Assembly (NCBI RefSeq): GCF_028368935.1
Contig: NZ_JAQNDK010000003.1
Coordinates: 620,001-684,000 of the forward strand
DNA length: 64,000 nt
Source: Sorangium aterium
GTDB taxonomy: Bacteria; Myxococcota_A; Polyangia; Polyangiales; Polyangiaceae
Reading direction: 5' to 3'
Of the stretch, positions 1 to 64,000 are shown in pieces. The translations under genes and the position numbers were made by a program. How positions within the stretch are numbered: the stretch's first letter is position 1; every line of letters begins with the position of its first letter. Below the pieces are notes generated by a model. It made no database searches, was not told where the DNA came from, and was given only the letters and a program-made list of their open reading frames with translations.

Positions 1-1871
1 CGGCGGCGGTCTACGACACGCTGGCGGATCGGGGGGTGGAGTATGCGCTGAACGCGCGGCTCATCGAATCGATCAACCTGTGGGCGGCGGACGAGGCGTG
101 GGTCGAGCTCTCGTCCCTGGCACCCGAGAGCGACCGGCAAGAGCCGGTGAGGCGAGCGTTCTTCGCGGCGCTCCAGGCGGCGGAGTTCTTGATCGCCCGA
201 TCCTCGGAGGCTCCGGCCGTGGTGGAGAGAATCGAATCTATCGCCATCGCGGACGCCACGCGCGAGCCGCGGTTCGCGCGTGTCCGATCGACGGCGAGCG
301 AGCATGGGGCGCCGACCTACGATATTGTCGTTTTCGACGTGAATCGCGAAGTCGTTGTCGTCATCGAGCAGGTGCTCTTTCAGCTGGTGGGCGGGGCGCG
401 CGGCGCCGGGGGCCGACTCGATCAGGTCACGCGCGGTCCGATGCTGGCGCGCCCGCGCCTCGTGGCGTGCCCTCCCGACGTGAGAGCCCCTTCGACCATC
501 GGCGAGAGCGTGTTGATCTTCGACACCGACGATCGCCTCGCTCGACGAGTTCGGGAGAGCGAGCGCGACGCGGGCGTCGCCCTCGTCTTACCCGGAGCGG
601 AGTTCCGCCGGTGTGACGCGCTGACGTACACGATCGACGTCACCCGAGGCGAGCACTACACCGCGCTGCTCGAAGCGCTGCGCGGCGAGAGCTTCGTACC
701 TGGACACATCGTCCATCGTTGGGCCAAAGGTGACTTCGGCTACCGGCCCAATCAGATCGACTCGCAGCTCGACCACGGCGTGCGCTCGCTCTACTGGATG
801 GCCCGTGCTCTCGTCGCCGCGCGGTGGGATCGCCCGTTGCAATTCCTGGTTTGGTACGGCGGGCGTCCGGAGCTCGTGCAGCCCCTCGGCGCGTCGGCGA
901 CCGGCTTGCTGCGAGCGTTCGCCTTGGAGCAAGCACGCACCACCGTGCGCGCGGTGGAAGACGCCTGGTCGGAAGACGATCCGGTCAAAGCCGAGGTCAT
1001 GCTCCGAGCGGAGCTCGCCGTCTGGTCGGGCGACATCGAGGTTCGCTACGATAGCGGCGGACGTTGGGCGAAGACGTGGGAGCTCGTGTCGCCCTTGCCG
1101 GCGCCGGCCCCGCATCCGGTGCGCGCGCACGGTACGTACGTGCTCACGGGCGGCCTCGGTGGCCTCGGGCTGTTGTTCGCGGAGCGCTTCGCGCGGCTCG
1201 CGCCGGTGAACCTCGTGCTCGCTGGACGATCGGCGCCCACGCCGCGGCAGGAAGACGTCATGGCGCGCTGCCGCGCCTTGGGGAGCCGAGTCACGTTCGT
1301 GCGATGCGACGTCACCCGTCAGGATGAGGCGGACGAGCTCGTGGCGCGGGTGCGCGCGGAGTACGGGCCGATCCACGGCGTTGTTCATGCGGCAGGCGTG
1401 CTGCGTGATGGTCTCGTGGCGACCAAAGGGCTCGATGCCCTGAACGAGGTCATCGCTCCGAAGATCGCGGGGACCGTTCACCTCGACATTGCCACGCGTC
1501 GCGAGCCGCTCGACTTCTTCGTGATGTTCTCGTCGCTCGTCGGCGCCGTGGGCAACGTGGGTCAAGCGGACTTCGCGGCGGCCAACGCGTTCCAGCTGGC
1601 GTTCGCCGAGTTGCGAGAGGCGCAGCGGGTGACCTCCGAGCGTGCGGGGGTGACTCGCGCGATCGCTTGGGGCCATTGGCACGAAGGCGGTATGCGAGTG
1701 ACCGATGACGTGGACTCGGCGCTCGCTGCGCGCGGGATGGTTTCACTGTCGAACGAGGTGGGCTTCGCGCTGTTCGACGAGGCGCTCCGCGCGGAGGCTC
1801 CGGCCCTGATCGCCGCGCAGGGTGACTCGTCGAAGCTGCTGTCGCTGCTCACGAAAGCTGGCCGAGGCTGA
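1..1871 (+). CDS. Trans-AT PKS, 3' part (DH-like fragment, KR); 5'-truncated by window edge
   Basis: The frame is open to the left edge (first full codon at nt 3), so this is the C-terminal part of a larger PKS. An in-frame GTG at 36 is internal, because homologous sequence continues upstream of it. Residues 1-130 look like the second half of a dehydratase hot-dog fold, but the usual HPALLDxxxQ stretch reads RRAFFAALQA (around nt 153-182), so the catalytic Asp is missing. A ketoreductase follows, with a structural half and then a Rossmann half (TGGLGGLG near nt 1147). Its active-site Ser is present (FSSL), but the catalytic Tyr position is Phe (codon 1572-1574, GQADFAAANAF). The protein ends without an ACP; the next gene, 3 nt downstream, begins with one, so the module is split between polypeptides. 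By inspection both processing domains look impaired, which suggests the beta-keto group survives this module. Confidence 0.85.
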   Translation, partial: AAVYDTLADRGVEYALNARLIESINLWAADEAWVELSSLAPESDRQEPVRRAFFAALQAAEFLIARSSEAPAVVERIESIAIADATREPRFARVRSTASEHGAPTYDIVVFDVNREVVVVIEQVLFQLVGGARGAGGRLDQVTRGPMLARPRLVACPPDVRAPSTIGESVLIFDTDDRLARRVRESERDAGVALVLPGAEFRRCDALTYTIDVTRGEHYTALLEALRGESFVPGHIVHRWAKGDFGYRPNQIDSQLDHGVRSLYWMARALVAARWDRPLQFLVWYGGRPELVQPLGASATGLLRAFALEQARTTVRAVEDAWSEDDPVKAEVMLRAELAVWSGDIEVRYDSGGRWAKTWELVSPLPAPAPHPVRAHGTYVLTGGLGGLGLLFAERFARLAPVNLVLAGRSAPTPRQEDVMARCRALGSRVTFVRCDVTRQDEADELVARVRAEYGPIHGVVHAAGVLRDGLVATKGLDALNEVIAPKIAGTVHLDIATRREPLDFFVMFSSLVGAVGNVGQADFAAANAFQLAFAELREAQRVTSERAGVTRAIAWGHWHEGGMRVTDDVDSALAARGMVSLSNEVGFALFDEALRAEAPALIAAQGDSSKLLSLLTKAGRG

Positions 1872-1874
1872 CCC

Positions 1875-4800
1875 ATGCAGGAGACGCGAGATCAAACGTT
1901 CGTGCGCGTTCAGGCGGTGCTCTGTCGGATCGCCGATGCGCTCCTCAAGCGGGGGCAGGGCGCCGCTGATCCAGAGCGCACGTTGCCCGAGCACGGCTTC
2001 GACTCGATCATGCTCAAGGCCTACGCGCGCGCGATCAGCGACGAGCTGCAAATCGATCTTGCTCCGAGCACGTTCTTCACGCACGACAGCATCGCGCGCT
2101 TGACCGCGCATATCCTCTCGGAGCACCAGGTCGTGGCGGACGCGCCGGATCGAGCTTCCGGCAAGACGCGCCGATTCGAAGGATTTCGAGGGCGAAGGCT
2201 CGAGCCGCTCGATCTCGTCCGGCAAAGCGCCCCCGACGCGAGCCGCCCGGCTGACGTCGCCGTCGTCGGGATGAGCGGGATGTTTCCCGACGCGCCGGAC
2301 CTCCAGGCCTTCTGGCGGAACCTCGTCGAGGCGAGAGATTCCGTGACCGAAGCGCCGACCGACCGCTTGGACTTCTCCACCTTCGACGCGCAGGACGGAG
2401 ACCTGGCGAAGGCCGTGCCACATTGGGGGGCTTTCGTTCGCGACGTCGATCGCTTCGACGCTGCCTTTTTCGGGATCTCGCGGCGGGAAGCCGAGGTCAT
2501 GGACCCGCAACATCGCCTGTTCCTCGAGAACGCTTGGCACGCCATCGAGGACGGGGGCTATTCGCCGCGCGCGTTCGCGGGGCGCCGGGTCGGCGTCTTC
2601 GCCGGCGCGCAATTCCACGGCTATGAGGATCTCGTCTTCGGTGCGCGGATCTACGACGGGTACACTGGAACGGGTAATTCCCAGTCGATTCTGACGAACC
2701 GCGTCTCGTATCTCCTCGATCTGCGCGGCCCAAGCGAGACCGTCGACACGGCCTGCTCGAGCTCGCTCGTGGCGATCCATCGGGCCGTGCAGGCGATTCA
2801 GAACGGCGAGTGCGAAGCCGCGCTGGCAGGCGGCGTCAGCCTCAACCTCAGCCCCAAGGCGCAGGTCGTGACGGCGCAGCTCGGGGTCCTTTCTACGACG
2901 GGGCGCTGCCGGACATTCGACGCGCGCGCAGACGGTTACGTGAAGGGCGAGGGCGTCGCGGTGTTGCTCCTCAAGCCGCTCGACCGAGCGCTGGCCGACG
3001 GAGATCACGTGTACGGCGTCATCAAGGGGAGCGCCGTCAATCACGGCGGCAAGGTGAGCTCGCTCACCGCCCCGGAAGCGGGGGCGCAGAGCCGGGTCAT
3101 CATCGACGCGCTCGAGCGCGCGCGTATCCGGCCGGAGACGCTGGGCTACATCGAGGCGCACGGTACCGGCACCGAGCTCGGCGACCCCATCGAAATCGAC
3201 GGCATCAAGGGTGTGTTCCGGCACTTCGGGGTCCCCTGGGAGTGCGCGTCGGAGGGCGAGCGCTGCCGCATCGGATCGCTGAAGACGAACATCGGGCACC
3301 TGGAAGCGGCGGCCGGCGTCGCAGGCGTCGTCAAGGTCCTGCTAGCTCTCTGGCGTCGGGAGCTGCCGCCGTTGCTGCATCTCGAGACCGTCAATCCGTA
3401 TCTGAAGCTCAACGGGACTCGGCTCTCGATCGTCACCCGACTCACGCCGTGGGAGCGCAGGGCGAGGGAGAACCGACATCCCATACCTCGGCGCGCCGGG
3501 GTCAGCTCATTCGGGTTCGGCGGGACCAACGCGCACATTGTGCTCGAGGAGGCGCCGGAGCGATCGCCTCGAAAGGTGGAATCCTCTACCGCCGAGGTCA
3601 TCGCGCTCTCCGCGAAGACCGAGCGGGCGCTGTTGGCACGGATACGTGCGCTGCGATCGTGGCTCGACGACGTGGGTGACACCTACGCGCTTGCCGACGT
3701 CGCCTTCACGATCAACATGAGCGGGAGTAATTTCTCCAAGCGCTGCGCGTTTGTCGTCGGGTCGCTCGCGGAGCTGAAGGCGGCGTTGACCGCGGTCGAT
3801 CGCGGCGAACGACCCCAGGGATTTCTCGACGCGGAGCGCGCCGCGGACGCCGTTCACGACGCGGCGGTCGAAGCGGCGGCAAGCCCGACGTCGGATTCGA
3901 GCCGGCTCGGTCGCGCGCTCGAGGGGATCGCGGCGGCGTTCGTCCGTGGCCGCGTAATCGACTGGGCCAGGCTCTTCTTGGGCCAGGAACGCCGCCGGAT
4001 ACCGATGCCGGGCTACCCCTTCGAGGGAGAGCGGTTCTGGATTCCGAAACCCGAGCAGGACATCAGCCTGGGGTTCTTCGGCCCGGCCTTTGTGCACTCC
4101 GAGCTGTCCGTCGATAGCATCCAACCAGCCGGCGCCCTTCTCGTCGTCGGCGGGCAGGAATACGCGCGAGAGCTTCGCGCCCGATGGCCGGGGCTCGACG
4201 TTGCCGTTCTCGCCGGCGATGAGAGCAATTACGCGACCGCGATAGATAGGTTGCGCACGGAGAATCGATTTCCGCAGCGGGTGATCTGGTGTGCCCCGGA
4301 CGTCGACCAGGAATCGGCTGACTGCGCTCGCCACTACCGGATGGCGCTCGGCTCGTTATGGAGGCTCTCGCAGGCCTTGATTCGAGCGGCGCCGCACCGG
4401 ACGATCGATGTGCTCGCCGTTCACGTGGGGCCGTCGTCAGCCCCGCTGGCCGCGGCGGCTGCCGCGTGGGCGAAATCGGCGCTCGCGGAGCATGCCTCGT
4501 TCTATTGCCGCGTCCTAGAGCTTTCTCCTGATCTGGACGCGTCCGCCCGCGCGTCGCTCTTGGCTCGCGAGGTCCTCTCCGGCGACACTGCGTTCGAGGT
4601 TCGCTATGATGCGATGCGGAGGCGCTCGGTCAAGAGCTACATTCCGCTCGAGGCCGCGCCGTCGCCCGTTCCCTTGCGGCGGGGCGGCGTCTACATCGTC
4701 TCCGGCGCCTTCGGCGCGCTCGGCCGCCGATTCGCCGAATGGTTGGCGACCGAGTGGCAAGCGAAGCTCGTGCTTCTCGGTCGTCGGCTGCCGACGAAAG

Positions 4801-7800
4801 CGCCGCCGTCGGGCTCGCGAGAAGGCGACGTTCTGGCGCTCGAATGCGACGTGACGCGCCTCGACCAGGTCGAGGCCGCCGTGCGGCGCGGGGTCGCCGC
4901 GTTCGGGACAGTGCACGGGGTGTTGCACGTCGCCGGCGTGGGCGGCTCGAAGCCGGTGCTCGATCTCGACGCCATCGAGCTCGAGCGATTGCTGGCCGTC
5001 AAGGCGGAGGGAGTCATCCACCTCGATCGCGCGACGAGACATCTTCCGCTCGACCTCTTCGTCGGGTTCTCGTCGTTGGCGGCCGCTGCCGGGACGGCCG
5101 GTTATTCGGCGTACGCGGCGGCGAACGGCTTCCTCGATGGCTTCATGCGGGCGCGCGCATTGGCGCGACGGCCCGGGCTCAGCCTCTCGATCGCCTGGCC
5201 GTTCTGGGCGGACGGAGCGATGGGGCCCGCGGAGGAAGCCAAGAAGGCGTGGATCGCGTGGATGCGAAAGACGCAAGGTTTGGTGCCGCTGTCGGCCGCG
5301 TCCGGCCTGCGCGCCTTCGAGCTCTCCCTGGGGTTGGGCGAGGCTCACATCGTCGTGACGGAAGGGGAGTTGAGCAAGGTAAGGCCCATGTTGGCGGCGG
5401 CGGCGCGGGCCGAGCGACAGGGTGAGCCGGACGAGCCGGCAGCGTCGTTGTCTGTGGACACGCCGGTGCCGTCGGGGCCGACGCAATCGAGGCCGTCAGC
5501 GCAGGGATCCGCATCGATCGAGCGCGCGCTCGTGGAGCTCGCGGCGCGCATTCTCAAGGAACCCGAATCGTCCATCGACCCGCGCGCGCCGCTCACCGAG
5601 TTCGGATTCGACTCGTTGTCGCTCAAGGAGCTCGCGTCGCGCCTCTCGCGAGCCTATTCGCTGCCGATCACGCCCAATCTCTTCTTCCAATATGGAACGT
5701 TGCACGCCCTCGCCGACTACCTGATCACGAAGTGGCCCAATCTTCTGAAACCCGCCGGTGAGCCAGAGAGTTCTCCCGTGGAGAAACTCACGACGGCGAC
5801 GGAACCGGCGATGCAGGGCGCCCGCTCGGGACGAGAAGAAGTGAAACGAACAGAGCCGGGACGAAGCGATCTGGGACGAGAAGAGGGGTGGCAAGAAGGC
5901 TCGCTGCGAGGGGGTGATCCGCCGCTCGGCACCGCGCCGGCGGGCTCGGAGCCGATCGCCGTGATCGGGATGGCCGGCGTATTTCCCCAGTCGAAGGACG
6001 TCGACGAGCTGTGGGCGCACCTCGCGGCGGGGGACGACCTCGTGACGGAGGTGCCGCGGGAGCGCTGGGACTCCCGCGCCTTCTTCGGCGACTCCACGCG
6101 CGACCCACAGAAGACGAACTCGAAATGGGGAGGGTTCGTCGCGGACGTCGACTGCTTCGATGCGGCGTTCTTCCGCATATCGCCGCGCGAGGCGGAGCTC
6201 ATGGATCCGCAGCACCGGCTCTTCCTGCAAGTCGTGTGGAGCGCGATCGAGAACGCCTGCCACGATCCGCTGGCGCTCGCGGGCCGGAGCGTCGGCGTAT
6301 TCGGTGGAACGCAAGTCAGCGAGTACCAGGAGGTGCTGGAGGCGCACCGCGAGCGCGACGCGTTCCGCGTAACGGGGAACATTGACGCGCTCCTGGTGAA
6401 CCGGATCTCGTACTTGCTCGATCTCAGGGGCCCCAGTGAGGTCGTGAGCACGGCCTGCTCGAGCGCGCTCGTCGCCGTGCATCGCGCCCTGTGCGCGCTG
6501 CGCCGGAACGAATGCGAGATGGCGATCGTCGGCGCCGTGAGCCTGATGCTCTCGCCGCTCGGGTTCGTCTACCCCAGTCAGATGCGCATTCTGTCTCCGG
6601 ACGGGCGCTGCAAGACCTTCGACGCGCGAGCCAACGGCTACGTCAAGGGCGAAGGGGCCGGCGCCCTCGTCCTCAAGCCGCTCTCGAAGGCGCTTCGCGA
6701 CGGCGATCCGATCCACGCCGTCCTACGTGGCAGCGCGGTCAACCACGGCGGCAGAGCCACGTCCCTGACCGCGCCGAACTCGGCGTCGCAGCGCGACGTG
6801 ATCCTCCGCGCGCTCGCCGACGCAGGGCTCGGCGCCGGAAGCGTAAGCTACGTCGAGACCCACGGTACGGGGACGGAGCTGGGCGATCCGGTCGAGATCG
6901 ACGGCTTGAAGCAAGCGTTCGCTGAAGGCGGCGCCACCGCGTCGGCGTCGTGCGGGCTCGGGTCCGTGAAGAGCAACATCGGTCATCTCGAGCCCGCAGC
7001 CGGCATCGCCGGGCTCGTAAAGGTCATCTTGGCGCTGCGGCACCAGATGATCCCTCGGACCCTGCACGTCGAGACCGTCAATCCGTACATCAACCTTGAG
7101 GGCTCTCCTTTTTTCATCGCCGATCGCCCGCGGCCGTGGACGAGTGGACTCGACGCTTCAGGCCGACGGGTTCCGCGCTGCGCGGGAGTGAGCTCGTTCG
7201 GATTCGGCGGGGCCAACGCGCACGTCATCGTGGAGGAGGCCCCTCCGCCGGCGCCTTCGGGCCCGCCTCCTGAGAGGCCGTATTCGATGCTCGTGCTCTC
7301 CGCGAAGAGCGAATGGTCGCTCAAAGAGCGGCTGCGCGACCTCCGGCGATGGATCGGACAGCACCGCTCGGAGGTGACGCTTGGAGAGCTGAGCTTCAAC
7401 CTCGCCATGACGCGCAGCCACTTCACGCACACCTGCGCGCTGGTCGTGAAATCTTACGATGAGCTCGACGAGGCGCTCGCGCACCGGCTGGAGGGGCGCC
7501 CGTGCGCCGCTGTCGTGAGCGGGACCGCCGCGAGCGGCAGAGACGGCTCGGAGCCGTTGCTGGACGAGCTCTCGGAGTATCTCGCGACGACGGTGGCGCG
7601 CGGCGATCTGACGCCCGAGCGATATCGCAGCCTGTTGCTCGCCCTCAGCGAGCTCTATTGCCGGGGCAAGCGGGTGGACTTCGGCGCGATCTTCGGGACC
7701 GCGCGAATTCGACATGTGCCGTTGCCTTCCTATCCGTTCGAGAAGCGGCGACACTGGCTCGAGGCGAGCGGCGCGCGGGGCGCGGCGATCGCGTGCGGGA

Positions 7801-10800
7801 CCGACCTCGGCTACTACGAGCCGAGGTTCGTGGACGCTCCTTTGCCCGCGGCCGGCGCGCACGCGCTGCCGCCCGGCGCCGTTCTTCTCTTCGATGTCGA
7901 TGATGCGCTCGCCCCCCGCGTGAGCCGCCACCTCGGCGGTCGCCCCGTCGTTCTCGTCGAGCAGGGGCGGGAATACCGCCGCGTCGATGCGCTGCGGTAC
8001 GAGCTTGATCCGGGTGATCCCGAAGGCTACGAGCGGCTTTTGTCGTCGATCGAGGGAGACCACGGAGGCTGCGCGGCCGTGGCGCACCTGTGGGCGCAAC
8101 ACCGATTCTCGCCGGAAGAGCGAGCAGTCGATGCGCAGCTCGACGAGAGCTTCTATTCAGTGCTCTTCCTCGCTCGCGGCCTCGTAGCGCGAAGGCGTCA
8201 GGTCCGCTTTCTGTTCGGCTATCGGGAGGCCGAGGGACCGCAGCCTGTGTACGCGGCGATGGTCGGGTTCGTCAAGTCGGTCGCGCTCGAGCATCCCGCG
8301 CTCGACATGTGGGTCGTTGCCTTTGGCGGCGCGGCGGCGCCTCCGAACGCGGTGGCCGCAACGTTGGTAAGAGAGCTGGAGAACGGCTCGACCCGCGGCG
8401 TGCGCGTGCGGTACTCGAGTGAGCGCCGCGCGATCGAGCGGTTCGAGCGGGTGAGCGCCGAGCGCACCTCGGCTGGCGTTCGAGAGGGCGGCGTCTATGT
8501 GATCACGGGCGGCTGCGGAGGGCTTGGGCTCATCGTTGCCGAGCACCTCGCGCGGGCGTACCGCGCCAAGCTGGTGCTCGTCGGACGTGCACCGCTGGAC
8601 GGAGGCAAGGAGCGCCACATCGAGCGGCTCGCCGCGCTCGGGGCGGAAGTCGTCTACGTCCCCGCGGACGTCACGATCGCAGAACAGGCGCTCGGCGTCG
8701 TGGAGCTCGCCGAGCGGCGGTTCGGCGCCCTTCACGGCATCGTCCACGCCGCGGGCGTGGGCGCGGCCGCGCCGATCAAACGGAAGGCCGTCGAGGAGGC
8801 GCGCATGGTGCTCGCGCCGAAGGTGCAGGGGACGCTGAACCTGCTGCACGCAGTCGGCTCGCGCCGGATCGATTTTATCGCGCTGTTCTCGTCGATCTCC
8901 TCTGTCATCGGAAATCCGGAGAACGTGGACTACGCATTTGCAAACGCGTTCCTCGACGCATTTGCCGCTGCCCGCGCTGGCGCTCCGGGGCCGCGTATCG
9001 CCGCGATCAGCTGGCCGCTTTGGGAGGATGGGGGCATGAAGCCGGGCCCGGCGCAGATGGCGGCGCTCGCGCGCTGGATGCGCGAGGCGCAGGGGCTCGT
9101 CCCCCTCCCAAGCGCGCGCGGCATCGAGGCGTTCGAGCGCTGCCTTGGTCTCGGCCGGCCCCACCTGATGGTGATCGACGGCGACGGAGCGCTGTTCGAA
9201 CAGACGCTGTCACGCGCGTGCGAACGCGAGCTCGACGCGGGCGCGGCGGCGGACACGACCGTGAAGCAGTCCGCGGTGTCCACCGTCGAGGCCGCGGATG
9301 CGGAGAGTGCCGGGCGCACCCCTGGTCCGTCGGCCGTCGCGATCGAGGAGGAGCTCCGCGCGCTCGTGGGCGCTCAACTGAAGCTCCCGGAGGCGGACAT
9401 CGACTCCGCCGAGACGTTCTCGAATCTGGGGCTTGATTCAATCTCGCTCAAGACGTTCGTCGAGAAGGCGAATTCGCGGCTCGGAGTAAAGCTGATGCCC
9501 AGCGTCGTCTTCTCGTACGAGACGCTCCGGGCGCTGGCGCACCACGTGGAGGCCGCACATTCCCCGACGATCCATTCCTCGTCGGGCGCCCCTCCGACCA
9601 CCCCGGTGCAGGGGACCAACGGCCGCGTCGCCGCCGCCGCGCCCCCGGCTGCAGTCGATCCCGGTCCGCCCTCGGCCACCGGCGCCGCGGGCGCCGGTAC
9701 AGGAGCCATGCCCGCCTCGGCCGCCGCTGCGCCGCCGCCGCGTGGCTCGTTCCGCGGCGCGCCCGCGGCTCAACCCGAAGGAATTGCCATTATCGGAATG
9801 AGCGGCGCGATGCCGCAGTCACGCGATCTCGATGCGTTCTGGCAACACCTCGTGGCGCGGCGCGATCTCGTAACCGAGGTCCCTGCCGCGCGCTGGGACT
9901 GGCGGCAGTACTTCGGCGAGGGCGTCGCGCAGTCGGTCTCGAAATGGGGGGCGTTCCACGGAGATGTCGATAAATTCGACGCGGATTTCTTCGGGATCAA
10001 CCGGCGTGAAGCGGCGTTGATGGATCCGCAGCAACGCGTCTTCCTCGAGGTCGCGTATCACGCGTTCGAAGACGCCGGATACTCGACCAGCTCGCTTGCC
10101 GGGCGATCGGTCGGCGTCTTCGGGGGGATGAACTTCGGCGAGTATCAGAGCCTCCTCGCCGCGCATGGCGAGTCGCACGCGTATATGGCGACCGGCAATT
10201 ACAGCAGCATGCTCGCCAATCGCATCTCATTCCTGCTCGACCTGGTCGGGCCGAGCGAGACGATTGATACGGCGTGTTCATCTGGGCTCGTAGCCTTGCA
10301 TCGAGCCGTGCAGGCGCTCGAGACCGGCGAGTGCGAGATCGCGCTCGCCGGCGCGGCGAGCGTCATCGTCAGTCCGCGGTCGTACGTCGTGTCCAGCCGG
10401 TTGGGGATCCTGTCGCCCACTGGACGTTGCCGGACGTTTGATGCCGCCGCCGACGGTTACGTGAAGGGGGAAGGGTCCGGCGCGGTCGTGCTCAAGCCGC
10501 TCGCTCGAGCGCTGGCCGACGGCGATTCTATCTACGGCGTCATCAAGGGGATCGCCACCAATCACGGCGGTCGCGCCAACTCGATGACCGCGCCCCGCGC
10601 CCCGGCCCAGGCGGCGGTCATCCGGCGCGCGCTCGAAAAGGCGAAGGTTGATCCGCGGACGATCACGTACCTCGAAACGCACGGCACGGGGACGAGCCTC
10701 GGAGATCCGGTCGAGATCGACGCGCTCAAGCTGGTATTCCCGCCGGAGGGCGCGCTCTCCACGAGAGGTTACTGCGCGCTCGGAGCCGTGAAGACGAACG

Positions 10801-11735
10801 TCGGGCACCTCGAAGCCGCCGCTGGAATGGCCGGGCTCCTCAAGGCCCTCTTGGCTTTCCGCCATCACAAGCTCCCCGGGAACGTGCACTTCAAGACCCT
10901 GAACCCGTATATCCAGCTCGACGACAGCGCCTTCTTCGTGCACGCGGACACCATCGAGTGGACGCGGATAAACGACGACATCCCGCGGCGCGCTGGCGTG
11001 AGCTCGTTCGGCTTCGGAGGCGTGAACGCGCATGTTGTCCTGGAGGAGTCACCCGACGTACCGCGCCGGACGGCCGGCCGACCGGCCTATGTTTTCTGTG
11101 TATCGGCCAGGAAGCCCTCGCAGCTCTCACGCCGCATCACCGATCTGCTCGAGTGGCTCGGCTCCCAGGCGGACGTCGATCTCGGGGCGCTGAGCTTTAC
11201 GCTGAACGCCGGGCGGGCTCACCACGCGCATCGTTGTGCGATCGTCGCGTCGACGCGCCACGAGCTCGAGGAGCGCCTGATCGCGGAGCGCGACCGGGTT
11301 CGGAGCGCTCCCGACTTGCCCGCGCCCGCTCGCGGGAAGGCGGACGCCGCGGCGCTGAACGCCCGAGATGGATCGCGCGACCCGAGAACGGCGCTCGCGT
11401 CGGCGAGCCGGGGCGACCGGCCTGCGCTCGCGTCGATCGCCGATGCCTACGTGGCCGGCGCGGAGCTCGACTGGCAGCTCCTGTACGAGGGCGAGGCTGT
11501 GCGCCGCATCTCGATTCCCGGTTACCCCTTCGAGCGGATTCGTTATTGGTTCGACGAGCTGTCTGCGTCGCCGCCGGCGGTGTTGCCGGCCGTGCCTGCG
11601 CAGCAATCCAGACGCCCGCTCAAAGCGCTCACGGTCCCCCGCGGAGCGCCGTCTGACAAAGCGCCAGCGTCCGCGCTCAATGGTGATTCTCACCACAAGA
11701 TTCGTTTGAAGACCATTCGGAGTGAAACTCCGTGA
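1875..11735 (+). CDS. Trans-AT PKS, ACP-KS-KR-ACP-KS-KR-ACP-KS
   Basis: This 3286-aa megasynthase has no AT domain; each KS is followed by the short flanking subdomain ending in GYPFE or SYPFE, then directly by KR or linker. Domains: ACP (8-85, phosphopantetheine Ser44), KS (125-555, Cys294), KR (735-1130, Tyr1080), ACP (Ser1247), KS (1358-1795, Cys1528), KR (1965-2430, Tyr2353), ACP (Ser2522), KS (2635-3060, Cys2801). All three KS carry the Cys-His-His set (ACSS, HGTGT, GHLE), so they look able to condense. Both KR keep Ser and Tyr, which predicts two beta-hydroxy units from trans-loaded malonyl groups. The first ACP finishes the module begun in the upstream gene, and the last KS hands over to the tandem ACPs of the next gene. 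The start ATG lies 3 nt after the previous stop. Confidence 0.95.
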   Translation: MQETRDQTFVRVQAVLCRIADALLKRGQGAADPERTLPEHGFDSIMLKAYARAISDELQIDLAPSTFFTHDSIARLTAHILSEHQVVADAPDRASGKTRRFEGFRGRRLEPLDLVRQSAPDASRPADVAVVGMSGMFPDAPDLQAFWRNLVEARDSVTEAPTDRLDFSTFDAQDGDLAKAVPHWGAFVRDVDRFDAAFFGISRREAEVMDPQHRLFLENAWHAIEDGGYSPRAFAGRRVGVFAGAQFHGYEDLVFGARIYDGYTGTGNSQSILTNRVSYLLDLRGPSETVDTACSSSLVAIHRAVQAIQNGECEAALAGGVSLNLSPKAQVVTAQLGVLSTTGRCRTFDARADGYVKGEGVAVLLLKPLDRALADGDHVYGVIKGSAVNHGGKVSSLTAPEAGAQSRVIIDALERARIRPETLGYIEAHGTGTELGDPIEIDGIKGVFRHFGVPWECASEGERCRIGSLKTNIGHLEAAAGVAGVVKVLLALWRRELPPLLHLETVNPYLKLNGTRLSIVTRLTPWERRARENRHPIPRRAGVSSFGFGGTNAHIVLEEAPERSPRKVESSTAEVIALSAKTERALLARIRALRSWLDDVGDTYALADVAFTINMSGSNFSKRCAFVVGSLAELKAALTAVDRGERPQGFLDAERAADAVHDAAVEAAASPTSDSSRLGRALEGIAAAFVRGRVIDWARLFLGQERRRIPMPGYPFEGERFWIPKPEQDISLGFFGPAFVHSELSVDSIQPAGALLVVGGQEYARELRARWPGLDVAVLAGDESNYATAIDRLRTENRFPQRVIWCAPDVDQESADCARHYRMALGSLWRLSQALIRAAPHRTIDVLAVHVGPSSAPLAAAAAAWAKSALAEHASFYCRVLELSPDLDASARASLLAREVLSGDTAFEVRYDAMRRRSVKSYIPLEAAPSPVPLRRGGVYIVSGAFGALGRRFAEWLATEWQAKLVLLGRRLPTKAPPSGSREGDVLALECDVTRLDQVEAAVRRGVAAFGTVHGVLHVAGVGGSKPVLDLDAIELERLLAVKAEGVIHLDRATRHLPLDLFVGFSSLAAAAGTAGYSAYAAANGFLDGFMRARALARRPGLSLSIAWPFWADGAMGPAEEAKKAWIAWMRKTQGLVPLSAASGLRAFELSLGLGEAHIVVTEGELSKVRPMLAAAARAERQGEPDEPAASLSVDTPVPSGPTQSRPSAQGSASIERALVELAARILKEPESSIDPRAPLTEFGFDSLSLKELASRLSRAYSLPITPNLFFQYGTLHALADYLITKWPNLLKPAGEPESSPVEKLTTATEPAMQGARSGREEVKRTEPGRSDLGREEGWQEGSLRGGDPPLGTAPAGSEPIAVIGMAGVFPQSKDVDELWAHLAAGDDLVTEVPRERWDSRAFFGDSTRDPQKTNSKWGGFVADVDCFDAAFFRISPREAELMDPQHRLFLQVVWSAIENACHDPLALAGRSVGVFGGTQVSEYQEVLEAHRERDAFRVTGNIDALLVNRISYLLDLRGPSEVVSTACSSALVAVHRALCALRRNECEMAIVGAVSLMLSPLGFVYPSQMRILSPDGRCKTFDARANGYVKGEGAGALVLKPLSKALRDGDPIHAVLRGSAVNHGGRATSLTAPNSASQRDVILRALADAGLGAGSVSYVETHGTGTELGDPVEIDGLKQAFAEGGATASASCGLGSVKSNIGHLEPAAGIAGLVKVILALRHQMIPRTLHVETVNPYINLEGSPFFIADRPRPWTSGLDASGRRVPRCAGVSSFGFGGANAHVIVEEAPPPAPSGPPPERPYSMLVLSAKSEWSLKERLRDLRRWIGQHRSEVTLGELSFNLAMTRSHFTHTCALVVKSYDELDEALAHRLEGRPCAAVVSGTAASGRDGSEPLLDELSEYLATTVARGDLTPERYRSLLLALSELYCRGKRVDFGAIFGTARIRHVPLPSYPFEKRRHWLEASGARGAAIACGTDLGYYEPRFVDAPLPAAGAHALPPGAVLLFDVDDALAPRVSRHLGGRPVVLVEQGREYRRVDALRYELDPGDPEGYERLLSSIEGDHGGCAAVAHLWAQHRFSPEERAVDAQLDESFYSVLFLARGLVARRRQVRFLFGYREAEGPQPVYAAMVGFVKSVALEHPALDMWVVAFGGAAAPPNAVAATLVRELENGSTRGVRVRYSSERRAIERFERVSAERTSAGVREGGVYVITGGCGGLGLIVAEHLARAYRAKLVLVGRAPLDGGKERHIERLAALGAEVVYVPADVTIAEQALGVVELAERRFGALHGIVHAAGVGAAAPIKRKAVEEARMVLAPKVQGTLNLLHAVGSRRIDFIALFSSISSVIGNPENVDYAFANAFLDAFAAARAGAPGPRIAAISWPLWEDGGMKPGPAQMAALARWMREAQGLVPLPSARGIEAFERCLGLGRPHLMVIDGDGALFEQTLSRACERELDAGAAADTTVKQSAVSTVEAADAESAGRTPGPSAVAIEEELRALVGAQLKLPEADIDSAETFSNLGLDSISLKTFVEKANSRLGVKLMPSVVFSYETLRALAHHVEAAHSPTIHSSSGAPPTTPVQGTNGRVAAAAPPAAVDPGPPSATGAAGAGTGAMPASAAAAPPPRGSFRGAPAAQPEGIAIIGMSGAMPQSRDLDAFWQHLVARRDLVTEVPAARWDWRQYFGEGVAQSVSKWGAFHGDVDKFDADFFGINRREAALMDPQQRVFLEVAYHAFEDAGYSTSSLAGRSVGVFGGMNFGEYQSLLAAHGESHAYMATGNYSSMLANRISFLLDLVGPSETIDTACSSGLVALHRAVQALETGECEIALAGAASVIVSPRSYVVSSRLGILSPTGRCRTFDAAADGYVKGEGSGAVVLKPLARALADGDSIYGVIKGIATNHGGRANSMTAPRAPAQAAVIRRALEKAKVDPRTITYLETHGTGTSLGDPVEIDALKLVFPPEGALSTRGYCALGAVKTNVGHLEAAAGMAGLLKALLAFRHHKLPGNVHFKTLNPYIQLDDSAFFVHADTIEWTRINDDIPRRAGVSSFGFGGVNAHVVLEESPDVPRRTAGRPAYVFCVSARKPSQLSRRITDLLEWLGSQADVDLGALSFTLNAGRAHHAHRCAIVASTRHELEERLIAERDRVRSAPDLPAPARGKADAAALNARDGSRDPRTALASASRGDRPALASIADAYVAGAELDWQLLYEGEAVRRISIPGYPFERIRYWFDELSASPPAVLPAVPAQQSRRPLKALTVPRGAPSDKAPASALNGDSHHKIRLKTIRSETP

Positions 11736-11747
11736 CCTACATCGATT

Positions 11748-11751
11748 GGAG
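11748..11751 (+). promoter_or_regulatory. Ribosome binding site that decides the start of the ACP-ACP PKS gene
   Basis: GGAG nine bases before GTG 11761. The alternative in-frame GTG at 11722 has GGAG immediately adjacent with no spacer, so 11761 is favoured. Confidence 0.55.
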
Positions 11752-11760
11752 CGCGCGAAA

Positions 11761-14700
11761 GTGAGCACGAGCAGCCGCCTGAAGCAGATTGTGGCCGACG
11801 AACTGCTGCTGAGCCACGAGCAGTTGGACGCCGATGCATCGTTCTCCGAGCTCGGGATCGACTCGATCCTCGCGGTCGAAGTCGTGAAGAAGGTCAACCG
11901 CGCATTCGGCGTGGAGCTGAAGAGCACGGCTCTTTACGACCTGCCCTCGATCCGCGCGCTGGCGGAGCACATCGACGGCCCTGGAGTCGAAGCGCCTCGG
12001 GGGTCGCGCATTTCCCTGAAGCCAGTGGGCATCGTCGGCCCTGCGCCGTCGTCCATCGTGGACGCGCCCCCGGCGGAGGTGGACACGCCCCCGGCGGAGA
12101 GCGCGGCCCCCCGGACCGCGCCGCCTCCGACGCGCGCGCAGGCCGAAATCCGTAGAGAGCTTCGTGAGGTCGTGGCGGCAGGGCTGCTCGTCTCGCCGAA
12201 CGACTTGAAGGACGCGGCGGCCTTCGCAGAGATAGGGGTCGACTCGATCCTGGGCGTCGAGATCGTCAAGCGCTGCAATCAGGCGTGGGGAACCGAGCTG
12301 CCGGCGAGTATTCTTTACAGCTATCCCAGCATCGCCGAGCTCGCCGAGCACGTCGCGGAGATCCTCGCAGAGGCGTCCCACGCGGGCGGCCGCTCACCAG
12401 AGGAAAGCAACGGGTCCAGGAGTCGTCCGATCGTGCATCGCGCGGTGTCGGAGGTGCGGCGTGAAGCGCCGCCGAGCGCGGCTCCGGAGGTGCGGCGTGA
12501 AGCGCCGCCGAGCGCGGTGTCGGAAGTGCGGCGGGAAGCGCCGCCGAGCGCGGCTCCGGAGGTGCGGCGTGAAGCGCCGCCGAGCGCGGCTCCGGAGGTG
12601 CGGCGTGAAGCGCCGCCGAGCGCGGCTTCCGAGGTGCGGCGTGAAGCGCCGGCCCAAGCACCGGCGGCCCGCGCCGCGGATCCGGACGAACCGATCGCAG
12701 TCGTCGGGCTCTCTTGCCGTGTACCCGGCGCGCGCGATGCGCGCGAGTTCTGGGTCAATCTCTACCAAGGTCGCGACTCGGTGCGAGAGGTGCCCCACGA
12801 GCGTTGGGATCCGCAGCTCTGGTTCGATCCGGATCGCCACGCGCCGGGCAAAACATACAGCAAGTGGGGGGGATTTCTCGACGACGTCGACAAGTTCGAC
12901 CCGCTCTTCTTCAATATCTCGCCTGCCGAGGCGAGCTGGATCGATCCCCAGCACCGCCTCTTTCTCGAGGAGTGCTGGTCGGCGCTCGAGGACGCTGGCT
13001 ACACGCCGGACGACGTGCGCGGCAGGCGTGTGGGCGTCTACGCCGGAATCATGAACAATGATTACCAAGAGGTGATCATCCGGTCGGGCTCCAGCCCCAG
13101 CGAGCACGGCACGACGGGCATCGCCGAGTCGATGCTCGCCTCACGTCCGTCGTACTTCCTGAACCTCAAGGGCCCGGCGCTCACCATCAACACGGCATGC
13201 TCGTCGTCTCTCGTGGCCATTCATCTGGCGTGTGAGTCGCTCAAGAACCGGCACACCGATATGATGATCGCCGGCGGCGTGACCTGCTATCTGACCGAGT
13301 CGTCGTACATCGGAATGAGCAAGCTCGGGATGCTCTCGCCCCGGGGGGTGTGCTCGCCGTTCGACGACGGAGCCGACGGTATCGCTCCCAGCGAGGGGGT
13401 CGGCGTCGTCGTCCTGAAACGTTTGAGCGACGCGATCGCTGACGGAGACAGGATCTGGGGGATCGTTCGGGGGTCTCTGACGAATCAAGACGGCAGGACC
13501 AACGGGATCACGGCGCCGAGCTCGATCTCGCAGAAGGCGCTGTTCGTCGAGCTGTATGAGAGGACGGGGATTCACCCGGAGAGCATCCAGTACGTCGAGG
13601 CTCACGGCACGGGGACCAAGCTCGGCGATCCGATCGAGGTAGAGGCGCTCAGCGGGGCGTTTCGCACGTTCACGCAGAAGTCGCGCTTCTGCGCGCTCGG
13701 CTCGGTGAAAGGCAACATCGGCCACACGTCGGGCGCCGCCGGCGTCGTGAGCCTGATCAAGGTGCTGCTGTGCATGAAGCACCGCACCCTCGTGCCATCG
13801 CTCCATTACGAGCGTTCGAATCGGCACATCGCCTTCGAGGAGACGCCGTTCACGGTTCAGACCGAGGTAGCCGCATGGGAGGCGCCGCAGGGCGCGCCGC
13901 GGCGCTCCGCGATCAGCTCGTTCGGGTTCAGCGGCACCAATGCCCACTTGATCGTGGACGAGCCGCCTGCATTGCCGATCGCCCCGAGCACGCCCAAACC
14001 GGCTTACCTGTTTGCGGTCTCGGCGCGGACGCCCGACGCCCTCCGGCAGAGGTTGGCGGCTCTCTCCGAGGCCTTGACCGAGGCTGATGGCCGTATCGAC
14101 CTTCAAGCTCTGAGCTACACGCTGAACCGCCGCCGCGCGCATTTTGCACATCGCGTCGCGCTGATTGCCTCGTCGGTGAGCGAGCTCCAACAATTGCTGG
14201 AGGCCGCTCGCCGCGGCGAGGCGGGGCCGCGCGTCGTCCTTGGGCCCGCTTCAGCCAAGGAGACGAGCGCCTCCGACGCGCTCCTTTTCACGGAGGTGCT
14301 CACCATCGTGATCGAGCAGGTCCGGCGGCGAGACGGCCTAGACGATGCGAGCTACGCGCGCAAGCTGACGGTCCTCGGGGCGCTCTACGCGAGAGGGCTG
14401 GACGTCGATTGGGCGATTCTGCACGAGGGAGAACGCTCCCGCCCTTTAAGCTTGCCCGGTTATCCGTTCCAGAGGCGTCGGTGCTGGATCGAGGTGTCGT
14501 CCAATGACTCGGCGAGCAAGGCGTCTCCGGCTCTGGCTCCGTCGCATCGAGTGAGCCCCCGGGTCCAGGAGAACGGTGCTCATCACAATGGTGCGCGCGA
14601 GAACGGCGCGTATGAGAACGGCGCTGGCCTCTCCCGCGGTTCGTTCGCGACGCCGGTTTTGGAACCGAGCCATGGGGTCGAGACGTTCGAGCTCTCCGAG

Positions 14701-17700
14701 GAGCAGCCGACGTTGGCCGATCATCGAATCGCCGGGCAGTCGATCGTTCCAGCGGTGCAGTATCTGGAGCTGATCCGCGCCGCGCTCGAACGCGGCGGCA
14801 AGCGGGCCGTCCGGCTCTTCGGGTGCGTCTGGCTCGACGCCTGCCGGGTCCGCGGCTCGGCGCCGCGACTTCGTTTGTCGCTTGAAGAGGCCGGACGGTT
14901 CGTCTTTAGCTCGACCGACGAAGCGGGGCGAACCGTCGTTCATTGCCGCGGCTCCTGGGAGGAGAGGGACCTCGCCCGGATCCCGCCCCCGGTGGCCCTC
15001 GCGCCCCTCCTCGAGCAGGCGGTCACGGTCTTGAAGGGCGCGGAGATCTACGCGAAGTTCGCGCGGCTCGGGATCGACTACGGCCCGAGCTTCCGAACGC
15101 TGCAATGGGTTCAGCGCGCGGGTACCAAGCTCGTGGCGAAGATCGAGGCGCGTCCTTCGCGAGGCGGAGAGCTCGTTGTGGCCGGTCTCCTCGACGGTGC
15201 GCTTCAAAGTCTCATCGGGTTCGCGCAGGACGAGGGCGAAGGTTCGTCGGTTCCGTTCAGCATGGATGCCGTGGAGGTGTACGGGCCCGTCGACTCCGAA
15301 CTGTACGTCGTCGTGGATGTCAAACCATCCAAAGGCCCCGGTCCCAGCCTGTCGCGTCAGGTCGATCTCAAGCTGATCGCGCTCGATGGGCAGGTGCGGG
15401 TCAGCATCGAGAATCTCACCGTTCGGAAGTATGCGAACAAGACGCAATCCATCCAGGCGCCGACGAGCCCGCGCGTCGTGTTGTGTGAGGTCGACTGGCG
15501 CGACCGCCCCGCCGGGGAGGTGCCGATCGACCTGGCCGCTGCGCGTGGCGTGCTGGTGCTCGAGGGGCGAGCTGGTCTCTCGAGTGCACTCCAATCCTGG
15601 TGTTCCGAGAGGCAGCATCGGATGCCGATCATCTCGGTGACCCCCGACGGGCCGTTCGCGCAGCTCGGTCCGGCCGAATACTGCGTCGACCCAAGTCGCC
15701 CGGAGGACTTTGCTCGGCTGTGGAGCGCTCTTGCGGCCGGTGGCATCGCGGTGAGTCACGTGCTCAACCTTTGGTCCATCCACGGCGCGCAACGCGGCGG
15801 GGCCGGGGAATCGCTGGAGGACAGAATAGCGACGGGCCCGCTCGCGACGTTCGATCTCGTCGCCGCCTCGGCTCGGGCAGGGACGAGGAAGCTTCGCCTC
15901 CTGCATGCGTACCTTACGGATGACCCGCTGGCCGGCGCCGACGCGATGATGGCTGGTTTTGCGGAGAGCGTCGTCCGGGAAAAGCCGGACTACGACCTCC
16001 GGGTTGTTGGGCTTGGAGACGCGTGCCGTGCGCCGTCGGTGCTGGTCGACGTGCTCGCACGAGATCTGTTCAGCAAGGGCGCGCCGCGCCACGTGCGGTG
16101 GGTCGATCCCCGGCAATCGCGCTTCATGGGTGTGCGACGCCTGGAGGCCGACGCTGCCGGCACGTCGGCGGTCGCGGCGGCGCCGGTCGCCGGTGGTGTC
16201 TACCTCGTCACGGGCGGCATGGGCGGCGTGGGTCGTCACGTCGCGCATTGGCTCGCGTCGGAGTTCGGCGCCCGCCTCGCGCTCGTCGGGCGGCACGCCC
16301 GCGATCCGATGATCGAAGCCAAGCTCGAGCCGCTGCGCCGCGCGGGCGCGGCGGCCGTCGAGTACTTCTCCTGCGACGTTGCATGCGCGGACGAGGTCGA
16401 CGCGTTGATCCCGGCGATCCAAAACAAGCTCGGCGCGCTGCGCGGAATCATCCACGCGGCCGGCGTGCTCAACGATTCGCTTCTCGTCAACAAGACACGC
16501 GCAGACTTCGAACGCGTCGTGTCGCCGAAGGTGTTCGGCGCGGTTCACCTCCATCGAGCCACCGCGCGCCATCATCTCGATTTCTTCGCCGCGTTCTCGT
16601 CGCTGGCGGCGCTGAAGGGGAACGTGGGCCAGGTGGACTACGCGACCGCCAACGCCTTTCTCGGCCACTTTGCGGCGTGGCGCGAAGGGCAGCGCGAGAG
16701 AGGTGAATGCTCGGGGATCACCGTAGCCATCGACTGGCCGCTCTGGCGGGACGGCGGAATGCAGGTCACCGCCGAGATCGAGCAGCGGCTGCGAGACGCG
16801 TTCGGTCTTGAGCCGCTCGAGACGGGGGAGGGGATGGACGCGTTCCGGACGATCCTCGCGCGGGGCGTTCCGCGTGTCGCCGTGGCACGCGGGCGCGTCT
16901 CCGCCGTCTCTCGTTACCTCGGCCTGGAAGGCGACGACGTCAAGGTATCAACGGTCACTGCGGGCGCGATCGAGCGCGGGCCTGTCGCGGCGATGCACGA
17001 GCCCCCGCCGCAGCGGACGGGCGGCGATCCCGGTCAACGAGAGCAGGCCGCTGTCGCCATGTTGACTCAGATCTGCGTGGCGACCCTCGGGCTCGACGCT
17101 GCCGACGTCGACCCCGACGCGCCGTTCGACACGCTGGGAGTCGATTCGATCCTCATGATGAAGATCCTGTCGGCGATCGAGCAGCACGTCCACTTGCCAG
17201 TGCCGCCCAGCATGATCCTCGAGAATCCGACCGTCCATCAGCTCGCGAAGGCGCTGGTCGCCGAGGGTTTCGTCCGGGAGCCGAGCGCCAAGGCGAACGG
17301 CGTGCGGACGGAAGCTCCGGCCCCGTCCATGGAGCCGATCGCGCCTTCGCGGTCGCCTGCCGCCGCGCCGGTGCCCGCTGAGCGGGCGCCCGATCGCCGG
17401 ATCGCCGTGATCGGGATGGCTTGCCGCTTCCCGGGTTCTCCGAGCCCGGAGTCGTTCTGGGAGAATTTGCGGGGCGAAAAGTGCCTGGTCACCGAGGTGC
17501 CGCCCGATCGCTGGGACGTCGGTCGATCGTTTAGCCCCGATAAGAGCGCCGGCAGATCCTACTCGAAGTGGGGCGGCTTCATCGAAGGCGTGGATCTCTT
17601 CGACAACGAGTTCTTCGGCGTCGCCGACGAGGACGCGGTGGTGATGGATCCCCAGCAGCGCATCGTCCTCGAGCTGACCCAGGAGTTGTTTGACCGGGCG

Positions 17701-18858
17701 GGGTATGCACGCCGCGAGATCGAGGGGCGAAACATCGCCGTGCTCCTCGGCGCGTCGCAGAGCAGCTACATCAACCTGGTCGAGGGCAACCTGAGCGACA
17801 AGCAGCTCGCCAAGGCCGTCGTGAGCACCATTTCGAACATGGTCGCGGCCCGGGTCGCCGACTTCTACAACCTCAAAGGCGCGGCCCAGACCATCGACGC
17901 CGCCTGCGCCTCGGCGCTGATCGCGGTGCACGACGCCTGCAAGGCGCTGGTCGACGGGTCCGTGGACATGGCTGTTGCGGGTGGCATCGGGCTCCTCCTG
18001 GACGACCGCCAGTTCGTATCGTTCAGCCGCGCCAGCGTCCTGTCGGATACCGGCGTTTGCCGCGTCTTCGACGAGAAGGCGAACGGCTTCGTCCTCGGCG
18101 AGGGCGCGGGGCTCGTTCTGCTCAAACGATACGACCAGGCCGTGAAGGACGGTGACCGGATCCTCGGCGTCATCCTGGGATCGGCGGTCAATAACGACGG
18201 CCGCACGATGGGCTTGACCGTGCCGAATCAGGCGGCGCAGGAGGCGGTGATCGAGCTGGCGCTCGCCAACGCCTCGGTGTCGGCTGACACCATTTCGTAC
18301 CTCGAGGCGCACGGCACGGGGACGCTGCTCGGCGATCCCATCGAGGTCAAGGCCGCTTCCAAGGCGTACTCCAAGCAGACCGAGGCGAAGCGGTACTGCG
18401 GCATCGGTTCGGTGAAATCCAGCGTGGGGCACCTGATGCGGGCCGCCGGGATCGCGAGCTTGATCAAGGTGATCTTGTCGCTCCAGCACGGGACAATCCC
18501 CGCGACGCTCCACTGCGACGAGCCCCACGCGCGATTCCAGTTCGAGCAATCGCCGTTCTACCCGGTCCGGGGCACGCAGGAGTGGCGCCCGCTCAAGGGA
18601 GTGCGCCGGGCGGGGATCTCGTCGTTCGGTTTCGGCGGCACCAACTGCCACATGATCGTGGAGGAAGCGCCTCGATCGGTGCCGGCGCAACGGCAAGAGC
18701 GCCCCCCTCAACCGTTTCGGCGTCGGCGCTTCTGGGCGGACGGGAAAACCCCGGCGCCGAGGCACGACGAACGCCATCTGTGGGACATCCTCAGCCGCCT
18801 CGAGCGGGGCGAGCTGAGCTCGGAACAAGCGACGCGAATGACCGCGCAGGCACTTTGA
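11761..18858 (+). CDS. Trans-AT PKS, ACP-ACP-KS-DH-KR-ACP-KS
   Basis: The start chosen is GTG 11761, because GGAG lies 9 nt upstream (11748-11751). A GTG at 11722 in the same frame would overlap the previous gene and has its GGAG touching the start. From 11761 the protein is 2365 aa. Domains: two tandem ACPs (Ser35, Ser162), a 12-residue-repeat linker (231-302), KS (310-735, Cys480), DH (975-1240, His988 in HxxxGxxxxP and Asp1145 in LLDGALQ, both intact), KR (Rossmann near 1480, Tyr1627), ACP (Ser1796), KS (1880-2305, DAACAS with Cys2049). With the KS ending the upstream protein, the tandem ACPs form a KS-ACP-ACP module lacking ketoreduction, a usual arrangement for HCS-type beta-branching. 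The second module should give an enoyl unit. The C-terminal tail (ERGELSSEQATRM) is a likely docking helix. Confidence 0.94.
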   Translation: MSTSSRLKQIVADELLLSHEQLDADASFSELGIDSILAVEVVKKVNRAFGVELKSTALYDLPSIRALAEHIDGPGVEAPRGSRISLKPVGIVGPAPSSIVDAPPAEVDTPPAESAAPRTAPPPTRAQAEIRRELREVVAAGLLVSPNDLKDAAAFAEIGVDSILGVEIVKRCNQAWGTELPASILYSYPSIAELAEHVAEILAEASHAGGRSPEESNGSRSRPIVHRAVSEVRREAPPSAAPEVRREAPPSAVSEVRREAPPSAAPEVRREAPPSAAPEVRREAPPSAASEVRREAPAQAPAARAADPDEPIAVVGLSCRVPGARDAREFWVNLYQGRDSVREVPHERWDPQLWFDPDRHAPGKTYSKWGGFLDDVDKFDPLFFNISPAEASWIDPQHRLFLEECWSALEDAGYTPDDVRGRRVGVYAGIMNNDYQEVIIRSGSSPSEHGTTGIAESMLASRPSYFLNLKGPALTINTACSSSLVAIHLACESLKNRHTDMMIAGGVTCYLTESSYIGMSKLGMLSPRGVCSPFDDGADGIAPSEGVGVVVLKRLSDAIADGDRIWGIVRGSLTNQDGRTNGITAPSSISQKALFVELYERTGIHPESIQYVEAHGTGTKLGDPIEVEALSGAFRTFTQKSRFCALGSVKGNIGHTSGAAGVVSLIKVLLCMKHRTLVPSLHYERSNRHIAFEETPFTVQTEVAAWEAPQGAPRRSAISSFGFSGTNAHLIVDEPPALPIAPSTPKPAYLFAVSARTPDALRQRLAALSEALTEADGRIDLQALSYTLNRRRAHFAHRVALIASSVSELQQLLEAARRGEAGPRVVLGPASAKETSASDALLFTEVLTIVIEQVRRRDGLDDASYARKLTVLGALYARGLDVDWAILHEGERSRPLSLPGYPFQRRRCWIEVSSNDSASKASPALAPSHRVSPRVQENGAHHNGARENGAYENGAGLSRGSFATPVLEPSHGVETFELSEEQPTLADHRIAGQSIVPAVQYLELIRAALERGGKRAVRLFGCVWLDACRVRGSAPRLRLSLEEAGRFVFSSTDEAGRTVVHCRGSWEERDLARIPPPVALAPLLEQAVTVLKGAEIYAKFARLGIDYGPSFRTLQWVQRAGTKLVAKIEARPSRGGELVVAGLLDGALQSLIGFAQDEGEGSSVPFSMDAVEVYGPVDSELYVVVDVKPSKGPGPSLSRQVDLKLIALDGQVRVSIENLTVRKYANKTQSIQAPTSPRVVLCEVDWRDRPAGEVPIDLAAARGVLVLEGRAGLSSALQSWCSERQHRMPIISVTPDGPFAQLGPAEYCVDPSRPEDFARLWSALAAGGIAVSHVLNLWSIHGAQRGGAGESLEDRIATGPLATFDLVAASARAGTRKLRLLHAYLTDDPLAGADAMMAGFAESVVREKPDYDLRVVGLGDACRAPSVLVDVLARDLFSKGAPRHVRWVDPRQSRFMGVRRLEADAAGTSAVAAAPVAGGVYLVTGGMGGVGRHVAHWLASEFGARLALVGRHARDPMIEAKLEPLRRAGAAAVEYFSCDVACADEVDALIPAIQNKLGALRGIIHAAGVLNDSLLVNKTRADFERVVSPKVFGAVHLHRATARHHLDFFAAFSSLAALKGNVGQVDYATANAFLGHFAAWREGQRERGECSGITVAIDWPLWRDGGMQVTAEIEQRLRDAFGLEPLETGEGMDAFRTILARGVPRVAVARGRVSAVSRYLGLEGDDVKVSTVTAGAIERGPVAAMHEPPPQRTGGDPGQREQAAVAMLTQICVATLGLDAADVDPDAPFDTLGVDSILMMKILSAIEQHVHLPVPPSMILENPTVHQLAKALVAEGFVREPSAKANGVRTEAPAPSMEPIAPSRSPAAAPVPAERAPDRRIAVIGMACRFPGSPSPESFWENLRGEKCLVTEVPPDRWDVGRSFSPDKSAGRSYSKWGGFIEGVDLFDNEFFGVADEDAVVMDPQQRIVLELTQELFDRAGYARREIEGRNIAVLLGASQSSYINLVEGNLSDKQLAKAVVSTISNMVAARVADFYNLKGAAQTIDAACASALIAVHDACKALVDGSVDMAVAGGIGLLLDDRQFVSFSRASVLSDTGVCRVFDEKANGFVLGEGAGLVLLKRYDQAVKDGDRILGVILGSAVNNDGRTMGLTVPNQAAQEAVIELALANASVSADTISYLEAHGTGTLLGDPIEVKAASKAYSKQTEAKRYCGIGSVKSSVGHLMRAAGIASLIKVILSLQHGTIPATLHCDEPHARFQFEQSPFYPVRGTQEWRPLKGVRRAGISSFGFGGTNCHMIVEEAPRSVPAQRQERPPQPFRRRRFWADGKTPAPRHDERHLWDILSRLERGELSSEQATRMTAQAL
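12451..12666 (+). repeat. Six in-frame 36-bp tandem repeats (interdomain linker)
   Basis: Six head-to-tail 36-bp units start at 12451, 12487, 12523, 12559, 12595 and 12631. They encode the 12-residue unit EVRREAPPSAxP/S between the second ACP and the KS of the PKS. Copies differ by few bases; the last diverges at its 3' end (EAPAQAP). They are coding, in frame and without spacers, so this is a recently expanded flexible linker, not a CRISPR array. Confidence 0.95.
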
Positions 18859-18875
18859 CGCGAGGGAGCGGGCAA

Positions 18876-21800
18876 ATGGACACGGCTTTACGGAAAATCT
18901 TCGAGAGTGTCGAGCGAGGCGAGCTGTCGCGCGACGATGCGATGCGACGAATCGTCACGCTGCGCGGCGAGCAGCGCCCCTCGGCGACGGACGCCGCGTT
19001 CTCGCGCCAGTTCTCGCTCGGGGACGCGTACGTCCGCGATCACCTCGTGCAGAGCGAGCCCGTCCTGCTCGGTGTCACGTACGTGAGCCTGGCGCTCGAC
19101 GCGTGGAGGCGGACCGGGCGCACCGGCGGTGCGTGCGCGCTCCAACGCGTCACCTTCGTCGAACCCATGAAGGTGCGCGCCGGCGTCCCATGTCACGTCT
19201 CGGTGGAGATCGAGGAGCACGCGGGCGAAACAAAGTTCCGCGCGCTCTTCACACACGCGGACGGGGCAGGCGGCTCGCGCATCCCGGCTCACGGTGAGTA
19301 CGTGCCTGCCCCGGGCGGGCGGCCTCCGGCGATCGAGCTCGAGGCGGAGCTGCGCGCGGCGTCGGCGGTTGTTCCGGGGCACGATCTCTACGGGCGGCGC
19401 GACGGCATCGAGCACGGCCCTTCGCTCCACACGGTCCGCAAGGTCCACGTGAGGGGTGATCGAGCGATCGGCGAGCTCGCGCTCTCGGACGTGCTCGCCT
19501 TCGAGACGACCTACGAGAGCGTCCATCCCGCGCTGCTGGATGGGGCGATTCTCTCCGCGGCGGTCCTCCTGCCGGAGGGCGCGCGCTCCAAGCCCTTCAT
19601 TCCAATTTTTATCGGCTCGCTCACGCAGTATGCCGCGGTCCCCGCCCGCTGCTTCAGCGTCTCCCGGCTGGTCAAGGCCAACGACGAGGTCACGATCATC
19701 GACATCGTGCTCGTGGACGCGAGCGGCAGCGTGCTCGTCGACGTCCGAGGCTTCACCTGCAAACGCATTCGAGCGACGAACAGCTCGGCGACCGCGGAGC
19801 AGGCGAGGCGCGACGTCACGCCGGCGCCTCTGGTCGCCCACGGCGTCGAGGCTCGCACTTCGGACTCGACCGATCTCGTCGAGAGCTACGTCGTTCGCAA
19901 ATTGGAAGCGTTGGTCGGCTCGTCAAGGCCCCTCGATCCTAAGACCAACTTCATGGATCTCGGGATCGATTCGAATCAGCTCGTCGGTCTCGCAGCCAGC
20001 ATCGAGAAGGAGGTCGGTGTTCAGCTCTATCCGACGGTGTTCTTCGAATATCCGAACTTGCGCGACCTCACCGCCTTTTTCGCCCAGGAATACGGCGAGA
20101 AATTTCGCGCGTTCTGCGGCGTGACCGTTGAGTCCCCTCCGCGGCCGACGCCGGCCGCGAAGCCGGTCCAGAGCAGCGCGCCCCGGCAAGCCGACGAGCG
20201 CATCGCCATCATCGGGATGGCGGGGCGCTGGGCGGAGGCGCCGGATCTCGAGGCGTTCTGGCGGAACACCGCGCTCGATCGGGATGTGGTGCGGGAGGTG
20301 CCGCTCGACCATTGGGACTACCGGCCCTGGTTCGAGGCGGGCACGCGACAGGCCGACAAGACCTACGCGAAGTGGGGCTCGTTCGTGAGCGACGTCGCCG
20401 AGTTCGACGCGGAATTTTTCGGCATATCGCGACGAGAGGCGGAGCTCATGGACCCGCAGCAGCGCCTGCTGTTGCAAACGCTCTATCACGCCGCCGAGAA
20501 CGCCGGTTACGGCGTCAAGATACGCGGCTCTCGAGCGGGTGTGTTCGTCGGCTGCTGCTTCTACGACTACGCGCAGGAGATGGGCCGGGTCGGCAAGGTC
20601 GTTGATCCTCACGACGGGACCGGCAACGCCGCGACCATGCTCGCGAACCGACCTTCATTTTTCCTCGATCTGCGCGGGCCGAGCCTCACCATTGATACCG
20701 CGTGCTCGTCGTCGCTCGTCGCCCTCGACATGGCCAGCGACGCGCTGCGCCGGGGCAAATGTGATCTCGCATTTGTGGCGGGCGTCAACCTGCTGCTCAG
20801 CTCCTGGCACTATCGCTATTTCTGCAGCATCGGCGCGTTGTCTCCGACGGGGCGTTGCCACACGTTCGACGAGCGCGCGGACGGCTACGTCCCCGGGGAA
20901 GCGGTCGGCGTTTGTTTGCTCAAGCCGCTCTCCGCCGCGATCGCGGACGGTGATCGGATCCACGCCGTCATCACCGGCTCCGCGGTGAACCACGGAGGCT
21001 ACACGCCGTCGCCGACCGCGCCCAACACCAAGATGGAGACCGAAGTCATGCGCGAGGCGTGGCAGAACGCGGGGGTCGACCCCACGCGCATCGGCTACAT
21101 CGAGGCGCACGGCACGGGTACTCCGCTCGGGGATCCCATCGAGATCAACGCGATCAAGGCCGCGTTTGCTGCGCACACGGCCGAACCGGGCTTCTGCGCG
21201 GTCGGGTCGGCCAAGGCGCAGGTGGGTCACACCGAAGGGGCGGCCGGCATCACCGGCGTCATCCGGACCGTGCTGGCCATGCAGAACGAGACAATTCCCG
21301 CGTTGCACGGTTTTCGGAAGCTCAATCCGTACATCAGCCTCGAGGGGAGCGCGATCTACATCCCCGCCGAGAAACGGCACTGGCCCGCGCGGGCGGGTGA
21401 GCCGCGCAGAGCCGGGGTCAGCTCTTTTGGGTTCGGAGGGACGTACGCCCACGTGGTGCTCGAAGAGGCGCCGCCTCGGTACGTCCCGGCGGAGGGCAGT
21501 CCGCGGTCCCACGTGTTGATCGGCATTTCGGCCCGGAACGAGCGTGCGCGGAGCACGCGCGTGACCGAGCTCCGCGATTGGTTGGCGGTGGTCGGCGACG
21601 TCTCGCTGGCCGACTTGGCGTTCACGTTGAACAGGACTCGCGCCCATTGGGCGTCGCGGCACGCGTTTGTCGTGCAGAGCGTCGACGAGCTCCGCGCGGC
21701 GCTCGACGCCGTGCTACGGGGGGAAGCGCCCCCGTCGGTCCTGTCGTCGAACGCCCGCGTCAAGCCGGAGCGGCACGCGGCGGCCGCCTTCGAGACCGCC

Positions 21801-23537
21801 TACCGCCGGCTCGCAGAGTGCGGCGACGGCGAAGAGCTTCGAGCGGTCTTGCGCTCGATCGGGGCGCTTTACATCGAAGGTGCTGAGGTCGACTGGGCGC
21901 GCGTTACGCCTGGTGCCCGCTTGCTTGACGCGCCGCTCTACCCCTTCGCCACCGAGCATTGCTGGTTCGACCATCGCACCGCGCCGCCCACCGAGCACAC
22001 GACGGCGCCTCACGTGATGTCGGCGCCGCCGGTGTCAGCGCCGCCGGTGTCGGCGCCGCCGGTGTCAGCGCCGCCGGCGTCGGCGCTGCGCTCGGTCGAT
22101 CGAGTCGAGGACGCTGGGCGTTCGGAGCAACCCGCGGCGTCGCACGTTTACGCCAAGAGCGTGCGCATTTTGAGTGACATCTTGCTACTGCCCGAGTCGA
22201 AGATCGATCGAGACGCCGAGCTCACCAGCCTAGGCGTCGACTCGGTCATGACGATGCAGTTCGTGATGCGAGTCAACGAGGTCTTTGGGCTTCGCCTGAC
22301 GGCCGCGGCGCTCTACGACGTCACGCGCGTGGGCGACGTGCTCGACCGCCTCACCTCGATCATCGAGGGCGCGGCTGCGTCGACCGCTGACTCGACGGTC
22401 TCGAGGGGGTCGGAGTCGGTCGCGAGCCCCGCGCCGGCAGCGGCGGCGGAGCCACCAGCGGCGGCGGAGCCGCCCGTCCGGACCGCGGATCCGGCGAGCC
22501 ACGCTCCCGAGTCTCCTTCCGCCCCCGAGCGGAAGCGGCTCGTTCTCAAGCGAACCGGGGTGGTGCAGCCCTCGAGTGTACCCGCTGGGGCGCGCTACGT
22601 GCCGTTCTTGAGCTTCAACACGGCGGGGCACAAGGTGCCCCTCTTTCTCGTCCACCCCGGCGGGGCGGGGGCCGAGGCGTACATCAAGCTCTCCACCTAC
22701 CTCGACAAGAGCCAGCCGCTCTACGCCATCGAGTCGTACAACCTGTACAGCGGCGAGCCGCTGATCCGCACCGTCACCGAGCTCGCGGCAGTGTACCTCC
22801 GCCATCTGCGAGAGGTCCAACCGCGCGGCCCCTACTATCTCGGCGGGTGGTCGCGCGGCGGGATGATCGCCTTCGAGATGGCGCAGCAGCTCCGGGCGAG
22901 CGGCGAGCAGGTAGGCACGCTCTACCTGTTGGACACCTATGTGATGAACGAGCGCGAGAAGCTGGTGGCGCTCGACAACGTCATCAAGCACTCGCTGCCC
23001 AACTCAGAAGACGGCTCGTTCCGGAGCCTGCTCCGGAAGAACCTCGCCACCGAGCGAATCGCGAACATCGTGTACGACCCGCGCGAGTTTCCGGGGCGGA
23101 CCATCCTGTACAAGGCCAATCAACCGCTCGAGGCCTCGGTCGCCAGGGACACGATGCGGCAGGTCCACGTAACGATGCACGAGGGCATTCCGCGGGCGGC
23201 CAGCGACGGGGTCGACGATGTGATCGACAACCTGAACGCGTTCATCAACGAAGACACGATCGCCGATTTCAACGCGCTGGGCGCCAAGCCCGACAACGGC
23301 TGGTCTCGTTACATTCCGAACCTGCTCGTCCGGGTCATCGAGGGCAACCACTTCAGCATCATGGGGGAGCGGACGCTGCGCCCGATGGTTGAGCACATTC
23401 AGGCGGACCTGCTGGCGACGTCGGCTTCCGGCCGGAGCGGCGCGGCGCGAGAGCGCGACGGGATGGGCGCCCATGTCAAGAGTCGGGCCAACGGAGACCT
23501 CGTTTTTGCGACCTCGGACATGGGGGATGAGAGATGA
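18876..23537 (+). CDS. Terminal trans-AT PKS, DH-like-ACP-KS-ACP-TE
   Basis: Start ATG 18876 follows GGGAG at good spacing, 17 nt after the previous stop; the frame is open further upstream but that stretch lies inside the preceding gene. The 1553-aa protein begins with a helical tail (ERGELSRDDAMRRI) resembling the C-terminal tail of the preceding protein. A DH-like domain follows (50-300): His56 and Asp222 are present, but HxxxGxxxxP reads HLVQSEPVLLG and the DxxxQ Gln is Leu. Then come ACP (Ser366), KS (440-865, Cys610), an SAPPV-repeat linker, ACP (Ser1123) and a type I thioesterase (1250-1540; GWSRGG Ser1326, Asp1353, His1492). The DH-like domain acts on the chain carried over from the KS ending the upstream protein. 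The final KS-ACP has no reductive domain. The TE should release the product, probably as a macrolactone. Confidence 0.94.
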   Translation: MDTALRKIFESVERGELSRDDAMRRIVTLRGEQRPSATDAAFSRQFSLGDAYVRDHLVQSEPVLLGVTYVSLALDAWRRTGRTGGACALQRVTFVEPMKVRAGVPCHVSVEIEEHAGETKFRALFTHADGAGGSRIPAHGEYVPAPGGRPPAIELEAELRAASAVVPGHDLYGRRDGIEHGPSLHTVRKVHVRGDRAIGELALSDVLAFETTYESVHPALLDGAILSAAVLLPEGARSKPFIPIFIGSLTQYAAVPARCFSVSRLVKANDEVTIIDIVLVDASGSVLVDVRGFTCKRIRATNSSATAEQARRDVTPAPLVAHGVEARTSDSTDLVESYVVRKLEALVGSSRPLDPKTNFMDLGIDSNQLVGLAASIEKEVGVQLYPTVFFEYPNLRDLTAFFAQEYGEKFRAFCGVTVESPPRPTPAAKPVQSSAPRQADERIAIIGMAGRWAEAPDLEAFWRNTALDRDVVREVPLDHWDYRPWFEAGTRQADKTYAKWGSFVSDVAEFDAEFFGISRREAELMDPQQRLLLQTLYHAAENAGYGVKIRGSRAGVFVGCCFYDYAQEMGRVGKVVDPHDGTGNAATMLANRPSFFLDLRGPSLTIDTACSSSLVALDMASDALRRGKCDLAFVAGVNLLLSSWHYRYFCSIGALSPTGRCHTFDERADGYVPGEAVGVCLLKPLSAAIADGDRIHAVITGSAVNHGGYTPSPTAPNTKMETEVMREAWQNAGVDPTRIGYIEAHGTGTPLGDPIEINAIKAAFAAHTAEPGFCAVGSAKAQVGHTEGAAGITGVIRTVLAMQNETIPALHGFRKLNPYISLEGSAIYIPAEKRHWPARAGEPRRAGVSSFGFGGTYAHVVLEEAPPRYVPAEGSPRSHVLIGISARNERARSTRVTELRDWLAVVGDVSLADLAFTLNRTRAHWASRHAFVVQSVDELRAALDAVLRGEAPPSVLSSNARVKPERHAAAAFETAYRRLAECGDGEELRAVLRSIGALYIEGAEVDWARVTPGARLLDAPLYPFATEHCWFDHRTAPPTEHTTAPHVMSAPPVSAPPVSAPPVSAPPASALRSVDRVEDAGRSEQPAASHVYAKSVRILSDILLLPESKIDRDAELTSLGVDSVMTMQFVMRVNEVFGLRLTAAALYDVTRVGDVLDRLTSIIEGAAASTADSTVSRGSESVASPAPAAAAEPPAAAEPPVRTADPASHAPESPSAPERKRLVLKRTGVVQPSSVPAGARYVPFLSFNTAGHKVPLFLVHPGGAGAEAYIKLSTYLDKSQPLYAIESYNLYSGEPLIRTVTELAAVYLRHLREVQPRGPYYLGGWSRGGMIAFEMAQQLRASGEQVGTLYLLDTYVMNEREKLVALDNVIKHSLPNSEDGSFRSLLRKNLATERIANIVYDPREFPGRTILYKANQPLEASVARDTMRQVHVTMHEGIPRAASDGVDDVIDNLNAFINEDTIADFNALGAKPDNGWSRYIPNLLVRVIEGNHFSIMGERTLRPMVEHIQADLLATSASGRSGAARERDGMGAHVKSRANGDLVFATSDMGDER
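22020..22079 (+). repeat. Four 15-bp in-frame repeats (SAPPV linker)
   Basis: Four consecutive 15-bp units (TCGGCGCCGCCGGTG and close variants) encode SAPPV between the last KS and the last ACP of the terminal PKS. They form a Pro-rich linker and are coding. Confidence 0.85.
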
Positions 23538-24625
23538 AATGTGAATGGGCGCTCCGCCGCGGTGACTCCCCGGAGCTGTTTCGCGTCCTTGGCACTCCCG
23601 ACGCGTCGAATGTCCCGCACGCGGACGTGGCGGACGACTCGCACGCGCTGATGATGTATCGGCAGATGGTCGCGCTCCGCGTGCTCGACGAGCGGGCGCT
23701 CGTGTACCACCGGCACGGTCGCATCGGCACCTGGGCGATCTCGTGGGGCCATGAGGCGATCCACGTGGGCGTCATGGCGGCCCTGCGCGACACCGACTGG
23801 GCTTTCCCGTCGTACCGCGAGAACAAGCTGTGCCTGCTCCGGGGCATGTCGCCCGAGGCGATCCTGGCGGGGTGCCGCGGTCAGCCCGAGGGGTTCTGGA
23901 ATCCCCACGAGTGGCGAGTTGGCTCGATTTGCATTCCGGTGGCCTCTCACGTCCCCCACGCGGCGGGGTTCGCTTGGGGCGAGAAGCTGCAAGGGCGCGA
24001 CACGGTCGCGGCGGTCTTCTTCGGCGACGGCGCCACGTCGGAGGGCGAGTTCCACGAAGGAGCCAATTTCGCCGCGGTGACGCGGGCCCCTGTCTTGCTC
24101 GTGTGCACGAACAATCAATGGGCGATCAGCACCCCCGTATCGCGCCAGACTCGGGCGATGTACCTGGCGGACAAGGCGGTGGGTTACGGCATTCCAAGCG
24201 TGCGCGTCGACGGAAACGACGTGCTCGCGGTCTACGAAGCCACCCGGCAGGGGGCCGAGCGGGCTCGCGACGGGGGGGGGCCCGTCTTCATCGAATGTGT
24301 GATCTATCGGGCGCAAGCCCACGCGTTTCCGGACGATCCAAGCGCGTACCGCGACGATGTGGAGGCTGAAAAGGCGCGGCGCGAGGAGTGCCTCGGGCAA
24401 ATGGAGGCATACCTTCGGGCGCGCGGGCTGCTCAGCGACGAGCAGGCGGCCCAGTACCGATCGGAAGCGCTGGCCTCGGTGGCCGCGGGCATCGTCAAGG
24501 CGGAGGCGCTCCCGACCGCCGACCCAGAGCTGATCTTTCAGCACGTCCTCGAAGAGCAAACTCCAGCCATGCGGAGCGACATGGAGCGACTCCGCGCCGT
24601 GCGCACCCGCTACGGATCACCGTGA
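23534..24625 (+). CDS. 2-oxo acid dehydrogenase E1 component, alpha subunit
   Basis: This 363-aa protein is a thiamine-diphosphate-dependent decarboxylase subunit of the branched-chain/pyruvate E1alpha family. The ThDP/Mg motif is clear: GDGATSEGEFHEG, ending in NNQWAIS about 30 residues later. The phosphorylation-loop region reads AHAFPDDPSAYR, so the first regulatory Ser seen in many homologues is absent. ATG 23534 overlaps the stop of the TE-containing PKS (ATGA), so translation is coupled to the PKS genes, and E1beta follows after 10 nt. The family decarboxylates a 2-oxo acid and transfers the acyl group to E2 lipoyl. The context, an E2 fused to an ACP, implies starter-unit supply rather than central metabolism. 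Phenylpyruvate is the proposed substrate by analogy with ripostatin; the sequence alone does not show it. Confidence 0.93.
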   Translation: MKCEWALRRGDSPELFRVLGTPDASNVPHADVADDSHALMMYRQMVALRVLDERALVYHRHGRIGTWAISWGHEAIHVGVMAALRDTDWAFPSYRENKLCLLRGMSPEAILAGCRGQPEGFWNPHEWRVGSICIPVASHVPHAAGFAWGEKLQGRDTVAAVFFGDGATSEGEFHEGANFAAVTRAPVLLVCTNNQWAISTPVSRQTRAMYLADKAVGYGIPSVRVDGNDVLAVYEATRQGAERARDGGGPVFIECVIYRAQAHAFPDDPSAYRDDVEAEKARREECLGQMEAYLRARGLLSDEQAAQYRSEALASVAAGIVKAEALPTADPELIFQHVLEEQTPAMRSDMERLRAVRTRYGSP

Positions 24626-24635
24626 GGATCGGTAG

Positions 24636-25613
24636 ATGACCCTACTCGCATTCGCTGACGCGATTAACCTTGCTCTTCGAGAAGAGCTACACAGAAATCC
24701 GCGCGCGATGCTGCTCGGCCAGGACATCGGGCGCAGCGGCGGTGTGTTCCGCGTGACCGCCGATCTGCAGCAGACCTTCGGCGCCGATCGCGTCGTGGAC
24801 GCGCCCATCTCCGAAGCGGGGATCGTGGGGATGGCCGTTGGATTGTGTCTCTCGGGCTGGCGGCCGGTCTGCGAGCTCCAGTTCGACGCTTTCAGCTATC
24901 CGGCGCTGAACCAGATCTTCACCCACGTGAGCAGGTACCGGTGGCGGACGCGGGGCGCCGCAGCGATGCCGATGGTGATCCGCATGCCGTGCGGCGGCGG
25001 CGTGAAGGCCCCCGAGCTGCACTCCGACTCGCCGGAGGCGTATTATTGCCACACACCCGGCCTTGTCGTTGTCATGCCCTCGACGCCCGCGGACGCGAAA
25101 GGGCTCCTGACCGCAGCGCTCCGCGCGCAGGACCCAGTGGTGTTTCTCGAGCCGAAGAAGCTCTATCGCCACGCGCGGGGCGAGGTGCCGGAGACGGAGC
25201 ACATCGTCCCGCTCGGGTCGGTGCGCACGGTGCGTGAGGGGAGCGACGTCACGCTGATCGCGTGGGGGGCGATGATCGACGTCGCCGTGCAGGCGGCGGA
25301 TGTCGTCCGCGAGGAGGGAGTCTCGGCGCACATTTGCGATGTGCGTACGCTCTCGCCGCTCGACAGAGCGGGCATCCTGGACGCGGTGAGGGCCAGCGGC
25401 CGCGTGGTGATCGTGCAGGAGTCGCCGAGGTCATGCAGCCTGGCCAGCGAGATCGCGGCGCTCGCGGCGGAAGAAGCCCTGTATGACCTGCGCGCGCCAG
25501 TGGTGCGCGTGAGCGGGTACGACGCTCCGTACCCTTATTACAGCGTCGAACACTATCACCGCCCTGACTGGGCGCGGGTCGTTGACGCCATCAAGCAAGT
25601 GCTCGCGGCGTAG
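24636..25613 (+). CDS. 2-oxo acid dehydrogenase E1 component, beta subunit
   Basis: This 325-aa transketolase-like subunit pairs with the upstream E1alpha to make a heterotetrameric E1. Visible family features are the N-terminal LGQDIG..GGVFRVT segment, the DAPISEAGIVGMAVG stretch holding the cofactor-activating Glu, the HSDSPEAYYCHTPGL segment and the C-terminal domain (DVRTLSPLD, VQESP). Length is normal for the family. It lies between E1alpha (10 nt upstream) and E2 (14 nt downstream). No dihydrolipoamide dehydrogenase (E3) is present in the window, so E2 lipoyl reoxidation probably uses a housekeeping E3 encoded elsewhere. Confidence 0.93.
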   Translation: MTLLAFADAINLALREELHRNPRAMLLGQDIGRSGGVFRVTADLQQTFGADRVVDAPISEAGIVGMAVGLCLSGWRPVCELQFDAFSYPALNQIFTHVSRYRWRTRGAAAMPMVIRMPCGGGVKAPELHSDSPEAYYCHTPGLVVVMPSTPADAKGLLTAALRAQDPVVFLEPKKLYRHARGEVPETEHIVPLGSVRTVREGSDVTLIAWGAMIDVAVQAADVVREEGVSAHICDVRTLSPLDRAGILDAVRASGRVVIVQESPRSCSLASEIAALAAEEALYDLRAPVVRVSGYDAPYPYYSVEHYHRPDWARVVDAIKQVLAA

Positions 25614-25627
25614 GACAGGTATCTGAT

Positions 25628-27340
25628 ATGGGTTTCGTTTACGTATTGCCGGATCTCGGGGAAGGAATCGCCGAAGCAGAGGTCGTGCGCTGGCACGTCG
25701 CCGAAGGCGACGACGTGAAGGAGGACGATCCCCTCGTCGAGGTGCTCACCGCCAAGGCGACGGTCGACGCGCCCTCACCGAGGACGGGCAAGGTGCTCAA
25801 GGTGGTCGCCCTGACAGGAGAAACCATCCAGGTGGGCGAGCCGCTGGCCGTCATCGGTGAGGCCGGCGAGGACGTCGAGGCCATCCTCCAGGCGAACGCC
25901 AAGGCGAGCTCGCGGCGGCCCGCGGGCGCGGCAATCCAGGTCCTGCCCAGCGTCCGCAAGTTGGCCGCGGAGCTCGGCGTCTCGCTCGAGGCCCTACAGC
26001 ACTCCGGCCCGATCACCGCGGATGTGGTGCGGGCCGCCGCGCGGGGAAATCTCGGCGCCTCTGTGCAGGGAAACCTCGGCGTCGGCGTCCGTGCGCGGCG
26101 GCGGCTCCAGGGCGTCGGCCGGGCGGCTGCGCAGAACCTGTCGCGCGCGCAGCTCGTCCCGACGGTGATGGTCGTCGAGGAGGCCCAGCTGGATGCGCTG
26201 TTCCGCCTCCAGCAGCTCCTTGATATCGGCTACGTGCCGTTCCTCGTGCAGGCGGCGATCGCGGCGTTCCGCGAGGTGCCCGAGGCGAACGCTCGATTCG
26301 ACGAAGCCAAACAGGAGCTCGTGATCTACGACCAGGTCGACATGGCTGTCGCCGTGCACCTGGACGAGGGGCTGGCGGTCCCCGTCATGAGCGACTGCGC
26401 GGGGCTCTCGCTCCGTGAGCTGGCGGAGAAGATCCGCGACCTCGGAGAGAGGGCGCACGCCAACGCGCTTTCGCCGAGCGAGAGCATGGGAGGCACATTC
26501 ACCGTCTCATGCCCGGGGGACGCGGGGGTGCTCCTCGCGGCGCCGCTGCTCAACGTGCCGCAGGTCGGGCTCCTGGCGCTGCACCGGCTGTCGCGGAGGC
26601 CGATCGTCGTCGATGGCCGATTGGCCGTGGGGTGGGCGGCGCACGTCACGTTCACGCACGATCACCGCGCGATCAACGGCATGACTGCCTGCCACTTCCT
26701 TCGGCGCGTGGTCGAGCTCTTGTCGAAGCCGCTCCAGGCGCTCGAGGCCGGGATCTTCCGGCCCGGCGATCTCCAATCTCAAGCGAGCCGAGCGCCGCGT
26801 CCGGGCGCGTCGGAGCCTTCTGGGGCGCTGGCCGCCGAGCTGGGCGGGCTGCCCGAGCCGCGCCGGCGCGACCACCTCGTCGCGGCGATCGAGGCGCGCC
26901 TCCGCAAGCAGCTCAATACCAACTGGACGTTTGATCGCTCCCGGACATGGTCGGATCTCGGCTTGAACTCGTACGGCGCGGTGTCCTTGCGCAGTTCGCT
27001 GAGCGACGCGTTGGGGTGCGAGCTGCCGCCGACGCTCTTGTACAGACACGCGACGCCCGTCGCTCTCGCCGAGCACCTCCTCGGATTGCTGCGCCGGCCG
27101 GCGGCTCCGGCGACGCTCACGCCGGTGCAGCTCCTCCAGCGGCTCCAGGGGATGCAGGAGCAGCAGGCTCACGCGCTCCTCGTGGAGCTGACCGAGGGGC
27201 GAGCTGCGCGGGACGCACAGCCGCGGCAGACGAAGGGCGAGGACCTGATCGGCGAGGCGGGGGGCGCGGCGGCGTCGGACGTGGAAATCGACGCGCAGCT
27301 CGATGACATCTTGGGCGCCGATTCTTCGGCGGGGGCATAG
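25628..27340 (+). CDS. E2 acyltransferase fused to an acyl carrier protein (starter-loading protein)
   Basis: A 570-aa fusion. Residues 1-80 are a lipoyl domain, with the lipoyl Lys probably Lys43 in VLTAKATV. Residues 105-140 resemble the E1/E3-binding peripheral domain (LPSVRKLAAELGV). Residues 155-380 are the E2 catalytic core, whose active-site motif reads HRAING instead of the common HxxxDG. After a linker, residues 405-480 form an ACP with Ser448 in LGLNSYGAV. The last 80 residues hold a helical stretch and an acidic tail suited to docking with the next PKS, which starts 3 nt downstream with a coiled coil. The inferred role is to take the acyl group from E1 on lipoyl and pass it to its own phosphopantetheine arm instead of CoA, so the starter reaches the PKS without a loading AT. 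Ripostatin loading works in a comparable way. Confidence 0.93.
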   Translation: MGFVYVLPDLGEGIAEAEVVRWHVAEGDDVKEDDPLVEVLTAKATVDAPSPRTGKVLKVVALTGETIQVGEPLAVIGEAGEDVEAILQANAKASSRRPAGAAIQVLPSVRKLAAELGVSLEALQHSGPITADVVRAAARGNLGASVQGNLGVGVRARRRLQGVGRAAAQNLSRAQLVPTVMVVEEAQLDALFRLQQLLDIGYVPFLVQAAIAAFREVPEANARFDEAKQELVIYDQVDMAVAVHLDEGLAVPVMSDCAGLSLRELAEKIRDLGERAHANALSPSESMGGTFTVSCPGDAGVLLAAPLLNVPQVGLLALHRLSRRPIVVDGRLAVGWAAHVTFTHDHRAINGMTACHFLRRVVELLSKPLQALEAGIFRPGDLQSQASRAPRPGASEPSGALAAELGGLPEPRRRDHLVAAIEARLRKQLNTNWTFDRSRTWSDLGLNSYGAVSLRSSLSDALGCELPPTLLYRHATPVALAEHLLGLLRRPAAPATLTPVQLLQRLQGMQEQQAHALLVELTEGRAARDAQPRQTKGEDLIGEAGGAAASDVEIDAQLDDILGADSSAGA

Positions 27341-27343
27341 GTC

Positions 27344-30300
27344 GTGAGCGACGAGCAGACAATCCGGCTGCGCCGCGCGATGGCGGCCGTCACGAAGCTC
27401 CAGGCGCGAATAGCGCAGCTGGAGGCAGGGGCGCACGGCGCCATCGCGATCGTCTCCATGGCCTGCCGGTTTCCCGGCGGCGTCGACAGTCCGGAGGGGT
27501 TCTGGCAGCTCCTGGATGACGGACGGGACGCCATCACCGAGATCCCGCGTTACCGGTGGGACGTCGACGCGGTCTATGACCCGAATCCGGCGACGGTCGG
27601 CACCACGTACTGCCGCGTGGGCGGCTTCGTCGGCGAAGTGGACCGGTTCGATCCTGGTTTCTTCGGGATCAGCCCGCGCGAGGCGCTGACGATCGATCCG
27701 CGCGAGAGGTTGCTCCTCGAGACAGCGTGGGAAGCGCTCGAGCGGGGAGGGATGACCGCCAAGCGGGTCGCCGGCTCCTCGACAGGCGTCTACGTCGGCA
27801 TTTTGACCCTGCCGGAGTACCAAATTGACGCTCTCCGTGACAGGGACCGGATTGACCCGTACACGCTCCTCGGCACCACCCACAGCGCGATGGCGGGCCG
27901 ACTCTCGTATTGGCTCGGCCTGCACGGCCCCAACATGCCAGTCGACACGGCATGCTCGTCCTCCCTCGTGGCCGTGCACCTGGCCGTGCAGGCGCTCCGG
28001 GCGGGGGAGTGCGATATGGCGCTGGCCGGAGGGGTGAGTCTCCTGCTCGCCCCGGAGGGCTACGTCTATTTCTCTCGCCTGACAGCCCTCTCCAAGACGG
28101 GGCGGTGCCATGCGTTCTCCGCCGACGCCGACGGCTACGTGCGGGGCGAAGGCTGCGGGATGGTGGTGCTGAAGCGCCTGGAGGACGCGCAGCGGGACGG
28201 TGATCCGATCCTCGCCGTGATCCGGAGCAGCGTCGTCAATCAAGACGGGACGTCAAACGGTTTCACCGCTCCCAGCGGCGTCGCTCAGGAGCAGATGCTG
28301 CGCCGGGCGCTGAAGCAGGCGCAGATCGAGCCGGCCACGATCGACGTCGTGGAGTGCCACGGGACGGGGACGATCCTGGGCGATCCGATCGAGGTCGACG
28401 CGCTGGCGAGCGTCTATGGAGAGGGGCGCTCGCCGGACCGCCCCCTGCTGCTCACGTCGGTGAAAACGAACATCGGACACACCGAAGGGGCCGCGGGCAT
28501 CGCGGGGATGATCAAAGCGGTGCTCGCGCTGCAGCATCGCCGCGTGCCGCCGTCGTTGCACTTCAACGACCGTCCGAACCCGAACATCGCTTGGGATCGC
28601 TCTCCGGTGAAGGTGGCGACCACCGCGATACCGTGGGAACAGAGGGAGCACCCGCGGCGCATCGGTGTGTCCTCGTTCGGGTTCTCGGGGACGAACGCGC
28701 ACATCATTCTGGAAGGGGCGCCTGAGGTCACGCCGAGCGCGGCGCCGCCGAAGCTGAGATTGCCACGGGTCCCGCTGGTGTTGTCGGGTCACACGGAGGA
28801 GGCGCTGCGGGGCAACGCGGAGCGCCTGGCGGCGTGGCTGGACGACCACGACAGCTCGCTCCTGGATATCGCGTATAGCCTCGCGGCGACGCGAACCGCC
28901 TTCCGGGAGCGCGTCGCGGTCTCGGTGGCGGACGCACCGTCGGCCAAGGAGGCGCTCCGCGCCTTGGCGCGAGGGGATCTGCCGTCCGACGCGATCCGCG
29001 CGACGGCGCGCCGAGACCGGGCCGTCTTCATCTTCCCCGGCCAAGGGAGCCAGTACCCGGGCATGTGCCGGACGTTGCTGGACGAGCCGGTGTTTCGTGA
29101 GGCGCTGGCCGCGTGCGACGCCGCGATACGTCGGCACGCAGGCTTCTCGGTGCTGGAGCTGCTGGAGCAAGACGACGATGCGCAGCGGAGCGCGCTGGAG
29201 AAGGTGGCCATCGTCCAACCGGTCTTGTTTGCCGTCGCCGTCGCGCTCGCGCGGTTGTGGCAGTCCTGCGGCGTAGAGCCGGCCGCCGTCGTCGGGCACA
29301 GCCAGGGAGAGGTCGCCGCGGCCGTCGTGGCCGGCGCGCTGTCGCTGGAGGAGGGCGCGCGCGTCGTCAGCGTTCGGAGCCGCCTCTTGAGCCGGCTGGA
29401 CGGCAGCGGGGCGATGGTCAGCGTTGGCCTCCCGATGAAGGAGGTGGAAGCCCTCCTGGCCACACACGAAGGGCTGTCGGTGGCCGTCGTGAATACGAGC
29501 GAGTCGACCGTCGTCGCGGGCGATCGTTCCCGGTTGGAGGCGCTGCTGGTCGAGCTGGAGCGTCGAAGCGTCTTCTGCCGCCGCATCGCGGTGGACTATG
29601 CGTCGCACTCGCCGCAGATGGACCCGATCCTGGGAGCTATCCGCGAGGGGCTCGCCGATCTCGCGCCCCGCGAGGCGAGCACGCCGTTCTACTCGACGGT
29701 GCTCGGCAAGCAGGCGATCGGCACCGAGCTGGGTGGCGGATACTGGGCGGACAACCTGCGTATGCCCGTGCGGATGGACCTGGCGCTCGAAGCGCTCGGG
29801 CAGCGCGACGCCGCCGTGCTCCTGGAGGTGAGCGCTCATCCTCTCCTCGCCGCCCCGCTCGGGCTTGCGGGGCACGAGGCCGTTGTCGGTTCGCTCCACC
29901 GCGACGCGGACGCCGCCTCGCGCTTTCGAACGGCCGCCGCACAGCTCCATGTGCACGGCGTCGAGGTCGATTGGGAGAAGGTCTACGCGGCTGCGGGCGC
30001 GAGGCGGACGGCCGTGCCGACCTATGCGTTCCAGCGCGACCGCTACTGGTTGGAGAAGCCGAAGGAGCGACGGCCGCAGCGCGGAGGGCACCCGCTGCTC
30101 GGGGAGCGCATCGAGCTCTCGACGCCGAAGAAGATCGCGGTATGGGAGAGCGCCATCGGTCTCGAGGCGTTGCCGTACCTCAAGGATCATCGGGTCGAAG
30201 ACGCGATCATCTTCCCAGGCGCGGGCTTTGTGGAGATGGCCCTCGCGGCGGCGAAAGAGCTCTTCGGTGGAAGAGCTCACGTGGTGGAGGATCTCTCGCT

Positions 30301-32863
30301 CGACGTCGCGCTCGTTCTCCTGGAGGAGGCGAAGGTCGTTCAGCTCGCCTGCGTGGAAGACGAACCGGGGTCGATGGGCTTTCAGATCTCGAGCTGGGAG
30401 GACGCGAGCTCGTCGTGGGTGCGGCACGCGCGGGGGAAACTGCGGCTCGGCGAGCCGGAGAAGGTCGCACCGGAGCCGCCTCGCGAGGTGCGCGCGCGCT
30501 GCCGCACGGCCGTGAGCGGCGGCGAGTACTACGGCGCGCTCTCGGAGCGAGGCCTCGTTTACGGGCCGTCGTTTCAACGGATCGCACGCCTCTGGGTCGG
30601 AGAGAAGGAGGCGCTCGGCGAGATGCAGCTCGCGGGCGACGGGACCTCGGGGGCGAGGCGCTACATCGTCCCTCCCGACTTCCTCGACGGCTGCTTTCAG
30701 GTGTTGATGGCCGCGTCGGGGTCGTCGACGGCGGGGCCGATGGTCCCGGTAGGCGTGAAGTCCGTGCGGGTTCGGGGGCCGCTCGAGGGCAACGTATGGA
30801 GCCACGTTTGGCTCCGAGAGATCGACGAGGCGAAGGGCAGCTTCACGGGCGACGTGTCTCTGCTGGACGAGTCCGGAGGCGTGCTGGTCGACGTGCAGGG
30901 GCTGCGCGTCCAGCGGCTCGAGCGCGGCGCGGTCGCGGGTGAGGAGATCCGCCGCCTTGAGCACCGCTTTCATCCGGCGCCGTTGCCGGAGCGCGAGCGC
31001 ACGGCCTCGGGCAGGTCGGGCCGGGTCGTGATCCTCGCGGACGAGGGCGGCGTCGGGGATGCTCTCGCGAACGCGCTGCGGGCGGAGGGGGTATCGGCCA
31101 CGTCCGTACGCGCTTCGGAGATCCCCCTGGAGGGCTCACGGGTCTTCGAGGATCTGTTCGGCTCCTCGCCGTGTCGAGACATCGTGCACCTCTGGAGCCT
31201 CGACGGCCCGCCGCCCGATGAGATCACCGTCGCCTCGCTGGCGCGCGTCGGGCAGCGCGACTGCGGAGCCCTGCTCCACGCCGTACAGGCGCTCTCGCGC
31301 CTCTCCTTGCGAGACGCGCCGCGGCTCTGGATCGTCACGCGCGGCGTGCACCAGGTTGGGGCGCCATCGACCCCGAGCTCGCCCGGCCCCGCGCTGCTGT
31401 GGGGGCTCGGTCGAACGATCGCGGCCGAGCACCCGGAGCTCTCCTGCACGCGGCTCGATCTGGCGCCGCGACCGCTCCCGGACGAGGTGAACGAGCTCGC
31501 GAGACATCTGCTCGCCGACGATCGCGAGGACGAGATCGCGCTTCGTCAAGAGGGCCGCTTCGTCGCGCGCGTGGGGCCCGCGGCGAAGCTTCGGTCCGCG
31601 GGGACGTCGTTTGGCCCGACGAGAATCGCCCAGGGCGCGACGTACCTCGTCGTCGGTGGGCTCGGCGGCCTCGGATTGTCGCTGGCCGCGTGGTTGGTGT
31701 CCGAGGGGGCGCGCAACCTGGTGCTGACGAGTCGGCGCGGAGCGCACACCACGGAGCAGATCGAGGCTGTCGCGCGAATGACGGCCTCCGGGGCCCAGGT
31801 GGTCGTCGAGGCGGCGGACGTCTCGGTGCGCTCCGACGTCGAGCGCGTGCTGGAGCGAATCGCGAAGGAGCTGCCGCCGCTGCGCGGCGTCGTGCACGCG
31901 GCCGGCGTGCTCGACGACTCCCTCCTGGAGCGGCAGACGGCCGAGCGACTGGCGAAGGTGACCGCGCCCAAGGTGGCTGGCGCGTGGCACCTGCACGAGC
32001 TCACGCGCGATCAACCGCTCGATTTCTTCGTCCTCTACGCCTCGGCGTCGGGGCTCCTCGGCGCCGCGGGACAGGCCAATTACGCCGCGGCCAACGCATT
32101 CCTCGACGCGTTGGCTCATCATCGGCGCGCCCTCGGCCTCCCCGCGTTGAGCCTCGACTGGGGAGCGTTCTCCGAGGTCGGTTTGGCGGCGGCGCAGGAC
32201 AACCGAGGCGCGCGGCTGGCGACCATGGGAATGCGAAGTATGACGCCCGAGGAGGGCATCGCCGTCCTCGCCGAGGAGCTGGGCGGCGACCGCGTGCAGC
32301 TCGGCGTCATACCGCTCGACTTGCGGCAGTGGGTCGAGTGCCATCCGCACGTCGCCGCCTCGTCCCTGTTCTCCGAGCTGGTCCAAGCGGCCGGCCAGCT
32401 CCGGGGATTGAGCAAGACGGCCAAGTCGATGCAGCAGGCGCTGAGCAAGGCGTCCGCTTCGGAGCGCCGCGCGCTGGTCGAGCGCTTCCTTCGAGAACAG
32501 GTGGGGACTGTCCTCCGGATGGATGCGTCCAGGGTCGACCCGACGGCGCCTTTCCGGGGCATGGGGCTCGATTCCCTCATGGGATTGGAGCTGCGCAATC
32601 GGCTCGAGACCGGTCTCGGTCTGAAGCTCGCGGCCACGTTGATCTGGACATACTCCAACGTGACCGCTCTGGCGGAGCACCTCTCTGGTCGGCTCGCGGC
32701 GGAGACGAGCGGGGACCCACGCGTCGAGACGAACGTTCCGGTCGACGTGCTCGTACACCCGGCGGCTCCGATGAGCGTCGCGCCCATCTTGAGCCTCTCG
32801 CACGAGGAGAAGAACGCCCTCCTCGAAAAAACGCTGTCGGCGATCGAGGAATATCTCAAATGA
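27344..32863 (+). CDS. Cis-AT PKS module, KS-AT-DH-KR-ACP (first extension module)
   Basis: This 1839-aa protein is the only PKS in the window with an intact built-in AT. It opens with a short coiled coil (1-30, [20 protein letters not shown]) typical of an N-terminal docking helix. Domains: KS (33-460, Cys204), AT (560-870, GHSQGE Ser653; YASH at 752-755, the methylmalonyl signature), DH (920-1200; His949 and the Asp of FLDGCFQ present, although the motif Gly is Asp in [10 protein letters not shown]), KR (Rossmann from 1432, Tyr1580; LDD motif in HAAGVLDDS, usually B-type) and ACP (Ser1744). It should convert the starter into an alpha-methyl enoyl thioester. The E2-ACP gene immediately upstream makes it the likely acceptor of the starter. 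The last codons overlap the next PKS (ATGA), and the C-terminal [20 protein letters not shown] looks like a docking helix. Confidence 0.95.
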
Positions 32864-35800
32864 CCCAGGGCACAGGGACTGGACTCTCGCAGCTCGATCG
32901 AGCGCAGATCGCGCTCATGAAGGCGCAGCATGGGCTGGAGATGCTCGACCGGATCCGGTCGGAGCCGATCGCCATCGTGGGCATGGCCTGCCGGTATCCA
33001 GGAGGGGTCAACACGCTCTCTTCATACTGGGATCTCCTGAGCCGGCGCGTCGACGCGATCAGCGAGACGCGCGCGCGCTGGCCCGACGCGGCGGCGGGCG
33101 CGGCGCCGGAGGTCCGCTGGGCGGGACTCCTCGATTCGGTCGACGCCTTCGACGCGGAGCTCTTCCACATCGCGCCGCGCGAGGCCGTGAAGCTCGACCC
33201 GCAGCAGCGCCTGCTCCTCGAGCTGACCTGGGAAGCGCTCGAGGATGCGGGCTACGCCCCGGACGGGCTCGTCGGTGCGCCCGCGGGAGTCTTCGTCGGC
33301 ATTTCGAGCGCCGACTACGCCCAGCTCCTCACCGCCGCGCCGCCGGCCGACGTGGACGCTTACAACGGGACGGGCAACTCCAGCAGCTTCGCAGCCGGGC
33401 GCGTGTCGTATGTCTTCGGCTTCCAAGGACCGTCGGTGGCGATCGACACCGTCTGCTCGTCGTCGCTCGTCGCCACGCACCTGGCCTGTCAGAGCTTGCG
33501 AACGCAAGAGTGCGATCTGGCGCTGGCGGCCGGCGTGAACCTCATTCTCTCGCCGCGTTCGATGGACATTCTGGTGCCGCTGAAGGCGCTCTCTCCCGAC
33601 GGGCGCTGCAAGACCTTCGACGCGCGCGCGAATGGCTTCGTCCGCGGTGAGGGGTGCGGCGTGCTCGTGCTCAAGCGCCTATCGGACGCGCTGCGGGATG
33701 GAGATTGCATCTGGGGTTTGATTCGAGGGTCGGCCGTCAACCAAGACGGCAGCTCGACCGCGCTCACTGCGCCGAACATGCTCGCGCAGCAGCAGCTGCT
33801 CAGGCGTGCGCTCGCCCAGGCGAAGCTGTCTCCGTCCGACATCGGCTACATCGAGGCACATGGCACCGGCACGTCGCTCGGCGACCCCATCGAGGTCGAG
33901 GCCCTCAGCAGCGTGTTCGGCGCCGCCCGCGCGGATGGCTCGAGCTGCGCGCTCGGCTCGGTGAAGACGAACATCGGACACCTCGAGGCGGCCGCCGGAG
34001 TCGCCGGGTTGATGAAGAGCGTCCTCGCGCTTCATCACGAGTGTATCCCCGCCCATTTGCACCTGCGCGCGCTCAATCCGCGGATGTCGCTCGAGGGGAC
34101 CCCCTTCGTGATTCCGACGAGCGAGCTCGCCTGGCCGCGCGGCGCGAAGCCGCGTCGGGCGGGCGTGAGCTCGTTCGGCATGAGCGGGACCAACGCTCAC
34201 GTCGTGCTTGAGGAGGCACCTTCGCGGCCGGCGTCGGCGAAGCCGGAGGTCGAGCGGCCGGTCCACGTGATCCCGGTGAGCGCGAACACCGCCGAGGCGC
34301 TCCGCGCGCTGGCCGGAAAGTACGCGCAAAAGCTGGCCGAGACCGAGGACCGGCTGGAAGACATCGCGCACACCGCCGGCGCTGGGCGGAGCCGTCTCCC
34401 GGAGCGACTGGCGGTGGTCGCCCGGACGAAGCAGCAAGCCCAGGAGAGGCTCGAGGCGTTCGCGCGAGGAGAGACGGCGGCCGAGTGCGCGCGCGGTCGG
34501 GCCGACCGGTCCAAGCCGGCCAAGATCGGTTTTTTCTTCGCCGATGGCGGTGCGCATTACGCGGGAATGGGCCGTTCGCTCTACGAAACAGAGCCCGTGT
34601 TCCGGCAGGCGCTCGATCGCTGCGACGCGGAGATGAAGCGGATCGCGGGCCGGAGCCTGCTCGGGGTGATGCTCGGCGGAGGCGCGAGCGGCGGCGCGCT
34701 CGACGGAGCCGAGGATACGCTGCCGGCGCTCTTCGCGCTTCAGTTCGCGCTCTGCGAGCTGTGGCGGTCGTGGGGCGCCATGCCTGACGCGGTCATGGGC
34801 CACGGCGCTGGCGAGTACGCGGCGGCGTGCGCGGCGGACGTGCTCACGATGGAAGAGGGATTGCAGCTCATCATCGAGCGGAGCCGGTCGTCGCAGGCGG
34901 AGCCGACCTCGGGGCCTTCCGACAAGGCGGCGCAGGCGACGTTCAAGGCGCCGTCGATCCTCTTCATACCTCACGAGGCCGGGCTCATGGCGAGGCTGGA
35001 GCCGGCGCGGGCAGAGTCCTGGCGCCGCGCCGTGGGAGAGGCCATCGCCGCCGAGCGAGGCGTGGAGGTGCTGCGCGCCAAGGGGATCGACGTGTTTCTG
35101 GAGGTCGGGCCGCATCCAGCGCGGTTCGGCGAGTCGGCGGCGCGGGTCGAGGACGCAGCGGAGTGCGCGTGGCTGCCGTCGCTGTGCCAGGGGCGAGGCG
35201 AGTGGGAGACGATGCTGAGCAGCCTGGGCGAGCTGTTTGTGCGTGGCGCGGGCGTCGATTGGAAACGATTCGACGCGCCGTATGCCCGCCGGCGCGTGCG
35301 GTTGCCGACCTATACATTTCAGAGGACGCGCTACTGGTTCGAAAGCAAGTCGAGGCCGCAAAACCGCCGCGGCCAGGAAACGGGGCACGAGCTGCTCGGC
35401 GAGCAGGTGGCTCTGGGCGGAGAAGGCGCGTTGTTCGAAAACCGGCTCAGCCCGCGTGACGATCACTACCTCGCCGACCATCGCGTGCTCGGCAAGGTGG
35501 TGGTCCCCGCGGCTGGTCTCCTGGAGATGATGTCGGCCGCCGGGGCGAAGGTCACGGGAGCCAAGGTGCGGGTCGATGACCTGCTCGTCCTTGCGCCGCT
35601 TGTGCTGGATGATCAGGCGGGGCGAGACGCGCAGGTGGTCGTCGCGGAGCCGGTCGAGGGCCGGCGAAGCGTGAAGATCTACAGCAGGAAGGCGAGCGGC
35701 GACGGCGCGTGGACGCTGCACGTCTCGGGCGTGCTCTCGGAGCTCGGCGGCGCAGGCGCCGCGCCGGTGGACCTCGCCGGGTTGCGGGCGCGGTGCGCCG

Positions 35801-38800
35801 AACCGCAGGACGTGGACGCGGCGTACGCGGCGTTCGAGCGGCAGGGGCTGGGGCTCGGCGAGTCGTTTCGTGGGATGGAAGCGCTGTGGGCCGCGCCCGG
35901 CGAGATGCTCGCGCGCGTGCGGCTACCGACGCGGTGCGCGAAGCAGGCGCCGGAGTACGGAATCCATCCGGTTCTCCTCGACACCGCGCTGCAGGTGCTG
36001 GCGTCGATCGTGATGCGGGGAGCCGCCGAGGATCGGCTGTATCTGCCGTTCGGGGCGGCGGGGTACGCGCAGCGGACCGACGCGGCGGAGCGCGGCTGGG
36101 TGCACGCGCGCTTGACGAGCGACCCGCGCCGCGAGGTCGTGACGGGAGATGTGCAGATCCTCGACGACGAGGGGAGAGTGGTGGCCGAGGTCGCCGGGCT
36201 CCAGTGCAAGGAAGCGCCGTCACACGCCCTGCAACGGGCGTCCGGGAGCATAACGGAGCAGGCGATTTACAGGCTTGAATGGGTGGAGTCTGCGCCGCAG
36301 GTGGAGGTCCCGCCGGTGCGGGGCCGGTGGTTGATCCTGGCGGATCACGAAGAGCCCGCGGAGCCGCTCGTGCGTGAGCTGTGCGCGAGGGGAGGGGAGG
36401 GTCGATTCGCGACCTGGCCGGAGGCGAAGCGCGAGCTCGAGGCGGGAGGCGCGTTCGAAGGGGTCGTACGGATTTGGGAGCGCGCGAACGGGGAAGGCTC
36501 TCCGGCGGATCGCGCCGAGAGCCGCGCCGTGGGCGCTTTGGAGCTGACGCAAGCGCTGGTGCGAAGCGGGCGCGTGAAGCGGCTCCTGTGCGTCACGCAG
36601 GGCGCGCAACCGGTGGCGCCGGGGGACGCCGTGGACATGGCGTCGTCGGCGCTGTGGGGATTGGGGCGCGCGGTCTTTCAGGAGCATCCAGAGCTGTCGT
36701 GCCGCCTGATCGATGTGGACGAGCTCGCCGGAGGGCTGTGGCGCGAGGTCGTGAGCGGCGACGCGGAGAACCAGGTGGCGCTGCGCAGCGGCAAGCGCTG
36801 GGTCGCTCGGCTGGTGAAGGCGCCGCGCGAGCCCGACACATTTTCGCCGGAGACGCCCAATTGCCGGCTGGAGAGCTCGAAGCGAGGTTTGCTCGAGAGT
36901 CTGCGATGGGCACCGACCTCGAGGCGAGCGCCGGGCCCGGGTGAAGTGGAGATCGAAGTCCGAGCCGCCGGGCTCAACTTCCGCGACGTGCTCAATGCGC
37001 TTGGAATGTACCCGGGCGACGCGGGCCTCCTGGGCGGCGACTGCGCGGGCGTGGTGGCGGCTGTGGGCGAGGGCGTGCAGCACGTCGCCGTGGGGGACGC
37101 GGTGATGGGCTTGGTCCCGGGTTCTTTCGGCCGCTACGTCACGGTGGACGCGCGCCAGGTGATCCGGCGCCCGCCCGAGTGGACGTGGGAGCAGGCGGCG
37201 TCGATACCCACCGTGTTCTTGACCGCGTGGTACGCGCTCCGCGAGCTCGCGGACCTGAGAGCGGGCGAGCGTATCCTCGTGCACGCGGCTGCGGGAGGGG
37301 TGGGGATGGCGGCCATGCAGCTCGCGCGGTGGATGGGAGCGGAGGTCCTGGCGACCGCGAGCGCGTCGAAGCACGAGGTGCTGCGGGCGATGGGCGTCGA
37401 GACGATCGCGGACTCCCGGTCGCTGGATTACGCCGAAGCGTGGAGCCGGACGAAGCGGCCCGGCGGCGTCGACGTGGTGCTGAACGCGCTCGCCGGTGAT
37501 CATGTGGACAAAAGCCTCTCGTTGCTCTCACCGGGCGGGCGTTTCCTGGAAATGGGCAAGACCGACGTGCGGAGCGTGTCGGACGTTGCGTCGAAGCATC
37601 CGGGTGTGCTGTACCGCGCGTTCGATCTGCTCGAGGCCGGGCCGGCGCGGATCCAGGAGATGTTGACCCAGATCCTGGCCGGGTTCGCCGGCGGTCGGCT
37701 GCGTCCGCTCCCCGTGACGAGCTTCGAAATGAGGCAGGCGCAGGCGGCCTTTCGCTTCATGGCGCAGGCCCGCCACGTGGGAAAGATCGTGCTTCGGGCG
37801 CCCGGCCTGGAGACAAAGCGGCCCGACGCGACGGCGCTGATCACCGGCGGACTGGGCGGGCTCGGGCTGCTCGTGGCGCGCTGGTTGATTGAGAAACAGG
37901 GGATCGCGCATCTCGTCTTGGTGGGGCGCAAGGCTCCCTCACCCGCGCAGCTCGCCAAGGTCGAAGAGCTGCGTGCGCTGGGCGCGCGCGTGACGGTGGC
38001 GCAGGCGGACGTCGCGGACCGCGCGCAGGTCGAAACGCTGATGTCGTCGCTCGGACGGGAGTCGCTGCGGGGCGTAATCCACGCAGCGGGTGTCCTTGAA
38101 GACGGGATCTTGATGCAGCAAAACAGACGACGCTTCGCGCAGGTCTTCACGCCGAAGGCGCAGGGCGCGTGGAATCTGCATGAAGCGACGCGGGGCCTCC
38201 CGCTCGATTTCTTCGTGCTGTTCTCGTCCGCGGCGGCGATGCTCGGCTCCGCCGGGCAGAGCAATTACGCCGCGGCCAACAGCTTTCTGGACGGCCTCGC
38301 ACACCACCGCCGAACCCAAGGACTGTGCGGTCTCAGCTTGAACTGGGGGGCCTGGCTCGGGGCGGGGATGGCGGCGTCGCTCGGCCAGCCGGATCGCGTG
38401 CGTTTGGCGCGTCTCGGCGTCGGGTCACATACCCCGGCGGAGGGCCTCGCCTTGCTGGAGGACGCATGGCTTCGAAGCGACCCCCAGCTCGGCCTCTTCA
38501 AGCTGGATCTGCCCGTGTCGGCGCAAGCCGCCGCGGCCGACGAGGTGCCGCCGTTGTGGCGCTCGCTGATCGTCCAGACCGGGGCGCCGCCGCGCCGCGC
38601 GGCACCTTCCTCTTCGGCATCGTCGCCGATCGCGCGATTGGCTTCGCTCTCACCCGCCGAGCAAAGGTCGGAGATCGAGTCCACGCTGCGCCAGGAGGTG
38701 GCCAAGGTTCTGTCGTTGCCCACGTCGAGCGCGGTGCCGCTCGCGACCCCGCTGAAAGAGCTCGGTCTGGATTCGCTCATGGCGGTCGAGCTGCGCAACA

Positions 38801-40275
38801 TGCTCACGGCTCACATCGGCCAGACCTTGCCGGTGACCCTCGCGTTCGACTTTCCGACGGTCAAGCAGATGACTGACTACCTGCTGACAGAGCACCTCGC
38901 GAAGCCGAGCGAGCACCCGGCGCCCGTCGACGCGCCGGCTGCCCTCGCCAAGATCCCCGCGCGCCGCGGCATCCCGGTGGGATCGGACGAGCCCATCGCC
39001 ATCGTCGGCATGGCGTGCCGGTTCCCCGGCAGCGACAATCCGCGAGCGTTCTGGGAAGCGCTGATCGCCGGCCGCGACTGCACGTCGGAGATCCCGAGCT
39101 CGCGTTGGGATGTTGCCCGTTACTACGACGCTCGACCGGGGACGCCCGGAAAGATGATTTCCCGGCGCGGCGGTTTTCTTTCCAAGGTCACCGGGTTCGA
39201 CGCGGACTTCTTCGGGATCGCGGGGATCGAAGCCGAGGCGATGGACCCTCAGCAACGCTTTCTCTTGACCGTCGCATGGGAGGCCATGGAGTCCGCGCGC
39301 CTGTCGCCGCGGCGCCTGGCCGGCAGCAAAACGGGCGTCTTCGCCGGCCTCTGCAATTTCGATTACGCGCGCCTCCTGTTCACGCACGCGCTCTCCGTCA
39401 GCCCGTACGCGGGAACCGGTGGATCTCTCGCCATTGCCGCCAACCGACTCTCGTACTTCTTCGATCTGCGCGGCCCGAGCCTGACGGTCGATACGGCGTG
39501 CTCCTCGTCGCTCGTGGCGGCCCACCTCGCGTGTCAAAGCTTGCGCACGGGGGAGTCGGATCTCGCGCTCGTGGGGGGCGCCAACCTCATCCTCGCGCCG
39601 GAGGTCAGCATCGCCCTCTCGCAGGCCGGAATGCTGGCGCCGGACGGGCGCTGCAAGGCCTTTGATGCTGCGGCGGACGGGTTCGCGCGTGGCGAGGGCT
39701 GCGCGGTGGTGGTGCTCAAACGTCTGTCGGACGCGCTCCGCGACCATGACCGCATCGTCGCCACGTTGGTCGGCTCGGCCGTAAACCAGGACGGGCGCAG
39801 CAACGGTTTGACCGCGCCGAACGGCCCGGCGCAGCAGGCGGTGGTCGAGCAGGCGCTCGAGGACGCCGGCGTGACACCTTCGGACGTCGGATTCGTGGAG
39901 GCGCACGGCAGCGGCACGCCGCTCGGAGATCCCATCGAGTTCAACGCGCTGCGGAAGGTCCTCGACCGACGTCGAACCCCGGATTCCCGGTGCTGGATCG
40001 GATCGGTGAAGACGAACATCGGGCACCTCGAGGGCGCGGCCGGGATCGCGGGGTTGATGAAGGCGGCGCTGGCGGTCCACCACGGCACGATCCCGCCGCA
40101 TCTCCACGTGCGGACGCTCAACCCGCACCTCGATTCGGCCGACGGGCGGTTCGCTGTTCCCACGGCGTGTGAGCCGTGGCCGGCGTCAGGGGCGCGGCGG
40201 ATCGCGGGCGTCAGCTCGTTCGGATTCGGCGGCACCAACGCGCACGTCCTCGTCGCCCAGCACGGTAACCCCTAG
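32860..40275 (+). CDS. Hybrid PKS, KS-inactive AT-DH-ER-KR-ACP-KS
   Basis: Start ATG 32860 overlaps the previous stop; the same frame is open upstream but that part is only an overlap with the preceding gene. The protein has 2471 aa. Domains: KS (37-465, DTVCSS with Cys199), AT remnant (550-790), DH (845-1110, [10 protein letters not shown] His874, [10 protein letters not shown] Asp1041), ER (1345-1650, LNFRDVL and [10 protein letters not shown]), KR (from 1655, Tyr1803), ACP (Ser1972), second KS (2043-2468, Cys2214). The AT has Gly649 where the nucleophilic Ser should be (GHGAGE). Compared with the AT of the previous protein, about 75 residues are missing between the active site and LEVGPHP, including the YASH/HAFH region. 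The module must therefore be charged in trans. It should yield a fully saturated two-carbon extension. The trailing KS starts a module whose other domains must lie on another protein, presumably encoded left of the window. Confidence 0.95.
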
Positions 40276-40295
40276 GGACGCGGAGGGAGAAGCAG

Positions 40296-41042
40296 GTGGA
40301 GCCCATCGTTTTGCTCGAATTTCGCTCCGATCACATCGCGCATTTGATGCTGTGCGATCGTGCAAGCAAGAACATGTTCTCGCGCGCCCTCATCGAAGAG
40401 TTGACGAATAAGCTGGCCGAGGTCGCCCGGCATCCGGAGGTGCGCTGCGTCGTCGTGTCGGGACTGGAACGGCATTTCTGCTGCGGCGGCAGCCGGAGCG
40501 AGCTGCTCGAGCTCATCGAGGGCAACTACACCTTCGCCGTCGGTCATTTCTATCGGGCGCTGCTCGATTGCCCGATCCCGACGATCGCCGCGATGGCGGG
40601 CCATGCCCTCGGTGGCGGGTTGGTCTTCGGCTTGTACGCGGACATCGTGATCTTGGCCGAGGAGTCGATCTACAGCGCCAACTTCATGCGCTACGGCTTC
40701 ACGCCCGGCGTCGGAGCGACGTGCCTTCTTCCGCACCGGCTCGGGCCCGCGCTCGCGCACGAGATGCTCCTGACGGCCAACGGCTTCCACGGGGAGGAGC
40801 TGCGACGCCGCGGTGTGCCCTTCCAGGTCGTCAAGCGCGACCGCGTGCTGCAGCAGGCCCTGACCATCGCCGCGGATCTCGCTTCAAAGCCCGTCACGTC
40901 GCTCAAGCTTCTGAAGGCGACGATGACGCAAGCGCTTCGCGACGAGCTCCCTCGCGCCGTGAGCCGCGAGCTCGAGATGCATGAGATCACGTTCAAATTG
41001 CCCGAGGTCCGCGCTCGGGTAGAGCTCGAATTCGGATACTGA
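40296..41042 (+). CDS. Enoyl-CoA hydratase/isomerase-like protein, probable ECH2 (decarboxylase) of beta-branching cassette
   Basis: A 248-aa crotonase-fold protein starting at GTG 40296 behind a strong GGAGGGAG. The oxyanion-hole regions are visible (GLERHFCCGG and AGHALGGGLVFGLYADIVI), and the stretch YGFTPGVGATCLLP is characteristic of the PksI/MupK branch. In beta-branching, that branch decarboxylates the glutaconyl intermediate on the acceptor ACP after HCS and ECH1 have acted. It lies 20 nt after the PKS and 12 nt before a second crotonase. The PksI-type assignment comes from recognised motifs without an alignment, so the ECH1/ECH2 order could be reversed. Confidence 0.87.
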   Translation: MEPIVLLEFRSDHIAHLMLCDRASKNMFSRALIEELTNKLAEVARHPEVRCVVVSGLERHFCCGGSRSELLELIEGNYTFAVGHFYRALLDCPIPTIAAMAGHALGGGLVFGLYADIVILAEESIYSANFMRYGFTPGVGATCLLPHRLGPALAHEMLLTANGFHGEELRRRGVPFQVVKRDRVLQQALTIAADLASKPVTSLKLLKATMTQALRDELPRAVSRELEMHEITFKLPEVRARVELEFGY

Positions 41043-41046
41043 GGAG
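41041..41046 (+). promoter_or_regulatory. Ribosome binding site that decides the start of the second crotonase gene
   Basis: GAGGAG overlaps the preceding stop codon and sits 8 nt before GTG 41055. An in-frame GTG at 41046 lies inside this sequence, so it is unlikely to be the start. Confidence 0.6.
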
Positions 41047-41054
41047 TGAATGCC

Positions 41055-41843
41055 GTGACGTTCGAGACCCTGCACTATGAAAACAGCGGCGGCGCCGCGC
41101 GGATCACGCTGCATCGCCCGGAGCACAGGAACGCCATCAACCGTGCTCTGCTCCGGGAGTTGAACGCGGCGCTCGACCTGGCCGAGGCCGCTCCTGACTG
41201 CCGCATGGTGGTGCTCCAGGCCGACGGGGAGATCTTCTGCTCTGGTATGGACTTCGACGAGATGGCCAAGCTCGCCGATCAGGTAGACCTTCGGACGATG
41301 CACGAGAGGACCGAAGAGTACATGCTCACGCTCAAGCGGCTGGCGACCTCCCGTCGCGTCGTCGTCTCGCGCGTCGGGGGCGCGGTCACGGCGGGCGGCG
41401 TCGGCTTTGTCGCCGCGAGCGATCTCGTGCTCGCGACTCCCAAGGTCACCTTCACGTTGACCGAGGCCCTCTGGGGGCTGCTTCCGTCCAACGTCGTCCC
41501 GTACCTGGTTCGCCGCGTCGGGTTTCAGGCCGCGTTTCGCATGACGCTCACCGCCGCGTCCATCTCTGCTGAGGAGGCTCACCGGCTGCAGCTCGTCGAT
41601 TACCTCGGCCCTGATCTGGACGAGCTCGAGAGGGTCATTCGCATACGGCTGAACCGAATCACTCCCGACACGGTGAGCGAGCTCAAGGGGTTTTTTCGGA
41701 AGATGTGGATCATCGACACGGCGATGGAGCAGGCCGCTGTTGAAGAGACGGCGCGGCTCGGTGCTTCGGCGACCGTGAAGGAGAACATCCGCAATTTCGT
41801 CGAGGCTCGCACGTTTCCATGGGAACGCCGCTCCGGCCGATGA
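41055..41843 (+). CDS. Enoyl-CoA hydratase-like protein, probable ECH1 (dehydratase) of beta-branching cassette
   Basis: This 262-aa crotonase-superfamily protein starts at GTG 41055, chosen by RBS spacing. Oxyanion-hole segments are visible at GEIFCSGMDFDEM and GGAVTAGGVGFVAASDLV, followed by TEALWGLLPSNVVPYLVRRVGFQ, which resembles the PksH/MupJ branch. That branch dehydrates the HMG-like intermediate formed by an HMG-CoA synthase homologue on the growing polyketide. Together with the preceding crotonase, the donor-type ACP and the KS(Ser) downstream it makes up four of the five usual beta-branching functions; the HCS is absent from the window. Confidence 0.87.
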   Translation: MTFETLHYENSGGAARITLHRPEHRNAINRALLRELNAALDLAEAAPDCRMVVLQADGEIFCSGMDFDEMAKLADQVDLRTMHERTEEYMLTLKRLATSRRVVVSRVGGAVTAGGVGFVAASDLVLATPKVTFTLTEALWGLLPSNVVPYLVRRVGFQAAFRMTLTAASISAEEAHRLQLVDYLGPDLDELERVIRIRLNRITPDTVSELKGFFRKMWIIDTAMEQAAVEETARLGASATVKENIRNFVEARTFPWERRSGR

Positions 41844-41868
41844 ACCGCCCCGAACCGAGGTACCCCTG

Positions 41869-42708
41869 ATGAAGGCCTATATTTTTGCGGGTCAAGGATC
41901 GCAGTCGCGTGGGATGGGCCGCGAGCTCTTCGCGGAGTTCCCGGAGTACGTCGCCCGCGCCAACGACATCCTTGGCTACTCGATCGAAGAGCTCTGCCTG
42001 AGCGACGGGGACGGCAGGCTTGACAACACCGAGTACACGCAGCCCGCGATCTATGTCGTGAACGCCCTCTCCTACATGAAGAAGGTTCGCGACGGATCGG
42101 GTCCCGCTGATTATTGCGCGGGGCACTCGCTGGGCGAATACAACGCGCTCCTCGCGGCTGGCGCATTCAGCTTCGAGGACGGGCTGCGCCTGGTCAAGAA
42201 GCGCGGCGCGCTCATGGGCGCGTCAAAAGGCGGTGGAATGGCCGCGGTGGTCGGGTTCGGAGAGAATGACATCCGCGAGCTGTTCATCAAGAACGACATT
42301 GTGAACATCGATGTGGCCAACTTCAATTCGCCCTCGCAGTTCGCGATCGCCGGGCCGAAGACGGAGATCGAGGCGGCGAAGAAGGTGTTCGAGGAGGCCG
42401 GGGCCGTGTACCACATCCTGCGGGTCGGGGGCGCATTCCACTCCCGTTACATGCAGGAGGCGAAGACGGAGTTCGGGAGGCTCGTCGAGACGTTTCAGTT
42501 CGCGAGGCTGAAGATCCCCGTGGTGTCGAACCTTCGCGCTCTCCCGTACGCGAACGGCCGAATCGCCGCGGGGCTGACGCAGCAGATCACGGGGGTCGTT
42601 CGGTGGAGCGAGAGCGTCCGGTACATGGCGTTGCGCGGCGTGACGGAGTGGGTCGAAGTGGCTGCTCGGCCGGTGTTGACGCCGCTCTTGAAGCGAATCT
42701 TGAAGTGA
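41869..42708 (+). CDS. Trans-acting malonyl-CoA:ACP acyltransferase
   Basis: A 279-aa stand-alone acyltransferase. It shows the N-terminal FAGQGSQ loop, the nucleophile motif GHSLGEY, the Arg of the VKKRGALM segment that binds the malonyl carboxylate, and GAFHS, the His-containing motif of malonyl-specific enzymes. It should charge with malonate the ACPs of all modules lacking a working AT, that is every PKS here except the cis-AT module. GAGG about 8 nt before ATG 41869 supports the start. A 114-nt gap separates it from the related hydrolase gene; nothing clear was seen in that gap. Confidence 0.93.
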   Translation: MKAYIFAGQGSQSRGMGRELFAEFPEYVARANDILGYSIEELCLSDGDGRLDNTEYTQPAIYVVNALSYMKKVRDGSGPADYCAGHSLGEYNALLAAGAFSFEDGLRLVKKRGALMGASKGGGMAAVVGFGENDIRELFIKNDIVNIDVANFNSPSQFAIAGPKTEIEAAKKVFEEAGAVYHILRVGGAFHSRYMQEAKTEFGRLVETFQFARLKIPVVSNLRALPYANGRIAAGLTQQITGVVRWSESVRYMALRGVTEWVEVAARPVLTPLLKRILK

Positions 42709-42822
42709 ACGATCGCGCCTTGCTCACGTCGCGAGGGCTCCTGGCCCGTCTCTGCCGCCGTCGGTCGGATCGAGATCCGTTGTCGGTGAGCTTTGCAAAG
42801 AATCACACGGAGAGATGATCCC

Positions 42823-43842
42823 ATGGACGCCCGAGGCAGACCCGTCGTCTTCATGTTCGGCGGACAAGGCTCGCAGCACTATCACATGGGGCGCGAGCTC
42901 TTCGACGCGGACTCGACGTTTCGGACGTGGCTCCTCCGCGGCGATGAGCTGTTCCGGCGCGTGAAGGGCCGTTCGCTCATCGAGGTCATGTTCGATCGGT
43001 CGAGGAGCAGGGCCGACCCGTTCGACCGTATTTCGGAGACGCACCCGGCCATCGTCCTCGTGGAGTTCGCGCTCGCCCAGGCGCTCCTCGTGCGGGGTGT
43101 CGAGCCCGACGTGCTCATCGGTTACAGCCTGGGCGAGTTCGCGGCGGCCGCGGTCTCGGGCGTGGCGCCGTTCGAGGACGTGTTCATGGCGGTTCTCCGG
43201 CAAGCCGAGCTCGTGGTCGAGTGCTGCTCGGAAGCCGGAATGACGGCCGTCATCGGCGACGTGCGCCTGTTTCGAGACGAGCCCCGGCTCTTCGCCGGAT
43301 GCGAGCTCGTTTCGGTGAATTTCGAGCGACACTTCGTCGTCGCGGGGTCGCTCGCCGCCCTTGCTCAGGTCGAGGCAGAGCTGCGGGGGCGGAACGTCCT
43401 CCAGGTCCGCTTGCCGGTGCGGTACGGGTTTCACTCGCGGTGGCTCGATCCGCTGGCGCGTGTCAGCCCAGCGCTGCAGCTCTCGTCCCCGCCAGCGCCG
43501 CCCCGGGTCGCCTTGATATCCTGCGCCACCACCGGCCCGGTGTCGCACTTCGATCACCGGCATATCTGGCAGGTGATTCGGACGCCGGTGCGCTTCGCCG
43601 ATACGATAGAGAAGCTCGAGCACCCGGAACGTTACGTGTACGTCGATCTGAGCCCGTCTGGGACCTTGGCCACCTTCGTCAAGAACATCCTGCCGGGCCA
43701 CGCGGAGGCGACTGTGGTGCCGATCATGACGCCGTTCGGCGGCGCTCGGGAGATGCTCAGCGAAGCGATCGCGCGTATCGACGCGGCGGTGCACGGCGGG
43801 ACGTCGCGCGCGCGGCCGGACGGGATTGGAGCCCGCGCCTGA
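42823..43842 (+). CDS. Acyltransferase-fold acyl hydrolase (proofreading type)
   Basis: This 339-aa protein starts at ATG 42823 behind GGAGAG (8-nt spacing); a TTG 30 nt further upstream is in frame but unsupported. The fold is that of malonyl transferases (FMFGGQGSQ, GYSLGEF, YGFHS). However, the Arg that binds the malonyl carboxylate in the neighbouring transferase is Gln here (VLRQAEL against VKKRGAL in a manual alignment). Loss of this Arg is the hallmark of PedC-like acyl hydrolases, which clear stalled acyl chains from ACPs in trans-AT systems. The nucleophile motif is also GYS instead of GHS. The stop overlaps the next start by one base (TGATG), so it is coupled to the enoyl reductase gene. 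Confidence 0.88.
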   Translation: MDARGRPVVFMFGGQGSQHYHMGRELFDADSTFRTWLLRGDELFRRVKGRSLIEVMFDRSRSRADPFDRISETHPAIVLVEFALAQALLVRGVEPDVLIGYSLGEFAAAAVSGVAPFEDVFMAVLRQAELVVECCSEAGMTAVIGDVRLFRDEPRLFAGCELVSVNFERHFVVAGSLAALAQVEAELRGRNVLQVRLPVRYGFHSRWLDPLARVSPALQLSSPPAPPRVALISCATTGPVSHFDHRHIWQVIRTPVRFADTIEKLEHPERYVYVDLSPSGTLATFVKNILPGHAEATVVPIMTPFGGAREMLSEAIARIDAAVHGGTSRARPDGIGARA

Positions 43843-45191
43843 TGCTTGGGAGCGCTGAATTTCGTAAGGATTACGGGGTCGACCTCGCCTATGTGGCAGG
43901 GGCGATGTACAAGGGCATCGCTTCCAGTGATCTCGTCATTCGCATGGGGCGGGCGAGCCTCTTGAGCTTCCTCGGGACGGGGGGAATGCCGCTCGCGCAG
44001 ATTGAGCGGGAGCTCGACAGGATCCAGGGAGAGCTCGGTCCGACGCGGGCGTTCGGCGCAAATCTCCTCGCGAACCTGGATGACCCCAGGCTGGAAATGG
44101 CCACCGTAGAGCTGCTCTTGAAGGCCAACGTGGTCAACGTCGAGGCGGCCGCGTTCACGCAGATCAGCGATGGTGTGGTGTGGTATCGATTCAAAGGGGC
44201 ACACTGGGGGGCTGACGGCGAGCCGGCTGTGCGCCGCCGTCTGATCGCGAAGGTCTCGCGCGCGGAGATCGCCGAGTCGTTCCTACGCCCCGCTCCCCCG
44301 GCGGTCGTCGAGCGGCTGCGCGCCGCGGGGCGGCTCAGCGCAGAAGAGGCAGAGGTCGCGCTGCGCGCGCCCGTCGCGAGCGACATTTGCGTGGAGGCCG
44401 ACTCCGGCGGGCACACCGATCGAGGTGTCCTGATCGTGCTCCTGCCATGCATTCTTCGACTGCGCGATCGCGTGTGCAGGGCGCAAGGCTACGCGAAGAG
44501 CGTACGCGTCGGGGCGGCGGGGGGAATCGGGGCACCGGAGTCCGCCGCGGCCGCCTTCCTGATGGGCGCAGACTTCGTGCTCACCGGCTCGATCAATCAG
44601 TGCACGGTCGAGGCGGGGACAAGCGACGCGGTCAAAGATCTGCTCCAGCGGGTAGCCCTCGGCGACACCGCCTACGCGCCCGCCGGCGATATGTTCGAGC
44701 TGGGAGCTCGCGTGCAGGTGGTCGGTCGAGGCCTTCTCTTCGCACCTCGGGCCAATGAGCTCTACGAGCTGTATCGCCGCCACTCGTCTTTGGACGAGAT
44801 CGACCCGCAGGTCCGCCGGCGGATTGAGGAGCGTTATCTATGCCGGAGCTTCGCGGAGGTGTGGGACGAAACGCGGAGCTATTTCGAAAGGTCGAACCCG
44901 GCGCGTCTTCGGGAGATGGAGCGAAGCCCGAAGGCAAAAATGGCGGCCATCTTCCGCTGGTATTTCGTGCACTCGACACGCCTGGCGCTGCGGGGCAGCG
45001 CGGAGCAAAAGACGGATTATCAGGTGCAGTGCGGACCGGCGATGGCCGCCTTCAATGAATGGGTCAGGGGCACCCCTTACGAGAGCTGGCGATCGCGACA
45101 CGTCGATTCCATCGCTGTGCTGTTGATGCGCGGCGCAGAAGACCATATGCGGCGCGCGCAGCGCGATGAGCGGGAGGAGGCGCGGCTCTGA
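43842..45191 (+). CDS. Trans-acting flavin enoyl reductase (PfaD/PksE-C type)
   Basis: A 449-aa FMN-dependent TIM-barrel reductase of the PfaD/FabK-like family found in trans-AT clusters. It opens with FRKDYGVDLAYVAGAMYKGIAS and carries GTGGMPLAQIE, the FGANLLAN segment, the SADSGGHTD-like stretch (EADSGGHTDRG) and the phosphate-binding GGIGAPESAAAAFLMGADFVLTGS. The C-terminal third is the alpha-helical region seen in PfaD proteins. The start is the ATG at 43842, overlapping the acyl hydrolase stop; the frame continues upstream only as an overlap with that gene. It can reduce enoyl thioesters on modules lacking an ER domain, so some double bonds predicted from DH domains may be removed in trans. 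Confidence 0.92.
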   Translation: MLGSAEFRKDYGVDLAYVAGAMYKGIASSDLVIRMGRASLLSFLGTGGMPLAQIERELDRIQGELGPTRAFGANLLANLDDPRLEMATVELLLKANVVNVEAAAFTQISDGVVWYRFKGAHWGADGEPAVRRRLIAKVSRAEIAESFLRPAPPAVVERLRAAGRLSAEEAEVALRAPVASDICVEADSGGHTDRGVLIVLLPCILRLRDRVCRAQGYAKSVRVGAAGGIGAPESAAAAFLMGADFVLTGSINQCTVEAGTSDAVKDLLQRVALGDTAYAPAGDMFELGARVQVVGRGLLFAPRANELYELYRRHSSLDEIDPQVRRRIEERYLCRSFAEVWDETRSYFERSNPARLREMERSPKAKMAAIFRWYFVHSTRLALRGSAEQKTDYQVQCGPAMAAFNEWVRGTPYESWRSRHVDSIAVLLMRGAEDHMRRAQRDEREEARL

Positions 45192-45203
45192 AACCGGTAT
45201 TTC

Positions 45204-45232
45204 TTGACTCGGTCGCGGACGCCGCTTATCTG
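45204..45232 (+). promoter_or_regulatory. Possible sigma70-like promoter before the MFS gene
   Basis: TTGACT (45204-45209) and TATCTG (45227-45232) are separated by 17 bp in the 54-bp gap before the transporter. The -35 matches 5 of 6 bases; the -10 is weak. It would give the exporter a start independent of the long PKS transcript. Confidence 0.3.
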
Positions 45233-45245
45233 GCTGGGTGAGATC

Positions 45246-46718
45246 ATGGAAAACGCAAAAAACGATCAAGTTGTCAAGGGCGGACTGAGCCGGGCAATGG
45301 TGGTGGTGCTGGTATGCATCTTCATGTCGATGCTCGACAGCAGCATCGTCAACGTTGCGCTCCCCTCGATCGGCGAAGCCTTGCACGGCTCGTTTGTGGT
45401 CCTGCAGTGGATCGTACTCTCGTACCTGGTCGTCACGAGCGGGCTCGTGCTCGCGATGGGCCGTCTCGGCGACATCTTCGGCAAGAAGCGGTTGTACATC
45501 GCTGGTATCGTTATCTTCACCGCGGGCTCCGCGGTCTGCGCGGTCCCCTGGAACGCCGGGTGGCTGCTCCTGGGACGCGCGGTCCAGGGCGTCGGAAGCG
45601 CCATCCTGCTGGCGCTCGGGCCCGCCTTGGTGACCGAGCTCGTCGCGCCGGCCGAGCGCGGGAAGGCGTTCGGCATGATGGGCGCGACCGTCTCCCTGGG
45701 GCTCATTCTGGGGCCGGGGCTCGGTGGAGTTCTGGTCTCCTCGCTGGGCTGGAATTGGATCTTCCTGATCAACGTCCCCATCGGCCTGTTCGCGGCGGTG
45801 CGCGCTCTGCGCGATATTCCGTCGACGCGTCCGGCCGCGCACGAGTCGTTCGATCTTCTGGGCGCCACCGCGCTCTTTCTCGGGATCTCAAGCCTGGTGA
45901 TCGCGATCACCGGGGGCGAGCGTTCGGGGATGGGTCCCGAGGGCGCGGCGGCGCTCTGGGCGGTCAGCGTGGGCTCGTTCATCGCTTTTGTCGTCGTCGA
46001 GCTCAAGGTCAAGACGCCCCTCCTCGATCTGCGGATTTTCAGGAACGCGCTTTTCAGCACGAACCTGGCGGGGGCGGTGCTGAATTCGATCGCTCTCGGC
46101 GGGACCCTGGTTTTGATGCCCTTCTATCTGCAGAACGTGCTCGCCCTCAGCGTTCGAACCACGGGGCTGCTCCTCGCCGTGACCCCGATCGCGCTCACCG
46201 TGGTTGCCCCGCTCGCGGGAGGTCTGAGCGATCGCTTCGGCGCGCGCCGCCTCATCCTCGGCGGACTGCTGATCACGGCGGTGGGCTTCTACGCGATCAG
46301 CACGCTCTCCCAAGAGACAGGCAAGGTCGAGTATGCGCTGAAGTTCCTTGTCCTGGCGGTCGGCGTGGGGCTCTTTCAAACACCGAACAGCGCGACCATC
46401 ATGTCGTCGATCCAGACGGCGCGCACGGGCATCGGGGCGGGGCTCTTGTCGGTGGCGCGGCTCTTGGGCCAGACCGTGGGCGTCGCGACGGTCACCGGGC
46501 TCTGGTCGTGGCGTGTCATGTCGCACGTCGACATGGCCTCGGGCGAGGGCCCGCTGCGAGCGCCGCTGCAGGCGCAGGTCGACGGGTTTCGCGACGTGTT
46601 CCTGATTTTGCTGGTGACCACGGTGCTCACCGGCCTCATCGTGGCTCAAGGCTTTCGTTCCGGCACGAGCCCGGTCGGTCCGCTCGCCGCAGGGGGGGGC
46701 CGACCGGCAGCCGGCTGA
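45246..46718 (+). CDS. MFS drug:H+ antiporter (DHA2/EmrB-QacA type), probable product exporter
   Basis: A 490-aa integral membrane protein with about 14 hydrophobic segments. Typical motifs are visible: MLDSSIVNVALPSIG in the first helix, GRLGDIFGKKRLY (motif A) after helix 2 and GLILGPGLGG (motif C) in helix 5. ATG 45246 is preferred over a TTG 42 nt upstream because it begins a normal short cytoplasmic tail before the first helix. It sits between the trans-acting tailoring genes and the donor ACP, on the same strand, so it most likely exports the polyketide and contributes to self-protection. Substrate is inferred from context only. Confidence 0.92.
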   Translation: MENAKNDQVVKGGLSRAMVVVLVCIFMSMLDSSIVNVALPSIGEALHGSFVVLQWIVLSYLVVTSGLVLAMGRLGDIFGKKRLYIAGIVIFTAGSAVCAVPWNAGWLLLGRAVQGVGSAILLALGPALVTELVAPAERGKAFGMMGATVSLGLILGPGLGGVLVSSLGWNWIFLINVPIGLFAAVRALRDIPSTRPAAHESFDLLGATALFLGISSLVIAITGGERSGMGPEGAAALWAVSVGSFIAFVVVELKVKTPLLDLRIFRNALFSTNLAGAVLNSIALGGTLVLMPFYLQNVLALSVRTTGLLLAVTPIALTVVAPLAGGLSDRFGARRLILGGLLITAVGFYAISTLSQETGKVEYALKFLVLAVGVGLFQTPNSATIMSSIQTARTGIGAGLLSVARLLGQTVGVATVTGLWSWRVMSHVDMASGEGPLRAPLQAQVDGFRDVFLILLVTTVLTGLIVAQGFRSGTSPVGPLAAGGGRPAAG

Positions 46719-46741
46719 ACTCTCATCGGTTGGAAATGAAG

Positions 46742-46764
46742 CTCATGCAGCGACGCTGCATGAG
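46742..46764. promoter_or_regulatory. Perfect 11-bp inverted repeat before the donor ACP gene
   Basis: CTCATGCAGCG (46742-46752), one A, then CGCTGCATGAG (46754-46764). The arms are perfectly complementary. The element ends 8 nt before the AGGAGGAGG ribosome binding site of the ACP gene. No T-run follows, so it does not look like an intrinsic terminator. A dimeric-regulator operator or a 5'-UTR hairpin is possible. Confidence 0.6.
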
Positions 46765-46788
46765 GGGCGCCCAGGAGGAGGTTGAGTC

Positions 46789-47034
46789 ATGACGCGTGAT
46801 GAAGTGTTGTCGATCGTGCGTGAAAACATCGTGATGGTCCTTCCGGAGGTGGATGCGGCCTTGCTGCGCCCGGAGAGGAGTCTCTCGGAGCTCGGGGCCA
46901 ACTCCGTCGATCGCGCGGAGATCGTCGTGGGGGCCATGGCGGCGCTGCGGATCAAGGTGCCGGGCAGCGAGCTCGCCGAGGCGAAGAACATCGGCGGGCT
47001 CGTCGACGTCCTGTATCGCAAGCTCAGCGCTTGA
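46789..47034 (+). CDS. Free-standing acyl carrier protein, donor type for beta-branching
   Basis: An 81-aa discrete ACP. The phosphopantetheine site lies in LGANSVDRAEI. The GANSxDR signature is typical of AcpK/MacpC-like donor ACPs that carry malonyl, then acetyl, to an HMG-CoA synthase homologue. A strong AGGAGGAGG sits 7 nt before ATG 46789. It is followed after 31 nt by the KS(Ser) gene, its expected partner: the KS decarboxylates malonyl on this ACP to acetyl. Confidence 0.93.
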   Translation: MTRDEVLSIVRENIVMVLPEVDAALLRPERSLSELGANSVDRAEIVVGAMAALRIKVPGSELAEAKNIGGLVDVLYRKLSA

Positions 47035-47065
47035 CGGCGACGCCCCGAGGAGAAGCGGAGCTCGC

Positions 47066-48331
47066 ATGAAAGGCGTGCTTGTCACGGGTATGGGCATCGT
47101 GGGCCCCTTTGGGTCGGGGGTCGCGTCGTTCGAGCGCGCGCTCCGCGAGGGGGCACGGCCGTTCACGGTCACGTCGCCCGCGATCTCGACGCGCGCGGGC
47201 TACATCGAGGCTCCGGTGCCGGAGGCCGTTCTTCAGGTCGCGTTCGGCGGTCAAGGCCGGACCGGCGAACTTCACCCGCGCCTCCGCAAGCTGGGCGCTC
47301 GAGCTCCTCTTGCCGTACAAGCCGCGCTCCTCGCGGCGTCGGAGGCGTTGTGGCCGGCCGGCGCGGCGCTCTCCGGCGAACGGATCGACATCGTCGTCGG
47401 AGGGCAGAACCTCACGCACGCATTCGAGCAGGAGGCGCTGCCGGCCTTCCGACAAGAACCCGCCTACGTGAGCCCGAGCGCGGCGCTCCGCATTCTTGAC
47501 ACCGACGTCCTTGGGTGCGTCAGCGAGGCGTTCGACATCCGCGGCGAGGGGATGTGCGTGGCCGGGGCGTCGGCGTCCGGAAACGTCGCGATCATTCACG
47601 GCGCGCGCCTCGTCTGCGGCGGCCAGGCCGATGCGTGCCTCGTCGTCGGCGCGCTCGCCGAGCTGTCGCTCTTTCAAATGCAGACGCTCGTCAGCATCGG
47701 CGCGCTCGGCGGCGAGTTCTTCCTCGACGCCCCGCACCGAGCTTGCAGGCCGTTCGATCGCCGCCACGGGGGGTTCATCCCTGGCCAGGCGAGCGCCGCG
47801 CTGTTGCTGGAGAGCGCTGCGTCCGCTCGTGCCAGGGGGGCGGAGCCGCTCGGATGCGTGCTCGGGGGCGGCATCGTCCTCGACGCGAAGAGCGGCTCGA
47901 GCCCGTCCGTTGACGGCGAAGTCGGCGCCATGCGCCGCGCGCTCGCCGACGCAGGTGCGAGCGCGAGCCACGTGAGCTACGTGAACGCGCACGGCACCGG
48001 AACGCCGCTGGGCGACGAGGTCGAGCTTCGGGCGATCGCGGAGGTGCTCGGCGAGCGGTGCGCGGAGGTCCCGGTGAACTCGACGAAGGTCGTGACGGGT
48101 CACTGCCTCTGGGCCGCGGGGGTCGTTGAAGCCGTGGCCACGCTCGTGCAGATGCGAGCTGGTTTCGTGCACGGCAACTTCAACCTGGACGACCCCCTCG
48201 AGACTCCTTGCAGGCTGGTCGGTCGGGCCAGCGAGGCGGCGGACATCGGCGTCGCCCTGAGCAATTCGTTCGGCTTTGGCGGCATCAATACGAGCGTCGT
48301 GCTCGGACGAGCATCGGATTCGCGCGCATGA
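47066..48331 (+). CDS. Decarboxylating ketosynthase homologue (Cys to Ser), beta-branching cassette
   Basis: A 421-aa FabF-like protein beginning MKGVLVTGMGIVGPFG at ATG 47066; the frame upstream belongs only to the overlap with the ACP gene. The nucleophilic Cys of condensing enzymes is Ser169 (GASASGN), while both catalytic His regions remain (NAHGTGTPLGD and TGHCLWAAG). This Cys-to-Ser change defines PksF/MupG-like enzymes, which only decarboxylate malonyl-ACP. With the donor ACP, ECH1 and ECH2 it supplies acetyl for HCS-type beta-alkylation. It is the last gene of the co-directional PKS group; the next gene, 182 nt on, is unrelated. Confidence 0.93.
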   Translation: MKGVLVTGMGIVGPFGSGVASFERALREGARPFTVTSPAISTRAGYIEAPVPEAVLQVAFGGQGRTGELHPRLRKLGARAPLAVQAALLAASEALWPAGAALSGERIDIVVGGQNLTHAFEQEALPAFRQEPAYVSPSAALRILDTDVLGCVSEAFDIRGEGMCVAGASASGNVAIIHGARLVCGGQADACLVVGALAELSLFQMQTLVSIGALGGEFFLDAPHRACRPFDRRHGGFIPGQASAALLLESAASARARGAEPLGCVLGGGIVLDAKSGSSPSVDGEVGAMRRALADAGASASHVSYVNAHGTGTPLGDEVELRAIAEVLGERCAEVPVNSTKVVTGHCLWAAGVVEAVATLVQMRAGFVHGNFNLDDPLETPCRLVGRASEAADIGVALSNSFGFGGINTSVVLGRASDSRA

Positions 48332-48334
48332 TCG

Positions 48335-48362
48335 CGAGCCTCGGCTCGAGCGCCGCCGGCGC
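48335..48362 (+). terminator. Two small GC-rich hairpins after the PKS operon (weak terminator candidate)
   Basis: CGAGCC-TC-GGCTCG (48335-48348) and GCGCCG-C-CGGCGC (48350-48362) lie just after the KS(Ser) stop. There is no T-run, so intrinsic termination is doubtful; placement at the end of the cluster is the main support. Confidence 0.25.
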
Positions 48363-48513
48363 CTGACCTCGGTGTGCACGATCGAGCGGCGCTCCAAGCC
48401 CGGGTGAGCTGGCCACCCCGCCCGCGGCTCACGTGGGTGCATCCGGGGGCCAGGCGGTGTACGCTCGTCTGGATCACACGGCGGCAAGACCGCACGAGAC
48501 CCGGGAGACGACC

Positions 48514-51500
48514 ATGGCCCGCACTGCGCCTGTACCGAACATCCCCGCCATCCCTGGAATGAACCCGGGCGTCTTCATCATGGGAGGGGGCGGGGCCGGT
48601 GGCGGGGGCGGTGGCGCTGGAGGAAACGGCTCTGGCGGTAAACAGGGCGGCAATGGATCCAACGGTGGCAAGGACGCCAGCGGCGGCGGGAAGTCCGCGT
48701 GTGGCAGTGCAGGCGGCGACGGCGCCGGCTGCCCGAACCACCATGGCGGCAAGAAATCGGGAATGGCTGCGAAGGGCGACCCGGTCGACGTGGTGACGGG
48801 CCGGGTGTTCACGATTCCCGCCGTCGACGTCGAGCTTCCGGGACCGCTGCCGCTGTCGATCGTGCGGTCGTACACCACCGCGGCGTTCGAGCGCGACGTC
48901 GGGCTGGGGTTCGGGTGGAGCCACTCGCTGGCGTGGGAGATCGAGGAGCGGCAGCGCATCATCCGCGTCTGGACCGACGATGGGCCGGTCGATGTCGAGG
49001 CGATGCCCGTGGGCGCCGGCGCGCCGGGCCCCCACGGCTGGGTCCTCGCGCGGGAGGAGCGCGGCTTCGTCCTCGATACCGGCGACGACCGCTGGCACGT
49101 GTTCGCCGAAGCGACGGGGAAGCGATACCGGCTGACCGCGATCAAGGACCGATACAACAACGAGATCAGGCTCTCCTACCGGGACGGCGTGCTCGCCGAG
49201 ATCACCGACAGCGTCGGACGGATCGTCCGGGTCCGGCGGACGCCCGACGGGCGCATCGGCGCCTTCGAGATCAAGAACGCGCGGGAGCGCGGTGTCTGGG
49301 TGCCTCTCGCGCAGTACAGCTACGACGCGGCCGGCGATCTCTCGTCCGCGACCGACGCCGACGGATACACGACGCGCTACACGTACCAGGAACACCTCCT
49401 CACCTCCCATACGAGCCCCACCGGGCTCACGTTCTCATTCCGCTACGACGATCGGCGCCGCTGCGTCGAGACGTGGGGCGCTTACGACGATGGGCCCGAC
49501 CGCAGCCTGGCGGAGGACGTCCCGACGCACCTGGCCGACGGGAAGACGGTCGCCAGAGGCATCTACCACTGCAAGCTGGAGTTCGGAGAGGACGGATATG
49601 TCGAAGTCGCGGACTCCATCGCGGTTCATCGCTACTTCGGGAACCGCTTCGGCAAGCTCGACAAGGCCGTGAGCGCCGGGGCCGTGTTCAGCCGGACGTA
49701 CGACGAGCACGGGCACCTCCGGACGTTCATCGATCCGGTCGGCGCCATGACCGTCTGGCAGCGGGATCGCCTCGGCCGCGAGCTCTCCATCACCGATCCG
49801 CTCGGTCGAATGACGAAGATCGAGCGCGATCCGGACGGGCATGTCCGCCGAGCGATCGATCCGGCGGGCGGCGTCACCGAGATCGGGCGGACGCCCGACG
49901 GGCTCATCTGGACCGACCCCCTCGGCGCGGTGTTCCAGGTGCGCCAGGACGGGCGCGGGCGGCTCATCGAGACGGTGGCGCCGAACGGCGGCCGCACGAC
50001 GTACCTCTATGATGATCTCGGGAACATGGTCGAGAAGACCGACGCGCTCGGGGGCAAGACGCAGCTGGCCTATGATTACTGGGGTCGGTGCCGCTCGATC
50101 CGGGATACGAGCGGCGCGGTGCTGTCGTACACCTATGACAACCGCGGCAACCTCACCGGCGTCTACCGGCCCGACGGCGGGACGACCCGCTACGAATACG
50201 ACGGTATGGGGGACTGCACCGCGGTCCTCCAGCCGAACCAGCAGGTGACCCGGTTCGTGCGAGGGGGCTTCCACAAGCTCTGCGAGGTGCACAAGCCGAA
50301 CGGAGAGAGCACGCGGTTCCGGTACAACCGTGAGGGGCGCCTTGTCGAGATCCAGAACGCGCTCGGGGAGCGCCACAGGATCGAGCTCAATACGGCGGGG
50401 ATGGTGACCAGCGAGCGTGGGTTCGACGGGCGCGTGTCTCGAACCAAGTACGATTACAATGGCCGGATCATCTCCTTCCAGAACGCCGCGGGCGAGAGGA
50501 CGGAGTACACGTACGACCTCGCCGGGCAGCTCATCGCGCGCACCTTCGACGACGGCAGCGTCGAGAGGTTCACCTACGACGCCCGCGGCGACCTGATCGC
50601 CGCTGACAGCCCCGCTGGCTCGTTCACCTATGAGCGCAACGCCGTCGGCTGGGTCGTGTCGGAGACCCAGATCGTGGGCGGCGAGGCCGCGACCATCCGG
50701 CGCACCTTCGATCTGATGGGTGACGTCGTCGAACGCACCACGTCGCTCGGTCACTCCGCCAGGTGGATTCGCAACGTCGGCGGGCTCGCCGAGAGGGTGA
50801 TCCTCGACGGAAGAGACGAGATCCGGATCGCGTACGACGCCGCGGGGCGTGAGGTTTGCCGCGCCCTGCCGCGAGGCGGCCGGATCGAGAGCGTGTGGGA
50901 CGTGATGGATCGCCTCGTCGAGCGGCGCGTCTGCTCGCCGTCGAGCCGCGTCCACGTCGGGCCGAACGAACCAGAATGGGTGGGCCCGGCCCCGGCGTCG
51001 GTGACGGTGCACCACGCGTACCGATACTCGCCTGCGTCGGAGCTCGTCGAGGCGTGGGACCAGGCGTACGGCACGCGCCGCTTCGAGTACGACCCTGCGA
51101 GCCAGATCCTGGCGAACGTCCCGGAGCACGAGCGCGCCGAGCTCTTTCGCTACGACGCCTGCGGGAACGTGTTCGACGTCGCCGCCGGCAAGCAGGATCG
51201 CTCGTACGGTCCTGGAAATCGCTTGCTCAGGAAGGGAGACACAGAGCTCCTCTGGGACGACGACGCGCGCCTCAAGGAGACGCGGGCCAGGACCTCCGCC
51301 GGAGCGCTCGATGTCACCCGATATGCCTGGGACGCGCGTGGGCTCTTGCAGTCGGTCGAGCGCGCCGACGGCACCGTCGTCGAGTTCTCGTACGATCCGG
51401 ACGCCCGGCGCGTCGCCAAGCGGGTCTCCCGGCGGCTCTCGACCGGGGAGCTGCGGCCGGAGAGCGCGACGAGGTTCGTCTGGGATGGAGCCGAGCTCGT

Positions 51501-52476
51501 GCACGAGATCCGGCAGGTCACGGGCGACGCGGCTGCCCCCGCCGTGCCGACCGTGGATGCGCGCACGTACGTCTTCGAGGCCGGCGCGCCGTGGGCGCAG
51601 CGCGCGGGGGACGGCGAGTGGTATCACTATCTGAACGACGAGATCGGCACCCCGGAGCGGCTCGTCGGCCCCGACGGCGCCGTCGCGTGCGAGCTGCGGC
51701 GGAGCGCCTGGGGAAAGGTCGAGCCCGCGCGCAGCGCGTTGGCGCCGGTGTCGACGCCGATCCGCTTTCGTGGGCAGTACTGGGACGATGAGATCGGCCT
51801 CTGCTACAACCGCAACCGCTATTACGATCCCGAGGCGGGTCGCTATATCAGCGCGGATCCGATCGGGATCTTCGGCGGTCTCAATGGATTCGCCTACGCG
51901 GAGAACCAGCCGACGCGGCTCATCGATCCGGACGGGCTCATGGCCAAGGCCTCGAGCGAGATCGAGACCGCCGGCGGCAAGAGGCACCGCGGATCGAGCG
52001 CGTTCGGGGGGCCGCTCGACCCCGCGCTCCAGACCGCGGTCGACAACGCCCACAAGAAGTTCGACGACGGCCAGGTGGCGGGGCCGAAGCCATCGAGCGC
52101 CGGACAGTGTGCCGAGATCGAGGCGCTGAACAACCTGGCGAAAGACATCCGGCAGGACCGCCAGAAGAACGGCAAGACATTGAAAGACCCCGCGGCCGAA
52201 GACACCGAGATCAGGAAGGAGATGCAGAAACAGGTGAAGGAGGGCAAGATGACGACCAAGACGGACAAGGACGGTCTGCTCATGGATCCGTGCAAGTTCT
52301 GCGCGCAGGTCATGCGTGAGCTCGGCCTTCACCCGGCGAACAACGGGGGCACGGGCAAGAAGAACGGTGTCATCGGCTCGGACGGCAAGGCGTGGAACGG
52401 CAATGTCTGGCACAAGGGACGCTCCATGCCGTTCAGGACCGCTCCCTCGAGCACGCCGCCCTTCGCAGGCACATGA
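48514..52476 (+). CDS. RHS/YD-repeat polymorphic toxin with C-terminal deaminase-like domain
   Basis: Start ATG 48514 follows GGGAGA; frame upstream of it is unsupported. The 1320-aa protein has a Gly-rich N-terminus (20-75), then GDPVDVVTGRVF, a long series of YD repeats (for example YTYDNRGNLTGVY and YEYDGMGDC) and an RHS core ending at GRYISADPIGIFGG and DPDGL (1138-1142), the usual boundary where the toxin domain is released. The last 178 residues carry CAE (Cys1199-Glu1201) and PCKFC (Cys1260, Cys1263), the zinc-ligand and proton-shuttle pattern of cytidine-deaminase-fold toxins with Cys in place of His, as in the YwqJ-like group. The inferred role is contact-dependent or secreted intoxication by nucleic-acid or nucleotide deamination. 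No signal peptide was seen. Its 3' end overlaps the next gene by 4 nt. Confidence 0.88.
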   Translation: MARTAPVPNIPAIPGMNPGVFIMGGGGAGGGGGGAGGNGSGGKQGGNGSNGGKDASGGGKSACGSAGGDGAGCPNHHGGKKSGMAAKGDPVDVVTGRVFTIPAVDVELPGPLPLSIVRSYTTAAFERDVGLGFGWSHSLAWEIEERQRIIRVWTDDGPVDVEAMPVGAGAPGPHGWVLAREERGFVLDTGDDRWHVFAEATGKRYRLTAIKDRYNNEIRLSYRDGVLAEITDSVGRIVRVRRTPDGRIGAFEIKNARERGVWVPLAQYSYDAAGDLSSATDADGYTTRYTYQEHLLTSHTSPTGLTFSFRYDDRRRCVETWGAYDDGPDRSLAEDVPTHLADGKTVARGIYHCKLEFGEDGYVEVADSIAVHRYFGNRFGKLDKAVSAGAVFSRTYDEHGHLRTFIDPVGAMTVWQRDRLGRELSITDPLGRMTKIERDPDGHVRRAIDPAGGVTEIGRTPDGLIWTDPLGAVFQVRQDGRGRLIETVAPNGGRTTYLYDDLGNMVEKTDALGGKTQLAYDYWGRCRSIRDTSGAVLSYTYDNRGNLTGVYRPDGGTTRYEYDGMGDCTAVLQPNQQVTRFVRGGFHKLCEVHKPNGESTRFRYNREGRLVEIQNALGERHRIELNTAGMVTSERGFDGRVSRTKYDYNGRIISFQNAAGERTEYTYDLAGQLIARTFDDGSVERFTYDARGDLIAADSPAGSFTYERNAVGWVVSETQIVGGEAATIRRTFDLMGDVVERTTSLGHSARWIRNVGGLAERVILDGRDEIRIAYDAAGREVCRALPRGGRIESVWDVMDRLVERRVCSPSSRVHVGPNEPEWVGPAPASVTVHHAYRYSPASELVEAWDQAYGTRRFEYDPASQILANVPEHERAELFRYDACGNVFDVAAGKQDRSYGPGNRLLRKGDTELLWDDDARLKETRARTSAGALDVTRYAWDARGLLQSVERADGTVVEFSYDPDARRVAKRVSRRLSTGELRPESATRFVWDGAELVHEIRQVTGDAAAPAVPTVDARTYVFEAGAPWAQRAGDGEWYHYLNDEIGTPERLVGPDGAVACELRRSAWGKVEPARSALAPVSTPIRFRGQYWDDEIGLCYNRNRYYDPEAGRYISADPIGIFGGLNGFAYAENQPTRLIDPDGLMAKASSEIETAGGKRHRGSSAFGGPLDPALQTAVDNAHKKFDDGQVAGPKPSSAGQCAEIEALNNLAKDIRQDRQKNGKTLKDPAAEDTEIRKEMQKQVKEGKMTTKTDKDGLLMDPCKFCAQVMRELGLHPANNGGTGKKNGVIGSDGKAWNGNVWHKGRSMPFRTAPSSTPPFAGT

Positions 52477-55244
52477 TCTCTCCTTCGCGAGCACCGGATG
52501 CGCCGGCCATGGGTCCAGCGGCGGCCGAGCGTGGCGTCCTCGCCTTCTGGCACGAGGTCGAGCGCTGTCGCAGCGCCCCCCTCGGCGGTAAGGCGCGCGC
52601 TGGCGCTGTGGCGGCCCTAGAAGGGTGGCTGGAGCATGGCGGTGCGCGCGCGGTGCTGCTTGGGCCGAGCGGGCGCGGCAGATCGATGCTGCTGGGCGCG
52701 TGGGCGCTGGAGCTGGCCCGCGCGGGCCGGCACGAGATCGCGTTCGTCCCCGTGAGCCGCCGGTTCGGTACGGCGCTGGAGCATACGGCGCTGAACCTCC
52801 TTTATGCGCGCGTGGCACCGTTCCTCAGGTCGCCGCGGCGCACCGGCGAACGGCCGCACGGGGTCGAGGCGACGCGGCGTGATCTTGTGAGCATGCTCGA
52901 GGAGGGCCGCCAGCCTGAAGAGAGGCCGCTCATCGTGATCCTCGATGGGATCGACGAGGCCGTCGCGTGGAGCGCCGATGCCGCGCAGCGCTTCCTGCGA
53001 GATCTCGGCCCCGGCGTGCGCGCCGTGCTGTCGGCGCGCTCGATCGAGGTGCTCGGAGGGCTCCGGGAAGGGACGGAGTTGGTCGCGCTGCCGCCGATCG
53101 CAGTCGACGAGGTCGCGGAGGCTATCGGGCGGAGGCTCGGCGAGCTGCCGGCCAGCGTGAAGGACGACGTCGCCCGGGTGAGCGGCGGGGAGCCGCTTCT
53201 CGTGGAGGCGCTCCTCGAGGCCCTCTCGCAGAATTCCGCGGCTGTGGCGCCGCGGCTCGCGAGCGCTCCCGCAGGGGCTCCGGGGGTCCTCGATCTCTGC
53301 GCCGGCGGCGCGATCCGCCCTGTTTTGCCTTGGCTTGCAGGCGCGCTCGCGCCGATCGAGGAGGAGGAGCTCTTCGCGATCTCGACGGTGAGCGACGGAG
53401 TCTGGAACGAGCTGAGCGGACCGATCGTCGCCGCGAGAGAGTCGGGCCTCGCGCTCCGTCACCCGGCCTGGGCGGAGGCTGTTGAAGAGCGGCTTGCGCC
53501 GCAGCAGCGCGCGGCGGTCGATCGCCGGTTCGCCGACCACGGGAAGCGCGCGTTCGCCTCGGGCACGGTCTCTGACTACGTATGCCGGAACTGGCGCGCT
53601 CACCTGGAGCGGGTCGGTGCGAGCCTCGCAGAGCGGATCGAGCTGGTCTCGCGCGCGTGGCTCGACGTGTGGAGGACGCGCCCGGATGGCTCGTCCGGGT
53701 TCATCGCCGACGTGGACGCGACGGCGGCGTGCGCGGCGAGCCTCCTGGTCGATTCCGCGGCCGGAGGCGATGTCCTGGCGGCGCTGGCCGCGCGGGTCCG
53801 CTGCCTGCTCGTGACGAGCTCGGTGCGGACGATCCTTGGCTTCGAGGAGACGCGGCGTGTGCTGGCTGCGCAGGCCGTGCAGGAGGACGAGGAGGAAGAG
53901 GAAGGGGCCGAGGGAGGCGAGGGCTCCGCCGGAGCACACATCGAGATGCCGCGCGTGGGCGAGGACATCCTCGATGCTGGACGGCCGATCGCCGACGCCG
54001 CGGAGCGCGCCGGTGCCCTGATCCGGCTGGCGCACGAGCTGCCCGACGCCGAGCGCGCCGTCGTGCTCCGCTGGGCGCTCGAGGCCGCCAGCGAGGAGCA
54101 CGCCGACGGGGGCGCGCTCGCCGCCGTGGCGCGCGCGCTCGACGGGCAGGCGCGCGTGACGGCCGCGCGCGAGGCGGCGGCGCGGCTCGCTCGCGAGCGG
54201 ACCAAGGAGAGCCGGAGCGCGCGCGTGTCCCTGGCGGCGCTGCTGCCCGAGGCCGAGGCGCTCGACCTCGGTCGCGAGGCGTTCGCCGAGGTCCCGGCCG
54301 ACGCGAGGAGCGACGAGCTGCCGCGGCTCTCGGAGGCCGCCGCGCGATGGTCTCCCGCGGCGGTGCGCGGGCTCTGGGCATGGTCCCAGGCGCTGCCCCC
54401 CTCGGACCGGCACCTGGTCCTCGCTCGCCTCGCTTCGGGGTTGCCCGCGGAGGAGCGGGAAGCGGGCGCGTCGGAGGCGCTGGGGCTCGCGCTGTCGCTG
54501 CTCGCGGGCGACGCGCTTCCGCCGGACGCGTGCTGGAGCATCTGCGCGCTCGCGCCGCACGCACCTGCCGGCGCCGCGTCCGCGCTGGTCCGGGCGTGCG
54601 CGGCTGCGGCCGGCCTCCACCTCCCGGTGGTGAAGGCCGTCGCCGCGCGCCTCTGCGATCTGGGGCGCGTGGAGGATGCGCTCGCGCTGGTGGACACGCT
54701 GCCCCAGCCGTCGGACCGGATCGAGGCGCGAGCCGCCCTGCTCGCGCACCTGCCCGCCGCGGTCCGCGAGGCCGCCTGGGCCCAGCTGTCGGGCGATCTG
54801 CAGGCGAGCGACGGCGCGCGCCTGCTCTTCGAGCGGAACGCCGCTGCGTGGACCCGGGCTCTCGGGGCCGATGCGGTCCTCGACCTGTCACGCGAGATCG
54901 GCGCCCCGTGGTCAGCCCTGGTCGCGATCGCCGTGGCCTCGCCGGACGACGCGCCGGCGATTGCGCGCGATCTGGTCGAGCGCGCTCTGGAGCAGCCGAG
55001 CGACGAGGACGAGGCGCTCTTCGCGCTGATCCCGCTGGCCGCCTCGATGACCGAGCCGCACGCGCGCCGCCTCTGCCAGAGACTCCTGAACGAGCTCGGC
55101 TGGAAGCCGCGGCCCGATCTCCTCGACGACTGGACGAAGGACGACCTCGGGCACCTGGCGCCGTTGTTCGCCCGCGTCGCTGGATCTCAGGGCGTCGCCG
55201 CGGTGGCCCGGGAGATCGTCGACGTCGCACGGTGGCTGCCCTGA
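52473..55244 (+). CDS. Large P-loop NTPase-like protein coupled to the RHS toxin
   Basis: ATG 52473 overlaps the RHS stop (ATGA), giving 923 aa. Around residues 45-65 there is a Walker-A-like sequence GPSGRGRS in which the invariant Lys is Arg, followed by a plausible Walker B, LIVILDGIDEA, so it resembles AAA/NACHT-type ATPases with an altered nucleotide site. The remainder (about 300-923) is Ala/Arg/Glu-rich and helical, with repeated short segments such as LARLASGLPAEEREAG, like an alpha-solenoid. A Glu-rich patch (EDEEEEEGAEGGEG) lies near residue 500. I do not recognise the family. Its coupling to the toxin suggests a role in toxin delivery, control or protection, but it is far larger than usual immunity proteins. 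Confidence 0.8.
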   Translation: MISPSRAPDAPAMGPAAAERGVLAFWHEVERCRSAPLGGKARAGAVAALEGWLEHGGARAVLLGPSGRGRSMLLGAWALELARAGRHEIAFVPVSRRFGTALEHTALNLLYARVAPFLRSPRRTGERPHGVEATRRDLVSMLEEGRQPEERPLIVILDGIDEAVAWSADAAQRFLRDLGPGVRAVLSARSIEVLGGLREGTELVALPPIAVDEVAEAIGRRLGELPASVKDDVARVSGGEPLLVEALLEALSQNSAAVAPRLASAPAGAPGVLDLCAGGAIRPVLPWLAGALAPIEEEELFAISTVSDGVWNELSGPIVAARESGLALRHPAWAEAVEERLAPQQRAAVDRRFADHGKRAFASGTVSDYVCRNWRAHLERVGASLAERIELVSRAWLDVWRTRPDGSSGFIADVDATAACAASLLVDSAAGGDVLAALAARVRCLLVTSSVRTILGFEETRRVLAAQAVQEDEEEEEGAEGGEGSAGAHIEMPRVGEDILDAGRPIADAAERAGALIRLAHELPDAERAVVLRWALEAASEEHADGGALAAVARALDGQARVTAAREAAARLARERTKESRSARVSLAALLPEAEALDLGREAFAEVPADARSDELPRLSEAAARWSPAAVRGLWAWSQALPPSDRHLVLARLASGLPAEEREAGASEALGLALSLLAGDALPPDACWSICALAPHAPAGAASALVRACAAAAGLHLPVVKAVAARLCDLGRVEDALALVDTLPQPSDRIEARAALLAHLPAAVREAAWAQLSGDLQASDGARLLFERNAAAWTRALGADAVLDLSREIGAPWSALVAIAVASPDDAPAIARDLVERALEQPSDEDEALFALIPLAASMTEPHARRLCQRLLNELGWKPRPDLLDDWTKDDLGHLAPLFARVAGSQGVAAVAREIVDVARWLP

Positions 55245-55333
55245 GCGTCCGCGGAGAGACGGGCGGCGCGACGCTTGGAGCTCTTCCGGAGCTGCGTGAT
55301 CATGGCGGTCCACGCAGATCCTGGGCTTGCCGC

Positions 55334-56380
55334 TCAGGGGCGGTACCGCGGATCGTCGAGGAAGGCAGTATCGGTCAGCGACCGCAGGAACGCCACCAGA
55401 TCGGCCTTCTCGTCCGGAGAGAGCCGCAGCTCGTCGATCTGCGGATCCGTCGAGAAATGGCCCAGCCCGCCGCGATCGTAATGGTCGACCACCTCCTCCA
55501 GCGTCGCCAGCGATCCGTCGTGCATATAGGGGGCGCTCGCCGCGATGTTCCGCAGACCGGGCACCTTGAATTTGCCAAGGTCTCCCGTGCGTCCGGTGAT
55601 CCTCTGCCGCCCGACGTCGCCGCCCTCGAGGTAAGTGCCGTTGTTGAAGAAGCCTTCGTTGGTGAGCATTCCGGACGGGTGGCAATGGAAGCAGCCAGCC
55701 CGCTCGGTCAGGAACAGCGCCTCGCCGCGGCGCTCGGCGTCTCCGAAGCTCGTGTCGTCCCCGCGCCGGTGGCGGTCGTAAGCGCTGTCGGCGCTGACGA
55801 TCGAACGGACGAAGCTGGCGAGGGCCTTGCGCAAGGACTCCTCGCCGGGAGGCACGCCATAGGCATCCATGAACGCCTTCACATAGACGTCATCGCCGGC
55901 GACACGAGCGACGGCCTCGGCGAGCGGTAGATCCATCTCGTCGGGGTTCTCGATGGGCTTCCCGGTCTGCTCTTCCAGGGTGGCCGCGCGGCCATCCCAG
56001 AAGAAGCTCTCGCCCCAGGCGAGGTTCACCAGCGCGGGCGCGTTCCGCTGTCCCAGGCGGCCGTCGACCCCCTGGGAGACGGGGACCGGATCGGCGAAGG
56101 CGTACTCCTGTCGGTGGCAGCTCGCGCACGCGATCTCGCCGGTGCGAGAGAGGCGCTTGTCGAAGAAGAGCCTCTTGCCGAGCTGGGCCCTCGCCTCGGT
56201 GAGCGCGTTTTCGGCCGGCGCTCTGGCCGCCGCGGTGCGCGCGGGAAAGCCGGCGGGGATGGCGTCCGTGACGAGCGGCGGCAAAGGTCCAGGGGCCGCC
56301 GGCCCGTCGTCGCCGCATCCGCCCGCGAGGAGCAGCGCCGCCAGGCCGATGGCCCCGCCAAAGTTGGAGCTCGGCGTCAC
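55334..56380 (-). CDS. Di-haem cytochrome c peroxidase/MauG family protein (MbnH-like)
   Basis: A 348-aa exported protein. The N-terminus has a hydrophobic stretch ending in LLLAGGC, a probable lipoprotein signal with lipidated Cys22. Two haem c motifs are present, CASCH (85-89) and CFHCH (230-234), as in bacterial di-haem peroxidases and MauG. Other family segments are LGKRLFFDKRLSRTG, FFWDGRA and VPGLRNIAASAPYMHDGSL. The GTG start overlaps the stop of the upstream MbnP-like gene (GTGA), so the two are translationally coupled. In known MbnP/MbnH pairs the MauG-like enzyme oxidises a Trp of its partner, which then binds copper. This role is inferred from the pairing; a plain peroxidase is the alternative. 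Confidence 0.9.
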   Translation of the reverse strand: MTPSSNFGGAIGLAALLLAGGCGDDGPAAPGPLPPLVTDAIPAGFPARTAAARAPAENALTEARAQLGKRLFFDKRLSRTGEIACASCHRQEYAFADPVPVSQGVDGRLGQRNAPALVNLAWGESFFWDGRAATLEEQTGKPIENPDEMDLPLAEAVARVAGDDVYVKAFMDAYGVPPGEESLRKALASFVRSIVSADSAYDRHRRGDDTSFGDAERRGEALFLTERAGCFHCHPSGMLTNEGFFNNGTYLEGGDVGRQRITGRTGDLGKFKVPGLRNIAASAPYMHDGSLATLEEVVDHYDRGGLGHFSTDPQIDELRLSPDEKADLVAFLRSLTDTAFLDDPRYRP

Positions 56381-57366
56381 GGACCGAAGGTGAACACCGT
56401 CCGATCGGGGAGGCCGCGCCGCAGGCGCTCACCCGCGAGGAGCTCGTCTCCCACGGGCCCGGGCGGCGGGACGAACCCGGTCATGTCGACGTCCGCCGTG
56501 GCGCCCGCGAAGACCTCGTCCATGACGATCCGGACGACCTTGCCCGTCGAGCCGCTCGCGGGCACGGACAGCGCGCCTCGTACCTCGACCCTGGGCGCGA
56601 GATCCTCGACCAGGTTGCCTCCCATGTGGACCGCCGGCGGAACCGTGGCCGTCTCTCCCTCGGGATCGACGGGATCCCCCTCGTCCGGCGGAGCCACGTT
56701 GCCCTCGTAGCGCAGGAAGAGGTGGCCGGTGTGCGGCCACGTCATCTGGGAGGCTTCCGCCAGAGGCGCGACGCTCGTTTCGGGCCGGGAGCTGTTGCAG
56801 GCCTGGTGCAAGCCCCAGATGAAGCTGACGCCTTCGTAGCTGCCAGCCGGAGCGCGCAGCCGGAGCGCGGCCGAGCCCGGGTCCTCGGCGTTGTAGAAGT
56901 GGACCCCGTAAGGGGTGGGGGCGCCGTCCGGGCCGACGATATCGACGGGCACGAGGTCGCCGTCCGCCCCGATCAGCGCCGCGTGCGAGACGTAGAAGCG
57001 AACGTTGAGCGGCGTGACCGTGCTGCCGTCCGGCGCGACGTTCGGCTCGCCGAACAGGAACGGCTCACCGCCGAGGACGAGCTCGAACGCGAGCTCGACG
57101 AGTGTGCCCTCGGTCCGGATGGACGCCGGCTGCTCTGCGCAACCGGTCGGCCAGGTGGCCTCGGCCTGGCCGCCCGCGCCACCGGCGCCGCCGGCGCCCG
57201 GTTGGGCGTCCGCGCCACCCGCGCTGCTCGCTCCACCGGACCCATCGGGCTCGCTGCCGCCCGCACCGCCGGTCCCGGACTCGATTGGCTGATTCGAGCC
57301 CCCGCCGCAAGCGGCTGCGGCGCCCAATAGCAATCCGAACAACCGGAACAAGCCAGGAGATTTCAT
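56377..57366 (-). CDS. MbnP-like lipoprotein, partner of the di-haem enzyme
   Basis: The start is taken at 57366 (MKSPGLFRLFGLLLG), giving 329 aa with a lipoprotein signal ending AAAAC; a start 51 nt further upstream would put a charged, signal-like-poor extension in front. A Gly/Ser/Ala-rich spacer follows, then a beta-rich domain with features of the MbnP family: LVELAFELVLGGEPF, PLNVRFYVSHAALIGADGD, VHFYNAED, GSYEGVSFIWGLHQACN and MTWPHTGHLFLRYEG. The last two hold the Trp residues that would be candidates for oxidation by the di-haem partner. It precedes the MbnH-like gene in a coupled two-gene unit on the minus strand. Family assignment comes from remembered motifs and from the pairing. 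Confidence 0.82.
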   Translation of the reverse strand: MKSPGLFRLFGLLLGAAAACGGGSNQPIESGTGGAGGSEPDGSGGASSAGGADAQPGAGGAGGAGGQAEATWPTGCAEQPASIRTEGTLVELAFELVLGGEPFLFGEPNVAPDGSTVTPLNVRFYVSHAALIGADGDLVPVDIVGPDGAPTPYGVHFYNAEDPGSAALRLRAPAGSYEGVSFIWGLHQACNSSRPETSVAPLAEASQMTWPHTGHLFLRYEGNVAPPDEGDPVDPEGETATVPPAVHMGGNLVEDLAPRVEVRGALSVPASGSTGKVVRIVMDEVFAGATADVDMTGFVPPPGPVGDELLAGERLRRGLPDRTVFTFGP

Positions 57367-57673
57367 CGTGGGATCGATTGTACGCGATGACGCACCACAC
57401 GGGAACAGATGACGCATCGCCGGGATCTTGCTGGGCGAGACGCGGATGGGTGGTGCGAGCGGCTATACGCCGCCGGGCCGGCCAGCACCATTGTGCCAGG
57501 GCGGTGCGCGGGCGAAGAAGGGCGCTCTGCCGCATGACGGCGGGCGGTGACACGCAGGGCAATGGGCAGCCACGCGGCGTCCCCATCACCGCGCTGGCGC
57601 CCTCCGGCGCTCCGACAGAGGCGTTCGTTCTCGAGCGGGCCGCCGGCAAAGTGCGACCGTGATCCGGCGCGGC
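57367..57673 (-). promoter_or_regulatory. 307-nt intergenic region upstream of the MbnP-like operon
   Basis: On the minus strand, TACAAT (plus-strand ATTGTA 57377-57382) lies 10 nt before the start codon, with TTCCCG 17 bp upstream (plus 57400-57405). Two exact 9-bp direct repeats TGCGTCATC (plus 57386-57394 and 57408-57416) are 22 bp apart and flank the -35. This would be a promoter with an almost leaderless transcript, perhaps under a regulator. Nothing was seen in the rest of the interval. Confidence 0.35.
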
Positions 57674-58147
57674 TCAAGCCGCCTTGGACACCTCGCGCAG
57701 CTCGGCCGGCTCCTGGTCCCATCCCCGAGAGCTGATCACCTCGCGGATCCACGCGATGTGGCGCCGCTCGTCCTCGAACCCGCGCTCCAGAATGGGCTTC
57801 AGATCGTCGGGCGCTTCGCCGCGGAGCGCGGAGGCGTACGTGCCGTTGGTCAGCTCCTCGTTCCCGCGCATCGCCAGCACGGCGGTGCGGTCCTCCTGGC
57901 TCGACAGCTTCGTGTAGCCCACGATGATCTTCCCGACGTCGCCGAGCTCCGTGGCGGGCTCGCCGCCCTGCGCGCGCACCCAGTCGGAGAGCTCCGCGAC
58001 GTGGCGCTCGTGATCGGCCCCGAAGGCAACGAGCTGCTTCTTGAGATCGCCGCCGACGCAGGCGTCGGCCGATATCCGGTACCCCTCAGCCGCGGCGAGG
58101 TCGAGCTCGATCACATTGAGGATCATCGTCATCGTGTCCTGGTTCAT
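57674..58147 (-). CDS. Ferritin-like four-helix protein (PA2169/DUF2383 type)
   Basis: A 157-aa all-helical soluble protein without signal peptide. Two metal-ligand-like patterns are visible: DHERHVAEL around residue 45 and FEDERRHIAWI around residue 133, as in ferritin-like four-helix bundles of the PA2169 family, which are often stress-associated. GGAGG precedes the ATG. It is the last gene of a three-gene minus-strand row, 12 nt after the membrane-protein gene. The assignment is by motif and length; iron binding or activity is not shown. Confidence 0.78.
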   Translation of the reverse strand: MNQDTMTMILNVIELDLAAAEGYRISADACVGGDLKKQLVAFGADHERHVAELSDWVRAQGGEPATELGDVGKIIVGYTKLSSQEDRTAVLAMRGNEELTNGTYASALRGEAPDDLKPILERGFEDERRHIAWIREVISSRGWDQEPAELREVSKAA

Positions 58148-58159
58148 CTCCGCCTCCGT

Positions 58160-58615
58160 TCATGAGATCTGGTGTCCGGCATTGCTCCCGCAACCCTGTG
58201 GCGGGGCCGGCGCTCCGTCGCTCTGCCGCTCGGCGCGGACGGCACGGCTCCGGAGCCCGATCCAGGCCGTCGCGAGGCCGAGCTCGATAGCCGCATCCAC
58301 GAGGTAGATCTTGGAGATGCGGCCGCGAAGCGCGTACACGAGAGCGCTCGTCCCGAGCCCCGCCGCGGCCCCTCCGCCGAGCAGGGCGACCTCGGGCGGG
58401 ATGCGGCCTCTCCGCGCGGAGATCACGAGCGTCGTGCCGATGACCGCGATCAACAGACCTGTCGTCTTCACCAGCCAACGGTCGCTCTTCGGGCCAGTGA
58501 CCGCCTCGAACGTACGTAGGTTGACGAGCGGCCAGATCCCGGCGAGCGCGTAGAAGAGACCCTGCGCTCCGGCGAGGAAGATCGCCTGTTCCCGATCACG
58601 TTTCGTGTTCACCAT
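58160..58615 (-). CDS. Small multi-spanning membrane protein, unknown function
   Basis: 151 aa with about four hydrophobic segments: AIFLAGAQGLFYALAGIWPLV, GLLIAVIGTTLVIS, VALLGGGAAAGLGTSALVYAL and VDAAIELGLATAWIGL, and a polar C-terminal tail. I do not recognise the family. It starts 8 nt after the stop of the Gly/Ser-rich protein gene and ends 12 nt before the ferritin-like gene, so all three are probably co-transcribed. Confidence 0.75.
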   Translation of the reverse strand: MVNTKRDREQAIFLAGAQGLFYALAGIWPLVNLRTFEAVTGPKSDRWLVKTTGLLIAVIGTTLVISARRGRIPPEVALLGGGAAAGLGTSALVYALRGRISKIYLVDAAIELGLATAWIGLRSRAVRAERQSDGAPAPPQGCGSNAGHQIS

Positions 58616-58623
58616 CGCCGCTG

Positions 58624-59229
58624 TCAGCGATCGCCGCCGGGCGTGCCGGAGCCGCCATGCGTGCCGGAGCCGCTGCCACCGCCGGGCGTGCCGGAGCCGC
58701 CGGGCGAGCCAGAGCCGCTGCCACCACCGGGCGCGCCGGAGCTGCTGCCGCCGCCAGGCGTGCCGGAGCGGCTTCCACCGCCCGGGCTACCGCTGCCCGA
58801 ACCGGACGAGCCGCGGGGCTTCGCGCCCGGCGTGCTGCACGCGCACTCGCACATGTTCTGGCCTTGCGACGCCCCCGACCTGGCGCCCTGGCCGCCGGAG
58901 CTGCCCGTCCCGCCGGCGGGACCCTGGCTCGGACCGGCGCCGCCCTGCCTCGTACCGGAGGAAGAGCCCTGGCCGCCGGAGCTGCCCGCCCCGCCGGCGG
59001 GACTCTGGCTCGGACCGGCGCCGCCCTGCCTCATTCCGGACGTCCCGCCGGCGGGACTCTGGCTCGGACCGGCGCCGCCCTGCCTCGTGCCGGAGCCGGA
59101 GGAAGAGCCCTGTCCCCGGCCCGAGCCGGTCCCTCCCGGCTGGCCGCTGTCCTGCGCGAACGCGACGCCCGACCCGAGGGCCGCGAGCGCGACGCCGGCC
59201 ATCAATCCGAAGACCTTCTTTTGCACCAT
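58624..59229 (-). CDS. Secreted Gly/Ser/Pro-rich repeat protein, unknown function
   Basis: The start is ATG 59229 (MVQKKVFGLMAG), because on the minus strand GGAGG lies 5 nt upstream; an in-frame ATG 12 nt earlier has GGAGG directly against it. The 201-aa protein has a signal peptide (GVALAALGSGVAFAQDSG, cleavage after AFA) and a low-complexity mature part: three copies of RQGGAGPSQSPAGG, a short Cys-containing segment (MCECACSTPGAKPR) and a tail of GSGSPGGGS-type repeats. It looks like a surface or matrix protein. The biased composition makes homology unreliable, but the signal peptide, RBS and operon position support a real gene. Confidence 0.68.
   Translation of the reverse strand: MVQKKVFGLMAGVALAALGSGVAFAQDSGQPGGTGSGRGQGSSSGSGTRQGGAGPSQSPAGGTSGMRQGGAGPSQSPAGGAGSSGGQGSSSGTRQGGAGPSQGPAGGTGSSGGQGARSGASQGQNMCECACSTPGAKPRGSSGSGSGSPGGGSRSGTPGGGSSSGAPGGGSGSGSPGGSGTPGGGSGSGTHGGSGTPGGDR
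58910..59086. repeat. Three copies of a 42-bp repeat in the Gly/Ser-rich gene
   Basis: Near-identical 42-bp units at 58910-58951, 58991-59032 and 59045-59086 encode RQGGAGPSQSPAGG-type segments on the minus strand. Spacing is uneven (81 and 54 bp), still in frame. Confidence 0.85.
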
Positions 59230-59454
59230 GATGTCCTCCATCCTCCGTTCGCGAAGCCACCGCCCATGCCGCCGGGGCCCGCTCGGCATCGAGGCGCGTG
59301 GGCTCGACGCTCCACATCCGCGCCGAACGTTTGGGTCGAACCCGCGTCGAGGGAGGCTCACGCCGTCCTGATTCAACGTCGGAAAATGCCCCACGTACCG
59401 CGGATGGCAGCGGGCGCCCGGAAGCAGGCGCCGAGGTGCCATGGCGCGGGGTCG

Positions 59455-60189
59455 TCACGCCTGCCTGGCGAGCCGCCGGAGCGCGAGGATCCCGGCGCCG
59501 AGCACCGCCGCCGCCCCGAGGAGCCGGCGCGCTGTGTAGGCCCTCGACAGGGCCACCATCCCGGCCACGGCCCACGGGGGAGGCGCGCTTTGCTGCGGGG
59601 CCGAGATCGCGTGTGACGCCGCTCCCTTCGGCGCTGCCGAATCGCGCTCCGCGAAGAGCTCGATCATCGCGCGCGTGAAGGCGGCCAGATCGTGCGGACC
59701 GCGGCTCGAAACCCAGTTCCCGTCGCGCACGACGGCCTCGTCGCGCCAGACGGCGCCGGCATGCACGAGATCGTCCCGAATGCCAGGCCATGACGTGAGC
59801 TGCCGGCCGTTCAGGCGCCCCGCCGACGCGAGCATCCACGGGCCGTGGCAGAGCGTGGCGATCGGCTTCCCCGCCTCGTCGATGGCCCTGACGAACTCCC
59901 GCGCCGCTCGGCTCTGCCGGAGGAGGTCGGGGTTGATGAAGCCGCCCGGCAAGAGCAGGGCGTCGTAGTCGGCCGGAGCCGCTTGCTCCACCGTCCGATC
60001 GACGCGCACCGTACGGCCGGGCCAGTACAGGTTCAGGCCGCGGATGTTCCCGCGTCGGAGCGAGAGCACCTCGACGTGGGCCCCCTCGGCGCGGAGCGCC
60101 TTCGTCGGGATCGTCAGCTCGACCTGCTCGAATCCATCGGTCGCGAGCACCGCGACGTGCAACCCCTTCAACCTTTTCCGAAACAGCAT
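59455..60189 (-). CDS. DJ-1/PfpI family protein with C-terminal membrane anchor
   Basis: A 244-aa protein. Residues 8-190 are a class I glutamine-amidotransferase-like domain of the DJ-1/PfpI type: the conserved Glu in GFEQVEL (Glu21), LLLPGGF and the nucleophile elbow ATLCHGPWMLASAG (Cys114, His115). A linker and a hydrophobic segment near the C-terminus (LLGAAAVLGAGILAL) suggest membrane anchoring, unlike most PfpI proteins. Family members act as glyoxalase/deglycase-like or stress proteins; the exact activity is open. It is divergent from the lipoprotein gene across a repeat-containing control region. Confidence 0.88.
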   Translation of the reverse strand: MLFRKRLKGLHVAVLATDGFEQVELTIPTKALRAEGAHVEVLSLRRGNIRGLNLYWPGRTVRVDRTVEQAAPADYDALLLPGGFINPDLLRQSRAAREFVRAIDEAGKPIATLCHGPWMLASAGRLNGRQLTSWPGIRDDLVHAGAVWRDEAVVRDGNWVSSRGPHDLAAFTRAMIELFAERDSAAPKGAASHAISAPQQSAPPPWAVAGMVALSRAYTARRLLGAAAVLGAGILALRRLARQA

Positions 60190-60515
60190 CTTCGACCTCG
60201 TGACGCGCGAGCGCGCATCTCGGGCTCATTGCAAGGTCTATGCTCTCGATGGCGTGCCGGCGACCAAGTCCAGGAGCATCCGAGAGAACGGCTCAGGGTC
60301 GGCCGACGTCGTTCATGTGCCGGTCGACGCCCACGGCCTTCGAACGGAGGAGCTGGAGGCGCACGCCGAGCGGTTACCAGCTCCTGGTCACCCCGCCGTT
60401 CCGGTTACCACGTCCTCTGGTAACCGCCCCGTTGCAATGCGATAAATCCGTTGAAATTCAATGGTTTGGGCTTGTGGCCCGAGAGCTGCTTCAGGGGTTG
60501 GCAGGAGACCTTACC
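60190..60515. promoter_or_regulatory. 326-nt divergent control region with repeated TGGTAACCG sites
   Basis: The exact 9-mer CGGTTACCA or its complement TGGTAACCG occurs at 60371-60379, 60402-60410, 60418-60426 and 60517-60525 (the last running into the following start codon). The second and third form a perfect inverted repeat with a 7-nt spacer. The first pairs with a 7-of-9 match at 60385-60393, and the fourth with a partial half at 60508-60516. This looks like an operator set for a dimeric regulator. Nothing was seen in 60190-60370. Confidence 0.6.
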
Positions 60516-61967
60516 ATGGTAACCGAACCGACATCCCACCGCCTCACGCTTCCCATTCTCCTCGCCACCCTGCTCGCCGCGTGCGCCGGAACGTCCGACG
60601 GCGGCAGCTCGACCGGCGACGCGCCGGCCGATCCTGCCGGTCCAGCGCCTCACGAGGGCGCCTCTCCCGGCCAGCAGGCCGCGCCCGCCGTGCCTCCGGC
60701 GCCGGATCTCGCGTACCCCGGCAAGGGCTTCATCGTCCACGAATGGGGCACCGACACCGTGGTCGTCGGCTCCGACGGCTCGCTTCAACCGGGGCTGCAT
60801 CACGAAGAGGAGGACCTCCCCGCCTTCGTCTATGACCGGCTCGAAGCCGGCACGCTCGAAGGCTCGATGTCGACGAGCGTCAACGTGAAGATGGAGACGC
60901 CGGTCACTTACTTCTACTCCGAGGAGCCGCTCGACGCGCATGTCGAGATAGGGTTCCCCAAAGGGATCTTCACGCAGTGGTACCCCGCCGTCCGCGAGTT
61001 CTACCCGCCCATCATCGCGCCCGGCAGCGTTGCTGGCGTGACGACGTACGCGGACCCGGCGTTCGACCCCGACTTCCCCTTTGGCTCGCCGATGTGCTCA
61101 GAGATGTACGGCCCGAACGCGCGCGGGTTCCTCCAGTGGAGCAACATCGAGGTCCTCGGGCGCGACAGCGATATCCCCCTGCCCGAGGCGCCGCTCGATC
61201 GGTTCACGTGGGCGCACGCGCGCCAGGTCGGCGCCAACCCGCTCCGCATCGCAGGCGTGCCCGGCGCGATGGAGGCGCCCCAGCACGAGCGCTTCCTGTT
61301 CTATCGAGGGCTCGGCAACTTCGACCTGCCCGTCCGCGTGACGGCCGGCACCGGCGGGGCGATCTCCGCCGAGAATACCCTCGACGAGGCGATCGGCGCC
61401 GTCTTCGTCCTCAACGTCGGCGCCTCGACGGGGGCGTTCGTCGCGCACCCCCAGGGTATCGCCACGGGCGGCACGCTCGTCGAGCGCGCCCCCTCGCTCG
61501 ACGGAGCGCCGCCGCTCGACGAGTTCGTCGAGTCGCTCGGCGCGAGCATGATCGACACCCTCGACGCGACCGGCCTGTACCACGACGAGGCCGTCGCCAT
61601 GGTGAACACCTGGAAGCGCCAGTGGTTCCGGACGCCCGGCGTCCGTGTGCTCTACCTCGCTCCGGAGGCGTGGACCGACGCCTCGATCCCGATCGCCATC
61701 ATTCCCACGCCTGCCGATGTCGTGCGCGTCATGATGCTCCGCGTCGAGGTGCTCTCGCCCGAGCTCGAGGCAGCGGACGTCGGCGCGGCGCGGCGGCTCG
61801 CAGATCCGTCCCTCGCCGGCGACGCCGAGCGCCACTTCGACGATCTCGGGCGCTTCGCCGAGCCGCGTCTCCGCCGCGCGCTCACGATCCTCGGCGAGCC
61901 CGCGTACGGCCAGCCCTTGCTCGCCCGCATCGCGGCGGGAGCGACGGCGAGCGCCGCGCGCGAGTAA
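60516..61967 (+). CDS. Predicted lipoprotein, unknown function (FIVHEWGT-type)
   Basis: The start is ATG 60516, with AGGAG 8 nt upstream; the frame is open further upstream but without support. The 483-aa protein has a lipoprotein signal (LTLPILLATLLAAC, lipidated Cys about 22), a Gly/Ala/Pro-rich spacer, then a folded domain opening GKGFIVHEWGTDTVVVGSDGS. Similar openings occur in uncharacterised exported proteins of large-genome bacteria. No catalytic motif was recognised. A TGGTAACCG copy overlaps the start codon, which suggests repression by a regulator binding there. It ends 10 nt before the kinase gene, so the two may be co-transcribed. Confidence 0.8.
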   Translation: MVTEPTSHRLTLPILLATLLAACAGTSDGGSSTGDAPADPAGPAPHEGASPGQQAAPAVPPAPDLAYPGKGFIVHEWGTDTVVVGSDGSLQPGLHHEEEDLPAFVYDRLEAGTLEGSMSTSVNVKMETPVTYFYSEEPLDAHVEIGFPKGIFTQWYPAVREFYPPIIAPGSVAGVTTYADPAFDPDFPFGSPMCSEMYGPNARGFLQWSNIEVLGRDSDIPLPEAPLDRFTWAHARQVGANPLRIAGVPGAMEAPQHERFLFYRGLGNFDLPVRVTAGTGGAISAENTLDEAIGAVFVLNVGASTGAFVAHPQGIATGGTLVERAPSLDGAPPLDEFVESLGASMIDTLDATGLYHDEAVAMVNTWKRQWFRTPGVRVLYLAPEAWTDASIPIAIIPTPADVVRVMMLRVEVLSPELEAADVGAARRLADPSLAGDAERHFDDLGRFAEPRLRRALTILGEPAYGQPLLARIAAGATASAARE

Positions 61968-61977
61968 CCTCTCGGCC

Positions 61978-64000
61978 ATGCACGCCCCGCGGCGCGAGCC
62001 CTTCATGGCCCATCCTCGGTACGAGCCGGGCGAGATCCTCGGGCAGGGGGCGCAGGGCGTCGTGGGGCGCGTGATCGACCGCGAGGCGCGGGGGCGCGAG
62101 CTCGTCGCGAAGGTGTTCCGTCAGGGCGCCTTCCGCGAGGACACCCTGCTCGGCGAGTTCGCGCTGCTCGCGCGCCTGCGCATCTCCGGCGTGGTGCGGG
62201 CGCACGATCTCGGGCGGGACGAGCGGACGGGAGCGCCCTTCCTCGTCGAGGAGTACGTCGCCGGCGACGACGCCGCGGCGTGGGTGCAGGAGGGCCCGGC
62301 CGCCGAACGCCCGGCGCGGCTCGCGGGCGTGCTCGCCGGCGTCGCGAGGACGCTCGCCGCCCTGCACGACGCGGGGTTCGTGCACAGCGATCTCAAGCCG
62401 GCGCACGTCCGGATGCGGCCCCTCGGCGGGGGCGGCGCCGAGGCCGTGCTCCTCGACCTCGGGGCGGCGGTCTCGAGGGCGCGCGCGCCGGGCGGCGCCG
62501 TCGCGTTCACCTCGGCGTTCGCCGCGCCCGAGCTGCTCGCCGGGGGCGCGCCCTCGCCCGCGTCCGACCTCTACAGCCTGGGGGCGCTCGCGTGGTGCTC
62601 GGCCGCGGGCCGCCCGCCCGGGCCCTTTCGCGCGCGGCGCCCGCTGCGCGACGCCGCACCGTGGGTCCAGCCGAGCGTGGCCGAGGTGATCGAGGCGCTG
62701 CTCGCGCTGCACCCGCGAGACCGCCCCCCCGAGGCCCGCGAGGTGCTCCGGCAGCTCGGCGTCGCGGCCGCGGAGGCGGGCATCGCCGTCGGGGCGCCGC
62801 CCGCGCCCATCGGGCGGGAGCGCGAGCTCGAGGCGCTGCAGCAGGCGCCGTCACCGTCGGGGCACGTGCGTTATGTCACGGGGCCGAGCGGCGCCGGCAA
62901 GAGCCACCTCGGCCGCGAACTCGTGACGCGGGCGCTGCTCGCCGGGCGGAGCGCCCGCTACGTGGCGTTCCCGCGCGAGGCCGACCCGCTCCTGCTGCGG
63001 CTCATCGCGTTCTTCCGGGGCGCCGAGCAGGCGCCGCCGTTCGTGACGCCGCCCCGCGACGGGCCTCCGCTCCTGCTCTTGCTGGACGACCTGGATCAGG
63101 CCCCGGCCGAGCTCCGCGCCGCGCTCGACGCGTACCGGTGCCGGCCGGCGGCGCCCGGCGGCGCGGCGATCGAGGTGATCGCGACGGCCCGGAGCGCGCC
63201 CGAGGGCGCGGCTTGCGTGGCGCTCGGGCCGCTCAGCGACGCGAGCTTCGGCGCGCTGTGCCGCGCGCTCGGCGTGGACGACGAGGCGAGCGTGCGAGAG
63301 GCCGCCGTGGCGTCGGGGAAGAACCCGGGGTGGCTCTTCGCGTCGCTCGGCCGCGTGCCGCTCACGAAGGACACGGCGCTCGAGCGGGTGCGCGGGCTGT
63401 CGGCCGATGCCTGCGCGACGCTCGCCGCGATCGCGATCGCGGGCGGCGCGCTGCCCGAGGCGCGCTGCTCTCTCGGGTTCGGGCCCGGCGGGCGGGCGGA
63501 CGCGCGGGGCGGCGGGCAGCAGCGCGCCTCCGGCGAGCGAGCCCTCGGCGAGCTGCTGGCGGGCGCGCTCATCGCGAGGCGGGAGGCGGCGGCCGGCGCG
63601 CTCACCACGCTGTCGGCTCCCGCCCTGGCGAGGGACCTAGCGGCGGCGCTCGCCACGCCGGAGATCGCCGAGGAGGTCGCCGCGGCGCTGCTCGCGGACC
63701 CCGGCGCGGCTGCGTCGGCGCTCCTCTCGGCGGCGGCGGCGCCGTGCACGAGCGCCCGCCGCGCGCAGCTCCACGAGCGGGCCGCGGCGCGAGCGCGCGA
63801 GGCCGGGCTGCGGTCGGAGGAGATCGACGCGCTGCTCGCGCTCGGCGAGGACGCGGACCGGAGGACCCCGGCGCTCCTGTGCAGGCTCGAGCGGCTGACG
63901 CGCGACGCGGGCGTGGGCGCGGCGCACCCGCAGGTCGTCGCGTGGCTCGACGAGGCGGCGCAGGGGGACGAGCGGGTGCTCGTGCTCGCGCTGCGGCGGC
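61978..64000 (+). CDS. Ser/Thr protein kinase fused to a P-loop ATPase region; 3'-truncated by window edge
   Basis: The frame runs from ATG 61978 to the window end (674 residues visible), with no stop. Residues 13-270 form a eukaryote-like kinase: glycine loop GQGAQG, Lys in VAKVF, catalytic loop HSDLKPAHV and DLG in place of DFG. HRD Arg is Ser and the metal-binding Asn of the loop is His, so activity may be altered. A second domain begins near 290 with GRERELEAL and a good Walker A, GPSGAGKS (302-309), then LLLLLDDLDQA as Walker B. The remainder is Ala-rich and helical, as in kinase-ATPase-TPR signalling proteins common in myxobacteria. No clear RBS was found; an ATG 27 nt further on is an alternative start. 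Confidence 0.85.
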   Translation, partial: MHAPRREPFMAHPRYEPGEILGQGAQGVVGRVIDREARGRELVAKVFRQGAFREDTLLGEFALLARLRISGVVRAHDLGRDERTGAPFLVEEYVAGDDAAAWVQEGPAAERPARLAGVLAGVARTLAALHDAGFVHSDLKPAHVRMRPLGGGGAEAVLLDLGAAVSRARAPGGAVAFTSAFAAPELLAGGAPSPASDLYSLGALAWCSAAGRPPGPFRARRPLRDAAPWVQPSVAEVIEALLALHPRDRPPEAREVLRQLGVAAAEAGIAVGAPPAPIGRERELEALQQAPSPSGHVRYVTGPSGAGKSHLGRELVTRALLAGRSARYVAFPREADPLLLRLIAFFRGAEQAPPFVTPPRDGPPLLLLLDDLDQAPAELRAALDAYRCRPAAPGGAAIEVIATARSAPEGAACVALGPLSDASFGALCRALGVDDEASVREAAVASGKNPGWLFASLGRVPLTKDTALERVRGLSADACATLAAIAIAGGALPEARCSLGFGPGGRADARGGGQQRASGERALGELLAGALIARREAAAGALTTLSAPALARDLAAALATPEIAEEVAAALLADPGAAASALLSAAAAPCTSARRAQLHERAAARAREAGLRSEEIDALLALGEDADRRTPALLCRLERLTRDAGVGAAHPQVVAWLDEAAQGDERVLVLALRR

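Follow-up and report, generated by a model that had tools for sequence, protein, structure and literature searches.

The question raised by this locus is which product is begun by the PKS genes at positions 25628-40275 of the window (the whole stretch of Sorangium aterium DNA that was analysed, 64,000 nucleotides in length). Domains, motifs and gene order can be read directly from the DNA (Table 1), and the stretch very probably encodes the opening steps of the assembly line of ripostatin, an already known antibiotic described as an inhibitor of bacterial RNA polymerase that targets the switch region. More specifically, we are highly confident that it carries the starter-loading genes and extension modules 1 and 2 of the ripostatin PKS in S. 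aterium WIWO2. The system is not new: a likely ripostatin cluster has previously been reported from this strain. The finding in this respect repeats published knowledge, while an additional sequenced ripostatin cluster helps to reveal which features are required.

Table 1. Features of the cluster, with positions in the window (negative numbers lie to the left of it)
Feature	Positions	Strand	Basis
HMGS, left of the window	-2362 to -1127 (G000:C3:617638-618870)		
PKS A, window part (gene start -978): KR with Phe for the catalytic Tyr, inferred split module 3	3-1871	+	Pfam, six-KR comparison, codon
PKS B: ACP, KS4-KR-ACP, KS5-KR-ACP, KS6	1875-11735	+	Pfam, motifs
PKS C: tandem ACPs without Trp flag, KS7-DH-KR-ACP, KS8	11722-18858	+	Pfam, motifs
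PKS D: DH-like-ACP, KS9-ACP-TE	18855-23537	+	Pfam
E1α of a 2-oxoacid dehydrogenase-like complex (presumed phenylpyruvate substrate)	23534-24625	+	PF00676 E=1.1e-81; Thr66 at human Phe85
E1β of the same complex	24636-25613	+	PF02779, PF02780; PDB 1um9_B E=6.2e-97
Lipoyl-E2-ACP fusion, presumed starter loading onto its own ACP	25628-27340	+	PF00364, PF00198, PF00550; ACP motif GLNS
PKS E, module 1: KS-AT-DH-KR-ACP	27344-32863	+	Pfam, motifs
PKS E domains	KS ~27443-28714; AT 29024-29965 (methylmalonyl type); DH 30089-30934; KR 31637-32173; ACP 32486-32683	+	Pfam
PKS F, module 2 and trailing KS: KS-AT0-DH-ER-KR-ACP-KS	32860-40275	+	Pfam
PKS F domains	KS ~32962-34215; AT0 ~34531-35349; DH 35386-36234; ER 36934-37794; KR 37828-38355; ACP 38683-38883	+	Pfam
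KS of inferred module 3, C-terminal in PKS F	38989-40110	+	Pfam
Enoyl-CoA hydratase family protein, presumed β-branching ECH	40296-41042	+	PF00378
Second enoyl-CoA hydratase family protein, presumed β-branching ECH	41046-41843	+	PF00378
Discrete acyltransferase, likely trans AT for module 2 and the AT-less modules	41869-42708	+	PF00698; GHSLGE, AFHS
Further discrete protein of the acyltransferase family, an AT or an acyl hydrolase (start inferred)	42823-43842	+	PF00698
PfaD-type trans enoyl reductase (start inferred)	43842-45191	+	TIGR02814, 633 bits vs cut-off 449
MFS transporter, likely export	45246-46718	+	PF07690
Discrete ACP, presumed β-branching cassette	46789-47034	+	PF00550
Discrete KS, presumed β-branching cassette, outside the nine modular KSs (start inferred)	47066-48331	+	NF005490, 445.6 bits vs cut-off 445; Pfam KS domains

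Starter system and E2-ACP fusion

The genes of a PDH-like complex are present as adjacent E1α, E1β and lipoyl-E2-ACP genes. The last of these encodes a protein of 570 residues, in which Pfam places Biotin_lipoyl at 7-76, 2-oxoacid_dh at 157-372 and PP-binding at 436-484, with the Ser codon of the carrier domain at 26969-26971. The nearest solved relatives of E1α are BCKDH and PDH E1α, and the top NCBIfam models for E1α and E1β are PDH models, both below cut-off; sequence alone points to a 2-oxoacid dehydrogenase and does not name the starter acid. In ripostatin biosynthesis, as set out in a passage of PMC5490192, a PDH-like complex decarboxylates phenylpyruvate and the product is kept as phenylacetyl-S-carrier protein, with free phenylacetaldehyde being avoided. 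The E1-E2-ACP gene set of S. aterium matches this route in its predicted activity: E1α and E1β would carry out a ThDP-dependent decarboxylation of phenylpyruvate and transfer the phenylacetyl group to the E2 lipoyl arm, and E2 would then pass it to its own fused ACP in place of CoA. PMC4425429 was considered as a precedent for PDH-like polyketide starter loading and set aside, the phrase in the relevant excerpt referring to the two-carbon sugar branch of paulomycin/avilamycin.

Canonical PDH and BCKDH complexes have the E1α, E1β and lipoyl-E2 families in common with this cluster, whereas the E2 here bears an ACP, its HRxxDG motif reads HRAING, E1α has Thr at the position of human Phe85, and Pfam reports no E3 family in the cluster genes scanned, unlike the canonical complexes with E1, E2 and E3. 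The motif change lies in the acyltransferase domain (PF00198, E=4e-53) and replaces the Asp of HxxxDG/HRxxDG with Asn; Asp is retained by 17 of the 18 relatives compared, and Asn occurs in none of them. It was weighed as a striking change and given little weight because Azotobacter E2p naturally has Asn at the same position. The residue in E1α is Thr66, which aligns with human Phe85, a residue that we take to line the substrate pocket. All 29 other E1αs, obtained from 30 loci (fewer than the matches listed), have Phe at this position, and a wider set of 37 contains Phe in 33, Leu in three and Thr in one (L011), this set being without the loci and flanks of the window itself (L001, L016-L018, L030), further E2 loci of the same genome (L005-L008), the HMGS loci (L060, L061) and alignments of less than 200 residues. 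The replacement of the usual Phe by Thr66 suggests a changed E1α pocket.

In the samples searched, E2s fused to a PKS carrier protein seemed to be rare. The S. aterium genome itself (13,472,481 bases, 7 contigs) gave one full-length match to the E2-ACP query, the other 15 rows being partial. At 1e-60, S. aterium was the single match in 108 family genomes, and among 377 genomes sampled from the phylum, which overlap with the family set, 17 including its own matched at 1e-45, the other 16 stopping at or before residue 415 of the 570 in the query; both searches scored only the best candidates per genome. Similarly, none of the 252 plasmid records found at 1e-30 covered 80% of the query, and the first among the matches listed covers 74%. 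A scan of named species genomes with short exact peptide patterns, which may miss relatives and may omit records near the genome of the window, gave seven loci with the E2 or lipoyl part only (27-49% identity in the best segment). With these limits, weaker E2-ACP fusions could be missed. As a starter device, the E2-ACP may be useful for aryl starters.

Modules 1 and 2 and the predicted side chain

The original prediction had drawn the borders of this stretch at 25628 and 40275, which are exact ORF ends, and had read it as E2-ACP, KS-AT-DH-KR-ACP and KS-AT0-DH-ER-KR-ACP. Pfam returns the same order, together with the C-terminal KS of PKS F as an extra domain that had gone unmentioned. Module 1 consists of ketoacyl-synt, Acyl_transf_1, PKS_DH_N/PS-DH, KR and PP-binding, with GLDS among its motifs, and the ER of module 2 is represented by ADH_N and ADH_zinc_N. 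Domain E-values across E2-ACP, PKS E and PKS F range from 4e-10 (ACP of E2-ACP) to 1.4e-185, which is far beyond chance, and the motifs checked in these proteins are intact save in the second AT.

Both earlier calls on the AT domains agree with the comparisons made here. The first AT, which had been taken as a YASH-containing domain for methylmalonyl, reads GHSQG and YASH and is best matched by the DEBS ATs (5.5e-84 to the best DEBS chain vs 4.2e-49 to CurL), which accept methylmalonyl. The second, which had been called AT0, has GHGAG in place of GHSxG with the loss of the catalytic Ser, and the alignment with CurL is interrupted, one CurL segment being omitted. As this AT0 is dead, malonyl for module 2 must come from elsewhere. 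In addition, no methyltransferase domain was found by Pfam in PKSs B-F or in the window part of PKS A, and the α-methyl group is therefore best explained by methylmalonyl.

In module 1, methylmalonate would be added through the cis AT and the product reduced and dehydrated to PhCH2-CH=C(CH3)-CO-S, and in module 2, malonate brought by the discrete AT would be added and fully reduced to give 4-methyl-6-phenylhex-4-enoyl-S-ACP. Collinear domain logic leads to the same 4-methyl-6-phenylhex-4-enoyl chain that had been proposed from a phenylacetyl starter, conditional on that starter, and this chain had been likened to the aryl-methylpentenyl side chain of ripostatin. Module 1 resembles DEBS-type cis-AT modules in having its own AT, nearest to those of DEBS, but no other module of the line has a working AT. 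PKSs A-D contain no AT motif, the AT of PKS F is dead and a discrete AT lies at 41869, as expected of a trans-AT PKS, a pattern from which module 1 departs with its own AT. KS1-3 are 50-54% identical to one another and KS4-6 53-57%, with 41-49% between KS1-3 and KS4-9, and the GC content is 0.70 in E2-ACP, PKS E and PKS F vs 0.68 in PKSs A-D; these values may indicate that the first modules arose separately, from a cis-AT source.

Order of the line and assignment to ripostatin

The modular KSs are nine in number (one in PKS E, two in F, three in B, two in C and one in D), and no KS is present in PKS A. Since PKS A is without a KS and PKS F ends in one, a hand-over from F to A appears natural; the trailing KS of PKS F would pass the chain to PKS A, and PKSs B-D would then complete a 14-membered lactone. 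Nine modular KSs predict a C20 chain beyond the phenyl ring, and the KR of the presumed module 4, which retains its Tyr, would make the OH that closes the lactone. In PMC8246989 the macrolactone of ripostatin B is described as 14-membered and as containing a doubly skipped triene, and the architecture found here, with this KS count and module 4 KR, fits such a ring when the proteins are placed in the order proposed. From the domains we infer the substrates, the protein order, the stereochemistry and the product of the assembly line.

The ripostatin biosynthetic gene cluster is reportedly that of Fu et al. 2017, MIBiG BGC0001761. As told by citing papers, it contains a PDH-like starter system giving phenylacetyl-S-carrier, for which matching genes are present here. 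Similarly, its tandem ACPs are without the Trp flag (PMC7618002, relevant passage), as are those of PKS C, whose Ser codons begin at 11863 and 12244 and which have V and I six residues further on. The terminal carboxymethyl branch and TE of ripostatin (PMC12560621, relevant passage) likewise have counterparts in the HMGS/ECH β-branching genes, with HMGS outside the window and two ECHs within it, and in the TE that terminates PKS D by Pfam. In the traits given by the citing papers, no difference between the two clusters is seen. The describers of S. aterium WIWO2 list a likely ripostatin A/B/C cluster, and ripostatin-family clusters are named in six Sorangium strains in an excerpt of PMC12800573. 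The assignment is built on the likely WIWO2 cluster in print, the PDH-like phenylacetyl route, the traits told by citing papers (tandem ACPs, β-branching genes and TE), and the ring size and KS count, all of which support the earlier view that the window belongs to ripostatin or a close relative.

A macrolide that resembles ripostatin but begins from a different acyl unit (isobutyryl, isovaleryl, acetyl or a non-phenylacetyl aryl group), made with a branched-chain or pyruvate E1, would accord with BCKDH and PDH as the best solved relatives of E1α and E1β and with the sub-threshold PDH models, but it is very unlikely in view of Thr66 at a position that is almost always Phe in the 37 relatives, which suggests a changed pocket, of the WIWO2 cluster being in print as likely ripostatin, and of the PDH-like phenylacetyl route described for that compound. 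Slightly more improbable is the use of malonyl by module 1 with a methyl group from SAM or β-branching, as in many trans-AT lines; the discrete AT and the absence of a working AT from the other modules would suit it, whereas the intact AT1 with its better match to DEBS than to CurL and the lack of a Pfam methyltransferase in PKSs B-F and the window part of PKS A speak for methylmalonyl. Most improbable of these is a line read in gene order, with A-B-C-D first and modules 1 and 2 not following E2-ACP. The genes for PKSs A-D do lie upstream and in the same direction, yet PKS A needs a KS in trans and PKS F ends in a lone KS, PKS D ends in a TE, and E2-ACP immediately precedes PKS E. Phenylacetyl loading by E2-ACP, followed by PKS E and PKS F of the ripostatin line, is the reading preferred here.

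Module 3 ketoreductase, module 8 and neighbouring genes

The Tyr of the KR motif YxxxN is kept in five of six KRs and is replaced by Phe in the KR of PKS A (codon ttc, 1572-1574), which is assigned to module 3 and would act on C15. Ripostatin A is the 15-ketone and ripostatin B the 15-alcohol. A reference-list title names 15-deoxyripostatin A. Without its catalytic Tyr, this KR would leave a C15 ketone; a dead module 3 KR fits ripostatin A, and ripostatin B would consequently need another reductase. Taken together, the proposal that the Phe-to-Thr change in E1α opens the pocket to phenylpyruvate and that the Tyr-to-Phe change in the module 3 KR accounts for the C15 ketone of ripostatin A, with B needing a separate reduction, is tentative, and we give it somewhat less than even weight. 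Neither for the pocket Phe nor for the ripostatin ketoreductase was a publication on point found in the open-access library searched, which does not prove absence in print, and the two residue-level ideas constitute the remaining interest of the cluster.

Module 8, formed by the KS8 that ends PKS C and the DH-like domain and ACP that open PKS D (17389-20080), contains no KR by Pfam. Its DH-like domain is degenerate and without both usual motifs, and KS8, which reads DAACASA, diverges furthest among the KSs (39-42%). Given the double-bond positions of the skipped triene in ripostatin, ketone reduction seems to be needed at module 8, so that the module 7 KR or a further enzyme may supply it in trans. 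The domains of module 8 do not fully account for the skipped triene, a point that counts against the ripostatin reading.

HMGS, whose gene starts 2.4 kb before the left edge of the window, comes first and is followed by the start of PKS A, so that the cluster is truncated by the window on this side. The GC content of HMGS is 0.595, below that of the PKS genes. A second HMGS-like gene lies on another contig of the genome (G000:C1:3299444-3300508) and is 36% identical to the HMGS of the cluster, a point on the side against the assignment to ripostatin. Beside the cluster, positions 48433-52476 encode an RHS-repeat protein with a C-terminal YwqJ-deaminase match just above cut-off, which from its sequence looks like an RHS-type polymorphic toxin.
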